DNA of 64,000 nucleotides from Leucobacter ruminantium (GTDB lineage Bacteria; Actinomycetota; Actinomycetes; Actinomycetales; Microbacteriaceae). Below the pieces are notes generated by a model. It had not been told where the DNA came from, did no database searches, and worked only from the letters and a program-made list of their open reading frames with translations. Of this stretch, positions 1 to 64,000 are shown piece by piece. A program made the translations under genes and the position numbers. Positions within the stretch are counted from its first letter, which is position 1; each line of letters opens with the position of its first letter. The stretch lies in contig NZ_JAGDYL010000004.1 in the NCBI RefSeq assembly GCF_017565705.1, positions 1-64,000 of the forward strand. Reading direction: 5' to 3'.

Positions 1-86
1 CGGCGGCGGGGCCCCCCACACCCCGGGCGCGCCCCGGCCCCCCTGGGGGTACGCGGGGCCCGCGACACAGCTCAGCGCGAGGCCGC

Positions 87-1115
87 TCAGCCGGCCTTCG
101 GCTGCTGCTGCGTGATGCAGTGGATGCCGCCGCCGCGTGCGAAGAGCGGCCGCGCGTCGATGCCGACGACCTCGCGACCGGGGTACACCTCGCGCAGAAT
201 CGCCTGGGCGCGCTCGTCGGCCGCCTGCTCGCCGAATGCGCAGGCGATCACGGCGCCGTTGATGACGACGTGGTTGATGTAGCTGTAGTCGACCCAGCCC
301 TCCGCGCCGCGGAGCGCCGCGGGGGCGGGCAGGTCGATGATCTCGACGCCGGGAGCCGTGTCGGCGATCCAGCGCTCGGCGACCTCGCGGTTAGTGCGCG
401 CGATCGCATGATCGGGGTGCGACTCCGCATCCTGCCGGTGCATGAGGAGCACGTCGGGGTGGGGGAAGGCCGCGAGGATGTCGGAGTGACCGCGAGTGCC
501 GTAGGTCTCGTGGTCGGCCGTGAGACCGCGCGGCAGCCACAGCGCGCTCGTCGTGCCGATGGTGCGCTCGAGCTCCGCCTCGACCCGTTCCTTGGTCCAG
601 CCCGGGTTGCGGCCCGGATCGAGCTGCACCGTCTCCGTCAGCACGACGCGGCCGGTGCCGTCGACCTGGATGCCGCCGCCCTCATTGGTCATCTCCGAGT
701 CGACCAGTTCGGCACCCGCCGCCTCGGCCACGATGCGGCCGATGTGCTGATCCTTGTCCCACTCCGCCCAGTCCTGGCCGCCCCAGCCGTTGAACACGAA
801 GTTGACGGCGCCCAGGCGCCCGTCGTCGCCGATCACGAAGCTCGGGCCGATGTCGCGCATCCAGGCGTCGTTCAGCGGCGCCGAAATGCGATCGATCTGC
901 GCCGAGAGATACTTCGAGGCGATCGACTCGTCGCCGGGGTTCACTACGACGGTGACGGGCTCGTGCTCGCTCGCGGCGTTGGCGACGGCGGCCCACGTCG
1001 TGCGGGCCTCCTCGACCTCGGTCTCGGTGTCGCCGAGGGTGTAGCCGCTCGACGGCCACGCGAGCCAGATGCGCTCCTGCTCGTGGCCCTCGATCGGCAT
1101 GCGCCAGGTGGTCAT
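87..1115 (-). CDS. aguA: Agmatine deiminase (peptidyl-arginine deiminase family)
   Basis: 342 residues, full length for the family. Hydrolyses agmatine to N-carbamoylputrescine and ammonia in the cytoplasm, the first step of one route to putrescine. Family signatures are visible: DAWMRDIGPS, NEGGGIQVDG, the His/Asp segment GTRGHSDILAAF, and the C-terminal GGGIHCITQQ that carries the catalytic Cys (about residue 333). The ATG at 1113-1115 has an AAGGAG ribosome site 7 nt upstream; the frame stays open far upstream, but only because it is antisense-like GC-rich sequence inside kgd. It lies 110 bp downstream of kgd and is separated from it by hairpins. An amine-oxidation cluster sits 20 kb away, so a shared polyamine theme is possible but not shown. 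Confidence 0.93.
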   Translation of the reverse strand: MTTWRMPIEGHEQERIWLAWPSSGYTLGDTETEVEEARTTWAAVANAASEHEPVTVVVNPGDESIASKYLSAQIDRISAPLNDAWMRDIGPSFVIGDDGRLGAVNFVFNGWGGQDWAEWDKDQHIGRIVAEAAGAELVDSEMTNEGGGIQVDGTGRVVLTETVQLDPGRNPGWTKERVEAELERTIGTTSALWLPRGLTADHETYGTRGHSDILAAFPHPDVLLMHRQDAESHPDHAIARTNREVAERWIADTAPGVEIIDLPAPAALRGAEGWVDYSYINHVVINGAVIACAFGEQAADERAQAILREVYPGREVVGIDARPLFARGGGIHCITQQQPKAG

Positions 1116-1151
1116 GGGGTGCTCCTTGTGGTGAAGTGCGGGGTTACGGGT

Positions 1152-1180
1152 GATGCCCGGCCGCTGGGCGACCGGGCATC
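1152..1180 (-). terminator. Second hairpin downstream of kgd
   Basis: GATGCCCGG (1152-1160) pairs with CCGGGCATC (1172-1180) across an 11-nt loop. It follows the first hairpin at 1189-1218 in the kgd direction and precedes the aguA start, so it may reinforce termination or lie in the aguA leader. There is no T tract. Confidence 0.45.
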
Positions 1181-1188
1181 GGGAGACT

Positions 1189-1218
1189 GCGCGAGGGATC
1201 CCTGTCGATCCCTCGCGC
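1189..1218 (-). terminator. Hairpin after kgd built from the GAGGGATC motif
   Basis: GCGCGAGGGATC (1189-1200) and GATCCCTCGCGC (1207-1218) form a perfect 12-bp stem with a 6-nt loop, starting 8 nt past the kgd stop. Position fits an intrinsic terminator, although no U-run follows. It is one of several intergenic hairpins made from the octamer that is abundant in this window. Confidence 0.6.
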
Positions 1219-1225
1219 CTCGAGT

Positions 1226-4200
1226 TCAGTCGTCGAAGCTGAGCGTCCTCGCGATGAGGGCCTCCTGCTCGACCGCGTGCACCTTGGCGGAGCCGGTGGA
1301 CGGGGCCGCCGAGGCCGGGCGGGAGATGACGCTGATGCGGTCGTTCGCGAGGTGCTTCGCGAGCACGAGGGAGATGAAGGGCCAGGCGCCCTGGTTCTCC
1401 GGCTCGTCCTGGGCCCACACGAGCTCGGCGTTCTGGTAACGGGCCAGCACGCGGCCGAGCTCGATCGCCGGGATCGGGTAGAACTGCTCGACGCGCACGA
1501 GCGCGACGCGCGGATCGGGCCGCTTCTCGAGGGCCGCGAGCAGGTCGTAGTAGAGCTTGCCCGAGACGAGCACGACGCGCTCGACGGCGTCGCCGTTCTC
1601 GATGCGGGCGTCGTCGATGACCGGCTGGAAACCACCCGAGGTGAAGTCCTCGACGCTCGAGGTCGCCCCGCGCAGTCGCAGCATCGACTTGGGCGTGAAG
1701 ATCACGAGCGGCTTGCGCGGGCGGGCGTAGGCCTGGCGGCGCAGCAGGTGGAAGTGGTTCGCCGGCGTGGAGGGACGGGCCACGATCATGTTGTCCTCGG
1801 CGCACAGCTGCAGGAAGCGCTCGATGCGCGCGGAGGAGTGGTCCGGGCCCTGGCCCTCGTAGCCGTGCGGAAGCATCATCACGACGGAGGACTGCTGCCC
1901 CCACTTCTGCTCGGCGGCCGCGATGTACTCGTCGATGACGGCCTGCGCGGTGTTGGCGAAGTCGCCGAACTGCGCCTCCCACACGACGAGCGCGTCCTCG
2001 CGCTGCAGCGAGTAGCCGTACTCGTAGGCGAGCGCGGCGTACTCGGCGAGCAGCGAGTCGTAGATCCAGAACCGGGCCTGATCCTCGGAGAGGTTCAGCA
2101 GCGGGATCCACTCCTGGCCGTTGGCGCGATCATGGAAGACGGCATGGCGCTGGGCGAAGGTGCCGCGTCTCGCGTCCTGACCGGCGAATCGCACCGCCGT
2201 GCCCTCCATCAGCAGGGATCCGAGCGCGAGCAGCTCGCCGAAGCCCCAGTCGATCCCGCCCTCGCGGCTCATCTCGCCGCGCTTCTGCAGCAGCTGCTCG
2301 AGCTTGCGGTGCACGGTGAAGCCCTCGGGCTTGTTGAGGTGGGCGTCGCCGATGCGTTCGATCACCGAGCGGTCGACGGCCGTCTCGAGCACGGCGCCCT
2401 CGCGCTCGCCGTTGCTCTGCGCCTCCCCGATGCCGCTCTGATCGATGACGGGGATCGAGCCGGTCTGCGCCGCGTGCGTCTCCTGGAACGCCCGCTCCAG
2501 GCGGTCCTGGAAGTCCTGCTTCGCCTTCTCGTACTGCTCCTCGGTGATGTCGCCGCGACCCACGAGCGCGCTCGTGTAGAGGCGTCGCGTGGAGCGCTTC
2601 GCTTCGATGAGGTCGTACATGAGCGGCTGCGTCATCGAGGGATCGTCGCCCTCGTTGTGGCCGCGCCTGCGGTAGCAGACGAGGTCGATGATGACGTCGA
2701 TGTGGAAGCGCTGACGGAACTCGTAGGCGAGCCGCGCCACGCGCACGACCGACTCGGGGTCGTCGCCGTTCACGTGGAAGATGGGCGCCTGCACGACCTT
2801 GCCCACGTCGGAGGAGTAGACCGCGGAGCGGGAGTCGCGCGGCAGCGTCGTGAAGCCCACCTGGTTGTTGATGATGATGTGGATCGTGCCGCCCGTGCGG
2901 TAGCCGCGCAGCTGCGACATCTGCAGCGTCTCGTACACGACGCCCTGGCCGGCCATCGCCGCATCGCCGTGCACGAGGATCGGGAGGGTGGTGAAGGAGC
3001 CGATCGGCTTCAGATCCTGCTTCGCGCGGACGATGCCCTCGAGCACCCCGTCGACGGTCTCGAGGTGCGACGGGTTCGCCGCGAGGTGGATCGGCACCTG
3101 CGTACCGTTCGGGGCGGTGAACACGCCGGTGGTGCCGAGGTGGTACTTGACGTCGCCCGATCCCGCCTTCTGCGACTGGGCGCCCTCGAATTCGCGGAAG
3201 ATCTGGCCGTAGGTCTTGCCCGCGATGTTGGAGAGCACGTTCAGGCGACCTCGGTGCGCCATGCCGACGTCGACGCTGTCGACGCCGTCCTCGGCCGCGT
3301 CGATGAGCATCGCGTCGAGCAGCGGGATCACCGACTCGCCGCCCTCGAGGCTGAAGCGCTTCTGACCGACGTACTTGGTCTGGAGGAAGGTCTCGAAGGC
3401 CTCGGCCTCGTTGAGCTTCTCGAGGATGCGCATCTGCTCGTCGTGGCTCGGCTTGGCGTAGGGCACCTCGAGCTGATCCCGCAGCCACAGGCGCTGCTCG
3501 GGATCCTGGATGTGCATGTACTCGATGCCGATCTTGCGGCAGTAGGAGTCGCGGAGCACGCCGAGGATGTCGCGCAGCTTCATGGTGCGCTTGCCGCCGA
3601 TCCCTCCCGTCACGAACTCGCGGTCGAGATCCCAGAAGGTCAGGCCGTGGTTCTCGATCTCGAGGTCGGGGTGGGTGCGCTGCACGTACTCGAGCGGGTC
3701 GATGTCGGCCATGAGGTGGCCGCGCACGCGGAAGGAGTTGATGAGCTCCTGCACGCGCGCCGTCTTGTCCACGGCGCCTGCGACGTCGACGTGGATGTCG
3801 CTCGCCCACTGGATCGGCTTGTAGGGGATGCGCAGGGCCGCGAAGATCTCCTCGTAGAAGTTGTGGCCCCCCGTCAGACGCTCGTGCACCTTCTTCAGGA
3901 ACTCGCCCGAGCCGGCGCCCTGGATGACACGGTGGTCGTAGGTGCTCGTGAGGGTGATCGTCTTCGAGATGCCCAGGTTGACGAGCACCTCCTCCGAGGC
4001 GCCCTGGAACTCGGCCGGGTACTCGAGAGCACCGGCGCCGATGATCGATCCCTGCCCCTGCATGAGTCGGGGCACCGAGTGGACGGTGCCGATGCCGCCG
4101 GGATTGGTGAGCGAGATCGTGGTGCCCTGGAAGTCGGAGGGCTCGAGCTTGCCGGCCCGCGCGCGCTTCACCAGATCCTCGTACGCGGCGAGGAAGTCGT

Positions 4201-4906
4201 TGAAGTCGAGCGTCTCGGCGCGCTTGATCGCGGGCACGAGCAGCGAGCGGGTGCCGTCGGCCTTCGGCACGTCGATCGCGATGCCGAGGCCGATGTGGGC
4301 GGGCACGACGATCGAGGGCTTGCCGTCGACCTCGGCGTAGGCCACGTTCTGGCTGGGGAACTCCTTCAGCGTCTGGATCAGCGCCCAGCCGATGAGGTGG
4401 GTGAAGGAGACCTTGCCGCCGCGGCTGCGGCGCAGGTTGCTGTTGATGACGATGCGGTTGTCGATCAGCAGCTTCGCCGGAATCGTGCGGACACTCGTGG
4501 CGGTCGGCACGGCGAGGCTCTGATCCATGTTCTTGGAGAGCGTGCGCGCCATGCCGCGCAGCGGCGTGATCTGGTCGGCCTCGAGGGCCTCACGGTTCGC
4601 GCCCGCGTTGGTGCGCGGCGCATCTGCGGGAATCGGTGCGACTCGGGGGGCAGCGTTGGTGGTGCGCGCAGGCTGCGTCGCCGTGCTGATCGAGGCCGTT
4701 GCGGGCGCCGGTTCGCGAGCGGCGGCCGGGGCGGCGTCGGCGGCCTGCTGCGAGGCCCCGTACTTCTCGAGCGTCGACCACCACGCCTGATCAACCGAGT
4801 TCTTGTCGACCTGGAATTGCTTCCACATCTCCTCGACAAGCCATGCGTTTGCACCGAATTCTCCTGCGGGACCAGCCTGGCCGGTGGTCTCCGTGCGCTC
4901 CGCCAA
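1226..4906 (-). CDS. kgd: Multifunctional 2-oxoglutarate metabolism enzyme (Kgd)
   Basis: 1226 residues, close to mycobacterial Kgd. Combines an E2-like acyltransferase with a thiamine-dependent E1: 2-oxoglutarate decarboxylase/dehydrogenase component and 2-hydroxy-3-oxoadipate synthase activity are known for the family. The order is an N-terminal peripheral segment (FGANAWLVEEMWKQF, about 17-32), an Ala/Pro-rich linker (50-105), the acyltransferase core with SLTNPGGIGT (265-274) and the DHR catalytic segment at 324-326, then the E1 part with MAHRGRLNVL (549-558) and the thiamine-binding GDAAMAGQG (647-655). I chose the TTG at 4904-4906 because GAGAGGAAG sits 5 nt upstream and the protein then begins at the family N-terminus; the frame remains open to 4987 without another ribosome site. 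It has its own hairpin terminator and is monocistronic. Confidence 0.96.
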   Translation of the reverse strand: MAERTETTGQAGPAGEFGANAWLVEEMWKQFQVDKNSVDQAWWSTLEKYGASQQAADAAPAAAREPAPATASISTATQPARTTNAAPRVAPIPADAPRTNAGANREALEADQITPLRGMARTLSKNMDQSLAVPTATSVRTIPAKLLIDNRIVINSNLRRSRGGKVSFTHLIGWALIQTLKEFPSQNVAYAEVDGKPSIVVPAHIGLGIAIDVPKADGTRSLLVPAIKRAETLDFNDFLAAYEDLVKRARAGKLEPSDFQGTTISLTNPGGIGTVHSVPRLMQGQGSIIGAGALEYPAEFQGASEEVLVNLGISKTITLTSTYDHRVIQGAGSGEFLKKVHERLTGGHNFYEEIFAALRIPYKPIQWASDIHVDVAGAVDKTARVQELINSFRVRGHLMADIDPLEYVQRTHPDLEIENHGLTFWDLDREFVTGGIGGKRTMKLRDILGVLRDSYCRKIGIEYMHIQDPEQRLWLRDQLEVPYAKPSHDEQMRILEKLNEAEAFETFLQTKYVGQKRFSLEGGESVIPLLDAMLIDAAEDGVDSVDVGMAHRGRLNVLSNIAGKTYGQIFREFEGAQSQKAGSGDVKYHLGTTGVFTAPNGTQVPIHLAANPSHLETVDGVLEGIVRAKQDLKPIGSFTTLPILVHGDAAMAGQGVVYETLQMSQLRGYRTGGTIHIIINNQVGFTTLPRDSRSAVYSSDVGKVVQAPIFHVNGDDPESVVRVARLAYEFRQRFHIDVIIDLVCYRRRGHNEGDDPSMTQPLMYDLIEAKRSTRRLYTSALVGRGDITEEQYEKAKQDFQDRLERAFQETHAAQTGSIPVIDQSGIGEAQSNGEREGAVLETAVDRSVIERIGDAHLNKPEGFTVHRKLEQLLQKRGEMSREGGIDWGFGELLALGSLLMEGTAVRFAGQDARRGTFAQRHAVFHDRANGQEWIPLLNLSEDQARFWIYDSLLAEYAALAYEYGYSLQREDALVVWEAQFGDFANTAQAVIDEYIAAAEQKWGQQSSVVMMLPHGYEGQGPDHSSARIERFLQLCAEDNMIVARPSTPANHFHLLRRQAYARPRKPLVIFTPKSMLRLRGATSSVEDFTSGGFQPVIDDARIENGDAVERVVLVSGKLYYDLLAALEKRPDPRVALVRVEQFYPIPAIELGRVLARYQNAELVWAQDEPENQGAWPFISLVLAKHLANDRISVISRPASAAPSTGSAKVHAVEQEALIARTLSFDD

Positions 4907-5047
4907 AGCGACTTCCTCTCGTTCGTGTCGATAGGTGGCAATCGTGTAACCGGGGTGCCGGCGCCATAGCCATACCGCAGTCCACACTACGCCCTTTCCG
5001 TACGATCCGCGCCCAAACTCTCGGTGATATCTCCGGGGCGATCCTGA

Positions 5048-5053
5048 TAGGGT
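5048..5053 (+). promoter_or_regulatory. Possible -10 box upstream of the CorC-like operon
   Basis: TAGGGT lies 9 nt before an ATG at 5063 and about 95 nt before the CorC-like start. The hexamer matches the TANNNT boxes used by leaderless genes elsewhere in the window. No -35 element is clear. Confidence 0.35.
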
Positions 5054-5062
5054 CGAAAGGCC

Positions 5063-5152
5063 ATGGATGCAGACTCTCGAAGACCTTCGGACCCCCCGAG
5101 TACCTGCCGCGCTGACGCGCGGCCCAACGTTTCGAGGTGGAGCCGGCGGTGA
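5063..5152 (+). CDS. Possible 29-residue leader peptide ahead of the CorC-like gene
   Basis: A short frame from ATG 5063 to TGA 5150-5152 whose stop overlaps the GTG start of the next gene as GTGA. The product would be Arg/Ser/Pro-rich with no recognisable domain. It has no convincing ribosome site; the TAGGGT box ends 9 nt upstream, so near-leaderless translation is conceivable. It may serve translational coupling, or it may be chance in GC-rich DNA. Only its position supports it. Confidence 0.25.
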   Translation: MDADSRRPSDPPSTCRADARPNVSRWSRR

Positions 5153-6507
5153 ACGACTGGATCCTCCTCGCCATCGGAATCGTCCTCACAGCGGGCACCG
5201 GCATCTTCGTCGCCGCTGAGTTCTCTCTCGTCGCCCTCGACAGGCAGGAGCTCGAGCGTCGGCGCGACGCGGGCCAGCGCGGTCTCGACCGCGTCATCAA
5301 GGGCCTCTCGCGCACCTCGACGCACCTCTCGAGCGCGCAGCTGGGCATCACCCTCACGACCCTGCTCGCCGGGTACACCCTCGAACCGGCCGTCAGCGGC
5401 TTCCTCGACGCGCCGCTCGGCGCGATCGGCGTGCCGGAGGATCTGCGGCGCGCGATCAGTGCTCCCGTCGCAGTCGCCCTCGCAACGGTGTTTTCGATGA
5501 TCGTCGGCGAGCTCGTCCCGAAGAACTTCGCCCTCGCGAAGCCTCTCGCGACCGCCCGCGTCGTGATGCCCGCTCAGGCCGCGTTCACCACCACGTTCAA
5601 GCCGGCCGTCCTCGCGCTCAACGGCAGCGCGAACGGCATCCTGCGCTCGATCGGCATCGAGCCGAAGGAGGAGCTCTCGGGAGCCAGGTCGGCCGAGGAG
5701 CTCTCCTCGCTCGTGCGGCACTCGGCGAGCGCCGGTCTGCTCGAGGCCGACACGGCGACGCTGCTCGACCGCACGCTGCGCTTCTCGGAGCTGACCGCCG
5801 GCGACGTCATGACGCCCAGGCTGCGGGTCGAGAGCCTGCAGCGCCTCGAGCCGGCGCGGGCCGTGCTCGAACTGTCGGGCCGCACCGGCTTCTCGCGCTT
5901 CCCGGTCATCGACGAGGACCGCGACGACGTCGTCGGGCTCGTCCACGTGAAGCAGGCCGTCTCCGTGCCGCGCGCGAAGCGCGGCGAGGTGCCGGTCGCC
6001 GCGCTCGCGGAGGAGGTCGTGCGCGTCCCCGACACGATGCGACTCGATCAGCTGCTCGAGGAGCTGCGCAGCAGCGGCTTCCAGCTCGCGATCGTGGTCG
6101 ACGAGTACGGCGGAACCGCCGGCATCGTGACGCTCGAGGACCTCGTCGAGGAGATCGTCGGCGAGGTCGCCGACGAGCACGACCGCGCGGCGGCGGGCGT
6201 CGTCGGCACGGCCGACGAGATGACCTTCCCCGCCGACCTGCGCCCCGACGAGGTGCGCGAGCAGACGGGGATCGAAATCCCCGACGATGACGACTACGAC
6301 ACTGTTGCGGGCTTCGTGCTGAGCCGGCTCGGGCGCATCCCCGAGCCGGGCGACGAGGTCGCTCTGCCGGACGGCAGCGCGCTGAGCGTCGTGCGGATGG
6401 ACGGACGCCGGATCTCGCGGCTGCGGTTCACGGCGCGGCCGATCCCCGCCGACGCGGAGGACGATGCGTCGCGAGACGGCGACCCCCAGGGGGGAGGCGT
6501 CCGATGA
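5149..6507 (+). CDS. CorC/HlyC-type transporter-associated protein: CNNM membrane domain, CBS pair, C-terminal CorC_HlyC domain
   Basis: 452 residues. The N-terminal half is a CNNM/DUF21 membrane domain (hydrophobic start followed by [17 protein letters not shown], later [13 protein letters not shown]), the middle is a pair of CBS domains ([33 protein letters not shown]), and the end is a CorC_HlyC domain with an acidic stretch. Relatives take part in magnesium or cobalt homeostasis; some are mislabelled hemolysins. GTG 5149 is preferred because GGTGGAG sits about 6 nt upstream; an in-frame GTG at 5137 lacks one. It overlaps the next gene by four bases (ATGA), so the two are co-translated and probably form a hetero-complex. 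Confidence 0.9.
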
Positions 6508-7556
6508 GCGACTGGATGGGAATCGTCTGGCTCGTGGTGCTGCTCATCGCGAACGCCTTCTTCGTCGGCGCCGAGTTCGCCGTCATCTCCGCGCGTCGCT
6601 CGCAGATCGAGCCTCGGGCCGAGGCTGGCTCGAAGCGCGCGCGCACCGCGCTCTACGCCATGGAGCACGCGACGCTCATGCTCGCGACCAGCCAGCTCGG
6701 CATCACCGTGTGCTCGCTGCTGATCCTGAACGTCTCGGAGCCCGCCATCCACCACCTGCTGGAGGGTCCCCTCGCGTGGACCGGGCTGTCGCCCGAGGTC
6801 GTCAGCGTCACCGCGTTCGTGCTGACGCTCGTGCTGGTCTCGTACCTGCACGTCGTGTTCGGCGAGATGGTGCCGAAGAACGCGGCGTTCTCGATGCCCG
6901 ATCAGGCCGTGCTGCTGCTCGCGCCGCCGCTCGTCGCGGTCTCCCGCCTCCTGCGGCACGTGATCGCGGCGCTCAACGCGGTCGCGAACGGTACGCTGCG
7001 CCTCTTCGGCGTCGAGCCGAAATCGGAGACCACGAGCACCTACACGCTCGAGGAGGTCGCGAGCATCGTGAGCCACTCCACCCGCGAGGGCGTGCTCGAG
7101 GACCGCAGCGGTGCGCTGACGGCCGCGTTCGAGTTCACGACGAAGCGGGCGAGGGATCTGCTCGTGCCGTTCGAACGGCTCGTGGTGCTGCCGGCCGGGT
7201 CGACTCCCGAGGACGTCGAGGCGGCCGTCGCCCGTCACGGTTTCTCCCGCTACCCGATCGCCGATTCCGACGGCGGCCTCGACGGCTACGTGCACATCAA
7301 GGATCTGGTGCGTCTGGGGGAGGACCGGATCTCGCAGCCGATCCCTCAGAAGCGCATCCGCGAGATGATGACGATGCACGCCGACACGGAGCTCGAGGAC
7401 GTGCTCGCGCGCATGCAGGAGCGGGGCATCCACCTCGCCCGCATCTACGACTCGGAGGGGACGGCCCTCGGCGTCGTCTTCCTCGAGGACGTCATCGAGG
7501 AACTCGTCGGAGAGGTGCACGACGCCACCAGGCGGCAGCGCTATGACGCCGACTGA
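6504..7556 (+). CDS. CNNM/CBS-domain membrane protein, second member of the pair
   Basis: 350 residues, paralogous to the preceding protein: CNNM domain (LIANAFFVGAEFAVISARR, VFGEMVPKNAAFS) and two CBS repeats (RARDLLVPFERL; GTALGVVFLEDVIEELVGEV), ending right after the second CBS domain. It lacks the CorC_HlyC tail found in its neighbour, a common arrangement in actinobacterial pairs. Its ATG overlaps the stop of the upstream gene, implying coupled translation. The substrate is unknown; a divalent metal ion is the usual inference for the family. Confidence 0.9.
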   Translation: MSDWMGIVWLVVLLIANAFFVGAEFAVISARRSQIEPRAEAGSKRARTALYAMEHATLMLATSQLGITVCSLLILNVSEPAIHHLLEGPLAWTGLSPEVVSVTAFVLTLVLVSYLHVVFGEMVPKNAAFSMPDQAVLLLAPPLVAVSRLLRHVIAALNAVANGTLRLFGVEPKSETTSTYTLEEVASIVSHSTREGVLEDRSGALTAAFEFTTKRARDLLVPFERLVVLPAGSTPEDVEAAVARHGFSRYPIADSDGGLDGYVHIKDLVRLGEDRISQPIPQKRIREMMTMHADTELEDVLARMQERGIHLARIYDSEGTALGVVFLEDVIEELVGEVHDATRRQRYDAD

Positions 7557-7578
7557 GCGAGGTGGAGCCCTTCCAGCC

Positions 7579-7672
7579 GATTGAGCGAGCGAAGCCTCTC
7601 CCTGCTGATTGAGCCAGCGAAGCGAGTCGAAATCGAGGGCCGCCCCGGTTTCGACTCGTCGGGACTCAAAGC
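7579..7672. repeat. TGAGCGAGCGAAGC / GAGTCGAAA inverted repeat element
   Basis: Between two convergent genes lie copies of ATTGAGCGAGCGAAGC and ATTGAGCCAGCGAAGC followed by GAGTCGAAA (7624-7632) and its complement TTTCGACTC (7649-7657), giving a 9-bp stem with a 16-nt loop. Related sequence recurs at 17877-18019. It is a dispersed REP-like element that probably also acts as a bidirectional terminator here. Confidence 0.65.
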
Positions 7673-8256
7673 TCCGCGGTCAGCGCGATCCGCGCCGAGA
7701 ACTCGCTCGGCACGAGCCCGTTCTCGGCGAAGGGGAGGTCGGCGGGCAGCTCGAAGTCGAGCGAGAACTCGAGGGCGTCCTCGTCGATCACGGTGGGCGT
7801 GAGCTTCACGGTGGCGGGGTACGGTTCGCGGTCGCCGACGGTGAGGTCGCCGGCGACGTATACCGGATCGGTCTCGCCCTCCGCGCGCCTGATGACGGTC
7901 GGCTCGGTCAGGGTGAAGCTCGCGCTCTGCACTCCGACCAGCTCGAAGGAGAGCTCCGCCTCGGTGATCACGTCGTCGCTCAGCACGACGTAGCCCGAGT
8001 GCCGCAGCTGCGACCCTGCGACCTCGCCGAGCGAGGAGAGCGCCTGCGGTTCGGTGAGCTCGAAGCTGGAGACCTCGTACACCCGCTCGACCGGAACCGC
8101 CAGCAGGTCCGAGTCATTCGCGGCGCGCAGCTCGGCGGCCCGGTTTCCCAGGTCCTCCGCCGTCGCGCACGCGGTCAGGCACAGCGGGAGGGCGACCGTC
8201 ACGACCGCGGCAGCGGTGAACGCGCGCGGCGCGCGTGTGACGCGGTTGACGACCAA
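7666..8256 (-). CDS. Secreted lipoprotein of unknown function
   Basis: 196 residues. A basic start, a hydrophobic stretch and the lipobox LTAC (followed by ATAED) mark a lipid-anchored extracellular protein. The mature part is rich in beta-type segments (SFTLTEPTVIRR, PYPATVKLTPTVI, LEFSLDFELP) and has no catalytic motif that I recognise. TTG 8254-8256 is chosen because GGGAG lies 5-6 nt upstream and the signal peptide then has normal length; the alternatives are less good. It ends within the repeat element shared with the convergent CorC-like pair. Its role is unknown. Confidence 0.75.
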   Translation of the reverse strand: MVVNRVTRAPRAFTAAAVVTVALPLCLTACATAEDLGNRAAELRAANDSDLLAVPVERVYEVSSFELTEPQALSSLGEVAGSQLRHSGYVVLSDDVITEAELSFELVGVQSASFTLTEPTVIRRAEGETDPVYVAGDLTVGDREPYPATVKLTPTVIDEDALEFSLDFELPADLPFAENGLVPSEFSARIALTAEL

Positions 8257-8354
8257 TGCGGCTCCCGTCTTGCTGCGAATTGCTTCCGCGGAGAGCCTAC
8301 GACGGCAATGTGGGAGCCGCTTGTGAGAATGATGGGAGGGCAGCCGATCCCTCG
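8257..8354. other. 98-bp gap between metX and the lipoprotein gene
   Basis: No hairpin with a convincing stem. It contains one GATCCCTC copy near 8346 and the lipoprotein ribosome site. Since both flanking genes read leftward, co-transcription is possible. Confidence 0.4.
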
Positions 8355-9560
8355 TCAGACGGCGAGCAGCCGCTGCAGCTGCGCACCGACTTTCTCGAAC
8401 TCGATGAGGAAGGCGTCGTGCCCGAACGGCGAATCGATGCGGGTCGCCCGGTCGCCGTCGAGGCTGCCGGGTGTGTGCCGCGCGATCTCGTCCTGCCCCT
8501 CGAGCGTGAAGAGCCGGTCGCTGGGGATTCCCAGCACGAGGGTGGGCAGCTCCAGGGTCGAGAGCGCCGCGCGCACCCCGCCGCGGCCGCGGCCGACGTC
8601 GTGGGAATTCATAGCCTGCACGAGCGTCAGGTAGCTGTTCGCATCGAAGCGCCTGGTGAACTTGTTGCCGTGGAAGTCGAGGTACGACTCGACCGCGAAG
8701 CGCCCGCCGCCGCCGAGCGGGCTCACCGCCGACTGCCAGGACCGCCCGAAGCGCTCGTCGAGCTCGGTGTTGCTGCGGTAGTTCAGGAGGGCCAGGCGGC
8801 GCGCCGTCGCGAGGCCGTGGTGAGGGCCGGTGCCGTCGGGGGCGTCGTAGTAGTTGCCGTCGCGGTAGAAGGGATCCGAGCGGATCGCCTCGAGCTGCAC
8901 GAGGTTGAGTCCGATCTGGTCGGCCGTCGTGACGGGGGGCGCCGCGATCACCGCGAGGCGTTCCACGCGTCCGGGCCGGGTGATCGCCCATTCCAGGGCG
9001 TGCATGCCGCCCATCGAACCGCCGATGACCGTGTGGAAGCGCTCGATGCCGATCTCGTCTGCGAAGCGGGCCGCCGCCTCCACCTGATCCCGGATCGTGA
9101 GGTAGGGGAAGCGGCCGCCCCACTCGTGCCCCGAGGGATCGAGCGAGCCGGGGCCCGTGGATCCCTGGCAGCCGCCGAGCACGTTGGGCGCGACGACGCA
9201 GTACTTCGTCGTGTCGAGGGGGCGGCCGGGCCCGACGATCTCGGCCCACCAGCCGTCGGTCGGATGGCCGGGGGCCGCCGAGCCGACGAGGTGGCTGTCG
9301 CCGGTCAGCGCGTGGAACACGAGGATCGCGTTGTCGCGCCGTTCGTTCAGCTCGCCGAAGGTCTCGTAGGCGATGCGCACGTTCGGCAGCTCGGCGCCCG
9401 CCTCCGTGGTGAGCGCCCCGATCGAGGCGAATCGGCGGTCGCCGACGGGGTCGCCGTCGCGCCAACCGCCGGAGATCGGCGGCCGGCCCATCAGCGCGCG
9501 CAGCTGCGCGTCGGTGATGAAGTCGGTCGGGAACGAGTCCTCGGGCGTCTGCCAGTCCAT
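8355..9560 (-). CDS. metX: Homoserine O-acetyltransferase
   Basis: 401 residues, alpha/beta-hydrolase fold. Transfers acetyl from acetyl-CoA to homoserine, giving O-acetylhomoserine for direct sulfhydrylation. The nucleophile elbow GGSMGGM places the catalytic Ser at 182; near the C-terminus GIPSDRLF carries the Asp region and GHDAFLIEF the His. The N-terminal MDWQTPE is typical of actinobacterial MetX. ATG 9558-9560 has GGGGAG just upstream with short spacing; an in-frame TTG at 9597-9599 is an alternative. MetY, the next enzyme, is encoded 1.5 kb away on the same strand, separated by a nuclease-like gene and its repeats. Confidence 0.95.
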   Translation of the reverse strand: MDWQTPEDSFPTDFITDAQLRALMGRPPISGGWRDGDPVGDRRFASIGALTTEAGAELPNVRIAYETFGELNERRDNAILVFHALTGDSHLVGSAAPGHPTDGWWAEIVGPGRPLDTTKYCVVAPNVLGGCQGSTGPGSLDPSGHEWGGRFPYLTIRDQVEAAARFADEIGIERFHTVIGGSMGGMHALEWAITRPGRVERLAVIAAPPVTTADQIGLNLVQLEAIRSDPFYRDGNYYDAPDGTGPHHGLATARRLALLNYRSNTELDERFGRSWQSAVSPLGGGGRFAVESYLDFHGNKFTRRFDANSYLTLVQAMNSHDVGRGRGGVRAALSTLELPTLVLGIPSDRLFTLEGQDEIARHTPGSLDGDRATRIDSPFGHDAFLIEFEKVGAQLQRLLAV

Positions 9561-9628
9561 AGCTCCCCATTCTGCCCGTGTCGGAGGTGGCCCGCGCAAT
9601 TGTTACGGGAGGGGGACCCCTCGCGGTC

Positions 9629-9751
9629 CGGCGAGCACCTGGGGTGCGAACGAACACCCGGGGCGCGAATGAACACCCGGGGCGCGGACGAACACTCCGG
9701 GAAGGGATCCCCGAGTGTTCGCTCGTCCCCTTCGTGTTCATTCGGTTTCGA
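9629..9751. repeat. 19-bp GAACAC tandem repeats with inverted copies, left array
   Basis: Four head-to-tail units of 19 bp at 9629-9647, 9648-9666, 9667-9685 and 9686-9704, with consensus near CGAACGAACACCCGGGGCG. About two inverted units follow (9709-9751: GTGTTCGCTCG and GTGTTCATTCGG). Units abut with no spacer, so this is not CRISPR. It lies between the divergent starts of metX and the nuclease-like gene. A second array of the same family lies at 10876-10976, so the gene is bracketed. Confidence 0.8.
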
Positions 9752-9834
9752 GTGCCCGGTGCCGGGGGCACCGAGTTATCCACAGATCGGTCTTCGGGCC
9801 ACCGCAGGGGCTGCGCGCAGGCGATGATCGGGAC

Positions 9835-9858
9835 ATGAGCATCACGGAGAGCGCATGA
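9835..9858 (+). other. Seven-codon upstream frame overlapping the nuclease-like gene start
   Basis: ATG 9835 to TGA 9856-9858 encodes seven residues (MSITESA), and its stop overlaps the ATG at 9855 as ATGA. The two starts lie in imperfect direct repeats (CATGAGCATCACGGAGAGCG and CATGAGCACCGCAGAGCG). It could be a coupling leader or simply a duplicated start region. Confidence 0.25.
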
Positions 9859-10841
9859 GCACCGCAGAGCGCATGGGGAGGATCGAGGCGCATCTCATCT
9901 TGACCGATCGCGACGCGCGGATCGGGCCGCAGAAGTCCGTGAGGCTGGGCCGCGGCGCTGCTCTCCCCGCCGAGCTGTGGCGAGCGCTGCAGCCCGAGGA
10001 CCGGCATCTCGCCCGGGTGCTTGCGACGCATCGCAGAGCGTCGTGCCCGCCCGTCTTCTCGGGCGTCTCCGCCGCGGTGCTGCACGGATGGCCGCTCTAC
10101 GAATCCGGTGATCCGCCCGTCCTCGTCACGACCCGCACCGAGGGAACGAACCGCAACACGGCGGGAGTCGTGAGACGCCGCGCGCACCTCGAGCCGCACG
10201 AGGTCGTCGAGGTGAACGGCCTCCTCTGCACGTCACCCGACCGGACACTGCTCGACCTGGCACGGTTCGACAGGCCCGAGACTGCGGTCTCCTGCGCCGA
10301 CGCATACCTCCGCGACCGTTTCCGGATTCGTCGTGACATCGACGAGTCGGGCCTCGACGAGTGGCGGGCGATCATGCAGGAGAGGCTCGCGAGACTTCGC
10401 GGTCGGCGCGGGGTGCGCCGCGCCCGCGAGCCGTTGGAGGTCGCAGACCCCCGCACCGATTCGCCCCTCGAGAGCGTGAGCCACCTGTACCTGAGCAGAT
10501 TCGGCTTCGAAGTGGCGCTGCAGGTGCCGGTGAGGTCGCCGCGCGGCGGGAACTACCTCATCGACTTCGAGTTCCTCGGGCTGGGATGCTTCGGCGAGTG
10601 CGACGGCAAGCAGAAGTACCTCGACGTCGAGGTGCGGGGCGAGATGACCGCGGACGAGGTGCTCTATCGCGAGCGGCGCAGGCAGAACTGGGTGGAGGCC
10701 ACCACGCGGAAGGCGGTGTTCCGCTGGGGCTGGCCCGAGATCGCGACCGAGCTGGTATTCGCAAGCGTGCTCGATGCGTTCGGGCTGCCGATCCCTCGCC
10801 CGCCTGCCGGTCTGAGGCCGAGCGCTCGGCGCCCCTCGTGA
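9855..10841 (+). CDS. AbiEi-like / DUF559-type protein with a PD-(D/E)XK-like C-terminus
   Basis: 328 residues. The middle resembles the AbiEi/transcriptional-regulator-like proteins common in actinobacteria (VFSGVSAAVLHGWPL, then TSPDRTLLDLARFDRPETAVSCADAYLR). The C-terminal part looks like a Vsr/DUF559 nuclease fold: D237 in YLIDFEF, then E248-C-D250-G-K252 fits the D...ExK spacing of PD-(D/E)XK enzymes. GGAGAG precedes ATG 9855. No AbiEii nucleotidyltransferase toxin lies next to it, so it is an orphan rather than a toxin-antitoxin pair. It is bracketed by two arrays of 19-bp repeats and interrupts a metX-metY neighbourhood, which hints at mobility. The function is unknown. Confidence 0.75.
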   Translation: MSTAERMGRIEAHLILTDRDARIGPQKSVRLGRGAALPAELWRALQPEDRHLARVLATHRRASCPPVFSGVSAAVLHGWPLYESGDPPVLVTTRTEGTNRNTAGVVRRRAHLEPHEVVEVNGLLCTSPDRTLLDLARFDRPETAVSCADAYLRDRFRIRRDIDESGLDEWRAIMQERLARLRGRRGVRRAREPLEVADPRTDSPLESVSHLYLSRFGFEVALQVPVRSPRGGNYLIDFEFLGLGCFGECDGKQKYLDVEVRGEMTADEVLYRERRRQNWVEATTRKAVFRWGWPEIATELVFASVLDAFGLPIPRPPAGLRPSARRPS

Positions 10842-10875
10842 CGCAGGCCCGATCCCTCTCCCTGGATCTGCAGGC

Positions 10876-10976
10876 CGAACGAACACCTGGGGCGCGAACG
10901 AACACTGCGGGGGTGAGAGAACATCGTGGGAAGGTCTCCCGGGATGTTCTCTCACCCCCGCAGTGTTCGTTCACTC
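10876..10976. repeat. 19-bp GAACAC repeats, right array, with a 30-bp perfect inverted repeat
   Basis: Three 19-bp units (10876-10894, 10895-10913, 10914-10932) are followed by two inverted units. As a result 10896-10925 and 10943-10972 are perfect 30-bp reverse complements around a 17-nt centre. The unit GAACGAACAC matches the left array at 9629-9751. It sits between the convergent nuclease-like gene and metY and may act as a terminator for both, but the period and the matching left array show it is a repeat family and not merely a terminator. Confidence 0.8.
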
Positions 10977-11020
10977 GGCGCCCGCCGCCGAGCCGCGTCG
11001 CGAGCGAGGCCTCGCGAGCC

Positions 11021-12346
11021 CTACGCGTTCGCCGCCGCTGCCCGCACCTCGCGCGCCGCGGCGAAGCCCTGCTCCAGGTCGGCCTTGATGTCGGCGATGT
11101 TCTCGAGCCCCACCGAGAGTCGCACGAGGCCCGGGGTGACGCCCGCGGTGAGCTGCTGCTCGGGCGTGAGCTGCGAGTGCGTCGTCGAGGCCGGGTGGAT
11201 CACGAGCGAGCGCACATCGCCGATGTTCGCGACGTGGCTGAACAGCTCGAGGCTGTTCACGAACGCCTTGCCGGCCTCGACGCCTCCCTTCAGCTCGAAG
11301 GAGAGCACCGCGCCGACGCCCTTGGGTGCGTAGCGGTTCGCAGTCGCGTACCAGGGCGAGGTCGGCAGCCCCGAGTACGACACCGAGGCGACGTCGTCGT
11401 GGGAGTCCAGCCACTCGGCGACCTCCTGCGCGTTCTGCACGTGGCGCTCGATGCGCAGCGACAGCGTCTCGATGCCCTGCAGCAGCAGCCAGGCGCTGTT
11501 CGGGGCGATCGCCGAACCGAAGTCGCGCAGCAGCTGCACGCGCGCCTTGATGATGTAGGCGATAGCGTCGCCGACGGCGCCGGTGTAGCTGATGCCGTTG
11601 TACGAGGGATCGGGCTCCGTGAGGCCGGGGAAGCGGTCCGCGTGCTCGGACCACGGGAAGGTGCCGCCGTCCACGATGACGCCGCCGAGGGTGGTGCCAT
11701 GGCCGCCGAGGAACTTCGTGGCCGAGTGCAGCACGATGTCGGCGCCGTGCTCGAACGGGCGGATCAGGTAGGGGCTCGCCACGGTGTTGTCGACGAGCAG
11801 CGGCAGGCCGTTCTCGTGGGCGACGTCGGCGACGGCGCGGATATCGAGCACCGCGGAGCGCGGGTTGGCGATCGACTCGGCGAAGAACAGTTTCGTGTTC
11901 GGACGCACGGCGCGCTGCCAGGCCGCGGGGTCGTCCTGATCCTCGACGAAGGTGACCTCGATGCCGAGCTTCGCGAGCGAGTACTTGAACAGGTTGTAGG
12001 TGCCGCCGTAGATGGAGCTCGACGAGACGATGTGGTCGCCGGCGTTCGCGATGTTCAGCACGGCGAAGGTGGAAGCAGCCTGACCGCTGGCGAGCAGCAG
12101 CGCCGCGACGCCGCCCTCGAGCGCGGCGACGCGCTCCTCGGCGACCGCCTGGGTCGGGTTGGTGATGCGCGTGTAGATCGGGCCGAGCTCGGCGAGCGCG
12201 AAGCGGTTCGCCGCCTGCTCGGTTCCCTCGAAGACGAAGGCCGTGGTCTGGTGGATGGGCAGCGCGCGCGACCCGGTCGAGGGATCGGGCTGCTGGCCCG
12301 CGTGGATCTGCTTGGTCTCGAAACCCCAGGCGGTCTGGTCGGTCAT
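11021..12346 (-). CDS. metY: O-acetylhomoserine sulfhydrylase
   Basis: 441 residues, PLP-dependent Cys/Met metabolism enzyme; converts O-acetylhomoserine plus sulfide to homocysteine. Motifs include the N-terminal [20 protein letters not shown] typical of MetY, the [12 protein letters not shown] segment [12 protein letters not shown], the [13 protein letters not shown] loop, and the PLP lysine at 211 in [13 protein letters not shown] 12344-12346 has GAGGAG 6 nt upstream. It supplies the step after MetX, giving the direct-sulfhydrylation route. The intergenic region upstream shows no riboswitch that I recognise. Confidence 0.95.
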
Positions 12347-12593
12347 GGCTGCTCCTCGGTGAGTGATGCGGAGAGGGTCGGCGCGCGGAGATGCGCTGCT
12401 GAAGAGACTACGAAGGTCTTGCGGGAACGACAATGCCGCGCGACACTCCGCGTAACCTGATGCCCCTCCGAGAGCGCCGATGCGCACCGGGATGGCCCGC
12501 GAATCGCGTGAATCGTGGGCCAACCCGGCGAAGAACGGCGACCCCGATGCGGAATAGGATCGAAGAGAGGGATCGAGACGAGAGGAGTCGCAG
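12347..12593. promoter_or_regulatory. Divergent promoter region metY / short-chain dehydrogenase
   Basis: 247 bp. On the plus strand TAGGAT near 12556 could be a -10 box for the dehydrogenase, followed by GAGAGGAG before ATG 12594. On the minus strand only the metY ribosome site is clear. I looked for a SAM riboswitch core and did not see one. Confidence 0.4.
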
Positions 12594-13364
12594 ATGGTGA
12601 GACGCGTGGTGGTGACCGGGGCGAGCTCGGGGATCGGCGCCGCATCGGTACGGCGCTTCGCGGAGCTCGGCTGGGAGACCGTCGCGGTCGCCCGCCGCGA
12701 GGACCGGCTCAGGGCGCTCGCCGAGGAGACGGGTGCGCACGCCGTCGTCTGCGACGTGACCGACGAGGAGCAGGTGTCGCGCCTGGCTGCGGAGGTCGCG
12801 GCCACGGGCGGTGCGACGGGGCTCGTGAACAACGCGGGCGGCGCCATCGGCACCGAGTCGGTGGAGCACTCGTCGAACGACGACTGGCGCCGCATGTTCG
12901 AGGTCAACGTGCTCGGGCTCCGCGCCGTGACCGCCGCGATGCTGCCGGTGCTGCGCGAGGGAGCCCGCGCGAGCGGTTGGGCCTCGATCCTGAACCTCAC
13001 CTCGACGGCGGGCCTCAGCGCCTACCCGGGCGGGGGAGGATACAACGCCGCGAAGTTCGCTGCGCACGCCGTCACGGAGGTGCTGCGCCTCGAGCTCGCG
13101 GGCGAGCCGATCCGGGTCATGGAGCTCGCGCCCGGCCTCGTGCACACGGAGGAGTTCACGCTGAACCGGCTGCGCGGCGACGCCGCGGCGGCTGAGAGGA
13201 CCTACGCCGACGTCATCCCGCTCACGGCCGAGGACGTGGCCCGTGTGCTGGTGGGCGCCTTCGAGCAGCCCCCGCACGTGAACCAGGATCTCATCACGCT
13301 GCGCCCCGTCGCGCAGTCGAGTGTGTTCCACACGCATCGCGGCCCTCTGGTGCCCAAGGGTTGA
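12594..13364 (+). CDS. Short-chain dehydrogenase/reductase (classical SDR)
   Basis: 256 residues. NAD(P)-binding TGASSGIG at 8-15, NNAG motif, and a catalytic Tyr150/Lys154 pair in YNAAK with the Ser in LNLTSTAG. Similar to the YdfG/serine-type dehydrogenase subgroup (ending with a proline-rich [14 protein letters not shown] segment), which reduces 3-hydroxy acids, but the substrate cannot be fixed from sequence. GAGAGGAG precedes the ATG. The ung gene follows within 15 nt, so the two are probably one transcript. Confidence 0.9.
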
Positions 13365-13378
13365 GCGAGGCGACGCAC

Positions 13379-14068
13379 ATGGCGATGACGCTGCGCGAAC
13401 TGGCCGAGCACGGCCACGTGGCCGCCGACTGGGCCGAGGCGCTCGAGCCGGTGGGGGACCGGCTCGCGGAGCTCGGACGGTTCCTGAACGCCGAGCGTGC
13501 GGCGGGGCACAGGGTGCTGCCCGCGGGCGACTGCATCCTTGCGGCGTTCCAACGTCCGCTCGCGGATGTGCGGGTGCTCATCGTCGGGCAGGATCCCTAC
13601 CCGACCCCCGGGCACCCCATCGGGCTCTCGTTCGCCACGGCGCTCGATGTGCGGCCGATCCCTCGCAGCCTGCAGAACATCTACAAGGAGCTGCACGACG
13701 ATCTCGGCATCCCGCCCGCCCCGCACGGCGATCTCACCGCATGGGCCGATCACGGCGTCATGCTGCTCAACCGTGTGCTCACGGTGCGAGCGGGCGCTCC
13801 CGCCTCGCATCGCGGCAAGGGGTGGGAAGCGTTCACGGAGCGGGCGATCCGGGCGCTCGTGGCGCGGGGAGGCCCGCTCGTCGCGATCCTGTGGGGCAAC
13901 GACGCGCGATCCCTCGCCCCCATGCTCGGCTCCGTGCCGCGCATCGAGAGCCCGCACCCTTCTCCGCTCTCGGCGTCGCGCGGCTTCTTCGGCTCGAAAC
14001 CGTTCAGCCGGGCGAACGCGGCGCTCAAGCAGCAGGGATCGGCGCCGGTCGACTGGCGGCTGGCGTAG
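13379..14068 (+). CDS. ung: Uracil-DNA glycosylase, family 1
   Basis: 229 residues. Removes uracil from DNA in base excision repair. [10 protein letters not shown] carries the water-activating Asp72; [21 protein letters not shown] matches the family; the C-terminal [18 protein letters not shown] holds the catalytic His and the minor-groove loop. ATG 13379 with GAGG 9 nt before it is preferred; an in-frame TTG at 13361 overlaps the stop of the preceding dehydrogenase and would add six residues. It is probably co-transcribed with that gene. High-GC genomes depend on this activity to counter cytosine deamination. Confidence 0.94.
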
Positions 14069-14099
14069 CCCGTTCCTCCGCGATCGGGCTCCGCTCCGC

Positions 14100-15554
14100 T
14101 CAATCGCCGGAGCCGACGCGCCGCCGCACGAGCACGCGGTACCCGACCCACAGCAGCACGACCCAGGCCGCGCCGACGATCATGGCCGGCCGGGTATCGG
14201 GAACGACCGCGATCATGACGATCACGAAGCCGATGAATGCGAGTGTCGCGTATGACGCGAACGGCCACCACGGCACGGGGAACTCGCTCGCCTCCCCGCC
14301 TGCCGCGAGCCTCCGCTTCATGCCGAGGTGCGCGAGCAGGATCATGAGCCACACCAGCACGGTCGCGAAGGTCGCGAGCGCGGCGATGAGGAAGTAGATC
14401 TGGTCGGGATAGAGCGCGTTCAGCAGCACGCCGACGAGCAGCGCCCCGGTCATCGCGACGACGGTCATCCAGGGCACTCCCTGCTTCGACAGGCGAGTGA
14501 ACGCCCGCGGCGCCTGACCCTGTTCGGCGAGGCCGTGCAGCATGCGGCCCGCACCGAAGATGTCGGCGTTGATGGCGGAGACGGCTGCCGTGATCACGAC
14601 GGCGTTGAGCACGTGGGCCGCGCCCGGAACGCCCACCGTGTCGAAGATCGAGACGAACGGGCTCGTCTCGCCGTCGATCGTGTTCCACGGCTGGATGCAC
14701 ATGATCACGCCGAGCGCGAGCACGTAGAAGAGCAGGATGCGCACCGGCACCGAGTTGATCGCCTTCGGGATGACGCGCTTCGGATCCTGCGCCTCGCCCG
14801 CGGTGATGCCGATGACCTCGATGCCGCCGAATGCGAACATCACGATCGTGAAGCAGGCGAGGAAGCCGATGACGCCGTTCGGGAGGAGGCCGCCGTGGTC
14901 GACGAGGTTGCCGATGCCGGCCGCACCCTCGCTCCGGTTGCCGAGCCCGAACAGGATGATGGCGATGCCGCCCGCGATCATGAGGATGATCGCGGTGACC
15001 TTGATGATCGCGAACCAGAACTCGAACTCGCCGAACACCTTCACACTGATCAGGTTGATGCCCGCGATGAAGCAGACCACCGCGAGCACCCACACCCAGC
15101 GGTCGACGTCGGGGAACCAGAACCCCATGTAGATGCCGAACGCTGTGACGTCGGCGACCGCGACGACGAACATCTCGAAGGTGTAGGTCCAGCCGGCCAG
15201 GAAGCCGGCGAACGGGCCGACGTAGCGCGACGCGTACTGGGCGAACGAACCCGAGACCGGTTCTCGAACGGCCATCTCGCCGAGCGCGCGCATCACCATG
15301 AACACGGCGGCCCCGCCGATGACGTAGGCGAGCAGCACGGCCGGCCCCGCGGCCTGGATCGCGCTGGCCGACCCCATGAAGAGGCCCGTGCCGATCGCCG
15401 ATCCGAGCGCCATGAAGCGGATGTGCCTCGCGGTGAGGCCCCTGCGGAGTCTCCCTGTGCGAGGGGTATCGGGCGAGGGATCGCGGGGCGCCGCCGCCTC
15501 GGCGGTCTCGCCGGTGCCGGGGGTCGTGCCGGAGTCGATGTCGGGGGAATCCAC
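14100..15554 (-). CDS. APC-superfamily amino acid permease (AAT family)
   Basis: 484 residues with a hydrophilic, Pro/Thr-rich N-terminal extension of about 40 residues, then the AAT signature [35 protein letters not shown] and about 12 membrane segments. EINP-like [21 protein letters not shown] between TM6 and TM7 is typical of proline/aromatic/histidine permeases. Substrate unassigned. GTG 15552-15554 has no ribosome site but lies exactly 6 nt after a TAGGGT box, so the mRNA is probably leaderless. Divergent from the DEAD-box helicase gene, which has the same arrangement. Confidence 0.9.
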
Positions 15555-15566
15555 CTGGATACCCTA
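15552..15566 (-). promoter_or_regulatory. Leaderless promoter of the AAT permease
   Basis: Reading on the minus strand: TAGGGT, six bases, GTG. The expected transcription start coincides with the G of the start codon. Confidence 0.6.
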
Positions 15567-15637
15567 ACCCGGGCGCGGCGGGCCTGCGTCGCCTCGCCGC
15601 CACGCCGCGGCGAGCCCGGTGCTGCGACCGCGGCGTG

Positions 15638-15649
15638 TAGACTGTTACG

Positions 15650-15652
<3 letters not shown>
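15638..15652 (+). promoter_or_regulatory. Leaderless promoter of the DEAD-box helicase
   Basis: TAGACT (15638-15643), six bases, ATG (15650-15652). No Shine-Dalgarno sequence. Transcription should start at the A of ATG. Confidence 0.65.
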
Positions 15653-17863
<2,211 letters not shown>

Positions 17864-17876
17864 AGCGGGGCGCCCA

Positions 17877-18019
17877 CCGCTGATTGAGCGAGCGCCCCAC
17901 CCGCTGGTTGAGCGTGCGCCGGCGAGCGCCGTGCTGAGCGAGGAGCGCAGCGACGAGTCGAAGTATCGAAATCGAGGGTGGGTTTCGACTCGCTCGTTCC
18001 TCGCTCGCTCAATCAGCGG
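17877..18019. repeat. TGATTGAGCGAGCG inverted repeat element, second copy
   Basis: CCGCTGATTGAGCGAGCG (17877-17894) and its complement at 18002-18019 form an 18-bp stem around an insert that contains GACGAGTCGAA and GGTTTCGACTCG, the same sub-sequences as the element at 7579-7672. It lies between convergent deaD and the thiamine-enzyme-like gene, so it may also terminate both transcripts. Confidence 0.7.
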
Positions 18020-18037
18020 GAGGGCGCCGGCACTCGC

Positions 18038-19780
18038 TCAACCTGCGGGCGGAGGGTTCCAGCCGACGATCGGAGAGACGCGGCAGTCGAGCAGGATCGT
18101 GCCGTAGGCTCCGGCCGCGACCCAGGATCCCAGCGCGTCGAGCGCTTCGAGTCGTTCGACGCGCACGCCGCGGGCGCCGAGCGCCGTCGCCACCGCCGCG
18201 AAGTCGGTGTCGACCGCGATGCTCGGCGCCATCGCGGGATCGTCGGCCGCGCGCCCCTCGTTCCAGACGACGATCGCGCAGCTCGGGATGCTGCGGACGG
18301 CCGACTCGAGACGGCTGAGCGATGCCAGCCCGTCGGCGCCCGTGCTCAGCACGACGCTCGTACTCGGGGCCGCAGCGGCGACGCCGGCGAGGGCGGAGAG
18401 CCCGAGACCGGTCGACTCGAAGCCGGCACCGACAGCGATGAGGCGCTCGGGTGCGGAGGCGGGCCAGAACATGCTCGCCCAGGCGAGGCCGCTGCCGTTC
18501 TCGGCGACGACGTACCGGTCGAGCGGCAGGAGCTCGCCGATGCGCGAGGCCACCGCCCTGGGATCGAGGCGCAGGTCGGCGCAGACGCCGCCCGGGTGCT
18601 CTACCGCCCCCGTGTCGCGCACCCGCAGCGCGCCCCCGGCCTCCAGCCCGAAAACGCTCTCCCGCCAGCCGCTCGGCAGGGCACCGGCCGCGGCGAGCGA
18701 CCCGAGCAGGGCATCGAGCACCGCCTTCGCGTCGCCCTGGAGCAGGATCTGGCGGGCGTGGTCGACGCCTTCCGGAGCGCCGACAACACCCTCGTCGATG
18801 CGGATCACGGTTGTCTCCGCACCGAAGAGGCCCCGGGACGAGTCTCCTTCGAGACTCGCGCCCACGACGACGGCGACATCCGCCTGAGCCGTGACGGACA
18901 TGGCGGCCGCCTGGCCGAAGCAGCCGAAGACGCCGAGGTCGGTGCGAGGGTCGGGGAAGATCCCCGGCACGAGCGCGGTGGTCGCGGTGAGGGCTCCCAG
19001 AGCCTGGGCGAGCGCCCCGAGCTCGGGGGCTGCTCCGGCGAGGTGGGCGCCGCGGCCGGCGACGACGAGCGGCCGCGCCGCGCCCAGCAGAGCGTTCACC
19101 GCGGCGTCGAGGCCGAGGGGAGCCGCGAGGGATCGAGCCCCGGGAGCTTCCCGCGGCCGGGGAGAGTCGGCTCCGAGAGTCGCGGCGCTCAGCGACGCGA
19201 TCGTCGCGGGGTCGTCGAGATCGATGCCGCCGGCGGCCAGGGCCGCCGCGGGTGCGGATCCCTCGCCCTCCGACGCGTGCTCGTGCGGGGCGGCACCGTC
19301 GTCTCCGCGCAGCAGGTCGGCGGGCACCGCGAGCACGACGGGTCGTGCGGCGCGCAGGGCGTACGAGGCGGCTCGCCCGACCGCGCGACCGACATCGACG
19401 GCCGACAGGGGATAGCTGCGCACGCCGAGTGCGGCGGCGAGCATCTCCTGGTCGACCTCTCGCGCGGGTGCGGTGCCCGGCTCATCCTCAGCCACGATCA
19501 GCAGGGGAGTGCGCGCCTGCGCGGCCTCGGCGATCGCGGTGGTCGCGTCGGTGAAGCCCGAGCCGAAGCCGAGCAGTGCGATCGCGGGCGCGCCTGCCAC
19601 ACGTGCGCAGGCGTCGGCCGCGGCGACCGCACCCGCGGCGTCGGGAATCGCCGTGCGGTGCACCCCCGCCTCCGCGAGTGCGGCCTGCAGGGCGCCCGAC
19701 GAGCCGCCGAATGCGCGACCCGCGTGACGCGCGAGCGAGTGGGCGAGCGTGCGGGTGAAGGCGGTTGCGGATCGCGTCAT
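18038..19780 (-). CDS. Thiamine-diphosphate enzyme-like protein with altered catalytic motifs
   Basis: 580 residues, with the three-domain layout of acetolactate synthase/benzoylformate decarboxylase relatives (N-terminal PYR-like, central Rossmann-like LVVAGRGAHL, C-terminal PP-like). Two hallmark sites differ. Where the family has His-Glu, followed by the AADGYAR-type helix, this protein has Pro46-Asp47 (AIPDAAGAVAAADACARVAG). The GDG...NN cofactor motif is GADG (481-484) with Asn507-Glu508. It may use an unusual mechanism, have lost thiamine binding, or have a structural or regulatory role. GGAGGA precedes ATG 19778-19780. It lies 43 bp downstream of an IclR regulator, likely the same operon. 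Confidence 0.78.
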   Translation of the reverse strand: MTRSATAFTRTLAHSLARHAGRAFGGSSGALQAALAEAGVHRTAIPDAAGAVAAADACARVAGAPAIALLGFGSGFTDATTAIAEAAQARTPLLIVAEDEPGTAPAREVDQEMLAAALGVRSYPLSAVDVGRAVGRAASYALRAARPVVLAVPADLLRGDDGAAPHEHASEGEGSAPAAALAAGGIDLDDPATIASLSAATLGADSPRPREAPGARSLAAPLGLDAAVNALLGAARPLVVAGRGAHLAGAAPELGALAQALGALTATTALVPGIFPDPRTDLGVFGCFGQAAAMSVTAQADVAVVVGASLEGDSSRGLFGAETTVIRIDEGVVGAPEGVDHARQILLQGDAKAVLDALLGSLAAAGALPSGWRESVFGLEAGGALRVRDTGAVEHPGGVCADLRLDPRAVASRIGELLPLDRYVVAENGSGLAWASMFWPASAPERLIAVGAGFESTGLGLSALAGVAAAAPSTSVVLSTGADGLASLSRLESAVRSIPSCAIVVWNEGRAADDPAMAPSIAVDTDFAAVATALGARGVRVERLEALDALGSWVAAGAYGTILLDCRVSPIVGWNPPPAG

Positions 19781-19823
19781 CGCGGGTCCTCCCTGGTCTT
19801 GGCCGAGCGGCGCCGGCGCGGGG

Positions 19824-20537
19824 TCAGTAGGTGTGCACGATGCGCCAGCGCGCGCGCCTCAGCGCGTCGACGACCTTGTCGACGGGATCGGGCAGGTTGA
19901 AGTTCACGACTGCGACGGCCGCGGGCGGCTCGCCGTCGATGCGCATCGGCAGGGCGATGCCGGTCACACCGTTGATGACCTCATCGCTGCTGATCGCGTA
20001 GCCGTCGCGGATCACGCGCAGCGCGCCCTCGCTGAACTCCGCGGTGCCGAGCTGCGCGGCGTGCTCGACGGGCGAGAGGGAGGACTCGATCGCGTGGCCG
20101 GCCGCGCCGCGCACCACGGGATGGCGCACGCCCGGGTTGCGGGCGATCGTCGCGGTGACGTTCGAGGGCTCGACGGTGATGAGGGTGACGGCCTCGTCGC
20201 CGTCGAGCACTGCGACGAACGCGGTCATGCCGAGCTCGTAGGCGAGCTCCGTGACCGCGGGCATCGCGGCCTCGTGCAGCGCGGGGGCGACGCCGCGCGC
20301 GAGCGCCGTCAGCTTCGGCCCGAGCCGGATGCCCGCCTGATCCCTCGCCACGAAGCGGTGCTGCTCCAGCGTGCGCAGGATCCGGTACGCATTCGAACGG
20401 TGCACCCCGAGTCCGTCGGCGAGCTCGGCGATGGTGATCGGTCGCCCGGCCTCCGCGAGCAGTTCGAGTGCGCGCAGTCCGCGCGAGAGCGTCTGGGAGC
20501 CGGTGGCTGCCGCTGCGGTCTCGCGTGCGATGGTCAT
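19824..20537 (-). CDS. IclR-family transcriptional regulator
   Basis: 237 residues. The N-terminal winged helix (about 20-80: LSRGLRALELLAEAGRPITIAELADGLGVHRSNAYRILRTLEQH) is followed by an IclR effector domain (MPAVTELAYELGMTAFVAVLDG, then GYAISSDEVINGVTGIALPM). Such regulators usually sense small aromatic, keto or carboxylic acids. ATG 20535-20537 lies exactly 6 nt after CAGAAT, a near-consensus box, so it may be leaderless. It heads a two-gene unit with the thiamine-enzyme-like protein and lies just past the terminator of the aldehyde dehydrogenase gene, so it may control the neighbouring catabolic genes. Confidence 0.9.
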   Translation of the reverse strand: MTIARETAAAATGSQTLSRGLRALELLAEAGRPITIAELADGLGVHRSNAYRILRTLEQHRFVARDQAGIRLGPKLTALARGVAPALHEAAMPAVTELAYELGMTAFVAVLDGDEAVTLITVEPSNVTATIARNPGVRHPVVRGAAGHAIESSLSPVEHAAQLGTAEFSEGALRVIRDGYAISSDEVINGVTGIALPMRIDGEPPAAVAVVNFNLPDPVDKVVDALRRARWRIVHTY

Positions 20538-20583
20538 GTGTCTATTCTGGCGCAAAAGGAAGGGGTGCCCGTCTCGGACGGGC

Positions 20584-20615
20584 GAGGCCCCGGGATCGCG
20601 GGATCCCGGGGCCTC
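20584..20615 (-). terminator. Strong hairpin after the aldehyde dehydrogenase gene
   Basis: GAGGCCCCGGGATC (20584-20597) and GATCCCGGGGCCTC (20602-20615) form a perfect 14-bp stem with a 4-nt loop, 20 nt past the dehydrogenase stop. It isolates that gene from the IclR unit. Confidence 0.75.
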
Positions 20616-20635
20616 GGAGTGCCGGAGGCGGGCGA

Positions 20636-21994
20636 CTACTTCGCGGCGAAGCGGAAGAGCTTCTTGTTCGCGAACTCGAGCATGCCGACCTTGCCCATCT
20701 CGCGGCCGTAGCCCGACTTCTTCACGCCGCCGAAGGGCACGTCGGGGCCCTCGAGGCCGGAGGCGCCGATGAACACCATGCCCACGTCGAGCTGATCGCC
20801 GACGCGCTCGGCGCGCTCGAGGTCGTCGCAGATCACGACCGATCCGAGGCCGTAGGGCGAGGAGTTGGCGAGCTCGATCGCCTCCTCGTCGCTCGACACC
20901 CTGTACAGCTGCGCGACGGGGCCGAAGAGCTCCTGACTGTAGACGTCCATGGAGGGGGTGATGTTCGTGAGCACGGTCGGGGTGTAGACGTTGCCCTCGG
21001 GCTCGTTGTCGCCCACGAGCACCTCTGCGCCCTGCTCGAGCGCGCCCTGCACCTGCGCGGTGAGCGTCTTCGTCGCCTGCGCCGAGGAGAGCGGACCGAA
21101 GTCGCCCGACTCGTACGACTGGCCGGCGATCGCGTTCTTGAACTTCTCGGCGAACTCGTCGAAGTACTTGTCGAGCACCACGATGCGCTTGGAACCGTTG
21201 CAGGCCTGGCCCGTGTTCTCCATGCGGCCGCCGACCGCGTGCGCGACGGCGTGGTCGAGATCATCGGTGTCGAGCACGAGGAAGACGTCGGATCCGCCCA
21301 GCTCGAGCACGCACTTCTTCAGCGCGCGGCCGGCCTGCTCGGCGACGATCGCGCCGGCGCGCTCGGAGCCGGTGAGCGAGACGCCCTGGATGCGGTCGTC
21401 GGCGATGATATCGGCGAGCTGCTCATGGGTCGCGAAGACGTTGACGTAGGCGCCCTCGGGGAAGCCGGCGTCGCGGAAGATCTTCTCGAGGGCGAGCGCC
21501 GACTCGGGGCACTGCGCAGCGTGCTTCAGGATGATCGTGTTGCCCAGGATCAGGTTCGGAACCGCGAAGCGGGCGACCTGATAGTAGGGGTAGTTCCACG
21601 GCATGATGCCGAGGATCACGCCGGTGCCCTGGTAACGGAAGAAGGTCTTCAGGCCGTCCTCGACCTTGAGCTCCTCGTCGGCGAGCCACTCCTCGGCGTT
21701 GTCCGCGAACGCAGCGGTGATGGCCCCGGAGAACTCGGCCTCGCCGACGGACTGCTCGACCGGCTTGCCCATCTCACGGTTGATGATCTCGGCGAGCTCG
21801 TCCTTGCGCTCCTCGAAGAGCTCGGCCGCGCGCTTCGCGAGCGCCGCGCGCTCGGCGACCGTCGTGGTGCGCGACCACTCGCGGTACGTGCGCTGGGCCG
21901 AGGCCAGGGCGGCCTCGATCTCCTCGGCGGTCGCGTCGGGGTATTCGGCGACCGTCTCACCGGTGGCGGGGTTGATTACTGCGAACGTGCCCAT
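20636..21994 (-). CDS. NAD(P)-dependent aldehyde dehydrogenase, succinate-semialdehyde dehydrogenase type
   Basis: 452 residues, short for aldehyde dehydrogenases and typical of the Sad/GabD1 subgroup. Begins with INPATGETVAEYP; contains GIMPWNYPYYQVARF, the catalytic Cys265 in NTGQACNGSKR, the Glu in LELGGSD, and C-terminal PFGGVKKSGYGRE. It probably oxidises succinate semialdehyde or a related aldehyde to the acid. ATG 21992-21994 has GAGGAG about 10 nt upstream; upstream in-frame codons lack one. It is divergent from an APC permease and FAD amine oxidase, which together suggest amine uptake, oxidation to aldehyde, then to acid. Confidence 0.9.
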   Translation of the reverse strand: MGTFAVINPATGETVAEYPDATAEEIEAALASAQRTYREWSRTTTVAERAALAKRAAELFEERKDELAEIINREMGKPVEQSVGEAEFSGAITAAFADNAEEWLADEELKVEDGLKTFFRYQGTGVILGIMPWNYPYYQVARFAVPNLILGNTIILKHAAQCPESALALEKIFRDAGFPEGAYVNVFATHEQLADIIADDRIQGVSLTGSERAGAIVAEQAGRALKKCVLELGGSDVFLVLDTDDLDHAVAHAVGGRMENTGQACNGSKRIVVLDKYFDEFAEKFKNAIAGQSYESGDFGPLSSAQATKTLTAQVQGALEQGAEVLVGDNEPEGNVYTPTVLTNITPSMDVYSQELFGPVAQLYRVSSDEEAIELANSSPYGLGSVVICDDLERAERVGDQLDVGMVFIGASGLEGPDVPFGGVKKSGYGREMGKVGMLEFANKKLFRFAAK

Positions 21995-22110
21995 GGATGA
22001 TTCACTCCTCAGTGACGTCGGTGTTCGGATACTGCCAGTGTCGCATACCGGGATCGGCTGCACCACGGCTTCTGGTAACGTCTTTGCGTCGGGATAACCT
22101 CCGCGGAGTG

Positions 22111-22151
22111 CTGATTTCGGAAATCTACAACGGTTTTTGCTTCGAAATCAG
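22111..22151. promoter_or_regulatory. Inverted repeat CTGATTTCG...CGAAATCAG, probable operator
   Basis: A perfect 9-bp inverted repeat (22111-22119 and 22143-22151) with a 23-nt centre lies in an AT-rich patch of the divergent region between the aldehyde dehydrogenase and the permease. Half-site centres are 32 bp apart, about three helical turns, which fits a dimer or tetramer binding both sides. The nearby IclR protein is the first candidate; this is inference. Confidence 0.55.
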
Positions 22152-22215
22152 TTGTGATGGGGGAATCGTTGACCGACCTTCCCTGAAACGCTCCCGATGC
22201 AGGAGAATCATTCAC

Positions 22216-23736
22216 ATGTCGAAGAAGACGCTCAGCAACGCCACCGAGACGGGGCATATCCACGTCGGCAAGGGCCTCAACCGCGGCGCGCTCGGAGTGG
22301 TCGGATCGACCATCATCGGTCTCGCGTCGACGGCTCCGCTCTACTCCCTCGCCGCGACGCTCGGCTGGGTGATCCTCGCCGTCGGCGCCCAGGCCCCGCT
22401 CGTATTCATCGTGGCCTGCATCCCGATGATCTTCGCGGCCTTCGCCTATCAGGAGCTCAACCGCGAGATGCCCGACTGCGGCACCACCTTCGTCTGGGGC
22501 ACCAAGGCCTTCGGGCCCGTCATCGGCTGGGTCGGGGGCTGGGCCGTCGCGGTGTCGGCGGTCATGGTGCTCTCCAACGTCGGCGAGATCACCGGCATGT
22601 ACTTCTGGCTGCTGCTCGGCAACGAGGAGTTCGCCGACAACCGGCTGATCGTCGTCTGCACCTCGGTCGTGTTCATGGCGATCATGACCTTCATCAGCAC
22701 GATCGGCGTGCAGATGGGCGAGCGCCTGCAGATGGTGCTCATGACGATCCAGCTCGTGGCCATGGTGCTCTTCGGCGTGCTGGCGCTCGTGAATGCCACG
22801 AACGGCAGCTACGAGGGATCGGTCGCGTTCGACTGGAGCTGGTTCAACCCTGCAGAGCTGACCTCGTGGTCGGGCTTCATGGAGGCGGTGCTCCTCGCGC
22901 TCTTCATCTACTGGGGCTGGGATACCTGCCTCGCGCTCAACGAGGAGACGAAGAACCCGCGCAAGACGCCCGGGCGGGCGGCGCTCGCGAGCATCGTCGT
23001 GCTGATCGTGCTCTACGTCGGCGTCTCGGTCGTGGCGATGATGTTCGCGGGCCTCGGCGATACCGGCTTCGGCCTCACCAACCCAGACAGCATCGACGAT
23101 GTGTTCTCGGTGCTGGGCGGCGCGCTCTTCGGTCCCTGGGGTTGGTTCCTGCTGCTCGGCGTGATGCTGTCGGCCGCATCGTCGACGCAGACGACGATCC
23201 TGCCCACCGCGCGCGGCACGCTGTCGATGGCCGTGTACCGGGCGCTCCCCGCGAAGTTCGCGGAGCTGCACCCGAAGTTCAAGACGCCGTGGTTCTCCAC
23301 GACGCTCATGGGCGTCGCGGCGATCATCTACTACGTCGGCATGTCGCTCATCTCCGAGAACGTGCTCGCCGATTCGCTCACCTCGATGGGCCTCGCGATC
23401 GCCCTCTACTACGCGATCACCTCCTTCGCGTGCGTCTGGTACTTCCGCGACACGCTGCGCGACAGCGCCCGCAATCTCTGGATGCGGGGCATCTTCCCGC
23501 TTCTCGGGGGCCTGCTGCTCGGCTACGCGTTCGTGCAGTCGGCGATCGACATGTGGGATCGCAACTACGGCGAGACCGTTCTGCTCGGCATCGGCGGCGC
23601 CTTCGTGATCGGTGTCGGCGCGATCCTGCTCGGGTTCCTGCTCATGGGCATCTGGTGGCTGCGACCGGGCTCGAAGCCGTTCTTCCGCGGTGAGAGCCTG
23701 AACCGCGATACCCCGGTGCTCGTTCCGGACGAGTGA
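22216..23736 (+). CDS. APC-superfamily amino acid/amine permease
   Basis: 506 residues, about 12 membrane helices. The cytoplasmic N-terminus leads into GKGLNRGALGVVGSTIIGLASTAPLYSLAATLGWV, and NEETKNPRKTPGRAALASI follows a conserved TM6-like segment (YWGWDTCLALNEET), both typical of the APC family. ATG 22216 is chosen for AGGAGAA (22201-22207), 8-9 nt upstream; the frame is open further upstream without a site. The amine oxidase gene starts 55 bp downstream on the same strand, so the imported substrate is probably an amine or amino acid that the oxidase acts on. Confidence 0.9.
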   Translation: MSKKTLSNATETGHIHVGKGLNRGALGVVGSTIIGLASTAPLYSLAATLGWVILAVGAQAPLVFIVACIPMIFAAFAYQELNREMPDCGTTFVWGTKAFGPVIGWVGGWAVAVSAVMVLSNVGEITGMYFWLLLGNEEFADNRLIVVCTSVVFMAIMTFISTIGVQMGERLQMVLMTIQLVAMVLFGVLALVNATNGSYEGSVAFDWSWFNPAELTSWSGFMEAVLLALFIYWGWDTCLALNEETKNPRKTPGRAALASIVVLIVLYVGVSVVAMMFAGLGDTGFGLTNPDSIDDVFSVLGGALFGPWGWFLLLGVMLSAASSTQTTILPTARGTLSMAVYRALPAKFAELHPKFKTPWFSTTLMGVAAIIYYVGMSLISENVLADSLTSMGLAIALYYAITSFACVWYFRDTLRDSARNLWMRGIFPLLGGLLLGYAFVQSAIDMWDRNYGETVLLGIGGAFVIGVGAILLGFLLMGIWWLRPGSKPFFRGESLNRDTPVLVPDE

Positions 23737-23791
23737 TCCGCGGGATCCGACGAGGGATCGGCCCGGTTCGGGCCGGCTGCTGAAAGGCGGG

Positions 23792-25162
23792 ATGATGGAT
23801 CGGTTCGACGCATTGGTGGTCGGCGCCGGCGTGTCGGGGCTGACGGTTGCGCGCCTGCTCGCGCAGGCCGGGCTGCGGGTGGCGGTGCTCGAGGCGAGGG
23901 ATCGCGTCGGCGGTCGCGTGCGCACCGAGCGCGAGGGCGGTCGGATCACCGATATCGGCGCATCCTGGATCCACGGCATCGACGACAGTCCGCTCTTCGA
24001 GACTGCGACCGCCCTCGGCATGCCCGTCCACGAGTTCACGATGGGCAGCTACCAGGCGGGCGGCAGACCCGTGGCCTACTACGGCCCGGAGGGCGTGCGG
24101 CTCGCCGACACCGACGCCGAACGCTTCATCGCAGACATTGCGGAAGCGGACGCCCAGCTGTCGCGGACGATCGCCGAGGCAGAGCCGGGCAGCAGCTACG
24201 CCGACGCGGCGGCACTCGCCGTGGGCGCCGTCGCGGAGCGCGGCGGCTGGGAGGCGAGCCGCGCCGAGCGCGTCGTCGAATACCTGCACCACCGCTCCGA
24301 GGAGCAGTACGGCGTGGACGCGTCCCTGCTCGACGCGCACGGCCTCGACGACGACGCGGTCGAGGGCGACGAGGTCGTCTTCCCCGAAGGGTACGATCGC
24401 CTGGCGACCAGCCTCGCCGACGGACTCGACGTGCGCCTCGAGCATCCGGTCTCGCGCGTGCGCTGGTCGGATGCCGGTGTCGAGGTCGAGACGAGCCGGG
24501 GATCCCTCGCCGCGGCCCGCGCCGTCGTCACCGTGCCGGTCGGGGTGATGCAGGCCGGATCCCTCGCCTTCGAGCCGCCGCTGCCTGACCCGGTCGCCGG
24601 AGCCCTCGCAGGCCTGCGCATGAACGCCTTCGAGAAGATCTTCCTCAGATTTCCGGAGCGATTCTGGGACGAGGGCGTCTACGCGATCCGCAGGCAGGGC
24701 GCAGCGGGGGCCTGGTGGCACTCGTGGTACGACCTCACCGAGCTGCACGGAGAGCCGACCCTGCTCACCTTCGCGGCAGGGGAGTGCGCGAAGCAGATAC
24801 GCGACTGGTCGGATGAGCGCATCGCCGCATCGGTCATGGACGGGCTGCGCGGCATCTACGGCGACGGCATCCCCGGCCCTTCGCATGCGCGCATCACGCG
24901 CTGGCAGGACGACGAGTGGAGCCGCGGAGCCTACGCCTACATGACCGTCGGGTCGGCGCCGGAGGATCACGACCGCATCGCCGAGCCCATCGGCTCGGGG
25001 CCTGGAGGCCCGGTGCTGCACCTCGCGGGCGAGGCGAGCTGGACCGACGACCCCGCGACCGTATCCGCCGCGCTGCTCTCGGGGCACCGGGCGGCGGAGC
25101 GGGTGCTCGGCAGGCCGATCGCGCTCGCGGGACTCACCGGTCCGCTGCCTCCCGCAGACTGA
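23792..25162 (+). CDS. Flavin-containing amine oxidase
   Basis: 456 residues. The N-terminal FAD motif GAGVSG (11-16), then VLEARDRVGGRVRTE and GASWIHG, are characteristic of monoamine/polyamine oxidases; the C-terminal LHLAGEASWTDDPATVSAALLSGHRAAERV matches the family end. It oxidatively deaminates an amine to an aldehyde with H2O2 production. Two adjacent ATG codons exist; AAAGGCGGG gives the second (23795) slightly better spacing. No signal peptide, so cytoplasmic. Co-directional with the permease and opposite the aldehyde dehydrogenase. Confidence 0.9.
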   Translation: MMDRFDALVVGAGVSGLTVARLLAQAGLRVAVLEARDRVGGRVRTEREGGRITDIGASWIHGIDDSPLFETATALGMPVHEFTMGSYQAGGRPVAYYGPEGVRLADTDAERFIADIAEADAQLSRTIAEAEPGSSYADAAALAVGAVAERGGWEASRAERVVEYLHHRSEEQYGVDASLLDAHGLDDDAVEGDEVVFPEGYDRLATSLADGLDVRLEHPVSRVRWSDAGVEVETSRGSLAAARAVVTVPVGVMQAGSLAFEPPLPDPVAGALAGLRMNAFEKIFLRFPERFWDEGVYAIRRQGAAGAWWHSWYDLTELHGEPTLLTFAAGECAKQIRDWSDERIAASVMDGLRGIYGDGIPGPSHARITRWQDDEWSRGAYAYMTVGSAPEDHDRIAEPIGSGPGGPVLHLAGEASWTDDPATVSAALLSGHRAAERVLGRPIALAGLTGPLPPAD

Positions 25163-25189
25163 GCGGCTGAAGCGTTCTCCTCCGCCCGC

Positions 25190-26113
25190 TCAACCGGCGG
25201 AGGCGGCTCCCTCGCTCGCTCCCTCGACCGGCGGAGCCGAGGCCGCGGCGCGGCGCCGTGCGCGGCGCCCGCGGATCCCTCGCACCAGCAGCACGACGAC
25301 CAGGGCCACGACGCCTGCGACGACCAGCCAGGGCAGCAGCACCCCCAGCACGACCAGCGCACCGCTCGCAGCGGCGCCGAGCGAGGAGAACCCGGCGAGC
25401 AGCCCCTCCCAGAAGTTCGCGGGGCCGCCTCCGGGCAGCGCGCTCTTCGAGCTGAGCGAGACCTGGATCGTGGCCTTCTCGACCTGTCCCTCGAGCGCCG
25501 TGAGCTGCGCGCGCAGTCCGTCGAGCTCCTGCTGGCGCTGCGACAGCGCCGACTCGGCCTCGAGCAGTTCGCTCGTCGAAGCCGAGTTCGACATCAGCTG
25601 CTCGAGACGCTCGACCGACGCTTTGAGCGCGCCGACCCGGGCCTCGAGGTCGACGTGCTCGGTCGTCACGTCCACCGCCGAGCGGCTCTCTGACACCACA
25701 TCGCCGATCTCGCCGAGCGCTTCGAATGCCTCGTCGAGTTTGTCCGCCGGAACGCGCACGGTGAGCCACGCCGTCGATCCCTCGCCCTCCTGCCGCACCT
25801 CGAGCGACTCGACCGAGCCGTCCAGATCGGTCATCGCGGCAGCGGCATCGTCTGCGGCGGCCTCCGGGTTCGCCACCTCGATGGTCAGAGACCCCGTGCG
25901 GACCACCGACTTCTCGGCCGCCGATGAGGGATCGGCGGGTGCCTCGGCCGTGGCGCCGTCGAGCGCCCGCTGGTCGGGTGAGACCGCCGACTCGCTCGCC
26001 GCGAAGTCGGGGGCTCCCGAACTCCCGCCGGCCGCGCATGCGGAGAGCGGGATGAGCAGCAGACCGGCTGCTGCTGCTGCGGACAGGGCGCGGAGCTGTG
26101 TGCGACGAGACAT
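25190..26113 (-). CDS. DUF4349 lipoprotein with coiled coil and C-terminal membrane helix
   Basis: 307 residues. Signal peptide ending in lipobox LSAC, a Ser/Ala-rich linker, a DUF4349 domain (TGSLTIEVANPEAAADDA, WLTVRVPADKLDEAFEALGEIGDV), a heptad-like region (LEARVGALKASVERLEQLM to LRAQLTALEGQVEKATI), a membrane helix (LVVLGVLLPWLVVAGVVALVVVLL) and an Arg-rich cytoplasmic tail. An envelope protein of unknown role. ATG 26111-26113 lies 6 nt after TATGGT and has no ribosome site, so it is probably leaderless; GTG 26117-26119 is an alternative. Confidence 0.85.
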   Translation of the reverse strand: MSRRTQLRALSAAAAAGLLLIPLSACAAGGSSGAPDFAASESAVSPDQRALDGATAEAPADPSSAAEKSVVRTGSLTIEVANPEAAADDAAAAMTDLDGSVESLEVRQEGEGSTAWLTVRVPADKLDEAFEALGEIGDVVSESRSAVDVTTEHVDLEARVGALKASVERLEQLMSNSASTSELLEAESALSQRQQELDGLRAQLTALEGQVEKATIQVSLSSKSALPGGGPANFWEGLLAGFSSLGAAASGALVVLGVLLPWLVVAGVVALVVVLLVRGIRGRRARRRAAASAPPVEGASEGAASAG

Positions 26114-26125
26114 GCCCACACCATA
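26111..26125 (-). promoter_or_regulatory. Leaderless promoter of the DUF4349 lipoprotein
   Basis: Minus strand: TATGGT, six bases (GTGGGC), ATG. Confidence 0.55.
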
Positions 26126-26222
26126 GACGGCACGGGGCCGCGGTGCTCGTGAAGGGGCTGCGCTTTCCCTGGGCGTGGCGCGATCGTTACCGTTCGCAAG
26201 AGCGCCCGTCGGCCCGCACGGA

Positions 26223-27458
26223 TCAGTTGAGGGGGAGCGAGACGGTGCCGGTCTCGGGCGGTGCCTCGATCGTGCGCCCGCGCAGATCGGGGAGCCAGCG
26301 CATGGTGGCCGCTGCGACGATCGCGCAGATGAGGAGCAGCCCGGACGACACGAGGACGGCTCCGTGCGCGCCGGCCGCGTCGATCGCGACGCCCGCGAGC
26401 GCCGAGCCCGTGGCGACGCCCACGAGCTGCCCGGTGCCGATCCAACCGTAGGCCTCTGCCGTCTCCGAGAAGCGCACGGTGACGCCGATGATATTCGATA
26501 CTGCGGCGAAGGCCGGGGCGGTGCCGAGGCCGCCGATGAAGAGCACGGCGCTCAGCCACCACATGTCGAGGCTCACGAGGCAGGCGAGGGTGCCCGCCAG
26601 CACGACGAGGATGCGCAGCAGCAGCGACCACGGCCGCATCTCGCGGTGCCCGATGAGCAGGCCCCCGACGAGGGATCCTGCCGCGAACAGCGCCAGCACG
26701 ATGCCGGATTCGATGCTGCCGTGCCCACCGGAGTGGCCCGGACCGCCTCCGGCGAACGCGGCGACGACACCCGCCTCGATCGCGGAGAACGAGGCGACGA
26801 AGAAGAAGCTGATCACGGTCGTGATGACCACGGTCGGGTAGCGCAGCACCGCGCCGAAGCCGCGCTTCGGCGGGTCGAGACGCACGGTGCCGACGGCGGG
26901 GCTCATGATGAACCAGGCTCCGCCGAGCACCATGAAGGCGGCTGCGACTCCGAGGCCGACGGCGGTGCCGAACTGCGAGGAGACGAAGACCGCGACGACC
27001 GGCCCCGCGACCCAGATGAGTTCCTGGGCCGCGGCGTCGAGGGAGAAGAGGGCGGAGAGCTGGGTGGACGGCACGAGACGCGGATAGAGCGTGCGCACCG
27101 CGGGCGTGACGGGCGGCGTCGTCAAACCGATGAGCGCTGCGATGCCCGCGACGATCGCGAGCGGAAGGTGCACGACCGCGATCGTGATGAGCAGCACGCC
27201 GCAGACCAGCGAGGTCGCGCCGAGCACCGGCCGCATGCCCCAGCGGCCCATGAGCCTGCTGCTCAGCGGGCCGGAGACCGCCTGCCCCACGCTCTGCGAG
27301 GCGAGCACGACGCCGGCAGAGGTGTAGTCGCCGTAGCCGAGCTCGATGTGCAGCAGCAGGATGATCGACAGCATCCCGAACGGGAACCGGGCGGTGAGCT
27401 GAGAGGCGATGACTCGGAAGACACCCGGATTCCGTCCCAGATCACGATAAATGCCCAT
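26223..27458 (-). CDS. Major facilitator superfamily transporter
   Basis: 411 residues, about 12 hydrophobic segments. The start LGRNPGVFRVIASQLTARFPFGMLSIILLLHI and the loop SSRLMGRWGMRPVLG fit the MFS motif A region between TM2 and TM3. Probably a drug/metabolite efflux or uptake carrier; no substrate clue in the neighbourhood. ATG 27456-27458 has no ribosome site but lies 6 nt after TATACT, the best -10 match in the window, so it is leaderless. Confidence 0.88.
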   Translation of the reverse strand: MGIYRDLGRNPGVFRVIASQLTARFPFGMLSIILLLHIELGYGDYTSAGVVLASQSVGQAVSGPLSSRLMGRWGMRPVLGATSLVCGVLLITIAVVHLPLAIVAGIAALIGLTTPPVTPAVRTLYPRLVPSTQLSALFSLDAAAQELIWVAGPVVAVFVSSQFGTAVGLGVAAAFMVLGGAWFIMSPAVGTVRLDPPKRGFGAVLRYPTVVITTVISFFFVASFSAIEAGVVAAFAGGGPGHSGGHGSIESGIVLALFAAGSLVGGLLIGHREMRPWSLLLRILVVLAGTLACLVSLDMWWLSAVLFIGGLGTAPAFAAVSNIIGVTVRFSETAEAYGWIGTGQLVGVATGSALAGVAIDAAGAHGAVLVSSGLLLICAIVAAATMRWLPDLRGRTIEAPPETGTVSLPLN

Positions 27459-27470
27459 CAGACGAGTATA
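27456..27470 (-). promoter_or_regulatory. Leaderless promoter of the MFS transporter
   Basis: Minus strand: TATACT (consensus-like), six bases (CGTCTG), ATG. The AT-rich stretch ACATATACT makes this the clearest case. Confidence 0.7.
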
Positions 27471-27555
27471 TGTGCGTATTGCGCGGAGTTCGAGAGTCGA
27501 GGCTGCGGATTCAGTCGCCGGATGCGCTCACCGGCGGTGAACGCATCCGGCCCGA

Positions 27556-29079
27556 TCAGCTGCTGGTCGAGTAGACGGGGCCGCCGCCCTGGCCCCTGCC
27601 CCGGCCGCGACCGCCCGAACGGCGGCGTCCGCCACCGCCCTGCGACTGCTCCTGGGAGCGGGACTGCTGGGATCCCTGTCGGTTCTGGCCCTGAGCGGCC
27701 TGGCCCTGCGCCGTGCCGGATCCCTGGCCCGACCCCTGACCGCGGCCGCGGCCGCCGCGCGAGCGCTTGCGCTTCGCGTTGGCGCCCTGCGACTTGCCCT
27801 CGCCAGCCGGAGCGTGACCCGCGGCCCGCTGCTGCGCGGCCTGGGCCGCGGCGCGCTTCTGCTCGGTGACGCGCGGGTCGACGCGCGGCGCGACCTCGCC
27901 GATGAGCGCGAGCACCTCGGGATCGACGCTCTTCGCCATCGGGTCAACGGGCTTGGGAGTCACACGGATCTTCGCGGCCCGCATGATCTGGCGCATCTCG
28001 CCGCGCTGCTCGGGCAGCACGAGGGTGACCACGTCGCCCTCGTTGCCCGCGCGCGCGGTGCGGCCCGAGCGGTGCAGGTAGGCCTTGTGCTCGACCGGGG
28101 GGTCCACGTGGACGACGAGATCGACGCCGTCGACGTGCACCCCGCGCGCCGCGACATCCGTGGCCACGAGCACCTTCGCCTCGCCCGACACGAACTCGGC
28201 GAGGTTGCGGTCGCGCGCGTTCTGCGACAGGTTGCCCTGCAGCTCGACGGCGGGGATACCGGCCGCGGTGAGCTGCTTCGCGAGCTTCTTGGCCTGGTGC
28301 TTCATACGCGTGAAGAAGATGCGGCGAGCGGTGCCGCTTGCGAGGGCCTCGATGAGCGCGTCCTTCTGCGTCTTACCGGCCACCTCGAAGACGTGGTGGG
28401 TGAGCTGCGGCACGGGGCTCTCTGCGGAGTCGACGGAGTGCAGGATCGGATCGTGCAGGTACTTCTTCACGATGTTGTCGACCCCGTTGTCGAGGGTCGC
28501 GCTGAAGAGCAGCCGCTGGCCCTGCTTCGGGGTCTTGTTGAGGATGCGCGTGACGACGGGCAGGAAGCCCATGTCGGCCATGTGGTCGGCCTCGTCGAGC
28601 ACGGTGATCTCGACACCCGACAGGTCGACGAGGCCCTGCTTCATGAGGTCGTCGAGACGGCCTGGCGCGGCGACGACGACGTCGACGCCGGCCTCGAGCG
28701 CGGCCTCTTGGCGGCGCTGGGGGATGCCGCCGAAGATCGTCGTGACCTTCACGTGCACGGGATCGGCGAGCATCTTGACGGTCTCGGCGATCTGCGTGAC
28801 GAGCTCGCGGGTGGGGGCGAGCACGATCGCGCGCGGCCGGTTCGGGCGGCGCTTCTGCTGCACGTTCTCCATGAGGTTCGCGACGAGCGGGATGCCGAAC
28901 GCGATCGTCTTGCCGGAGCCGGTGCGGCCGCGGCCGAGCACGTCGCGGCCGGCGAGCGTGTCGGGCAGCGTATCGCGCTGGATGGGGAAGGGGGAGGACT
29001 TCCCGTTCTTCTCGAGCGCGTGCGCGATGGGCTCGGGCACGCCGAGCTCGATGAACGTGGGGGTCTGGGTGTCGGTCAC
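27556..29079 (-). CDS. DEAD-box RNA helicase (RhlE-like)
   Basis: 507 residues. Q motif (PFPIQRDTLP), Walker A GRTGSGKT (51-58), PTRELVTQI, APGRLDDL, DEAD in VLDEADHMADMGF, SATLDNG, DVAARGVHVDGVDLVVHVDPP and HRSGRTARAGN. The C-terminal 110 residues are a Gln/Gly/Arg/Ser-rich tail (KRKRSRGGRGRGQGSGQGSG) likely to bind RNA. GTG 29077-29079 is preferred, with AGGAAAGG about 5 nt upstream; ATG 29095-29097 is an in-frame alternative. It is distinct from the DeaD-like helicase at 15.6 kb: no DbpA domain and a different tail. Confidence 0.93.
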   Translation of the reverse strand: MTDTQTPTFIELGVPEPIAHALEKNGKSSPFPIQRDTLPDTLAGRDVLGRGRTGSGKTIAFGIPLVANLMENVQQKRRPNRPRAIVLAPTRELVTQIAETVKMLADPVHVKVTTIFGGIPQRRQEAALEAGVDVVVAAPGRLDDLMKQGLVDLSGVEITVLDEADHMADMGFLPVVTRILNKTPKQGQRLLFSATLDNGVDNIVKKYLHDPILHSVDSAESPVPQLTHHVFEVAGKTQKDALIEALASGTARRIFFTRMKHQAKKLAKQLTAAGIPAVELQGNLSQNARDRNLAEFVSGEAKVLVATDVAARGVHVDGVDLVVHVDPPVEHKAYLHRSGRTARAGNEGDVVTLVLPEQRGEMRQIMRAAKIRVTPKPVDPMAKSVDPEVLALIGEVAPRVDPRVTEQKRAAAQAAQQRAAGHAPAGEGKSQGANAKRKRSRGGRGRGQGSGQGSGTAQGQAAQGQNRQGSQQSRSQEQSQGGGGRRRSGGRGRGRGQGGGPVYSTSS

Positions 29080-29373
29080 GTGGACCTTTCCTGTCATGTG
29101 CAGCGCGGCCTCGCGGCCGTCACGATCGCGCACCTGCGTGATCGGTGAGGCCCGGGCCTGCGTCGCTGCTGGATCGGCGAGTGCGCGGGACCGCGCATCC
29201 GTTCGCCGCGGAGAGTCTCGGAGCCTCGGGCTCCGGCGGGGATCCCTGAGGGATCCCGTACGCATGAAAATCAGCGACGATGGGGTCGGCGTCGAACCGG
29301 CCCGTGGTTCCAGCCTAGCGGGTCGAGCTGTGCGGTGCGCCGTACGGCGCGGTGCCGGCCCGTCTCGTCCGGC
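29080..29373. other. Intergenic region between acetyltransferase and RhlE-like helicase
   Basis: 294 bp. It holds the palindromic pair GGGATCCC-TGA-GGGATCCC near 29240-29255. Both neighbours read leftward, so it should contain the end of the acetyltransferase's upstream neighbour transcript and nothing coding that I can support; the helicase promoter is on the right-hand side and not obvious. Confidence 0.4.
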
Positions 29374-29937
29374 CTACACCTCGCGGATCGGCCTCGCCGG
29401 GACCCCTGCGACGACCGTGCGGGGCGGCACGTCCTTCGTCACGACCGCGCCGGCGGCGACGATCGATCCCTCGCCGATCGTGACGCCTGGCAGCACGGTC
29501 GCGTTCGCTCCCACCCAGACGCGCGCTCCGATGCGCACCGGCGCCGGTTCGGTCGTGGCGCGCCTGGAGGGATCGAGCGAGTGGTTCAGCGTCGCGATCA
29601 CGACGTTGTGCCCGATGAGGGCGTCGTCGCCGATCGTGATCCCTCCCTGATCCTGGAAGCGGCACCCGCTGTTCACGAACACGCGCTCGCCGAAGACGAG
29701 GTTCTTGCCGCAGTCGGCAGTGAACGGTGGGAAGATCGTGAGAGATTCGGGCACGGCCCGTCCCGTCAGGCGCGACATGATCCCGACCCGCTCCTCGACC
29801 CTCGTATAGCGGGTGTTGAGCTCCATGCAGATTCGGATGGCCTCGTCGGCGAGCTCGTGCATCTTCTGCGCCAGCTCGCCGCCCGGGGTCGCAGCCAGGC
29901 CCGTGTGCATCTGCGCGAGAAACTGGTCGGTGTCCAT
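29374..29937 (-). CDS. Sugar O-acetyltransferase (maltose/galactoside acetyltransferase type)
   Basis: 187 residues. N-terminal alpha-helical Mac domain followed by left-handed beta-helix hexapeptide repeats: FVNSGCRFQDQGGITIGDDALIGHNVVIATLNHSLDP (with the catalytic His in LNH) and VRIGARVWVGANATVLPGVTIGEGSIVAAGAVVTKDVP. Acetyl-CoA-dependent acetylation of a sugar or related hydroxyl compound. AGAGG is 7-8 nt before ATG 29935-29937. Divergent from a zinc alcohol dehydrogenase across 218 bp. Confidence 0.9.
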   Translation of the reverse strand: MDTDQFLAQMHTGLAATPGGELAQKMHELADEAIRICMELNTRYTRVEERVGIMSRLTGRAVPESLTIFPPFTADCGKNLVFGERVFVNSGCRFQDQGGITIGDDALIGHNVVIATLNHSLDPSRRATTEPAPVRIGARVWVGANATVLPGVTIGEGSIVAAGAVVTKDVPPRTVVAGVPARPIREV

Positions 29938-30155
29938 GTGCGTGCCTCTCATTCGGGACTGCGGCGGGCCGATCGGAGGTTCCCGCGGGAACCGGCGACG
30001 TTCCTCCACGCTAGGGGACTCGAATCGGCCCGGGGAGACCCTGGGAGTGCCCCTCTCGCAGGGACTCCCGCGGCGCGGCACGATCGTGTTGACTGGAGGC
30101 ATCGACCTCGAGGCCGATCCCTGTACCCGACCACCCGTGCCGAAGGAGACCGCCG

Positions 30156-31199
30156 ATGCGCACCGTCAACGCCTACGGAGCCGTGAACGCCACCGATCCG
30201 CTCGTACCGCTCATGATCGAGCGGCGAGACGTCGGCGCGCACGATGTGCTCATCGACATCGATTACGCGGGCATCTGCCACTCCGACATCCACACGGTGC
30301 GCGGTGATTGGGGGCCGATCGCCTACCCGCAGGTCGTGGGGCACGAGATCGTGGGCCGTGTCGCCGAGGTGGGCGGGGCCGTCACGAGGCATCGGGTCGG
30401 CGACCTCGTCGGTGTCGGCTGCCAGTCGAACTCCTGCCGCGAGTGCACGCAGTGCCTTCAGGGTCACGACCAGTACTGCCTGAACGGGAACACGCAGACC
30501 TACAACGGCATCGATCCCGCCGACGGCACGATCACCCAGGGCGGGTATTCGCAGGCGATCGTCACGAACGAGGACTACGTGGTCGCGATCCCCGTGGGCC
30601 TCGATCCCGCGAAGGTCGCCCCGCTCCTGTGCGCGGGGATCACGACGTACTCGCCGCTGAAGCACTGGAACGCCGGCCCGGGCACGCGTGTCGGGGTCGT
30701 CGGGATGGGCGGGCTGGGGCACATGGGCGTGAAACTCGCCGTCGCGCTCGGTGCGGACGTGACCGTGCTCTCCCGCGGCACGAAGAAGCGCGATGACGCG
30801 CTCGCCTTCGGTGCGGACCGCTACGTCGACACCACCGATGTCGGGGCGTTGCGCGAGCTGCGGGGAGGGCTCGACCTGATCGTGAACACGGTCTCCGCGG
30901 GTCTTGACATCAGTCGGTATCTGAACCTCCTCGATGTGGACGGCACGCTCGTGAACGTGGGTGCGCCCGCGGAGCCGTTCAGCGTTCCGGCGTTCGCGCT
31001 GATCCCTCGCCGTCGTTCGCTCGCGGGCTCCACGACGGGCGGTATTCCCGAGATCGAGGAGATGCTCGAGTTCTGCGCCGAGCACGGCGTCCATCCCGAG
31101 ACCGAGCTCGTGAGCGCCGAGGGGATCAACGAGGCGTGGGATCGCGTGCTCTCGGCCGATGTGCGCTATCGCTTCGTCATCGACGCGAAGACCCTCTAG
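30156..31199 (+). CDS. Zinc-dependent alcohol dehydrogenase (CAD/YahK type)
   Basis: 347 residues, medium-chain dehydrogenase fold. Catalytic zinc ligands Cys41, His63 and Glu64 ([17 protein letters not shown]); structural zinc cysteines in [19 protein letters not shown]-binding [13 protein letters not shown]. Likely reduces aliphatic or cinnamyl-type aldehydes. AAGGAG lies 7 nt before the ATG. Its 3' end overlaps the convergent XRE regulator gene by 23 bp, which suggests that regulator as a candidate controller. Confidence 0.92.
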
Positions 31200-32058
31200 A
31201 CGAGGGATCGGCGAGCGGCACCGCCCACGAGGCGAGCAGCCGCATGCGCTCCTCCGACGGCGAGCCCGGCTCGGCTGTGTAGGCCGTGAAGGTGAGGCCC
31301 GGCTCCGCCTCGAGCGCCATCCCCTCGTAGGCGAGGGTCATCTCGCCGACCGCGGGGTGTCTGAAGGTCTTGGTGCCGGTACCGTGGTGGCGCACGTCGT
31401 GTCCGCTCCACAGCACGCGGAACTCCCGGCTTCTCGTGCTCAGCTCGCCGATCAGATCGTGCAGGTCCTTGTCGTGCGGGTCGCGGCCCGCCTCGGTGCG
31501 CAGGATCGCCGCAGTCACCTCCGCGAACGTCTCCCAGTCGGGGTAGAAGGCGCGGGCGCGCTCATCGAGAAACGTGTAGCGGGCGAGGTTGGGCGGCTCT
31601 CCCTGCATGTCGTAGACCTCGGCGTAGAGAGCGCGGGCGAGCGAGTTGGCCGCGAGCAGGTCCATGCGACCGTTGCGTACGAAGGCGGCGCCCGCGGTGA
31701 AGCCGTCGAGCATCCACTGGAGACCCGGATGCGCCCTCCAGCCCCTCGCCGGTCGGCGACGCACCGGTCGTGCGACCGGGCTCGCGGCGTGCGCGAGGTC
31801 GAACAGGTGTGCGCGCTCGGCGTCGTCGAGCAGCAGTGCGCGCGAGATCGCGTCGAGCACCCCGGGTGAGACGCCGGAGATCGCGCCGCGCTCGATGCGG
31901 GTGTAGTACTCGACGCTCACGCCGGCGAGCGCGGCGGCCTCAGAGCGGCGCAGGCCGGGCACACGGCGGTTGGCGCCGGCGGGCAGGCCGACCCGGTCCG
32001 GCGTGACGCGCGCCCGCCGGGTCGAGAGAAACTCGCGCACCTCTGCTCGGTTGTCCAT
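31177..32058 (-). CDS. XRE-family regulator with MmyB-like ligand domain
   Basis: 293 residues. N-terminal helix-turn-helix (about 30-85: [27 protein letters not shown]) and a C-terminal PAS-like MmyB domain ([49 protein letters not shown]). This type typically represses an adjacent dehydrogenase or oxidoreductase and responds to a fatty-acid-like or small ligand. ATG 32056-32058 has no ribosome site and sits 6 nt from TAGGGT, so it is probably leaderless. It is convergent with, and overlaps by 23 bp, the alcohol dehydrogenase gene. Confidence 0.9.
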
Positions 32059-32070
32059 GCCAACACCCTA
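32056..32070 (-). promoter_or_regulatory. Leaderless promoter of the XRE regulator
   Basis: Minus strand: TAGGGT, six bases (GTTGGC), ATG. Confidence 0.6.
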
Positions 32071-32122
32071 GAGGCCGAGCCGCTGCCGGGAGAGGCCCCG
32101 TGAGCGCCCCTCTGCGGGCCTC

Positions 32123-32156
32123 GCGAGGGATCCGGCAGAGCCCGCCGATCCCTCGC
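32123..32156 (-). terminator. GAGGGATC hairpin after the telA operon
   Basis: GCGAGGGATC (32123-32132) pairs with GATCCCTCGC (32147-32156) across 14 nt, starting 34 nt past the telA stop. Position supports termination; no T tract. Confidence 0.5.
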
Positions 32157-32190
32157 CCCTGCCCGTAGAGACCCGCCGCGGGAACCGGCC

Positions 32191-33549
32191 TCAGTTGGTG
32201 AGCTTGTTCAGCAGATCGTCGCCCGAGTCCGTGCTGTCGCCGCGCGAGCCGGAGGCCGCAGCGACATCGCCCGGCCGGTTGGCGTCGGCGACGGCGCGCT
32301 GGGAGGCGACCACCGCGTCCTCGATCATGGTCTCGCCCCGCTCGAGCGCCTGCAGGTTGCGCGCCCGCAGCGCGCGTCCCGCCTTGTCGGCCGCGACGAT
32401 CGCGCTGCACTGGGCCTTGACCGAGTCGATCACGGTCCAGATGGTCTCCTCGGTGACGATGGGAGCCTGCGCCGCGTTCGCAACGGCCTCGACCGACTTC
32501 GCCGTCTCCGAGAACGCACCCTGGATGAGCTTGTTCGTGCCCTCCTGCACCGCCTCGCCGAGCTCGGCGCCCTGCTTCGCGAACACCGCCTGCTGCCACA
32601 TCGCGAGCGACTGGCGGGCAGAGGGGAGACCCATGGTGCGGAACGCCGCGAGCCGCCTGCGCAGCGCGAACGTCGTCACGATGAGGTTGCGAGTGGCGGG
32701 CGCGTGGGCGAAGCCGAGGAAGAACTGCGAGCGCCAGTCGGACCAGGTCTTCTCGGTCTCGGAGAGCACGAAGGCGAGGTTGCTGTGCACCTCGCGCAGC
32801 TCGCTCACCGAGATCGTCTCGCCCTTGTACTCGACCGACTCCGACCCCGACGATTCCGCCGACCGCAGGGCGGCGTCGGCCTCGTCGAACTCCTTGCGCA
32901 GCTCCTCGATGACCTGCTCGAGCGCCGCGAGCACGGCCACGACGTCGTCCATGTGCGCGAGCGTCTGCTTGTGCAGCAGCTGGCCGCGCGAGATGTTGTC
33001 GGCGAGCGCCGACTCCATCTCCTGCAGCTTGATCTCGGCGAGGTCGATCTTGTCGGTGATGGGCTTCGACTCGCGCACCATCGTGGTCAGCGTGTAGCGG
33101 CCCTTCTTGAACCAGCCCACGATCGAGTTCACGGCCTCCTCGATCTTGGGAGAGCGCCACTTCTTCTCGAAGCCGTCCATCTCGCGCAGCATGTCGTTGA
33201 CGATCACGTCGGCCTCGGGCACCTTGATGTCGCGCTGCGCCTCGAGCAGCTGCACCGACGCGCTGTTCATCTTCTGCATGATCGGGCCGCCGAAGGTGAC
33301 GATCTGGTTCACGTCGTCGATGAACTTGCGTGCGAGCGCCGGCGCACCCTTCTGCAGGTCCGAGAGCTGCTTCTCGGTGAGCAGGCTGCGGAACTTGAAC
33401 ACCGCGTCCTCAGGGCGGGCGACCTCGACGTCGCCCTGCGAGGTCCGGGCGATCGCGGCTTCGAGCGGGGTGCCCTGCACCTCGGGTGCCTGCGTGTCGC
33501 CCGGCTCCATCAGCTCGGCGAAATCCACTGCGACGGTCTCTTCAGACAT
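32191..33549 (-). CDS. telA: TelA-family protein (toxic anion resistance)
   Basis: 452 residues, mostly alpha-helical with coiled-coil character. Recognisable TelA segments include LMREMDGFEKKW-like MLREMDGFEKKWRSPK, GWFKKGRYTLTTMVRESKPITDKIDLAEIKLQEME, NLIVTTFALRRRLAAFRTMGLPSARQSLAMWQQAVF and ETIWTVIDSVKAQC. Family members are linked to tellurite and cell-envelope stress resistance and co-occur with XpaC-like proteins; the mechanism is unclear. AGGAG is 8 nt before ATG 33547-33549. It is last in a three-gene operon after the vWA lipoprotein and the membrane protein. Confidence 0.9.
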   Translation of the reverse strand: MSEETVAVDFAELMEPGDTQAPEVQGTPLEAAIARTSQGDVEVARPEDAVFKFRSLLTEKQLSDLQKGAPALARKFIDDVNQIVTFGGPIMQKMNSASVQLLEAQRDIKVPEADVIVNDMLREMDGFEKKWRSPKIEEAVNSIVGWFKKGRYTLTTMVRESKPITDKIDLAEIKLQEMESALADNISRGQLLHKQTLAHMDDVVAVLAALEQVIEELRKEFDEADAALRSAESSGSESVEYKGETISVSELREVHSNLAFVLSETEKTWSDWRSQFFLGFAHAPATRNLIVTTFALRRRLAAFRTMGLPSARQSLAMWQQAVFAKQGAELGEAVQEGTNKLIQGAFSETAKSVEAVANAAQAPIVTEETIWTVIDSVKAQCSAIVAADKAGRALRARNLQALERGETMIEDAVVASQRAVADANRPGDVAAASGSRGDSTDSGDDLLNKLTN

Positions 33550-33581
33550 CGATCATCTCCTGTTCGGTGGTCGGGTTGATG

Positions 33582-34637
33582 CTATTTCTCGCGGTCGCTG
33601 TAGACGTCCGACAGCTTGGCCTCGGCGACGGTCCTGATGAGCGAGTCGAGTGCCACCTTGAAGTCGAGGTCGCGCGACTCGTTGACCTGCCTGATGTTCT
33701 CGACGGCCTGGAGGTCGACGGCCTCGACCGCCTGCCGCACCTCCGCGATACGGGCCTCGGGACCGCTCCAGTACTGCGGGTTCGCCATGATGTCGCCGTA
33801 ATAGTCATCGTCGAGCGCCTTGTGCAGCTTGGTCAGCGTGTCCTTGTACTGCGCCTGCAGCAGCCGGATCTGCTGGTCGGTGCCGCGCTTGCGCACGCGG
33901 ATGAAGAGCTCGGAGAGGTGCTGGGCGAGGGAGGAGAGCCGGTCGCCGATGTCGGGATACGCGGCGGCCCGCTCGCGCAACCGCTCGATGGCGTCTCTCA
34001 CGACGTCGCCGTCACCGCCGTCGAGCGCCTTGGCGAGCTCCCTCTCGAGGCGCCGGTTCGACGTGATGATGCGCGCACCGCGGGCCCTGCGCCTCCTGGC
34101 GATGATCAGCACCGCGCCGCCGGCCACGACGATCGCCGCGAGGATCGCGATCCCGAGGGCGATGCCGCTGCCGACCGAGCTCCCTCCGCCGCCGTTCCCG
34201 GCGAGATCCTGCGAGACCGCCGCGATGGCGAGACCGCCGTCGGCCTCGCCCTGCGAGTACAGGGCCTCGGCGATACCGGCGCCGTCGCCGTCCGATGCCA
34301 CGGCGAAGCGATCCTTCGCGTAGTCCTCGACGATGATCACGGTGTCCGCGCCGGTCGCGCTCTTGAACTGCGCGGCGAGGGTGCTCGACTGCACGCTCTC
34401 GGCCTGGTCGGGCTGCGGGATCACGACGACGCGCACGCCCTCGGGGAGGGAACCGGCGAGCTCGCCGGCGTTCGAGATCGATGCGCCGTCGAACAGGCAG
34501 ACCGCCCGGTCCCCGCAGGCCTCGACGAGCTGATTCGCGTCGGTGACGGCGAGAGCGGGTGCGCCGCTCGCGAGCACGGCGGCTGAGGCGACCGCGAGGC
34601 CTGCCAGGCCCGCTGTGATGCTCTGAGGAAGTCGCAC
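33582..34637 (-). CDS. Secreted/membrane protein with XpaC-like cytoplasmic domain
   Basis: 351 residues. Signal peptide (ending near GAPALA), an extracellular TPM-like domain (LPEGVRVVVIPQPDQAE; ADTVIIVEDYAKDRFAV), a Gly-rich loop, one membrane helix (SGIALGIAILAAIVVAGGAVLIIA, about 155-180), an Arg-rich stop-transfer segment, then a helical domain (RLERELAKALDGGDGDVVRDAIERLRERA; LDDDYYGDIMANPQYWSGPEARIAEVRQAVEAV) that resembles the XpaC proteins found beside telA. I infer that it carries a signal from the outside to TelA. GTG 34635-34637 has AGGCGG 5 nt upstream; GTG 34641-34643 is an alternative. It starts within 10 nt of the upstream stop. Confidence 0.8.
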   Translation of the reverse strand: MRLPQSITAGLAGLAVASAAVLASGAPALAVTDANQLVEACGDRAVCLFDGASISNAGELAGSLPEGVRVVVIPQPDQAESVQSSTLAAQFKSATGADTVIIVEDYAKDRFAVASDGDGAGIAEALYSQGEADGGLAIAAVSQDLAGNGGGGSSVGSGIALGIAILAAIVVAGGAVLIIARRRRARGARIITSNRRLERELAKALDGGDGDVVRDAIERLRERAAAYPDIGDRLSSLAQHLSELFIRVRKRGTDQQIRLLQAQYKDTLTKLHKALDDDYYGDIMANPQYWSGPEARIAEVRQAVEAVDLQAVENIRQVNESRDLDFKVALDSLIRTVAEAKLSDVYSDREK

Positions 34638-34646
34638 GGTCACCGC

Positions 34647-36461
34647 CTAGAAGTTGTTCATGACCGACTGGAAGGTCTCGGTGATCTTCGCGGGATCAGT
34701 CGCGTCGAAGACCTGCCCGCCCGATGCGCGAGCGAGCTTCGCGAGCGCCTCGACGTCGGCGCTGCTCGAGTAGGCGATCGCGAAGATGCGCACCGGCTTG
34801 CGGTTGCCGCCCTCCTTCTGATCGGCGTTGATCTTCTGCACGAGGGTGTCGAGTCGAGTCGCCGAGTCGGTGTCCTCGCCGTCCGAGAGCACGACGATCG
34901 CGTTGATGCGGCCCTCTTCGGCGTGGGCCTTCATGTAGTCGTAGGCCTCGGAGATCGCGTCGTACATGGGGGTGCCCGCGCGCTGACTGTTCGCCAGGTC
35001 GGCGATGTCGGACTGCAGGCCCTCCTTGTCGCCGCCGAGCGCGCTGAAGGGGCGCACGACTCCGATGCCGTTCACCCGTTCGCCGTCGATCTCCGTGGTG
35101 AGGCCGGTGGTGAACGCCCACACGCCGATCTCGTCGGTTGACCGCACCTCGCCGAGCGTGGTCGACGCGCCCTCGATGGCGCCGTCGAGGCGGGTCTTGC
35201 CGTCGCCGATCGACTCGTCCATCGACCCCGAGATGTCGATGAGCTGCAGCACGGCGGAGGGCTTGCGGATCGTGGCCCACTGGTCGATCGCGGCCGACAC
35301 CACCTCGGGCGCGGGCTGGGGGAGCGTGACCGCGGGCTGCGCAGGGTCGATGCCCACATCGGAGTTCAGGTACTCGCTCACGTCGATGCCGTCGTCGAGC
35401 GGGCGGAAGCCGTACTTCGGCAGCTCCTGCTGCGCCTCGGCGGTATGGAGGAACTTCACGAAGGCCTCTGAGGCCTCCTGCTGCTCGGGAGTGACCCAGT
35501 CGGCGTGCAGCACGACGGCGGGGTTGTCGCTCCACATCGAGCCGCCGCTCGGATAGATCGCGACGAGCTTCTCGTCGGGCGGGGTGAGCTGTTCGCCCGG
35601 CTGCACCGTGTGCGAGTCGGGATTGCCCAGATTGTAGTTGTAGAGCGAGGTCTCCTCGAGCGCGACGGCGCTCACGTAGTTCGAGCCGCTCCCCGAGGTC
35701 TTGTCGGCGAGGTTCTGCAGCACCTTGCCCGTCGTGTCGCCGTAGTGGATGGCGCCCGACTCGAATACGCGCGAGAAGTCCTGGGCGGCGGCGACGTCCG
35801 CCGTGGTCAGGTCCTGAGACTTGCCGGAGGCGGCGTAGGCCTGCATCAGCAGCATCGACATGCCGGTGGTCGAGCTGTTCGGGTTGGTCTTGGCGATCTT
35901 GAACGACCCCCACATGGGCTTGCCGACGGCGCCCCAGCCGTCGGGGCTCGCGATCAGATCGTGGATCTCGGGGATGCCGATCTGCTTGCCCGGGTATCCG
36001 AGAGCCTTCGCCATCGACTCGGGCATGCCGAACACGATGGGGGTCTTCGCGAAGCTCTCGGCGTTCGCGACGACCTTCTCGCCGGCGATCGAGGCGACGC
36101 GATCGGTCCACACGGTCGAGGCGGGCGACCACACCGACGGGGCGGTGTCGTCGCCGAGGGCCCAGGTCTTCGTCGAGTCGGAGAGGTATTCGGCCGCGCG
36201 GCCCGAGGCCACGTTGACGGGATGCACGGTGGCGCAGCTGCCGAGCGCGTCGTGCTCGGAGGACTCCTTGAACTTCTTCCCGAGCTCCTCCATCAGGTTC
36301 ACCTTCTCGGAGGAGGTCGCGACGACCACCGGCGTGCAGCCGTCCGAGCCCATGCCGCCCTGCCCGCCGCCCGCCGAGCAGCCGGTGAGTACGAGAGCCG
36401 AGGCGGCGATGACCGCTGCGGCCGTTCTCGTCAGCTTGCGATACGACGCGCCACTCATCAC
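34647..36461 (-). CDS. Lipoprotein fusing a solute-binding domain with a von Willebrand A domain
   Basis: 604 residues. Lipobox LTGC (Cys28) anchors it outside the membrane. Residues about 40-390 form an extracellular solute-binding-like domain (VVVATSSEKVNLMEELGKKFKE; VWSPASTVWTDRV; TGMSMLLMQAY; TAEAQQELPKYGFRPLDDG). Residues about 400-600 form a von Willebrand A domain with an intact MIDAS DISGS (about 408-412), later NAIVVLSDGEDTDS. No permease genes are nearby, so it is unlikely to be part of an ABC importer. It is first in an operon with a membrane XpaC-like protein and TelA. The start is GTG 36459-36461 or the adjacent ATG, with GGGAGGA upstream. Confidence 0.88.
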   Translation of the reverse strand: MMSGASYRKLTRTAAAVIAASALVLTGCSAGGGQGGMGSDGCTPVVVATSSEKVNLMEELGKKFKESSEHDALGSCATVHPVNVASGRAAEYLSDSTKTWALGDDTAPSVWSPASTVWTDRVASIAGEKVVANAESFAKTPIVFGMPESMAKALGYPGKQIGIPEIHDLIASPDGWGAVGKPMWGSFKIAKTNPNSSTTGMSMLLMQAYAASGKSQDLTTADVAAAQDFSRVFESGAIHYGDTTGKVLQNLADKTSGSGSNYVSAVALEETSLYNYNLGNPDSHTVQPGEQLTPPDEKLVAIYPSGGSMWSDNPAVVLHADWVTPEQQEASEAFVKFLHTAEAQQELPKYGFRPLDDGIDVSEYLNSDVGIDPAQPAVTLPQPAPEVVSAAIDQWATIRKPSAVLQLIDISGSMDESIGDGKTRLDGAIEGASTTLGEVRSTDEIGVWAFTTGLTTEIDGERVNGIGVVRPFSALGGDKEGLQSDIADLANSQRAGTPMYDAISEAYDYMKAHAEEGRINAIVVLSDGEDTDSATRLDTLVQKINADQKEGGNRKPVRIFAIAYSSSADVEALAKLARASGGQVFDATDPAKITETFQSVMNNF

Positions 36462-36786
36462 GATCTGCGGTCCTCCCGTGTGCGTTCCCCGGTACGCGAA
36501 TCGCGGTGCCGAACCGCCGATTCGATCGGCCGAGCTTCGCCACTCGTCGCATACATCGTTCGTAGTCCACTGTAGGGCAAAGCAGGCGCGGTCTCGCTGT
36601 GCGATGCGCCGTGAGCGGGCGAGGGATCGGGGAGGAACCCGGATCCCTCGCCGCTTCCGGGCCCGCTCGCGGGCGGCACGGATCCCTCGCGAATGAAACG
36701 GATTTCTGCCGAAACCGAGAAGAACCGTGATTCTGCGCCTCCCGAATCGGAGGGATCGCGACGTGTGAGGCGCTTATGGTTGAAAC
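36462..36786. promoter_or_regulatory. Divergent regulatory region between the vWA-XpaC-TelA operon and the GNAT-AAA+ gene
   Basis: 325 bp with no gene. It contains GGAGGA for the lipoprotein at its left end, four GAGGGATC/GATCCCTC copies (36621, 36642, 36680 and 36751 regions) of which two form a hairpin at 36618-36652, and the TATGGT box at 36775-36780. It is a promoter region for both sides, so the hairpin here is not simply a terminator. Confidence 0.55.
36618..36652. repeat. GAGGGATC inverted repeat in a divergent promoter region
   Basis: GGCGAGGGATC (36618-36628) and GATCCCTCGCC (36642-36652), an 11-bp stem with a 13-nt loop. It lies upstream of genes on both sides, where neither transcript ends. 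Confidence 0.6.
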
Positions 36787-36789
36787 ATG
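36775..36789 (+). promoter_or_regulatory. Leaderless promoter of the GNAT-AAA+ gene
   Basis: TATGGT (36775-36780), six bases (TGAAAC), ATG. No ribosome site. Confidence 0.6.
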
Positions 36790-38067
36790 GGACGCATTCA
36801 CATCCGCGAGTTTCACGACGACGACCTCGACGCAGTGGTGCGGCTGTGGTGGGAGGCGAGTTCCTCCTCGGAGCAGCCGGTCTACTCGCTCGCCGAGGTC
36901 ACGGCTTCCTGCCGCGAGGATCACGCCGTCGTCGCGGTGCGCGGCAACGAGGTGGTCGCCGCGGCCGTGGGGCGCGCGGCGCACGCCCAGGGGTGGGTCG
37001 TGTTCTTCGGTGTGGCCGAGGACGCCCGCTCCGAGAACGTCTCGGGCGCGCTGCTCGACTCCCTGGAGCGCAAGATGGCGCCGCTCGGCCTCTCGACGCT
37101 CTCCGTGCTGATGCCCGAGGGCAGCCGCATCGACCTGCTCACCTCGAACGGCTTCCAGCTGCGGCACAGCCTGCGCTACCTGGAGCGCCAGATGCCCGTG
37201 CAGCGGCGCGAGCTCGATCTGCTGAAGGACGTCGGCGGGCGCATCCTGCCGCGCCACCTGTGGCAGAACGTGGCCGGGATGCGGCACGAGAAGCAGCTGC
37301 TCGAGGAGCGGCTGGTCGCCCCGCTCGCGCAACCCGAACTCGCCGATCGCTACGGTGTCGTCCCGCCGCGGGCCGTCATGCTCTTCGGGCCTCCCGGCAC
37401 CGGCAAGACGACCTTCGCGAAGGCGGTGGCCTCGCGGCTCGACTGGCCGTTCGTCGAGGTGTTCCCGTCGCGGCTCGGAGACGGCAAGGCGTCGATGGCG
37501 GCGTCGTTGCGCAGTGTGTTCGAGCGCATCGGGGAGCTCGAGCACGGGGTCGTGTTCATCGACGAGGTCGAGGAGATCGCCTCTCAGCGCAGCGACCCGC
37601 CCACACCGACCCAGGGCGTCACGAACGAGCTGCTGAAGATCGTCGCCGACTTCCGCAGCCGCGAAGGGCTGCTGCTCGTCTGCGCCACGAATTTCGTGCG
37701 GGGTCTCGACGCTGCCTTCATGCGGCACGGCCGCTTCGACTACGTGCTGCCGATCGGGCTGCCCGACGCCGACGCCCGCGAGGCGATCTGGCGGCGCTAC
37801 GTGCCCGCCGAGGTCGCCGGAGGGATCGACTTCGCGATGCTCGTCGCGCGCAGCGAGGGGCTCACGCCCGCGGACATCGAGTACGCGGCGCGGCGCGCGT
37901 CGCAGGAGGCGCTGGCCCGCGCACTGCGGGGAACCGGGGAGAGCGGGGCTCCCGCGGATCTCTCGACCGGCGACTACGCCGCTGCGCTCGAAGTGACGCG
38001 CGCGACGGTCTCGGACGAGCAGCAGGCCTCGTTCCTCGAGGACATCGAGCTGCTCGCGCGGCTGTAG
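36787..38067 (+). CDS. GNAT acetyltransferase-like domain fused to an AAA+ ATPase
   Basis: 426 residues. Residues 1-135 look like a GNAT fold: IHIREFHDDDLDAVVRLWWEA start, beta strand DHAVVAVRGNEVVAAAVG, a degenerate acetyl-CoA motif (VAEDARSENVSGALLDSLE) and the closing GFQLRHSLRYLERQM. Residues 160-426 are an AAA+ domain of the FtsH/Cdc48 type: Walker A GPPGTGKTT (201-209), Walker B VVFIDE (255-260), sensor CATNF (299-303), arginine region MRHGRFDY (312-319) and sensor-2 helix LTPADIEYAARRASQEA. The ATG appears leaderless. Targets are unknown. It lies opposite the TelA operon and upstream of a nuclease-helicase. Confidence 0.85.
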   Translation: MGRIHIREFHDDDLDAVVRLWWEASSSSEQPVYSLAEVTASCREDHAVVAVRGNEVVAAAVGRAAHAQGWVVFFGVAEDARSENVSGALLDSLERKMAPLGLSTLSVLMPEGSRIDLLTSNGFQLRHSLRYLERQMPVQRRELDLLKDVGGRILPRHLWQNVAGMRHEKQLLEERLVAPLAQPELADRYGVVPPRAVMLFGPPGTGKTTFAKAVASRLDWPFVEVFPSRLGDGKASMAASLRSVFERIGELEHGVVFIDEVEEIASQRSDPPTPTQGVTNELLKIVADFRSREGLLLVCATNFVRGLDAAFMRHGRFDYVLPIGLPDADAREAIWRRYVPAEVAGGIDFAMLVARSEGLTPADIEYAARRASQEALARALRGTGESGAPADLSTGDYAAALEVTRATVSDEQQASFLEDIELLARL

Positions 38068-38154
38068 AAGCGGGGCGCGGGCCCCCGCTGTCGGTGGTAC
38101 CCGCTAGCGTCGGAGACGGGGCGGCATCCGGCTCGCACCGCGGAGGGAGACGGC

Positions 38155-41100
38155 GTGTTCGTACAGGAGCGGGCAGACGGCACGGGGCTGCGCATCATGA
38201 CGAGCGCGAGCGACCTGACAGCCGCGAGCGCCTGCGAGTTCGCCTTCCTCCGCCGCGCCGATGCGAAGCTCGGCCGCGACGTCGAGGTACCGCCCGACGA
38301 CGACCCGATGCTGGCGCGGGCGGCGCGCCTCGGAGATGCGCACGAGGAGCGGGTGCTGACCGCGTATCGCGATGCGCTGGGCGAGGGATTCGCGGGGGCA
38401 CCGGGCGGAGTGGTCGAGATCGCGCGCTGCGACCCGCGCGACGAGTTAGCGCTCGCGAGGCTCGCCGCCCAGACCGTCGCAGCGCTGCGCGGCGGAGCCG
38501 ATGTCGTCTTCCAAGCGACCTTCTTCGAGCCGTCGCAGCGGCCTGCCGCGCCCGGCTCGGACGAGCCCGAGATCGGTTTTCTCGGCTTCGCCGACTTCCT
38601 CGCGCGCACCGAGGACGGAGCCTACGAGGTGCAGGACACGAAGCTCGCGCGGCGTGCGAAGGTGACGGCGCTCATGCAGCTCGCCGCGTACGCGGAGCAG
38701 CTCGAGCGCGTCGGTGCGCCGGTCGCGGGGGAGGCGGTGCTGATCCTCGGCGACGGGGCGCGCTCCCGGCACCGCATCGCCGACATCGCCCCCGTGTTCC
38801 GCGCACGGCGGTCGCGGCTGCACCGGCTGCTGCTCGAGCGCTTCGCCGCAGCGGGGGCCGACGGGCGGCGGGAGAGCGCGGCGCCGATCGCGTGGGGAGC
38901 CGCGGGCGTCGCCGCCTGCGGCCGCTGCGAGGTGTGCGAGCCCGAGATCGTGCGGACGAGGGATCCGCTGCTGGTCGCGGGCATCCGCCGAACGCAGCGC
39001 GATGCGCTCCTCGCGGCGGGCGTCGGCACGATCGAGGCGGTGGCCGGCGCGCGCGAGGTCGACGGCATCGCCGCGCAGGCGCTCGAGCGCATCGCGGCGC
39101 AGGCCGCCGTGCAGGTCGAGGCCGAGGCGCTCGCCGCCGGAGCGGGAGGCGCGACGGTGCCGCCCGTCCGCGTCGTCGACGCGTCGGCGCTCGCGGCGAT
39201 CCCTCCGCCGAGCCCCGGAGATCTCTTCTTCGATTTCGAGGGGGACCCGATGTTCCGCGAGCCGGGCGATGCGGGCACCGCGAGGTGGGGGCTCGATTAC
39301 CTCTTCGGCATGGTCGACGCCGAAGAGCGGTTCACACCGCTCTGGGCGCACGACCTCGCCGCGGAGCGGCGCGCGCTGCTCGCCTTCCTCGATCTCGTCG
39401 AGGAGCGCAGGCGCCGCCATCCCGACATGCGCATCTATCACTACGCCTCCTATGAGCGCACCCACCTGCTCTCGATCGCGGCGAGGCACGGCGCGGGCGA
39501 GGCGCGCGTCGATCGTCTGCTGCGCGAGCACGTGCTGGTCGACCTCTATCCGATCGTGCGGTCGGCGCTGCGCATCGGCACTCGGTCCTACTCGATCAAG
39601 AAGCTCGAACCGCTCTACATGGGCGACGAGCTGCGCGACGCAGACGGGGTGACGAGCGGTGCGCAATCGGTGACCGAGTACGCCGAGGCGAGCGCGCTGC
39701 TCGCCTCCTCGGACACGGCGGAGCGGGCGGAGGGGGAGCGGCGCCTCGACGCGATCGCCGACTACAACCGCTACGACTGCGTCTCGACCCTGCGGTTGCG
39801 CGACTGGCTGCTGGGAATCGCGGCCGAGCGCGGCGTCGAGCCGCACCGGGCCGAGGAGCCGGCCGATGCGGGGCCGGAACTCGAGCTGAGCGCCGTGGCC
39901 GCCGCACTCGCCCGGCACGCCGATGCCGCCGACGATCCGGGCGACCGCACCGCGGCGGCGCTCGCTGCAAGCGCCATCGACTATCACCAGCGCGAGCAGA
40001 AGGCCTTCTGGTGGGCGCACTTCGCACGGCTCGTCGACCCGGTCGACGACTGGGCCGAGACCCGCGATGTGCTCGTCGTCGATGAGGCGAGCAGCGGGGT
40101 GCTCGAGGACTGGTTCAGGCCGCCGCGGGCGCGGGTGGACCGGCGGCGCCTGCGCCTGCGCGGCGAGGTCGCACCGGGCAGTCGCCTGCGCGCCGGGGGC
40201 GAGACCTATCTGCTCTACGCCCACCCCGCCCCGTTCCCGCAGCCGGGCGCCGCTCCCGGCGCGCGCGGGGCGCGCAGGGCCAGGATCGTCGAGGTCTTCG
40301 ACGGCGGGGTGATCGTGGAGGAGACCGCGGGAGGCGGAACGGTGCACGACGCCCTTCCGATGGCGCTGACCCCGGGGCCGCCGCCGCCCGCCGGCGCGCA
40401 GAGGAGCGCGATCGAGGAGTGGGGCGCGGAGCTCGCCGCGGAGCTCGAACGAGGGCGCTTTCCGAGCGATCCGGTCGTCGACCTGCTGCGCCGTTCGCGG
40501 CCCCGCCTGCGGGCGGGCGGAGGGCTCGTCCCCGTCGATTCGGAGGCGGCGCTGTCGGCGGCCGGCGGCGACCCCGAGGCCCGCACGATCGGCGCGGTGG
40601 TCGCGAGTCTCGCGGGCCTCGACCGCAGCTTCCTGGCGGTGCAGGGGCCGCCCGGCACCGGCAAGACCTACCTCGCGGCGCGCGTCATCAAGCACCTGGT
40701 CGAGGAGCGGGGCTGGTGCATCGGCGTGGTCGCGCAGTCCCACAAGGTCGTCGAGAACGTGCTCGAGGGAGCGGTTCGCGCAGGCCTCGCCCCGCAGCGC
40801 GTCGGCAAGGTGCCGCAGGGCGGCGCCCTCGAGGAGGGCGCGGAGGAGCCGGCCTACACGGTGCTGTCGAGGAACGGCCAGCTGCCGTTCGTCCGGTCGC
40901 ACCGGGAGACGGGCCTGGGCTGCGTGGTCGGCGGCACCGCCTGGGACTTCAGCAACTCAGCCCGCTTCGAGCGTCGCGGCCTCGACCTGCTCGTCGTCGA
41001 CGAGGCCGGGCAGTTCTCGCTCGCGCCCACGATCGCGGCGTCCGTCGCGGCCGAGCGACTGCTGCTGCTCGGCGATCCGCAGCAGCTGCCGCAGGTGTCG

Positions 41101-41823
41101 CAGGGCAGCCACCCCGAGCCCGTCGACGCTTCGGCGCTCGGCTGGCTGCTCGGCGAGCACGAGACCGTGCCGCCCTCGCTCGGCTACTTCCTCTCCGAGA
41201 CGCGGCGCATGCGCCCGGAGCTCGCCGAGATCGTATCGGAACTCGCCTACGACGGCAGGCTGCACGCCCACCCGGGCGCTTCGGAGCGGCTGGTCTCCGG
41301 GGCCGGCCCCGCCGGGCTCGTGCGGCACGCAGTGCCGCACCGCGGCAACTCGACGCATTCGACCGAGGAGGCGGCGGAGGTCGTGCGTCTCGCGCAGCGG
41401 CTGCTGCGCGGATTCCTCCGGCAGGGGGATGCGCCTCCGCGCCCGCTCGAACCGAGCGACGTCATCGTGGTCGCGCCCTACAACGCGCACGTCGAGTGCA
41501 TCGCCGAGGCGCTCGACGCCGTGGGACTCAGCGAGATCCGGGTCGGGACCGTCGATAGATTCCAGGGCCAGGAGGCCGTACTCGCGATCGTCGCGCTCGC
41601 CGCCTCGAGTCCCGAGGACGTGCCGCGAGGGCTCGAGTTCCTGCTCATGCGCAACCGCCTCAACGTCGCCATCAGCCGGGCGCAGTGGGCGGCGCACCTC
41701 GTCTCCTCCGACAGGCTCGGCGAGGGGCTCCCGACGAGCGCCGAGGGCCTCGCTGCGCTCTCGGGGTACCTCCGCCTGCTGGAGCGCGCTTCGGTCGCGG
41801 ACGCTAGCCTGGAGGCATGGTGA
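38155..41823 (+). CDS. TM0106-type RecB-like nuclease with RNase H-like domain and SF1 helicase
   Basis: 1222 residues with three catalytic modules. Residues about 20-190: RecB-like PD-(D/E)XK fold, with D in GFLGFADFL and ExxDTK in YEVQDTKLARR. Residues about 355-570: RNase H-like/DEDD exonuclease type, with LFFDFEGDP and, late, DYNRYDCVSTLRLRDWL. Residues about 810-1222: Upf1/DNA2-like superfamily 1 helicase with Walker A GPPGTGKT, Walker B VVDEAGQ, LLGDPQQLPQ, VGTVDRFQGQEA and NRLNVAISRA. A cysteine pair region CGRCEVCEP may bind metal. Probably processes nucleic acid ends in repair or defence. GTG 38155 has GGAGGG 7 nt upstream. Confidence 0.9.
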   Translation: MFVQERADGTGLRIMTSASDLTAASACEFAFLRRADAKLGRDVEVPPDDDPMLARAARLGDAHEERVLTAYRDALGEGFAGAPGGVVEIARCDPRDELALARLAAQTVAALRGGADVVFQATFFEPSQRPAAPGSDEPEIGFLGFADFLARTEDGAYEVQDTKLARRAKVTALMQLAAYAEQLERVGAPVAGEAVLILGDGARSRHRIADIAPVFRARRSRLHRLLLERFAAAGADGRRESAAPIAWGAAGVAACGRCEVCEPEIVRTRDPLLVAGIRRTQRDALLAAGVGTIEAVAGAREVDGIAAQALERIAAQAAVQVEAEALAAGAGGATVPPVRVVDASALAAIPPPSPGDLFFDFEGDPMFREPGDAGTARWGLDYLFGMVDAEERFTPLWAHDLAAERRALLAFLDLVEERRRRHPDMRIYHYASYERTHLLSIAARHGAGEARVDRLLREHVLVDLYPIVRSALRIGTRSYSIKKLEPLYMGDELRDADGVTSGAQSVTEYAEASALLASSDTAERAEGERRLDAIADYNRYDCVSTLRLRDWLLGIAAERGVEPHRAEEPADAGPELELSAVAAALARHADAADDPGDRTAAALAASAIDYHQREQKAFWWAHFARLVDPVDDWAETRDVLVVDEASSGVLEDWFRPPRARVDRRRLRLRGEVAPGSRLRAGGETYLLYAHPAPFPQPGAAPGARGARRARIVEVFDGGVIVEETAGGGTVHDALPMALTPGPPPPAGAQRSAIEEWGAELAAELERGRFPSDPVVDLLRRSRPRLRAGGGLVPVDSEAALSAAGGDPEARTIGAVVASLAGLDRSFLAVQGPPGTGKTYLAARVIKHLVEERGWCIGVVAQSHKVVENVLEGAVRAGLAPQRVGKVPQGGALEEGAEEPAYTVLSRNGQLPFVRSHRETGLGCVVGGTAWDFSNSARFERRGLDLLVVDEAGQFSLAPTIAASVAAERLLLLGDPQQLPQVSQGSHPEPVDASALGWLLGEHETVPPSLGYFLSETRRMRPELAEIVSELAYDGRLHAHPGASERLVSGAGPAGLVRHAVPHRGNSTHSTEEAAEVVRLAQRLLRGFLRQGDAPPRPLEPSDVIVVAPYNAHVECIAEALDAVGLSEIRVGTVDRFQGQEAVLAIVALAASSPEDVPRGLEFLLMRNRLNVAISRAQWAAHLVSSDRLGEGLPTSAEGLAALSGYLRLLERASVADASLEAW
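41805..41819 (+). promoter_or_regulatory. Leaderless promoter inside the helicase 3' end
   Basis: TAGCCT (41805-41810), six bases (GGAGGC), ATG 41817. The box lies within the last codons of the nuclease-helicase gene. GGAGG also lies directly before the ATG, too close for a normal ribosome site. Confidence 0.5.
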
Positions 41824-43082
41824 AACCCGGAGGCCCCTTCAAGACCCCGCCGTCGAGTCCACTGCCGGATCTCGTGCCGTCCGCGGCTGCTGCAGATCCG
41901 GTTCAGACCGAGATTCCCGTGCCCCGCGCCTCGCGGCGATCGGAGATCCCCGCCTTCGAGGTGATGCGCATCACCGACGAGATCGCGCGCCGTCGGCTCG
42001 CAGGCCACGACGTCGTCTCGCTCTGCGCAGGCGAGCCGAGCGCGCGTCCCGCACCGGGCACGCTGAAACCCGCCGGCTACACCGGTCCGCTCGGCACGAT
42101 GCCGCTGCGCGAGGCCATCGCCGGCCACTACCGCGACTGGTACGGGGTCGAGCTCGAGCCGCAGACCGTGGCGGTGACGACGGGTTCCTCCGGCGCGTTC
42201 CAGCTCGTCTTCCTCACCGCCTTCGATCCGGGCGACCGGGTCGCGCTCGCGAGCCCCGGCTACCCGGCCTACCGCAACATCCTGCGCGCGCTCGGCGTCG
42301 ACGTCGTCGAGATCCCCACCGGCTCTGCGACCAGATACCAGCCGACGCCCGAGCTGCTCGACGCGGCCGTCGCCGAGCGCGGCCCGCTCGCGGGGCTGAT
42401 CATCGCGTCGCCCGCGAACCCGACGGGCACGATGCTCGGCCGAGGCGAGCTCTCGGCTCTCGTCGAGTGGTGCCGCGCGAACGGCACGCGCCTCATCAGC
42501 GATGAGATCTACCACGGCATCACCTTCCCCGAGGCGGGCGACCCCGATCCGCGCGGTGTCTCCGCTCGCGAGCTCGACCCCGAGGCGATCATCATCAACT
42601 CCTTCTCGAAGTACTGGGGCATGACCGGGTGGCGTCTCGGCTGGGCGATCCTGCCGCAGAGCCTCGTCGCCCCGCTCGAAGCGCTCGCCTCCAACTTCGC
42701 GCTCTCCCCGCCCGCGCCCGCCCAGGAGCTGGCCCTCACCGCCTTCACCGCAGAGAGCTACGCCGAGCGCGACGCGGTGGTCGCGGGCTTCGCGCGCGCC
42801 CGGGCGCTGATCCTCGCGGCCGAGCCCGAACTCGGCTGGGGCGAGGCCGCCCCCTCGGACGGCGCCTTCTACTACTACTCCGAGCTGGGCCCGCAGCTCG
42901 ACCGCTTCGGCGATTCGGTCGCCTACGCCCGCGCGCTGCTCGAACGGGCCGACGTCGCGCTCGTGCCCGGCGTCGACTTCGACCCGGTCGCAGGCGGGCG
43001 CTCGGTGCGCCTCTCGTACGCGGCGGGCGAGGCCGCGGTCGAGGAGGCGCTCGCGCGAATCATCCGCTTCCAGCGCGGCTGA
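41817..43082 (+). CDS. Class I/II PLP-dependent aminotransferase
   Basis: 421 residues, fold type I. The aspartate-family landmarks are AGEPSARPAPGTLKPAGYTGPLGTMPLREAIAGHY, SPGYPAYRNIL, SPANPTGTML, LISDEIYHGI and the PLP lysine at 265 in NSFSKYWGMTGWRLGW. Donor and acceptor cannot be fixed; it resembles the general aminotransferases annotated as aspartate/alanine type. A hydrophilic Pro/Ser-rich leader of about 35 residues precedes the fold. The start codon overlaps the helicase stop by 7 nt and lies 6 nt after a TAGCCT box, so it may be translated both from its own leaderless mRNA and by coupling. Confidence 0.9.
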   Translation: MVKPGGPFKTPPSSPLPDLVPSAAAADPVQTEIPVPRASRRSEIPAFEVMRITDEIARRRLAGHDVVSLCAGEPSARPAPGTLKPAGYTGPLGTMPLREAIAGHYRDWYGVELEPQTVAVTTGSSGAFQLVFLTAFDPGDRVALASPGYPAYRNILRALGVDVVEIPTGSATRYQPTPELLDAAVAERGPLAGLIIASPANPTGTMLGRGELSALVEWCRANGTRLISDEIYHGITFPEAGDPDPRGVSARELDPEAIIINSFSKYWGMTGWRLGWAILPQSLVAPLEALASNFALSPPAPAQELALTAFTAESYAERDAVVAGFARARALILAAEPELGWGEAAPSDGAFYYYSELGPQLDRFGDSVAYARALLERADVALVPGVDFDPVAGGRSVRLSYAAGEAAVEEALARIIRFQRG

Positions 43083-43167
43083 GCGTTCCGGCGGCGGCTG
43101 AGCGGGCCGCTCGCGGCCGAGCCCGCCGGGTCCCGCGGCGACCGTCCGTGCGCCGCGAAACGCGAAG

Positions 43168-43197
43168 GGGGTGAGGGATCCGCGGATCCCTCACCCC
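43168..43197. terminator. 30-bp perfect palindrome between convergent genes
   Basis: GGGGTGAGGGATCCG (43168-43182) and CGGATCCCTCACCCC (43183-43197) are perfect complements with no loop. Between the convergent aminotransferase and alcohol dehydrogenase genes it suits a bidirectional terminator. It contains two back-to-back GAGGGATC motifs. Confidence 0.65.
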
Positions 43198-43230
43198 TCG
43201 ATGCGGGCGCCAGGAGCGCCCCGCGCCCGC

Positions 43231-44340
43231 TCAGTACTCGATGACGCTGCGGATGCCCCGGCCCTTGCGCATCTGCGCGAACGCCTCGTTGACCTCTTCG
43301 AGCTTGATGCGGTCGGTGATCATCGAGTCGAGGTCGACGCGGCCCTCCATGTAGAGGTCGATGATCTTCGGGAAGTCGATCGACATGCGGGTCGAGCCGT
43401 AGTTGCAGCCGATGAGCTTCTTCTCCTGGTCGCTCATCACGAACGGGTCGATCGTGATCTTCACGCCGTCGGCGACCTGGCCGACGACGACGGCCGTGCC
43501 GCCGCGGCGGATCGCCTCGTAGCAGGCCTCGATCGTGAACGGCAGGCCGATGGCCTCGAACGCGTAGTCGACGCCGCGTCCGCCGGTGAGTTCGCGTACG
43601 GCCTCGACGAGGTCGCGCTCCCGGCTGTTGACGGTGTGCGTGGCGCCGAACTGACGGCCGAGCTCGAGCTTCTCCTCGCTCACGTCGGCGACGATGATCT
43701 GCTTCGCACCGGCGAGGCGGGCGCCCTGCACGACGTTGAGGCCGACGCCGCCGCAGCCGACCACGAGCACGGTCGAGCCCGGCTCGACCTTCGCGGTGTT
43801 GGTGACGGCACCGATGCCGGTCGTCACGGCGCAGCCGACGAGCGCGGCCTGGGCGAGCGGGGCGTCCTTGCGGATCTTGATCGCCGCCGAGGCGGGCACC
43901 ATGGCGTGGTCGCCGAAGGAGCCCACGGCGAGGAAGCTCTTCACATCCTGCTCGCCGTCGCTGAGGCGCGGCTTGCCATCGAAGAAGACATGCTGGTACG
44001 CGGTCTCGTTGGCGAGCTGGCACAGCACGGGGTTGCCCGAGACGCAGAACTCGCACTTCTGGCACGACGGCGTCCACGACAGGATCACGTGGTCGTCGAC
44101 CTCGAGGTCGGTGACCTCGCTGCCCACGGCGACGACGACGCCGGCGCCCTCGTGGCCGAGCACGAGGGGAGCGGGGGTGTCCCACTCGCCGTCGAGCGCG
44201 TGCAGATCGGAGTGGCAGACACCCGATGCCGCAAGCTTGACGAGCACCTCGTTCGGCCCGGGTTCGGACGAGATCTGGAGGTCCTGGATCTCGAGGGGCT
44301 GCTCGGGGCCGACGAATACGGCGGCTTTCACATCGATCAT
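43231..44340 (-). CDS. Zinc-dependent alcohol dehydrogenase (class III-like)
   Basis: 369 residues. Catalytic zinc ligands Cys42, His63 and Glu64 (SGVCHSDLH; LGHEGAG), structural zinc cysteines in CQKCEFCVSGNPVLC, NAD-binding VVGCGGVGLNVVQGARLAGA. The length and ending (EEVNEAFAQMRKGRGIRSVIEY) match the NAD-linked class III/aryl alcohol branch. AAAGGA is 8 nt before ATG 44338-44340. It is the third gene of an operon with a permease and an unknown protein (11 bp from the latter), so it probably acts on an alcohol or aldehyde derived from the imported compound. Confidence 0.92.
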   Translation of the reverse strand: MIDVKAAVFVGPEQPLEIQDLQISSEPGPNEVLVKLAASGVCHSDLHALDGEWDTPAPLVLGHEGAGVVVAVGSEVTDLEVDDHVILSWTPSCQKCEFCVSGNPVLCQLANETAYQHVFFDGKPRLSDGEQDVKSFLAVGSFGDHAMVPASAAIKIRKDAPLAQAALVGCAVTTGIGAVTNTAKVEPGSTVLVVGCGGVGLNVVQGARLAGAKQIIVADVSEEKLELGRQFGATHTVNSRERDLVEAVRELTGGRGVDYAFEAIGLPFTIEACYEAIRRGGTAVVVGQVADGVKITIDPFVMSDQEKKLIGCNYGSTRMSIDFPKIIDLYMEGRVDLDSMITDRIKLEEVNEAFAQMRKGRGIRSVIEY

Positions 44341-44351
44341 GAGGGATCCTT

Positions 44352-44948
44352 TCAGTGGCGGGTGGTCGGGTCGGTCGCGGTGCTCGCGGGGCACCAGGTG
44401 CGGAGCGAGCGGATGAGGTCGAGGATGCGGTCGGGCTCTCCGGCCGGGAACGCCGTCGCCTTGAAGACGGGAGGGATGAGCACCCACACGTACGAGCCGC
44501 CCATGGGCACGAGGCTCAGGCGACGGGCGTGCTTCGGGCCGCTGACATCGGCCTTGATCAGGTCGATGCGGCCGAGGTGCTTCTCGATGCGCCGGTTCAT
44601 GGAATCGAGAACGGGAGAGGCGAGGGATCCCTGCCGGTCATCGCGGCGCACGAAGCGCGCTCCCTGCCTGCCCCTGTGCGAAAGTTCGAGGTCGGCGGGC
44701 ACGGGGGTGTCGGCGGGGAGCTCGGTCGTGATGCGCAGGTTGTAGACCCGGGAGAAGACGTAGTTGCCCGGATCGTAGCCGAGCGTGAGCACGATGCCGT
44801 CGCGCGTGCGCACGGTGACGCTGGTCTGATCGGAGCCCGTGACCGCGCCGAACTGCTCGGCGGTGCGCCGCAGCGCGGCGCGGGCGCGGTCCACGATGGG
44901 GCCGGCGCCCGCGAGCGCGTCGCGGCGGGTGCGCTGAGCCTTGCTCAC
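44352..44948 (-). CDS. Hypothetical protein between permease and alcohol dehydrogenase
   Basis: 198 residues, no signal peptide or membrane helix. A helical N-terminus (DALAGAGPIVDRARAALRRTAEQFGAV) is followed by beta-rich segments (TSVTVRTRDGIVLTLGYDPG, YNLRITTELPADTPVPADLELSHRGRQGARFV) and GGSYVWVLIPPVFKATAFPAGEPDRILDLI near the end. I do not recognise the family with confidence. GTG 44946-44948 overlaps the permease stop (GTGA) and has GGGAG 6 nt upstream, so it is translationally coupled to the permease. It may help transport or metabolise the same substrate. Confidence 0.82.
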   Translation of the reverse strand: MSKAQRTRRDALAGAGPIVDRARAALRRTAEQFGAVTGSDQTSVTVRTRDGIVLTLGYDPGNYVFSRVYNLRITTELPADTPVPADLELSHRGRQGARFVRRDDRQGSLASPVLDSMNRRIEKHLGRIDLIKADVSGPKHARRLSLVPMGGSYVWVLIPPVFKATAFPAGEPDRILDLIRSLRTWCPASTATDPTTRH

Positions 44949-46381
44949 GCGTCGCTCCCGAGCCGCCCGTCTGCCGCGAGGGCGTCGTCGTACTCGTGGC
45001 CGAGGTCCTCGGAGCGCACGACGATGTTGCTCTGCGTGTGGGTGAGGTCGGTCGGCGCGAACAGCGGCAGACGGTTGCGCTTCAGCCAGATGATCCCGAA
45101 GAGCGCGATCGCTGCGAGCACGACGCCTGCGCTGCCCCACACCACGAGACGCTGCGACATGTCGGGCACGATGAAGATGATCAGGTACGCGCACGACGCG
45201 ATGCCGAGGATCTGGGGCACCGGGTAGAGCGGCGTCTTGAAGGGCCGCTTCGCCTCGGGGTAGCGGCGGCGCAGCACGATGACGTCGATCTGGGCGATGA
45301 TGTAGCTGAGCAGCCAGGTGACGCAGGCGATGCTGATGAGGTTCAGGATCAGGTCGATGCCGCCCTGGGCGAAGGTCGAGTAGAGCAGCACGGCGGCCAT
45401 GCAGCCGGCGGTGACGAGCATGCCGGCCCAGGGGACGCGGCTGCGGCGGCTGATCTTGCCGAACCACTTCGGCAGCAGGCCCTCGTTCGCGAGGCCGTAG
45501 AGCATGCGGGGGATCGCGGCGAGGTAGGAGTTGCCGGTCGAGAAGGAGGCGAGGATCGTGACGACCGTCATGACCAGGCCGCCGGTCGCGCCGAAGATCG
45601 CGGTAGCGCCCACGACGTGGGGGATCGAGGAGGTCGCCATCTCGGCGAGGTCGGCGTAGCGGGTGGCACCCCAGCCGAAGAGCACGTCGACGAGGAAGAT
45701 GGTGCAGACGCCGACGACCATCGCGAGGGGGATGTTCTTCCACGGCTTCTTGACCTCTTCGGCCAGCGGCGCGACGAATTCCATGCCGATGTAGAGCCAG
45801 ATCGCGACCGCGCCCATCGAGGCGAGGGTGCTCCAGTCGGTCGCGAGGAGCGGGTTGTCGACGCGCTCGCCCGTGGCGAAGCCGAAGACGCCCGCGAGGC
45901 CCATGATCGCGAGGATGCCCATCATGCCGAAGACGACGGGGATCTGCACGCGGGCGAAGATATCGACGCCCGAGATGTTGAGCGTGAGCAGGATCGCGAG
46001 CAGGATGAACGAGAAGGCCGGGGCCGGGAAGCCCGTGAGCGATTCGAAGGAGTCGCCTGCGACGAGCAGCTGGGTGCCGCCGTCAGCCGAGACGAGCACG
46101 AGGTAGCCGCCGAGCACCGCGATGATCGCCATGAGGCGGCCGAGCGCTGGGAGAGTGTACTCGCCGACCATGCCGCCTCCGGGGAGCATGGAGGCGAGCT
46201 CGCCGTAGGAGATGGCGACCATCGTGATGATCACGAGGCCGATCAGCGCCGGGATGGCGAAGGCGAGGCCGCCGGTGCCGAACCCGTTGCCGAGAGAGAC
46301 CATCGCGGTACCCGACACCACGAGACCTGTGGAGGCCGCGTAGGCCGCTCCGAATCCGAGACTCCGCTTGAGTTTTGTCAT
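44945..46381 (-). CDS. APC-superfamily permease
   Basis: 478 residues, about 12 membrane segments. Features typical of the family: GFGAAYAASTGLVVSGTAMVSLG in TM1, SYGELASMLPGGGMVGEY, and EEVKKPWKNIPLAMVVG after TM6; soluble C-terminal tail of about 45 residues. The substrate is unknown; its operon partners suggest an amino alcohol or amine that is later handled by a dehydrogenase. ATG 46379-46381; AAAGGGG is about 12 nt upstream, a loose ribosome site. The upstream region carries repeated GACAGAA sequences near a PucR-type regulator gene. Confidence 0.9.
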   Translation of the reverse strand: MTKLKRSLGFGAAYAASTGLVVSGTAMVSLGNGFGTGGLAFAIPALIGLVIITMVAISYGELASMLPGGGMVGEYTLPALGRLMAIIAVLGGYLVLVSADGGTQLLVAGDSFESLTGFPAPAFSFILLAILLTLNISGVDIFARVQIPVVFGMMGILAIMGLAGVFGFATGERVDNPLLATDWSTLASMGAVAIWLYIGMEFVAPLAEEVKKPWKNIPLAMVVGVCTIFLVDVLFGWGATRYADLAEMATSSIPHVVGATAIFGATGGLVMTVVTILASFSTGNSYLAAIPRMLYGLANEGLLPKWFGKISRRSRVPWAGMLVTAGCMAAVLLYSTFAQGGIDLILNLISIACVTWLLSYIIAQIDVIVLRRRYPEAKRPFKTPLYPVPQILGIASCAYLIIFIVPDMSQRLVVWGSAGVVLAAIALFGIIWLKRNRLPLFAPTDLTHTQSNIVVRSEDLGHEYDDALAADGRLGSDA

Positions 46382-46442
46382 TGAGTTATCGGCCCCTTTG
46401 CCCGATCGTGAGAATGTGTCAGCTGTCAGCATGCACCTGGAC

Positions 46443-46569
46443 GACAGGAATCGCACTCGACACAATGTTGTTTTTTGCGACCTTCATCGACAGAATGACG
46501 GATATCTGAAGGTGAGGGATCCGACGAACTGTTGAATCGGCGCGTCGTGTCGAGACAGAAGTGACAGAA
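46443..46569. promoter_or_regulatory. GACAGAA repeats upstream of the permease operon
   Basis: Three exact GACAGAA heptamers (46489-46495, 46554-46560, 46563-46569) and one GACAGGAA variant (46443-46450) within 130 bp, all in one orientation. The last two are 9 bp apart. They lie between the PucR-type gene and the permease and may be its half-sites; this is inference. The region 46382-46616 also contains a T6 run near 46470. Confidence 0.45.
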
Positions 46570-46616
46570 GGCGCAGAGACGGCCGGCGCGGTAGAGGTGC
46601 AGGGGGGGGCGACGGC

Positions 46617-48203
46617 TCAGTCGCCGCGGAGATACCGCAGGGCCAGCGCCAGCTCGGCCCGCACCTGGTAGTCGTCGAGGTCCGATGAGGTCAGCGACGC
46701 GATCTGCTCGAGCCGATGGGCGAGCGTGTGCCTGTGGATGCCGAGCTCGCGGGCCGTCGGCACCTGCCTGCCGTGCTGCTCGAGCCAGATCCGGAGCGTG
46801 CGCACGAGATCCGTGCCCTGATCGCGGTCGCTCGCGGTGAGCGGCCCCAGCAGGCGCCGGGCGACGTGCGCCGCGTCCGAGGCGTCGATGAGATCCGCCA
46901 CGCCCTCCCGCCAGATCTCGGAGAACGCGGTCACGCCGGGCTCGCCGCGCCTGAGCCCGGTCTCCGCCGCCTTCTTGGCCTCCTCGAGGGCGAGGCCGAG
47001 ATCCTCCCACCGCTCGCAGCGAGACCGGCCGATCACGAGGCCGAACGGACGGATCTGCTCCAGGAAGCGCTCGGCATCGGCCTCGCGCACGAGCACCGCC
47101 GCGTCGCTGCGGTACTGCGCGAAGAAGGCAGGCAGCTCGTCGTTCAGCTGGAGCGAGTCGAACGCGGGCAGCAGCCGCGCCGCCTCGAAGTGCTGCGGGA
47201 TGCAGATGAGCGCGACGAGCGGCGGCTGGGGCAGCGGCCCCCACACGCTCTCGACGATGTGCCGCGTCACCTCGACGCTGCCCGAGAGCACGAGCTGCAG
47301 CAGCGCCTCGCGCAGGGTGCGGTGCAGGCCGGCGAGCGCCTGATTCTGCTCGAGCGACACGCTCACGAGCGCGAGCACGCTCGAGAGCACATTGCGGGAG
47401 ACATCGTCGAAGCCGCGGCTGAGCGTCAGCACGAGCATGCCGCTCGGATCGCCGGCCTCTCCGAGCAGCTGCAGCACGGCCTCGATCTCGGGCGTCGCCT
47501 GCGTCGAACGGAAGCGCTGCCCGCTCTCGAGTGCGAGCTGCACGATGGGTGTGAGCTCCGCCTCCGAGATGCGCGGTCCGTCGGGAGCCTCGACAAGGGT
47601 CACGGGGCGACCGAGGGGATCGTAGAGCGCGACGCCGCAGCCCAGCTGCCTCGCCGTCTCGTGCAGCGTGGCGTTGAGGCCGTCGCGGCGGGTCGCGGCG
47701 TTCGCGATCGCCTTCTGCGCGCGGAGGGACCGGGTGTAGCGCTCGGTCTGATCGCGCTGCAGCACCCGTGCGGCCTCCTGCAGCAGGTCCATGAAAGAGA
47801 TCTCGTAGGGCACGTCGAAGAGGATCAGGCCGTGCCTGGCGCAGGCGCGCGCGAGCTGTCTGGGCACGCCCCGGTGCACGACGTCGCTGCCGAAGCCGAT
47901 GCCGATCACCCCGTGCGCGGCGACGAGCGCCGCGTAGTCGTCGTAGATGCGGTCGAGACGCTCGGGCGAGACGCGCACCTCGGCGATCGAAGAATCCGCA
48001 GCCTCGACGATCGGGAACTGCCATCCGAGCGTGAGGATCACCTCGGCCGGACCGAGGAACGGGGTCGGATCGATGAGATCGGTGGCGTGCAGCCACTCGA
48101 ACTCCTCGTCGAAGGCGCTCGTCTCCGAGGAGCCCGCGTCTCCGGTCACCAGCCGGAGCCTCAGCGAGGGGTTCTGGAGCAGCTTGCGCAGGCTGAGCGA
48201 CAC
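46617..48203 (-). CDS. PucR-family transcriptional regulator
   Basis: 528 residues. An N-terminal PucR domain (about 1-130: LRKLLQNPSLRLRLVTG, WLHATDLIDPTPFLGPAEVILTLGW, GIGFGSDVVHRGVPRQLARACARHGL), a central GGDEF-like/GAF-like region and the C-terminal HTH_30 helix-turn-helix (DLVRTLRIWLEQHGRQVPTARELGIHRHTLAHRLEQI). Such proteins usually activate genes for purine, amine or amino acid use when the substrate is present. GTG 48201-48203, only 9 nt after the preceding gene. It probably controls the permease operon downstream. Confidence 0.92.
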   Translation of the reverse strand: MSLSLRKLLQNPSLRLRLVTGDAGSSETSAFDEEFEWLHATDLIDPTPFLGPAEVILTLGWQFPIVEAADSSIAEVRVSPERLDRIYDDYAALVAAHGVIGIGFGSDVVHRGVPRQLARACARHGLILFDVPYEISFMDLLQEAARVLQRDQTERYTRSLRAQKAIANAATRRDGLNATLHETARQLGCGVALYDPLGRPVTLVEAPDGPRISEAELTPIVQLALESGQRFRSTQATPEIEAVLQLLGEAGDPSGMLVLTLSRGFDDVSRNVLSSVLALVSVSLEQNQALAGLHRTLREALLQLVLSGSVEVTRHIVESVWGPLPQPPLVALICIPQHFEAARLLPAFDSLQLNDELPAFFAQYRSDAAVLVREADAERFLEQIRPFGLVIGRSRCERWEDLGLALEEAKKAAETGLRRGEPGVTAFSEIWREGVADLIDASDAAHVARRLLGPLTASDRDQGTDLVRTLRIWLEQHGRQVPTARELGIHRHTLAHRLEQIASLTSSDLDDYQVRAELALALRYLRGD

Positions 48204-48212
48204 GCGTTCTCG

Positions 48213-48686
48213 CTAGCGCTCGAAGCGGATCGGAGTTCCCGCCGCGACGCCGATGCGGCGCTGCAGTCCCTCGTCGACGGCGGCGGCCTGCTCCGCATCC
48301 GCGTCGGCGACGATGCCGAACTCGTCGAGCACTGCGGACTCCTCGCCGTCGAGCCCCAGCACGAGGCCCGTCACCGAGTCTGCGAGCGGGCCCTCGAGCG
48401 CGGCGACGGCGCGGCTCGCCGCCGAGCGCACGGCCCGTGCGAGCGCCGCGGATCCCTCGCCTCGCACGGGAGCCTCGGCGTCGCAGTAGACGACGCCGTC
48501 ACCCGTCACGGCCGAGGCCGTGACCCCGTCCGCACTGCGCCGCACCCGTACCTCCAGCACCCCGCTCGTGGAGCGGGGCGGCACGGTCGAGAAGGGCAGC
48601 GGAATGCCCGAAGGGGCGTCACCGCGACCGCGGGCCTCGTGGCCGTGGTCGGGTGACGCCCCTCCGAAGGAGAACTTCAGATCCAT
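48213..48686 (-). CDS. Hypothetical protein between ald and the PucR gene
   Basis: 157 residues. A His/Gly/Pro-rich N-terminus (about 1-40) is followed by one compact domain: GVLEVRVRRSADGVTASAVTGDGVVYCDAEAPVRGEG, a long helix SAALARAVRSAASRAVAALEG, and VTGLVLGLDGEESAVLDEFGI. The pattern recalls the first part of an actin/FGGY-kinase-like fold, but nothing catalytic is visible. ATG 48684-48686 lies 7 nt after TAACCT, whose first three bases are the ald stop codon. Gaps to both neighbours are about 10 nt, so it may also be read through from ald. Function unknown. Confidence 0.75.
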   Translation of the reverse strand: MDLKFSFGGASPDHGHEARGRGDAPSGIPLPFSTVPPRSTSGVLEVRVRRSADGVTASAVTGDGVVYCDAEAPVRGEGSAALARAVRSAASRAVAALEGPLADSVTGLVLGLDGEESAVLDEFGIVADADAEQAAAVDEGLQRRIGVAAGTPIRFER

Positions 48687-48699
48687 GAAGTCCAGGTTA
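48684..48699 (-). promoter_or_regulatory. Probable near-leaderless promoter built on the ald stop codon
   Basis: Minus strand: TAACCT (48694-48699; the TAA is the ald stop), seven bases, ATG. One base longer than the other leaderless cases. Confidence 0.4.
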
Positions 48700-49824
48700 C
48701 GCCTGCGCGGCCAGCACGTCCTCCAGCGGCGACGACGCGAGGTCGGGGAACGCGAGCGAGACGCCGTGGTTGGCGATGACGCCCTCGTGCGCGTTGAGGC
48801 CCTTCGCGAGCGAAGCGTCGTCGTTCAGCGCCTTGACCCAGCCCTTGTCGGCGAGCGCGACGACGTAGGGGAGGGTGGCGTTCGTGAGCGCCGCGGTCGA
48901 GGTCTCGGGCACCGCGCCCGGCATGTTCGCCACGCAGTAGTAGATCGAGTTGTGCACCTCGAAGGTGGGATCGTCGTGCGTGGTGGGGCGCGAGTTCTCG
49001 AAGCAGCCGCCCTGGTCGATGGCGATGTCGACGAGCACCGAGCCGGTCTTCATCTGCGCGACCATCTCGTCGGTGACGAGCTTCGGAGCCTTCTCACCCG
49101 GGATCAGCACGGAGCCGATGACGAGATCGGCCTCCTTGAGCGCCTCGGTGATGTTGTGCGCGTTGGAGGTGCGGGTCTGGATGCGGCCGTTGAACTCGTC
49201 CTCGAGCTGCTTGAGGCGGGGGAGTGCGATGTCGATCACGGTGACCTCGGCGCCCATGCCGTACGCGATGCGCGCGGCCTGCTCACCGGCGGCGCCGCCG
49301 CCGATCACGACGACCTTGCCGCGGCGGGTCGCGGTGACGCCCCCGAGGAGGATGCCGCGGCCGCCGTTGGCCTTCATGAGCGAGTACGCGCCGACCTGCA
49401 CGGAGAGGCGGCCCGCGACCTCGGACATGGGGGCGAGGAGCGGCAGGCCGCGGTTCGGCAGCTGCACGGTCTCGTAGGCGATGGCCGTGGTGCCCGACTC
49501 GAGTACGGCCTCGGTCAGCTCCTTGTCGGCGGCGAGGTGCAGGTAGGTGAAGAGCACCTGGCCCTTGCGGAGCTTGTCGTACTCCGAGGCGATGGGCTCC
49601 TTGACCTTGAGGATCATGTCGGAGTCGGCCCAGACGCCCTCGGCGCCCTCGACGATCGTGGCGCCCGCTGCGGCGTACTCGTCGTCGGTGATCGCGGATC
49701 CGAGGCCGGCGCCGGACTGCACCAGCACCTCGTGGCCGCGGCGGGTCAGCTCGAAGACGCCGGCCTGCGTGATGGCGACGCGGTTCTCGTTGTTCTTGAT
49801 CTCGGTGGGGATACCGACGCGCAT
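48697..49824 (-). CDS. ald: Alanine dehydrogenase
   Basis: 375 residues. Interconverts L-alanine and pyruvate plus ammonia with NAD. Substrate-site residues known in the family are present in place: Arg15 (NENRVAI), Lys75 (LKVKEP), His96 (TYLHLAAD), and the Asp in VDIAIDQGG. The NAD motif is [21 protein letters not shown] lies 8 nt before ATG 49822-49824. It is divergent from an Lrp-family gene exactly as ald and aldR are in mycobacteria, and forms the left edge of an alanine gene cluster. Confidence 0.96.
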
Positions 49825-50027
49825 GATGTGCTCCTACTTTGCAACGGGTGGAATTCGTCGTCGACGATTCCGGCTCTGTCACCCCTCGCGCGAGCCGGCG
49901 GAGGCGAGCGTCGCTGCGGAGGTGCTGCACTGATTGTGCAGTATATTCGTCATCTTCGAGAGAATAGTGAATAGTCTGCGGCAACTCGGTTATATTAGAG
50001 GGATCCCTTGCGGAAGGAAGATCTGAA
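49825..50027. promoter_or_regulatory. Divergent ald / Lrp promoter region
   Basis: 203 bp. For ald, TATACT (minus strand, 49940-49945) is a good -10 box, implying a leader of about 110 nt. For the regulator, TATATT (49991-49996) followed by GGAAGGA fits. GACGAATAT (minus strand, 49943-49951) overlaps the ald -10 box and recurs upstream of the alanine symporter. The region is clearly AT-richer than its surroundings and is the likely binding site of the Lrp protein. Confidence 0.6.
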
Positions 50028-50519
50028 ATGACCGATGGTTCGAAGAATCTGCGCCCCGATACCGAGCTCGATGCCATCGATCGGAAGATCGTGGAGGAGT
50101 TGCAGTCGAACGGCCGCATCACGAATGCCGAGCTGGCCGAGCGCGTCGGTGTCGCGGCCTCCACCTGCATCGCCCGCGTGCGCGGGCTCGTCTCCCGCCG
50201 CATCATCACCGGCTTCACCGCGACCGTCGACCCCCGGGCCATGGGCCTCGAGCTGCAGGTGCTCGTGAGCGTCACCGTGAGGTCCGGCGCCCGGCAGCGC
50301 ATCACCGAGCTCAGCGAGGAGCTGCGATCCCTCCCCGAGGTGATGCAGCTCTACTTCCTCGGCGGCGTCGAGGACTTCATCGTGCACCTGGCGGCACGCG
50401 ACTCCGACCACGTGCGCGACTTCGTGACCGAGAACCTCTCGGCGCACCCTGCGGTCTCGTCCACCCGCACCAGCCTCGTCTTCAGCCACTATCAGAACCC
50501 GGTGCGCTCGGTCTCCTGA
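50028..50519 (+). CDS. Lrp/AsnC-family regulator (AldR-like)
   Basis: 163 residues. Helix-turn-helix (about 15-70: LDAIDRKIVEELQSNGRITNAELAERVGVAASTCIARVRGL) and RAM effector domain (VLVSVTVRSGARQRITELSEELRSLPEVMQLYFLGGVEDFIVHL). Divergent from ald, so by analogy to mycobacterial AldR it likely senses alanine and controls ald. GGAAGGA precedes the ATG. The symporter gene follows on the same strand. Confidence 0.92.
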   Translation: MTDGSKNLRPDTELDAIDRKIVEELQSNGRITNAELAERVGVAASTCIARVRGLVSRRIITGFTATVDPRAMGLELQVLVSVTVRSGARQRITELSEELRSLPEVMQLYFLGGVEDFIVHLAARDSDHVRDFVTENLSAHPAVSSTRTSLVFSHYQNPVRSVS

Positions 50520-50757
50520 GTCCGGAGACCGTTCGCCCGCCCCCGTTCGCATTTCCTCCGCTCCGGAGGTCGTATTCGCTGCGCCTGTCGATGAAGATTC
50601 GGCGGTCGTGGTTTTCGTAGACGAATATGCGCCACCGCCGTGCTTGGTCCACAGCTGAATCTCAGGAAAGTCTAGACTCGAAACGTGGCGCCTCGGCGCC
50701 TAACTCCCTTGTCCAGCACGTCGCAATGTGGCGAAAGCAGAATAGGAAACTCACCTC
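50520..50757. promoter_or_regulatory. Leader region of the alanine symporter
   Basis: 238 bp. A small hairpin CCTCCG-CTC-CGGAGG at 50555-50569 may end the regulator transcript. GACGAATAT at 50620-50628 matches the ald promoter motif. It lies between CGGCGGT and ACCGCCG segments that could pair. TAGACT (50673-50678) is a possible -10 box, giving a leader of about 73 nt that contains GGCGCC-TC-GGCGCC. I see no glycine riboswitch core. Confidence 0.45.
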
Positions 50758-52260
50758 GTGGAAACGTTCCAGGGAATTCTCGACTGGCTCAGCGGAATCA
50801 TCTGGGGTCCCTTCGTCCTCATCCCGCTCCTCTTCCTCACCGGCCTCTATCTGACCGTCAGGCTCGGAGGCCTCCAGTTCCTCCGGCTCGGCTCGGCGCT
50901 GAATCTCGGCATCATCCGTCGCAGGGATCCCGGAGCCAAGGGTGGCGACATCTCTCAGTTCCAGGCCCTCACCACCGCACTCGCAGCCACTGTCGGCACG
51001 GGCAACATCGTCGGCGTCGCCGCGGCCATCGGCATCGGCGGCCCCGGCGCGCTGTTCTGGATGTGGGTCACGGGCGTGCTCGGCATGGCCTCGAAGTACT
51101 CCGAGGCGTTCCTCGCCGTCCGCTACCGCACCATCGATTCGAAGGGCGAGCGCAACGGCGGTCCGCAGTACTACCTCGAGCGCGGCATCAGGGGGCCGCT
51201 GGGCAAGATCCTCGGCTGGTCGTTCACCATCTTCACGGTGCTCGCCTGCTTCGGCATCGGCAACATGACCCAGGCCAACTCGATCTCGGCGAACGTCGAG
51301 AACAGCTTCAACGTGCCCACCTGGATCACGGGTGCCGTGCTCACGGTGCTCGCCCTCGTCGTGCTCGTCGGCGGCATCAAGTCGATCGGGCGCGTCACCT
51401 CCGCGTTCGTGCCGATCATGATCGTCTTCTACGTCGCCGCCGCCCTGTACATCCTGTTCGTGAACATCGGCGACGTCCCCGCCGCCTTCGGGCAGATCTT
51501 CACCGACGCCTTCACCGGCACCGCTGCGACGGGAGGCTTCCTCGGCTCGATCATGATCATCGCGGTGCAGTACGGCTTCGCCCGCGGCATCTTCTCGAAC
51601 GAGTCGGGCATGGGCTCGGCGGCGATCGCCGCCGCTGCCGCGCAGACCACCCATCCCGTGCGCCAGGGCCTCGTCTCGATGACCCAGACCTTCATCGACA
51701 CCATCATCGTCGTGACGATGACCGGCCTCGTGATCATCACCACGGGCACCTGGGACGACGTGGACCCGGAGACCGGGGAGCAGGTCTCGTCTGCGCTCAT
51801 GACCGGTCAGGCCTTCTCGCACGGCCTGCCGGGCGAGTGGGGCCACTGGGTGGTCACGCTCGGCTTGATCATGTTCGCCTTCTCCACCATCCTCGGTTGG
51901 TCGTACTACGGCGAGCGGGCGCTCGAACGCATCTTCGGGCGCCCCTCGGTGATGCCGTTCCGCATCGTGTTCTGCCTCGTCGTCTTCATCGGCGCGACGA
52001 CGCAGCTGAGCATCGTGTGGTCGTTCTCCGACGTGATGAACGGTCTCATGGCGATCCCGAACCTGATCGGACTCGTCATCCTCTCGGGGCTCATCGCGCG
52101 GGAGACGCGAGCGTACCTGAAGTTCGATCCGAAGCTCGTCGCGACCGAGGCCGAGATCGAGGCGGCACTCAAGGATGAGCCCGGCTACCAGGAGTGGCGT
52201 GCGCAGGAGGTCGAACTCGACGCCCGAGGCGAGGGGCATCGCACGAACTCGCAGCCGTAG
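50758..52260 (+). CDS. Sodium:alanine symporter (AGCS family)
   Basis: 500 residues, about 10-11 membrane helices. AGCS landmarks: FLTGLYLTVRLGGLQFLRL, FQALTTALAATVGTGNIVGVAAAIGIGGPGALFWMWV, the RNGGPQYYLERG-type segment, and ARGIFSNESGMGSAAIAAAAAQTTHPVRQG. Imports alanine or glycine with Na+. GTG 50758, with AGGAAA about 9 nt upstream. Neighbouring ald, alanine racemase and a D-Ala-type permease fit alanine as the substrate. Confidence 0.94.
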   Translation: METFQGILDWLSGIIWGPFVLIPLLFLTGLYLTVRLGGLQFLRLGSALNLGIIRRRDPGAKGGDISQFQALTTALAATVGTGNIVGVAAAIGIGGPGALFWMWVTGVLGMASKYSEAFLAVRYRTIDSKGERNGGPQYYLERGIRGPLGKILGWSFTIFTVLACFGIGNMTQANSISANVENSFNVPTWITGAVLTVLALVVLVGGIKSIGRVTSAFVPIMIVFYVAAALYILFVNIGDVPAAFGQIFTDAFTGTAATGGFLGSIMIIAVQYGFARGIFSNESGMGSAAIAAAAAQTTHPVRQGLVSMTQTFIDTIIVVTMTGLVIITTGTWDDVDPETGEQVSSALMTGQAFSHGLPGEWGHWVVTLGLIMFAFSTILGWSYYGERALERIFGRPSVMPFRIVFCLVVFIGATTQLSIVWSFSDVMNGLMAIPNLIGLVILSGLIARETRAYLKFDPKLVATEAEIEAALKDEPGYQEWRAQEVELDARGEGHRTNSQP

Positions 52261-52281
52261 CGATGCGGCGATTCTCGACGA

Positions 52282-52316
52282 CGAAGGCCGGGGCGGTTCG
52301 ATCGTCCCGGCCTTCG
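52282..52316 (+). terminator. Terminator of the alanine symporter gene
   Basis: CGAAGGCCGGG (52282-52292) and CCCGGCCTTCG (52306-52316) form an 11-bp stem with a 13-nt loop, 21 nt past the stop. Confidence 0.6.
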
Positions 52317-52439
52317 CCGTGCGCTCGACCCTCAGAACATTCGGCGCGGGCACGCAAGCTTCGCTGCGATTCGAAGAAAATTCGGAGATAGGGGTGGATC
52401 CTGAACTTCAGCCGGGATGTTCGCTCACCCGTCGCAGTT

Positions 52440-52490
52440 TCCGCCCCAGGGCGGACATATACTTTCTACGCTTCCGCCGACCGGGCGGAA
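52440..52490. promoter_or_regulatory. Twin palindromes flanking a -10 box upstream of the CycA-like permease
   Basis: TCCGCCC-CA-GGGCGGA (52440-52455) and TTCCGCC-GACCG-GGCGGAA (52472-52490) share the arms TCCGCC/GGCGGA. Their centres are about 33 bp apart, roughly three helical turns, and TATACT (52458-52463) lies between them. This looks like a two-site operator over a promoter. The regulator is not identified. Confidence 0.6.
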
Positions 52491-52587
52491 CACGACGCCT
52501 CGGTGTCGAAGCGATGGCCCCTCCCACCACCGTCGGGCGGGGATCTGTTCGCAATGATGCGGTTTACAGAAAGGCACGCCTCACCAC

Positions 52588-54090
52588 ATGTCAACGCAGA
52601 CTGAAATCTCGCAGGCCGAAGGATCCGGCCTCGAACGGGCTCTCAGCAACCGTCACATCCAGCTCATCGCCATCGGCGGTGCGATCGGCACGGGCCTCTT
52701 CATGGGTTCGGGCAAGACCATCTCCGTCGCGGGCCCCTCCGTGGTGCTCGTCTACATGATCATCGGCTTCATGCTCTACTTCGTCATGCGCGCCATGGGC
52801 GAGTTGCTGCTGAGCCGCACCGACTACCGCAACTTCGCCGACTTCGCGGGCGACATTCTCGGCCCCTGGGCCGCGTTCTTCGTGGGCTGGACCTACTGGT
52901 TCTGCTGGGTCGTCACGGGCGTCGCCGACGTCATCGTGATCGCCTCGGTCTACATCAACTACTGGCTGCCGGCGCTTCCGGCTTGGATCCCGGCTGTCGC
53001 GGTGATCGTGCTGCTCATCCTGCTGAACCTGCCCTCCGTGCGCGGCTTCGGCGAGACCGAGTTCTGGTTCGCCATGATCAAGATCGTCGCGATCGTCGCC
53101 CTCATCGCGGTCGGCCTCGTCCTCGTCATCACCGGCTTCACCGCCGACTACACCAACGTGCACGACAACTCCTCGTTCGAGGGCAGCGCATCGTTCTTCA
53201 ACCTGTTCGACCCGGCATACGGCGGATTCTTCGGCGGCGGCTTCATGGGCTTCGTGATGGGCTTCCAGATCGCCGTGTTCGCGTTCGTCGGCATCGAGCT
53301 CGTCGGCACCGCCGCGGCTGAGACGAAGAACCCCGAGCACAACCTGCCGAAGGCCGTCAACGCCATCCCGGTCCGCATCCTGCTGTTCTACGTGGGCTCG
53401 CTCGTCATTCTCATGTCGGTCGTCCCGTGGGTCGCCTTCAGCAAGGACGAGTCTCCCTTCGTGATGCTCTTCTCGCTCGCGGGCATCGGCGCCGCGGCCC
53501 ACCTCGTCAACCTCGTCGTGCTGACCTCGGCCACCTCGTCGGCGAACTCGGGCATCTACTCGACCTCGCGCATGGTCTACACGCTCGCGACCGACGGAGA
53601 CGCGCCGAGCGTCTTCGCGAAGCTCACGAGCCGCAAGGTGCCCCGCAACGCCCTCTTCCTCACCGGTGTGCTGCTGCTCAGCTCGCTCGTGCTGCTCGCG
53701 ACCGGCCTCGACAAGTCGACCGGCTTCTCGATCGTCACCACGATCTCGTCGCTCTGCTTCATGTTCGTGTGGACGCTGATCCTCGTGAGCTACCTCGTGT
53801 ACCGCAAGCGCCGCCCGCAGGATCACGCGACGAGCAAGTTCAAGATGCCGCTCGGCACCGTGATGCCCTACGTGGTGATGGCGTTCTTCGTCTTCCTCCT
53901 GTGGGCCTTCACGAAGGACGCCGACACCCTCGCCGGCCTGATCGCCACGCCCGTCTGGTTCCTGCTCGTGGGTATCGGCTACCTGGCGCTCCGCAACAAC
54001 CCGGCGCACGCCAAGCAGCGCGCCGACCACGTCGCGAAGGTCGCCGAGGAGAAGCAGGCCGCGGCGGCCTGGCTCGCCTCGAACCGCTAG
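52588..54090 (+). CDS. AAT-family permease, D-alanine/D-serine/glycine type
   Basis: 500 residues, 12 membrane helices. Begins with [40 protein letters not shown], includes RNFADFAGDILGPWAAFFVGWTYWFCWVVTGVADV and GTAAAETKNPEHNLPKAVNAIPVRI, all close to CycA. The product probably imports D-alanine, D-serine or glycine. It lies immediately before alanine racemase, which would convert D-alanine to L-alanine for ald. The next gene is separated by a terminator. Confidence 0.9.
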   Translation: MSTQTEISQAEGSGLERALSNRHIQLIAIGGAIGTGLFMGSGKTISVAGPSVVLVYMIIGFMLYFVMRAMGELLLSRTDYRNFADFAGDILGPWAAFFVGWTYWFCWVVTGVADVIVIASVYINYWLPALPAWIPAVAVIVLLILLNLPSVRGFGETEFWFAMIKIVAIVALIAVGLVLVITGFTADYTNVHDNSSFEGSASFFNLFDPAYGGFFGGGFMGFVMGFQIAVFAFVGIELVGTAAAETKNPEHNLPKAVNAIPVRILLFYVGSLVILMSVVPWVAFSKDESPFVMLFSLAGIGAAAHLVNLVVLTSATSSANSGIYSTSRMVYTLATDGDAPSVFAKLTSRKVPRNALFLTGVLLLSSLVLLATGLDKSTGFSIVTTISSLCFMFVWTLILVSYLVYRKRRPQDHATSKFKMPLGTVMPYVVMAFFVFLLWAFTKDADTLAGLIATPVWFLLVGIGYLALRNNPAHAKQRADHVAKVAEEKQAAAAWLASNR

Positions 54091-54130
54091 CCGGTACCGA
54101 GCCCCGACGGTTCGGTCGTCGGGCGCGGAC

Positions 54131-54164
54131 GCGGGGCCGGGGAGCTGCGGCTTCCCGGCCCCGC
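54131..54164 (+). terminator. Terminator of the CycA-like permease gene
   Basis: GCGGGGCCGGG (54131-54141) and CCCGGCCCCGC (54154-54164) form an 11-bp stem with a 12-nt loop followed by GCTGTTCTTCCC, a weakly T-containing tail. Confidence 0.7.
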
Positions 54165-54338
54165 GCTGTTCTTCCCGGTTCGCACTGTTCGCGAGGGATC
54201 CGCGTATCCTCTCTTCAGGGTGGACGTCCGCCCGGCGGACCGAGCCCGATCCCTCTCGCCCGTATCCGATCCCTCGTCTCGACCCGGCCGCGGAGCATCG
54301 CCCGCTTCCGCCGCCACATGCACTCGGAGGTGCACAGT

Positions 54339-55445
54339 ATGACCGCTCTCTTCCGCGAAGCCGTGATCGATGCGGACGCCATCTCGGCGAACGTCGCCCA
54401 CGTCGCCGGGCTGACGGGCGTCGAGGTGATCGGCGTGGTGAAGGCGAACGGCTACGGCCACGGCGCCATGACCGTCGCACGGGCCGCGCTCGAGGGCGGT
54501 GCGCGTCGCATCGGCGTGGCCGACATCGGCGAGGCGCTCGCATTGCGTGCGGAGGGGCTGGAGGCGCCTCTGATCGCCTGGCTGCACGGTGCGGGGGCGA
54601 GTTTCGCGGAGGCCGCCGAGCATGGCATCGAACTCGGCGTCTCCTCGATCGGGCAGCTCGCGGCGGCGGCCGACGCAGCGCGGGCCGGCCGTCCCACCCG
54701 AGTGCACATCAAGCTCGACACCGGCCTCTCGCGCAACGGCGCCGCCCCCGAGGAATGGGAGGTGCTCTTCGCGGAGGCCGCCCGGCTCGAGGCGGCCGGC
54801 TCCGTGCGGGTGGCCGGCATCTTCAGCCACCTCGCCAACACGACTCCCGAGTCGAACCGGGAGGCGCTCGGGGAGTATCTGACTGCGGTCGCGCTCGCCG
54901 AGTCGCTCGGGGTGCACCCGGAGACGCGCCACCTCGCGGCGACCCACGGCACCTTCGAGCTGCCGGAGGCCCGTCTCGACGCCGTGCGCCTCGGCATCGG
55001 CATGTACGGTCTGTCGCCCTTCGACGGCGTGAGCTCTGCCGAGCTCGGCCTGCGCCCCGCGATGACGCTGCGGGCCGGCGTCGCGAAGGTGCGTCGAGTG
55101 CCCGCCGGTGCGGGCGTCTCGTACGACCACACCTATCGCACCGAGCGCGAGACCACCCTCGCGCTCGTGCCGCTCGGCTACGCCGACGGCGTGCCGCGGC
55201 AGGCCTCGAGCCGCGGGCCGGTGCTGCTGAACGGCGAGCGCTACACGGTCGCGGGCCGTGTCGCGATGGACCAGCTGGTGCTCGACGTGGGCGATGCACC
55301 CGTTGCGGAGGGCGACGTCGCGACGCTTTTCGGCGACCCCGCCACGGGTGCGCCGTCGGCCACCGAGTGGGCCGATGCCGCCGGCACGATCAACTACGAG
55401 ATCGTCACCCGCATCGGGCACCGCGTGCCGCGCGTCCCCGCGTGA
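54339..55445 (+). CDS. alr: Alanine racemase
   Basis: 368 residues. PLP enzyme interconverting L- and D-alanine; D-alanine is needed for peptidoglycan. PLP lysine 35 and Tyr39 in GVVKANGYGHG; the catalytic Tyr near 262 in GVSYDHTYRTE; RLGIGMYGLSPFDG; VAMDQLVLDVGD. ATG 54339 with CGGAGG 9 nt upstream is chosen; another ATG at 54319 lies in the same frame. It sits at the end of the alanine cluster, so the enzyme may serve alanine catabolism as well as wall synthesis. Confidence 0.94.
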   Translation: MTALFREAVIDADAISANVAHVAGLTGVEVIGVVKANGYGHGAMTVARAALEGGARRIGVADIGEALALRAEGLEAPLIAWLHGAGASFAEAAEHGIELGVSSIGQLAAAADAARAGRPTRVHIKLDTGLSRNGAAPEEWEVLFAEAARLEAAGSVRVAGIFSHLANTTPESNREALGEYLTAVALAESLGVHPETRHLAATHGTFELPEARLDAVRLGIGMYGLSPFDGVSSAELGLRPAMTLRAGVAKVRRVPAGAGVSYDHTYRTERETTLALVPLGYADGVPRQASSRGPVLLNGERYTVAGRVAMDQLVLDVGDAPVAEGDVATLFGDPATGAPSATEWADAAGTINYEIVTRIGHRVPRVPA

Positions 55446-55587
55446 TCGTCGTCGTCCCTTCTCCGCTCGGCAGTAGATGTCGAGAATTCGCGAGAACAGG
55501 ACATCGGCTGACCAGCAGCGACGGGAGCGGAAGCGCGTACCTCAGTTCCTGCGGGGCCATTACGACGGCGCTCACCGCTCGTCGGCG

Positions 55588-57318
55588 CTACTGCAGCGGC
55601 GCGAGTCGCGTCTCGTGGGCGTCGAGCGCCAGGCCCGCAGCGCGCAGCGCACTCGAGCTGTAGCGGCCGATGGCCCGCTCCTCGAGCAGCGCGTCGCGCT
55701 GCGCGTCGAGCACGAGCCTGGCGAGACGCAGGTAGGCCTGCGCCGGCGTCTCCTGTTCGAGCGTCTCGATCGCCCCCGTGGCGGGCAGCGCCACCGCGAG
55801 CGGTGCGAGCGCGTTGCGGGAGCTCGCCCGTACGCGTTCGACGACCTGCTCCGACGGAGTCGGGAAGAGCTCTTCGTCGCCCGACGGCTGCTGCAGCAGG
55901 TCGTCGAGTGCCGCGTTGCCGGCCTCGATGAGGTCCTGGCTGAGCGAGGCGAGCTCCTTGCGATCGTGCTGCGACCCCGGACCGTCGGGCCACAGCCGCT
56001 TGATCACGGATGGCAGCGTGAGCCCGTGCAGCAGCAGGGTGATGACGGCGACGAAGAATGCGACGAGCACGAGTTGGGGGCGGAACGGCACCTCCGTGGG
56101 GATCGACTGCGCTGCCGCGAGCGTGACGACGCCGCGCATGCCGCTCCACGACAGCACCGCACCGTCGCGCCAGCCGAGCTGCTGGTCGCGCTCGTGGTCG
56201 AGGTCGGCCTGGTTGCGCTGCTCCAGCATTCTGAAGCGGTGCGCCTTCTCGGGGTCGACGTTCTTCTTGCCGCGCAGCCGCTCGGCGATGCGCGACATGC
56301 CCTCGCTGCGCGCCTCGTAGCGGCCGACGGCGCCGCGCATGGAGAGCAGCATCGGCACGAGGAAGAGCGCGCGCACGAGGATGAGCACGGCGACCACGCC
56401 CAGGGCGATGAGCGGCAGGTGCTCGAAGCGCAGCTCGTCGCCGCCCACCTCGTCGACGAGGTAATGCAGTTCGAGGCCCATGAGCAGGAAGACGCCGTTC
56501 TCGATGACGAACTGCAGCGTGCGCCAGTTCAGACGCTCGTTCATGCGGGCGGTCGCGCTGAACCGTTTGGCGGAGTGGTGGCCGGTGTACAGGCCCGTGA
56601 CGACGACGGCGAGCACGCCCGAAGCACCGATCTCCTCGGCCGGGATGAACGCGACGAACGGCACCACGAACGAGACGACGGTGTCGTAGACGGGGCTCAC
56701 GAGATGGGAGCGCACCCAGACGGTGAGCACCCCGACGAGGTAGCCGATGACGATCGCGGCCGCGACGGAGAAGACGAAGGTGCCCGCGGCGTTCCAGAAC
56801 GCGAAGCTGCCGGCGATCGCGGCGAGCGCCGTCTTCAGCAGCACGAGCGAGGTCGCGTCGTTGACGAGGCTCTCGCCCTCGAGGATCGACACGAGCCGTT
56901 CGGGCATGCCGAGCCGCTTGCCGATCGAGGTGGCGGCGACGGCGTCTGTCGGGCTGACGACCGCGCCGAGCGCGACCGCCACGGGGAAGGGGATGCTCGG
57001 CACGGCGAGGTGGAGCAGCCAGCCGATGATGATCGCCGAGATGAGCACGAGCACCACGGACAGCCCGGCGATCGGCCGGATGTTGCGTCTGAAGTCGACG
57101 AGAGGCGTGTTCACCGCGGCCGAGTAGAGCAGCGGCGGCAGCACGCCGAGCAGGATGATCTCGGGGTCGACGCGCACCGGCGGCACCATGGGCAGGTAGC
57201 CGATGCCGATGCCGATGACCACGAGCAGCAGCGGCGCGGCGATGCCGATGCGGCCGCCGAGGATCGACGCGCCCACGAGCACCACGACCGCGGCGACGGC
57301 GAGGAGTCCGATTTCCAT
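55588..57318 (-). CDS. CPA1-family Na+/H+ antiporter
   Basis: 576 residues, about 12 membrane helices plus a soluble C-terminal region of about 130 residues. ND-type motif GESLVNDATSLVLLKTA, SPTDAVAATSIGKRLGMPERLVSILEG and GMRGVVTLAAAQSIP are typical of NhaP-like exchangers. It would export Na+ for H+ and control pH. ATG 57316-57318 has no ribosome site and lies 6 nt after TAGGCT, whose TAG is the stop codon of the upstream gene. Convergent with alr across 142 bp in which I see no strong terminator. Confidence 0.9.
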   Translation of the reverse strand: MEIGLLAVAAVVVLVGASILGGRIGIAAPLLLVVIGIGIGYLPMVPPVRVDPEIILLGVLPPLLYSAAVNTPLVDFRRNIRPIAGLSVVLVLISAIIIGWLLHLAVPSIPFPVAVALGAVVSPTDAVAATSIGKRLGMPERLVSILEGESLVNDATSLVLLKTALAAIAGSFAFWNAAGTFVFSVAAAIVIGYLVGVLTVWVRSHLVSPVYDTVVSFVVPFVAFIPAEEIGASGVLAVVVTGLYTGHHSAKRFSATARMNERLNWRTLQFVIENGVFLLMGLELHYLVDEVGGDELRFEHLPLIALGVVAVLILVRALFLVPMLLSMRGAVGRYEARSEGMSRIAERLRGKKNVDPEKAHRFRMLEQRNQADLDHERDQQLGWRDGAVLSWSGMRGVVTLAAAQSIPTEVPFRPQLVLVAFFVAVITLLLHGLTLPSVIKRLWPDGPGSQHDRKELASLSQDLIEAGNAALDDLLQQPSGDEELFPTPSEQVVERVRASSRNALAPLAVALPATGAIETLEQETPAQAYLRLARLVLDAQRDALLEERAIGRYSSSALRAAGLALDAHETRLAPLQ

Positions 57319-57330
57319 GGGATAAGCCTA
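57316..57330 (-). promoter_or_regulatory. Leaderless promoter of the antiporter, built on the upstream stop codon
   Basis: Minus strand: TAGGCT (57325-57330), six bases (TATCCC), ATG. The TAG at 57328-57330 is also the stop codon of the winged-helix gene. Confidence 0.6.
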
Positions 57331-58569
57331 CGAGCCTGCGGACGGGGCGATCGAGAGCGGCGTCTGCCCGGTGCCGTGGAATGCGGCCCATCGCGCCGCC
57401 TCGGGGGCGAGCCCGTCGAGATCGATCTCCTCACCGGGGAGCGGGGTGACCGCGAGGCCCGATCCCTTTCGCGAGCCGCGTCTCCAGGTGCCCACGACGC
57501 GCCCGTCGTGCACTGCCGTCGCGAGGAACATGCCGTTGCGGCCCGGCACGATCCGCTCGAAGTGCGCGGGGTCGAGCTGCGCGTCGCGGTCGGTGTAGCC
57601 GAGCAGATGCTCGTCGAAGGCCGGCAGCAGCAGCCACGAGGGGGCGAGGGATCCGCTCGCTCCGCTCGCGAGCGCGCGATCGGCGAGGTCTGCGGGTGCC
57701 CACAGCTCGCCGGCCGCACCCGCGACCCCGTCGAGGCGCAGCGGCACGAGGTCGCCGCGCTCCCCGCCGAGGGCGACGGCCTGCTTGGCCTCGCGCACCG
57801 TGAGGCCGCTCCACCACGCGAGATCCTTGACGCGCACGGGGCCGCGCGCCCCGGTGTAGCGCACGGCGAGCTCGGCGAGGGCTTCGTCTCCTGAGAGCTC
57901 GCGCGGCGATGCGATCCAGTCGGCGGCGAGCACGAGCCGCGGCTCGCCGCCGCCCGGCGACGGACCGAAAACCGCGATGCCGTTCTGGCAGAGCCACCAG
58001 ATCACGTGGTAGCGCCAGTTGCTCCGCCACTCGATACCCGCCTCCGTCCACACCGCGGCGAGGCTGTCGCGGTCGTGCGAGGCGCCGCCCGCGAGCGCAG
58101 CGGTCGAGACCTCGACGAGCCGATCGAGCACCGCGTCGCTCATGCCGAGGAACTCCCGCCGCTTCGGAGCGCCCGACAGCACCCGATGGTTCGTGAGGCG
58201 CTGCATCCACCCGATGTCCTCAGCCGCGACCACGTGGATCGTGCCCCGCATGGGCCAGGAGCGCACGATGAGACCCGCCTCGAACGCCGCCGTCACGTCA
58301 TCGACCGTGGTGCCGGGCGCGCGCACGCCGAGCGCCCACCGCGCCGAGCGCCAGTCCTGGCCCTGCACCGCGAGCATGCGCCTGGCCACGGCCGCGACGA
58401 GCTGCGGGCCGGATGCCTCGCCCGCGGGCACCGGCGCGGGGCCGGCGGGCGCGGATCCCTCACGGATGCTCGGGCCGGGCGTCGATCCGACGGCCGACTC
58501 GGCCAGGCCGAGTGCGGCCATGCGCAGGCGAAGCAGTTCTGCCGGGGTGATCGAGGGAGTCGCGTCCAT
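57328..58569 (-). CDS. Winged helix DNA-binding domain protein (HTH_42/YcaQ-like)
   Basis: 413 residues. Recognisable stretches: RRMLAVQGQDWRSARWALGVRAPG, GLIVRSWPMRGTIHVVAAEDIGWM, WSGLTVREAKQAVAL and LLPAFDEHLLGYTDR, with a C-terminal LPAFDE...GTWRR layout typical of the family. Relatives in the YcaQ/AlkX branch are DNA glycosylases acting on interstrand crosslinks or alkylated bases; whether this one is an enzyme or only a DNA binder cannot be told. The first 55 residues include a low-complexity Pro/Gly insert encoded in part by a GATCCCTC copy. The ATG appears leaderless. Confidence 0.85.
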   Translation of the reverse strand: MDATPSITPAELLRLRMAALGLAESAVGSTPGPSIREGSAPAGPAPVPAGEASGPQLVAAVARRMLAVQGQDWRSARWALGVRAPGTTVDDVTAAFEAGLIVRSWPMRGTIHVVAAEDIGWMQRLTNHRVLSGAPKRREFLGMSDAVLDRLVEVSTAALAGGASHDRDSLAAVWTEAGIEWRSNWRYHVIWWLCQNGIAVFGPSPGGGEPRLVLAADWIASPRELSGDEALAELAVRYTGARGPVRVKDLAWWSGLTVREAKQAVALGGERGDLVPLRLDGVAGAAGELWAPADLADRALASGASGSLAPSWLLLPAFDEHLLGYTDRDAQLDPAHFERIVPGRNGMFLATAVHDGRVVGTWRRGSRKGSGLAVTPLPGEEIDLDGLAPEAARWAAFHGTGQTPLSIAPSAGS

Positions 58570-58581
58570 GGGCACAGTGTA
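58567..58581 (-). promoter_or_regulatory. Leaderless promoter of the winged-helix gene
   Basis: Minus strand: TACACT, six bases (GTGCCC), ATG. Confidence 0.6.
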
Positions 58582-58725
58582 TGGCGCGCCTCCGACATCG
58601 GCGCTGCGAGCGAACACGGCCCGGGAATGTCGCAGGCCGCGCGTATCATGGCAGCTGCCGAACGGGCCGCCGCGTCTCCGACGCCCAGACCGCCCGCCCA
58701 ACGATGCACCCTCCGGAAGGCACTC

Positions 58726-60573
58726 GTGTCCCCACTGCTGCGCATCCTGCGCTTCACCCGATCCCTCGCCCCCTACTACGCCGGCATCACGATCGCCGCC
58801 GTCGTGGTCACGGGAGCGGGCCTCGCCGTGCCCTTCATCACGGGGCGGGCGACCGACGTGGTCGTCTCCGCCGTGGGAGCCGTCGCACGCGGTGAGAGCG
58901 TCGCGGAGGGCACCGTCCGCACGGTCGTGCTGCTCGCGGTCGCCCTGCTCGCCGCGAGCCTCGTCGAGACCCTCATGGGCAACATCGGCGGCTACTGGGG
59001 TGACGTCATGAGCGCGAAGATGCGCACGATCCTCTCCTCCCGCTACTTCGAGAAGCTGCTGGCGCTGCCCCAGCGCTACTACGATCACGAGCTCACGGGC
59101 ACGATCGTCGCCAGGCTGAACCGCTCGATCACCGAGATCACGAACTTCATGAAGACGTTCTCGAACATGTTCGTGACGATGTTCATGACGACGGTCGCCG
59201 TGCTCGCGATCAGCGCCTGGTACTACTGGCCCCTCGCCGTGCTGCTCGCGATCGCCTACCCGGTCTACCTCTGGCTGACCGCGCTCACGAGCCGCAAGTG
59301 GCAGCGCCTCGAGAACGAGAAGAACGAGCACGTCGACGTCGCCTCCGGTCGTTTCGCCGAGGTGGTCGGGCAGATGCGCGTCGTGAAGTCGTTCGTGCGC
59401 GAGCGCAGCGAGCTGCGGCACTTCGAACAGCACTTCGACGAGACGGTGACGCTCACGGGCGCGCAGTCGCGGCACTGGCACACGATGGACGCGCTGCGCC
59501 GCGGAGTGCTCAACGTCATCTTCTTCGCCCTCTACGTCATCATCTTCCTGCGCACCGTGACGGGGCATTTCAGCGTCGGCGACATGGTCATGCTCATCCA
59601 GCTCATGGCGCTCGCGCGGCAGCCCGTCACGAGCCTCAGCTGGGTCGTCGACACGGCGCAGCGCGCCACCGCGGGCTCCAAATCGTACTTCGAGGTGATG
59701 GAGCTCGATCCCGACGAGGTCGAGGGCGGGGGAGGACGGCCGGTCGAACTCGTGCGGAGCGGAGACGGCGCGGCCCCCGACGTCGTCGGGCACCAGGACG
59801 GTGCCGCCCCCGAGGTCGTGCGCTTCACCGATGTGCGCTTCGGCTACGACGACGACCCCGACGTGCTCTCCGGCGTCACCCTCTCGGTGAGGCGGGGCGA
59901 GCGCATCGCGTTCGTCGGCGAGTCGGGCGGCGGCAAGTCGACGCTCGTGAACCTGCTGATGGGGCTCTACGCGACGCGTTCGGGCACGATCGAGGTCGCC
60001 GGGGCGGGCGATTCGCCCGAAGCGCTGCGGCGCAGCATCGGCGCGGTCTTCCAGGATCCCTCGCTCTTCTCGGGCACGATCGCCGAGAACATCGCCTACG
60101 GCCGGCCCGACGCCACTCGCGAGGAGATCGAGGCGGTCGCCGAGCGCGCCGCCGTCGCGTCGTTCGTCGAGCGGTTGCCGAACGGCTACGACACCCTCAT
60201 CGGGGAGCGGGGCATCAAGCTCTCGGGCGGGCAGAAGCAGCGCATCGCGGTGGCGCGCGCCATGCTGAAGGACGCGCCCTACCTCGTGCTCGACGAGGCG
60301 ACGTCGGCGCTCGACACGAAGTCGGAGCGGCTGGTGCAGGCCGGGCTCGAGGATCTCATGAGCGACCGCACGAGCTTCATCATCGCCCACCGGCTCTCGA
60401 CCATCGCCGAGGTCGACCGCATCGTCACCCTGCGCGACGGACGCATCGACGAGATCGGCACGCCCGCCGAACTCGCCCAGTCGGGCGGCATCTACGCCGA
60501 ACTGCTCGCCCTGCAGCACTCGGCCTCGAAGGCCGACCGCAAGCGACTCAAGCGCTTCGACGTCGTGGGGTGA
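58726..60573 (+). CDS. ABC exporter (fused membrane and ATPase domains)
   Basis: 615 residues, half-transporter that would act as a dimer. N-terminal six-helix membrane domain (about 10-320: ILRFTRSLAPYYAGITIAAVVVTGAGLAVPFITG), then the ATPase with Walker A GESGGGKST (about 396), a signature LSGGQKQR (about 500), Walker B YLVLDEATSALDT and the H-loop IIAHRLSTI. Belongs to the MsbA/multidrug-lipid exporter type. GTG 58726 is preferred, with GGAAGG 6-7 nt upstream; the frame is open further upstream because of GC bias. A TATCAT box near 58648 could be its promoter. The helicase gene follows after 17 nt. Confidence 0.9.
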   Translation: MSPLLRILRFTRSLAPYYAGITIAAVVVTGAGLAVPFITGRATDVVVSAVGAVARGESVAEGTVRTVVLLAVALLAASLVETLMGNIGGYWGDVMSAKMRTILSSRYFEKLLALPQRYYDHELTGTIVARLNRSITEITNFMKTFSNMFVTMFMTTVAVLAISAWYYWPLAVLLAIAYPVYLWLTALTSRKWQRLENEKNEHVDVASGRFAEVVGQMRVVKSFVRERSELRHFEQHFDETVTLTGAQSRHWHTMDALRRGVLNVIFFALYVIIFLRTVTGHFSVGDMVMLIQLMALARQPVTSLSWVVDTAQRATAGSKSYFEVMELDPDEVEGGGGRPVELVRSGDGAAPDVVGHQDGAAPEVVRFTDVRFGYDDDPDVLSGVTLSVRRGERIAFVGESGGGKSTLVNLLMGLYATRSGTIEVAGAGDSPEALRRSIGAVFQDPSLFSGTIAENIAYGRPDATREEIEAVAERAAVASFVERLPNGYDTLIGERGIKLSGGQKQRIAVARAMLKDAPYLVLDEATSALDTKSERLVQAGLEDLMSDRTSFIIAHRLSTIAEVDRIVTLRDGRIDEIGTPAELAQSGGIYAELLALQHSASKADRKRLKRFDVVG

Positions 60574-60590
60574 CAGTAGGCTTGAGCACC

Positions 60591-63206
60591 ATGAACCTGG
60601 GCCAGATCCTCGACGGTGCGACCGAGATCGCGAGCGCGGACGAGGCCTACGCGGTTTTCGAGGAGTGGGCGTGGGAGCAGCGCGGCCTGCGCCTCTACCC
60701 CGCGCAGGAGGAGGCGGTGCTCGGCATCGCGCTCGGCTCGAACGTGATCCTCGCGACCCCGACCGGAACGGGCAAGTCGCTCGTGGCGCTCGGCGCGCAT
60801 TTCGTCGCGGTCGCCGAGGGCAGGCGCACCGTCTACACGGCGCCCATCAAGGCGCTCGTGAGCGAGAAGTTCTTCGACCTCGTATCGGTGTTCGGCGCCG
60901 AGCGCGTGGGCATGGTGACCGGCGACACCTCGATCAACCCCGACGCTCCGATCCTGTGCTGCACGGCCGAGATCCTCGCGAACCAGGCGATCCGCGACAA
61001 AGACGTCGACAACCCCGATGCGGGCGGCATCACTCAGGTGATCATGGACGAGTTCCACTACTACGCCGATCCCGAGCGCGGGTGGGCGTGGCAGGTGCCG
61101 CTGCTGCTCATGCACGACGCGCAGTTCCTGCTGATGTCGGCCACGCTCGGCGACGTGACCGAACTCGCCGCCGATCTGAGCGACGCGACCGGGCGCGACA
61201 CCGCGCTCGTCACCGGAGTCGAGCGCCCCGTCCCGCTGCACTTCTCGTACGCGGTCGCCCCGGCCCACGAAGTCGTCGAACGCCTCGTCGAGGAGCACCG
61301 CACCCCGGCCTACCTCGTGCACTTCAACCAGTCGCACGCCGTCGAGCAGGCGCAGGCGCTCGCGAGCATCCGCGTGGTCGACCGTGCCGGGCGCGACGCG
61401 ATCGCCGAGGCGATCGGCGACTTCCGCTTCTCCACGGGTTTCGGGCAGACGCTCTCGAGACTCGTTCGGGCCGGGATCGGCGTGCACCACGCCGGCATGC
61501 TGCCCCGCTACCGCCGCCTCGTCGAGCAGCTCGCGCAGCGCGGCCTGCTCAAGGTGATCTGCGGCACCGACACGCTCGGAGTCGGCATCAACGTGCCCAT
61601 CCGCACCGTCGTCATCACGGCGCTCACGAAGTTCGACGGCGAGAAGATGCGCCGGCTCTCGGCCCGCGAGTTCCACCAGATCGCGGGCAGGGCGGGCCGC
61701 GCGGGCTTCGACACCGAGGGCGACGTGATCGCCCTCGCCCCCGAGCACGAGGTCGAGAACGCCAAGCAGAGTGCGAAGGCGCAGGCCAAGGCCGCTGCCG
61801 GCAAGAAGATCGGCAAGGGGCCCAAGAAGAAGGCGCCCCCGCAGGGCTTCGTCGGGTGGAGCGAGCAGACGCTCGACAAGCTCGTCGCCTCGGAACCCGA
61901 ACCCCTCGTGAGCCGCATGCGCGTCACCCACTCGATGGTGCTCGGCGTGATCGGCCGCGGCGAGGAGTGGGAGGGCGAGGCCCTGAACACGATGCAGATG
62001 CTGATCTTCGACAGTCACGAGCCGCGCGCCGCCCAGTTCGCGCACGCGCGCACCGCCCTCGGCATCTTCCGCACGCTGCGGAGCGGGGGCATCGTCGAGG
62101 TGCGCGAGGTGAACGGGCAGCGGCTGCTGCGCCTCACGGTCGAGCTGCAGGCGAACTTCGCCCTCAATCAGCCGCTGTCGCCCTTCGCGCTCGCGGCGAT
62201 CGAGCTGCTCGATCCGGAATCCGAGAGCTACGCCCTCGATGTGATCTCGATCATCGAGTCGACTCTCGAGGACCCGCGAGCGATCCTGCGCGCGCAGGAG
62301 CACAGGGCCCGCGGCGAGGCCGTCGCGGCGATGAAGGCCGAGGGCATCGAATACGACGAGCGCATGGAGCTGCTCGAAGAGGTGACGCATCCGCAGCCCC
62401 TCAAAGAACTGCTCGGCGAGGCGTACGAGGCCTACGCCAAAGAGGTGCCCTGGGCGCGGGACTACGAGCTGAGGCCGAAGTCGGTGGTGCGCGACATGGT
62501 GGAGCGGGCCTTCGGCTTCCGCGACCTCGTCTCGTTCTACCAGCTCGGCCGGGCCGAGGGCGGTGTGCTGCGCTATCTCAGCGATGCGTTCCGTGCGCTC
62601 GAGCGCACGGTGCCGGAGCAGTCCAGGAACGACGAGCTCGAGGAGCTGATCGATTGGCTCGGCGAGCTCGTGCGCCAGGTCGACTCGAGCCTCGTCGACG
62701 AGTGGGCCGCGCTCGCCGACCCCGCGGCGGTGGGGCAGCTCGAGGAGCGGGCGCATTCGGATGAGATCGAGGGATCCCTCGCCCCTCCCTCCCGATCCCT
62801 GCTCGCGAACGAGCGCGCCTTCACGGTCATGGTGCGCAACGCGCTCTTCAGGCGCGTGCAGGCGGCCGCGTTCGAGCGTTACGACGAGCTCGCGGAACTC
62901 GACGGCCCCTCGGCCGGGTCGGGAACCGGCGGCTTCGGCGAGAAGAGGTGGCGCGAGGCGCTCGACGGCTACTTCACCGAGTACGACGAGATCGGGGTCG
63001 GGCCCGACGCGCGTGCGTCGGGTCTGCTCGAGCTCGATCGCGGCGCCGACGCGCTCGCCGCGGGGGAGTGGCGGTTCAGGCAGGTGCTGCTCGACCCGGC
63101 GGGCGATCGCGACTGGGGCATCGAGGGATCGATCGACCTCCGCGCCTCCGAACAGCTCGGTGAACCCGCTGTGCGGGTGGAGCGGGTCGGGCCGTTGCGG
63201 GAGTGA
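60591..63206 (+). CDS. Superfamily 2 DEAD/DEAH helicase with DUF3516 C-terminus
   Basis: 871 residues. Walker A TPTGTGKS (56-63), APIKALVSEKFFDL, a DEFH Walker B box in VIMDEFHYYADPERG (about 153), LMSATLGDV, then the second lobe with GVGINVPIRTVVITALTKFDG and HQIAGRAGRAGFDTEG. A Lys/Ala-rich insert (KAQAKAAAGKKIGKGPKKKAPP) precedes a long DUF3516 region found in actinobacterial Ski2/Mtr4-like helicases; role in RNA turnover or repair is plausible. ATG 60591; no ribosome site, and TAGGCT lies 8 nt before it, so it may be leaderless. A triple cluster of GAGGGATC-type motifs falls in a variable linker at 62765-62800. Confidence 0.92.
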   Translation: MNLGQILDGATEIASADEAYAVFEEWAWEQRGLRLYPAQEEAVLGIALGSNVILATPTGTGKSLVALGAHFVAVAEGRRTVYTAPIKALVSEKFFDLVSVFGAERVGMVTGDTSINPDAPILCCTAEILANQAIRDKDVDNPDAGGITQVIMDEFHYYADPERGWAWQVPLLLMHDAQFLLMSATLGDVTELAADLSDATGRDTALVTGVERPVPLHFSYAVAPAHEVVERLVEEHRTPAYLVHFNQSHAVEQAQALASIRVVDRAGRDAIAEAIGDFRFSTGFGQTLSRLVRAGIGVHHAGMLPRYRRLVEQLAQRGLLKVICGTDTLGVGINVPIRTVVITALTKFDGEKMRRLSAREFHQIAGRAGRAGFDTEGDVIALAPEHEVENAKQSAKAQAKAAAGKKIGKGPKKKAPPQGFVGWSEQTLDKLVASEPEPLVSRMRVTHSMVLGVIGRGEEWEGEALNTMQMLIFDSHEPRAAQFAHARTALGIFRTLRSGGIVEVREVNGQRLLRLTVELQANFALNQPLSPFALAAIELLDPESESYALDVISIIESTLEDPRAILRAQEHRARGEAVAAMKAEGIEYDERMELLEEVTHPQPLKELLGEAYEAYAKEVPWARDYELRPKSVVRDMVERAFGFRDLVSFYQLGRAEGGVLRYLSDAFRALERTVPEQSRNDELEELIDWLGELVRQVDSSLVDEWAALADPAAVGQLEERAHSDEIEGSLAPPSRSLLANERAFTVMVRNALFRRVQAAAFERYDELAELDGPSAGSGTGGFGEKRWREALDGYFTEYDEIGVGPDARASGLLELDRGADALAAGEWRFRQVLLDPAGDRDWGIEGSIDLRASEQLGEPAVRVERVGPLRE

Positions 63207-63268
63207 CGGCCGACCCGGGGGTGCCGCGCACGGACGTCGGCCCGGTCGGATCGGGGTCTGCCCGGCGG

Positions 63269-63283
63269 TAGAATCGAGGGATG
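63269..63283 (+). promoter_or_regulatory. Leaderless promoter of deoC
   Basis: TAGAAT (63269-63274), six bases (CGAGGG), ATG 63281. Confidence 0.65.
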
Positions 63284-63973
63284 ACTGAAGAGCGTCCCCT
63301 CACCACCGAGACCTTCCTCGCGAACGCGGATCACACGCTGCTCGCCCCCGAGACGACGCGCGCGCAGCTCGATGCGTTCATCGAGTCGGCGGTCGCGCTC
63401 GGAGTGGCCCGGGTGTGCGTGAGTCCGACCCTGATCCCCGCCGACAAGCGCGGGCTCGAGATCGTCACGGTCGTGGGTTTCCCGACGGGCGTGCACTCGG
63501 CAGAGGTGAAGGCGTTCGAGGCTGCGCAGGCCGTCGAGGCCGGTGCAGACGAGATCGACATGGTGGTGAACCCCGGCCTCCTGCAGGCGGGCGACTGGGA
63601 GGCGCTGGAGGACGAGATCCGGGCCGTGCGGCGCGCCGTTCCCGCCTCCGTGCTCAAGGTCATCCTCGAGACCGCGGCCCTCACCGACGAGCAGACCGAG
63701 GCCGCCTGCCTCGCCTCCGAGGCGGCGGGCGCCGACTACGTGAAGACCTCGACCGGCTTCCACGCCGCGGGCAATGCGACGACCGGGGCCGTGCGCGTCA
63801 TGTCGGCCACCGTCGGCGATCGTCTCGGTGTCAAGGCCTCTGGCGGCATCCGCACCGCCGAGGCGGCGCGGCGCATGTGGCGGGCGGGGGCGACGCGCTT
63901 CGGCATCTCGAGCACGGAGCCGATCGTGAAGCAGTGGGACAGCTCCGATGAGGGCGAGGGATCCGGCTACTGA
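63281..63973 (+). CDS. deoC: Deoxyribose-phosphate aldolase
   Basis: 230 residues, TIM-barrel class I aldolase. Cleaves 2-deoxyribose 5-phosphate to glyceraldehyde 3-phosphate and acetaldehyde in deoxynucleoside salvage. The Schiff-base lysine is at about 155 in YVKTSTGF; the second lysine lies in GVKASGGIRT; DEIDMVVNPG matches the active-site Asp region. Complete at both ends. The ATG is probably leaderless: a TAGAAT box ends 6 nt before it. Confidence 0.95.
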   Translation: MTEERPLTTETFLANADHTLLAPETTRAQLDAFIESAVALGVARVCVSPTLIPADKRGLEIVTVVGFPTGVHSAEVKAFEAAQAVEAGADEIDMVVNPGLLQAGDWEALEDEIRAVRRAVPASVLKVILETAALTDEQTEAACLASEAAGADYVKTSTGFHAAGNATTGAVRVMSATVGDRLGVKASGGIRTAEAARRMWRAGATRFGISSTEPIVKQWDSSDEGEGSGY

Positions 63974-64000
63974 GCCGCCCGAGCGGTGCCGACACCGTTC
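63974..64000. other. Right edge of the window
   Basis: 27 bp after deoC with no feature. Confidence 0.5.

Follow-up and report, generated by a model that had tools for sequence, protein, structure and literature searches.

An operon encoding an SBP-vWA lipoprotein, a TPM-fold membrane protein and TelA in Leucobacter ruminantium, and related loci in which PspA stands in the place of TelA

The window, meaning the whole stretch of DNA analysed here, is 64,000 nucleotides of Leucobacter ruminantium (positions 1 to 64,000 of contig NZ_JAGDYL010000004.1). It includes three genes on the minus strand, and a divergent neighbour. The features are listed below.

36461-32191, minus strand: tightly packed three-gene operon (SBP-vWA lipoprotein, TPM-fold membrane protein, TelA)
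36461-34647, minus strand: gene 1, lipoprotein with SBP_bac_11 and vWA domains, 604 aa (Pfam, homologues, match in its own genome)
35403..36326, minus strand: gene 1 solute-binding domain, residues 46-353 (PF13531, 66.9 bits against a cut-off of 25, E 3e-18)
34671..35243, minus strand: gene 1 vWA domain, residues 407-597 (PF00092, 36.5 bits against 23.8, E 7.3e-9)
36378..36380, minus strand: gene 1 lipobox cysteine C28 (LTGC; identified by eye in the sequence)
34643-33582, minus strand: gene 2, 353 aa, with signal peptide, TPM fold, transmembrane (TM) segment and helical domain (signal peptide and TM segment assigned by eye)
34182..34556, minus strand: gene 2 TPM-fold domain, approximately residues 30-154 (from a model; predicted to lie outside from the inferred topology)
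33591..34040, minus strand: gene 2 helical domain, approximately residues 202-351 (from a model; predicted to be cytoplasmic from the inferred topology)
33549-32191, minus strand: gene 3, TelA family protein, 452 aa (PF05816 over residues 77-410, 56.7 bits)
36787..38067, plus strand: divergent neighbour, GNAT-like N-terminus (just under the cut-off) and AAA+ ATPase (PF00004, 94.2 bits)

When the sequence was re-read, the coordinates given for the three-gene block in an earlier note on this DNA were found to be correct. The gaps, put there at about 10 and 32 nt, are 3 nt between genes 1 and 2 (9 nt if an alternative GTG is taken as the start) and 32 nt between genes 2 and 3. Scans of the operon region for a promoter or terminator returned neither and were judged uninformative here. 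The same gene order is retained across several families, and the three-gene arrangement is therefore not due to chance.

Gene 1 encodes a fusion of a solute-binding domain and a vWA domain (SBP-vWA), with SBP_bac_11 followed by vWA and its MIDAS in one protein. The MIDAS residues D409, S411, S413, T497 and D527 are each retained in 93 of the 96 aligned rows (near-copies counted), and a cysteine occupies the C28 column in 63 of these rows, with a gap in 8. The two Pfam domains, the MIDAS conservation and C28 thus bear out the description of a lipoprotein fusion with an intact MIDAS. The fusion is not peculiar to this locus. Gene 1 has 589 homologues, and both domains are present in all 120 among the matches listed; it also aligns over its full length with the NCBI family 'substrate-binding and VWA domain-containing protein', from which it shows no difference at the protein level, and whose operon context varies. 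The fusion is widespread, already named in databases and not new. Gene 1 does not appear to be TerY-like, as TerY matched it with 13.5 bits over 28 residues only. A sequence search of the PDB with gene 1 yielded no match, and the same was true of the gene 2 and gene 3 alignments.

No Pfam family matched gene 2 above its cut-off. In its model (mean pLDDT 80.7), approximately residues 30-154 adopt a TPM fold, after which a long helix covers the presumed membrane segment and leads into a helical domain; a TPM fold is therefore recognised at the level of modelled structure. The TPM-like outer domain proposed earlier is thus upheld, with its outside placement predicted from the inferred topology. 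The TPM Pfam profile did not match gene 2 (E up to 0.1) and was not among the 25 families listed, out of 57, for 46 relatives. An XpaC-like inner part had been proposed too, and profiles lend it no support. PF10112 (XpaC) was found neither in gene 2 nor elsewhere in its genome, and is absent from the same 25 listed families. Homology to XpaC is not claimed, as comparing profiles, with 8 distinct sequences on the XpaC side, was also unconvincing. The best alignment pairs YYLPTTVKLLDA of XpaC with QYKDTLTKLHKA, and a reversed-alignment control scored nearly the same (21.5 vs 19.7); the hhalign comparison is insensitive, as it also misses the pair of window-type and canonical TelA.

Gene 3 was confirmed as a divergent TelA by a match to PF05816 above the curated cut-off (56.7 bits against 30, covering profile positions 8-327 of 332). 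As to an ESCRT-III-type helical fold like that of PspA, its model (pLDDT 68.5) gave structural matches to helical bundles only. The 50 VIA matches listed for this model do not include PspA, which says nothing for or against kinship, and comparison of TelA and PspA sequences, for which hhalign is insensitive, gave no signal.

The trio was present in 11 of 24 actinobacterial loci. Within the genus it also accompanied nine of ten additional TelA genes; the remaining one sits at the edge of a contig. The earlier note had called for a search for the fusion next to telA in other actinobacteria, and the two genes adjoin in Leucobacter, Rarobacter, Tessaracoccus, Brevibacterium, Nocardioides and Bifidobacteriaceae; the proposed link between vWA proteins and TelA is thus conserved across several actinobacterial groups. 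Many SBP-vWA genes have no adjoining TelA. In the SBP-vWA tree of 84 rows, the fetched stretch held no modelled partner in 31 rows, some of which were cut off. The window operon belongs to a clade of 32 rows (support 100), in which 15 rows stand next to window-type TelA, 16 have the TPM partner alone (one of them, L009, cut off) and one is on a broken contig. This clade, a 12-row clade with PspA (support 100) and a further 10-row group make up a set of 54 rows with support 98. Rows with canonical TelA form a separate group of seven (support 100). In this third group SBP-vWA accompanies canonical TelA, and an XpaC gene is also found in two loci. SBP-vWA (recognised with our own HMM), XpaC, an SBP-like protein and TelA occur together in L150 and L151, with PF10112 above the cut-off in L150 and the XpaC gene of L151 at 22.3 bits, below it.

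In all 12 loci of the PspA clade (L090-L101, same phylum), the SBP-vWA gene is followed by a gene for a TM and helical protein and then by PspA (PF04012 in L095, E 1.5e-30). The SBP-vWA proteins share 38-42 % identity with that of the window operon, and the order of binder, membrane protein and inner effector is the same. These loci differ in having PspA for TelA, a membrane protein with no detected TPM domain, often a second SBP-like gene and, upstream in 11 of 12, an AAA+ gene, which L093 lacks in the approximately 5 kb fetched upstream. A TerB-like N-terminus suspected by eye in the L095 AAA protein was not detected by Pfam.

The search for PspA was positive in 9 of 14 control genomes and gave no match in that of L. 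ruminantium, which is 99.4 % complete; presence of PspA in the locus or the genome, used to define PSP systems, was thus not observed. At the order level, none of the 6 genomes that carry window-type TelA had PspA, compared with 86 of the other 143. At the genus level, where genomes were split by window-type TelA alone, the counts were 2 of 11 with it and 29 of 43 without it (Fisher p 0.0052, relatedness ignored); for the 45 better genomes p was 0.0057. Window-type TelA and PspA therefore tend toward mutual exclusion in the genus. Four genomes of the same family (G237, G280, G378 and G420) have SBP-vWA and the TPM partner with no window-type TelA, and all four encode PspA outside that stretch.

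The favoured explanation, given about even odds, is that the operon encodes a PSP-like module for envelope stress, with TelA in the role that PspA has in related loci. This reading is based on the position of PspA in L090-L101, the grouping of the window and PspA clades in one set, the lack of PspA in the L. ruminantium genome together with the exclusion at order and genus level, and the PspA genes of the four TelA-less genomes. Two published observations point the same way. In the ydj operon of B. subtilis, the conserved partner of PspA is YdjH, described in the available part of PMC11237479 as a membrane protein in which a long coiled coil comes after a TPM domain, and a mutant of Listeria TelA (lmo1967) is reported, in the available part of PMC12791056 citing earlier work, as 4-fold more sensitive to nisin and 2-fold more sensitive to tellurite. 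More tentatively, TelA may take over the function of the ESCRT-III protein PspA, with a conserved SBP-vWA sensor and membrane relay that accepts either of these two inner, membrane-protecting effectors, which would have been exchanged at least once.

In such a PSP-like module, the lipoprotein on the outer face would bind a small ligand via its solute-binding domain, making it a putative specific ligand sensor feeding TelA. Depending on the ligand or the membrane state, its vWA domain would dock via the MIDAS metal on the TPM domain of gene 2. The single TM segment of the predicted topology would carry the signal to the inner helical domain, and this could hold or recruit TelA, for which long helices are predicted, to the inner membrane face, where it would stabilise the membrane as PspA does.

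The ydj operon resembles the window operon in pairing a membrane TPM and coiled-coil protein with an inner membrane-stress effector. However, that effector is PspA, no SBP-vWA lipoprotein is mentioned in the available text, and the likeness of YdjH to gene 2 is one of description. The same text ties PspA and AAA+ genomically to a different solute-binding protein, in operons that hold an ABC transporter and a binder with an OmpA domain, and SBP-vWA is not mentioned in any of the PSP papers searched; compared by description, the window operon has instead a vWA fusion and no recognised ABC partner (PMC11237479). The XpaC-TelA pairs (lmo1966-lmo1967; XpaC/YaaN of B. subtilis) share the TelA family and a partner gene beside it, but gene 2 lacks PF10112 and has a TPM fold, and an SBP-vWA lipoprotein is added here.

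Handling of oxyanions or metals, with the solute-binding domain capturing an oxyanion and TelA conferring tolerance, is unlikely. It would suit the family names SBP_bac_11 and TelA; MIDAS sites bind divalent metal, and ModA-like SBP families include oxyanion binders. However, the PspA-linked loci carry the same binder without TelA, and no Ter protein was found among the neighbours looked up, nor was TerY convincingly matched by gene 1. The tellurite sensitivity of the lmo1967 disruption also favours it, but the nisin effect is the larger in the same report (PMC12791056, available part).

About as unlikely is a role in assembly, in which AAA+, vWA and TPM proteins would help a membrane or exported complex to mature and TelA or PspA would serve as its scaffold. 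The AAA family of the PspA loci also stands beside canonical TelA in L118, and a GNAT-AAA gene adjoins the operon, on one side or the other, in 4 of the 10 further TelA loci of the genus; the divergent GNAT-AAA gene of the window is possibly an accessory, its linkage being weak. TPM proteins are tied to the repair of photosystem II and the assembly of complex III (PMC11237479, available part). However, no recurrent client gene was seen among the 30 neighbour-cluster representatives read, and a search of the L. ruminantium genome for the AAA that accompanies PspA, run with no positive control, gave no match.

Defence against bacteriocins or phages is improbable. Listeria TelA is linked to nisin and garvicin (PMC12791056, available part), and the divergent AAA protein matches PADLOC IetA with 92.9 bits, but this match covers the ATPase domain only and none of the three operon proteins exceeds 13.5 bits with any PADLOC model.

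SBP_bac_11 proteins often serve importers. That the solute-binding part serves an ABC importer whose genes lie at another locus, with the vWA domain, TPM protein and TelA only regulating it, is nevertheless most improbable: among the neighbours of relatives no permease and ATPase were recognised at a fixed place, the sole ABC cluster recognised among recurrent neighbours was an ATPase whose position varied among its 4 loci, and 20 additional loci lacking both TelA and PspA (two genes per side, first 110 residues, by eye) gave only a divergent ATPase/permease pair in L140. The PspA/AAA+ operons with an OmpA-domain binder do include an ABC transporter (PMC11237479, available part). In the window, the earlier statement that no transporter is nearby holds for ABC importers, none being recognised among the neighbours with families looked up, and fails for an MFS-like gene (below curated cut-offs) at 26223-27458, about 4.7 kb away.

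Overall, the conserved operon, TPM-like domain, TelA and vWA/TelA link of the earlier reading stand, and its XpaC assignment has no profile support. No paper on SBP-vWA with TelA or PspA was found among the matches listed, in a search covering mostly open literature and excluding supplements. New here is the wider comparison, with PspA standing in related loci where TelA stands in the window operon, the most telling point and one that the window by itself could not reveal. The mechanism of TelA was still called unknown in a 2026 paper (PMC12791056, available part), and the alternation of TelA and PspA beside closely related outer proteins suggests a testable job for TelA, with the concrete hypothesis that it guards the membrane. 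If this is correct, the operon would provide actinobacteria with an envelope sensor in which vWA is joined to a ligand-binding domain. No viral contig carried close TelA relatives, the only ones searched for. TelA genes, named for tellurite, are common and also found on plasmids, and one TelA query matched 601 plasmid records.

The operon under study (window 32191-36461, reverse strand) encodes a lipoprotein in which a solute-binding domain (SBP_bac_11) is fused to a vWA domain (SBP-vWA), a protein with TPM-fold, transmembrane and helical parts (TPM protein) and a divergent, window-type TelA. An earlier note had put these three genes forward as a candidate for an undescribed envelope-sensing system, with the fusion suggesting a sensor for a specific ligand. 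The operon was confirmed; the note's interpretation is partly supported and its emphasis redirected. Such fusions are commonplace in these bacteria, and the interesting part is the alternation of TelA and PspA beside the same sensor family. All 120 of the proteins listed among 589 SBP-vWA homologues have both domains, and the NCBI protein name already describes a fusion of substrate-binding and VWA domains. Matches at E <= 0.001 were found in 47 of 296 genomes of the phylum, many via the vWA half alone.

Scanning GTDB species genomes for the pattern, an approach biased towards close relatives, recovered 31 loci (fetched stretches, L-numbers), 24 actinobacterial and 7 from Chloroflexota. SBP-vWA, TPM protein and TelA follow one another in the same order in 11 of the 24 (L003-L008, L010-L013 and L021), 10 that are all from Microbacterium (L015-L020 and L022-L025) contain SBP-vWA and TPM protein, with TelA absent from the stretch retrieved, and the remaining 3 (L009, L014 and L026) are truncated. 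Profile searches of the seven Chloroflexota stretches, some of them cut, found none of the modelled partners. Window-type TelA (alignment A1) is present in 6 of 149 genomes of the order, all among the 13 with SBP-vWA (E <= 1e-40). The three genes are adjacent in five, and in the sixth, G352, two parts lie near the ends of different contigs. Within the genus, 11 of 54 genomes contain TelA. The TPM protein and SBP-vWA lie alongside in nine of the ten further genus TelA genes (one SBP-vWA is cut by a contig end), and the tenth adjoins a TPM-type gene at the edge of its contig. These counts overlap those for Leucobacter in the pattern scan, five of the ten further loci apparently being common to both.

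An in-frame stop codon interrupts the window-type TelA of G352 (L136, 6698-7996, reverse strand). This TelA adjoins a TPM gene, and a further TPM-type C-half is situated where the contig ends. In Leucobacter celer (L003, 10924-12075, forward strand), an extra gene between those for the TPM protein and TelA encodes the helical C-half of the TPM protein behind a different N-half, DUF58-like by eye but with no Pfam match. A similar extra C-half match was found in L157 and L159.

Stretches around SBP-vWA and TelA genes were also taken from genomes of the phylum, and the neighbours in the first two batches were clustered with the named loci. In all 12 of L090-L101, a transmembrane and helical protein (XPL), which matches no Pfam family, and PspA are encoded downstream of SBP-vWA. 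An AAA+ gene lies upstream in 11, the exception being L093 (none within about 5 kb), and several have a second, SBP-like protein in between. In L095, Pfam recognised PspA (E 1.5e-30), AAA with AAA_lid_6 and, weakly, SBP_bac_11 (25.4 bits; cut-off 25). PspA is also present in L102, where the XPL match is weaker; in L106 PspA was confirmed by Pfam and XPL was not detected.

The relationships of 84 SBP-vWA proteins were examined in a tree built by a quick method, with SH-aLRT support only, a midpoint root and several long branches. Rows were labelled from the content of the fetched stretch, so that cut loci are among those labelled 'none' (31 rows) or 'TPM only'. The window falls in a group of 32 rows (support 100) made up of window-type TelA and TPM-only loci. 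This group, a 12-row PspA group (support 100) and a 10-row group containing Chloroflexota, L103 and the PspA locus L106 form a set of 54 (support 98). Rows with canonical TelA, the ordinary form, are a single group of 7 (support 100). On this picture TelA and PspA must have been exchanged at least once, which under a midpoint root may have happened in either direction.

The genome containing the window has no PspA match in a profile search that found one in 9 of 14 control genomes. In the order, PspA is above the cut-off in 86 of 149 genomes but in none of the 6 with window-type TelA (Fisher p 0.005, ignoring kinship, with G133 and G260, which have canonical TelA without PspA, counted among the 143 others); one of the six, G393, has a 21-bit match below the cut-off. 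In the genus (n=54), 2 genomes have both TelA and PspA (G434 and G486), 9 TelA only, 29 PspA only and 14 neither (p 0.0052, ignoring kinship); in the 45 better genomes the same classes number 2, 7, 27 and 9 (p 0.0057, likewise). Four genomes of the family (G237, G280, G378 and G420) have SBP-vWA and TPM protein without window-type TelA, and all four encode PspA elsewhere, outside that stretch. However, PspA is present in 11 of 16 phylum genomes with canonical TelA, G298, G335 and G374 have SBP-vWA with neither window-type TelA nor PspA, and G326 (family f81) also lacks both, all of which run counter to exclusion.

Canonical TelA occurs with SBP-vWA in L116, L117, L121 and L149, which represent the four family-f5 genomes with TelA, and in L127, L150 and L151. 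TelA exceeds the cut-off in 17 genomes of the phylum. SBP-vWA adjoins it in 8 of these (that of the window, G123, G153, G172, G285, G074, G096 and G116), G209 was assigned to neither class because its TelA, next to an SBP-like gene, is at the edge of a contig, and the other 8 lack SBP-vWA alongside, G233 and G257 being judged on 1.5-kb flanks only. The order in L150 and L151 is SBP-vWA, XpaC, SBP-like protein, TelA. The XpaC of L150 exceeds the PF10112 cut-off (38.7 bits; cut-off 29.8) and that of L151 does not (22.3 bits); the SBP-vWA of L150 was recognised by a custom HMM (1e-54), its vWA matches falling just under the Pfam cut-offs. These clusters (L150, 6965-11591; L151, 4230-8880; both reverse strand) form a bridge from the SBP-vWA system to the XpaC-TelA pair. 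In L118 (7573-10556, forward strand), the gene after canonical TelA belongs to the AAA+ family encoded ahead of SBP-vWA in PspA loci, and an unannotated Subdoligranulum plasmid (L131, 3435-5122, forward strand) carries an XpaC-like gene and then TelA.

In the TelA and PspA versions alike, an outer binder comes first, then a membrane protein and then an inner helical effector. The binder is of one family, the membrane proteins correspond in their place in the order, and the effector differs. On the simplest account, the module would sense something at the outer face and station an effector that protects the membrane on the inner side. Its position, the partial exclusion with PspA and reported envelope phenotypes suggest that TelA is that effector. 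In the literature, YdjH of B. subtilis, a membrane-associated protein that combines a TPM domain with a long coiled coil, is described as a conserved PspA partner, and AAA+ partners of PspA are described (both PMC11237479); a bacteriocin is reported to raise, among other Listeria genes, XpaC/TelA, and a nisin-sensitive TelA mutant is cited (both PMC12791056); and yceH (TelA-like) and pspA of B. velezensis appear in the same table of changed genes (PMC8561381). The main text of PMC11237479 does not mention TelA, XpaC, tellurium, TerB, von Willebrand or vWA, and six related terms gave no hit in a text search of PMC9239133. Among the matches listed, no publication deals with SBP-vWA together with TelA or PspA.

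One further gene of the window lies beside the operon and is divergent from it:
36787-38067, forward strand: AAA+ ATPase with a fused GNAT-like domain (20.1 bits, slightly short of the cut-off)

The ATPase scores 92.9 bits against PADLOC IetA. This gene accompanies the operon in 4 of the 10 further genus TelA loci, upstream in two and downstream and convergent in two. Several amino-acid carrier genes are found in window stretch 44945-54090:
44945-46465: APC-like carrier, below the curated cut-off
50758-52260: AgcS carrier, above the cut-off
52588-54090: APC-like carrier, below the curated cut-off
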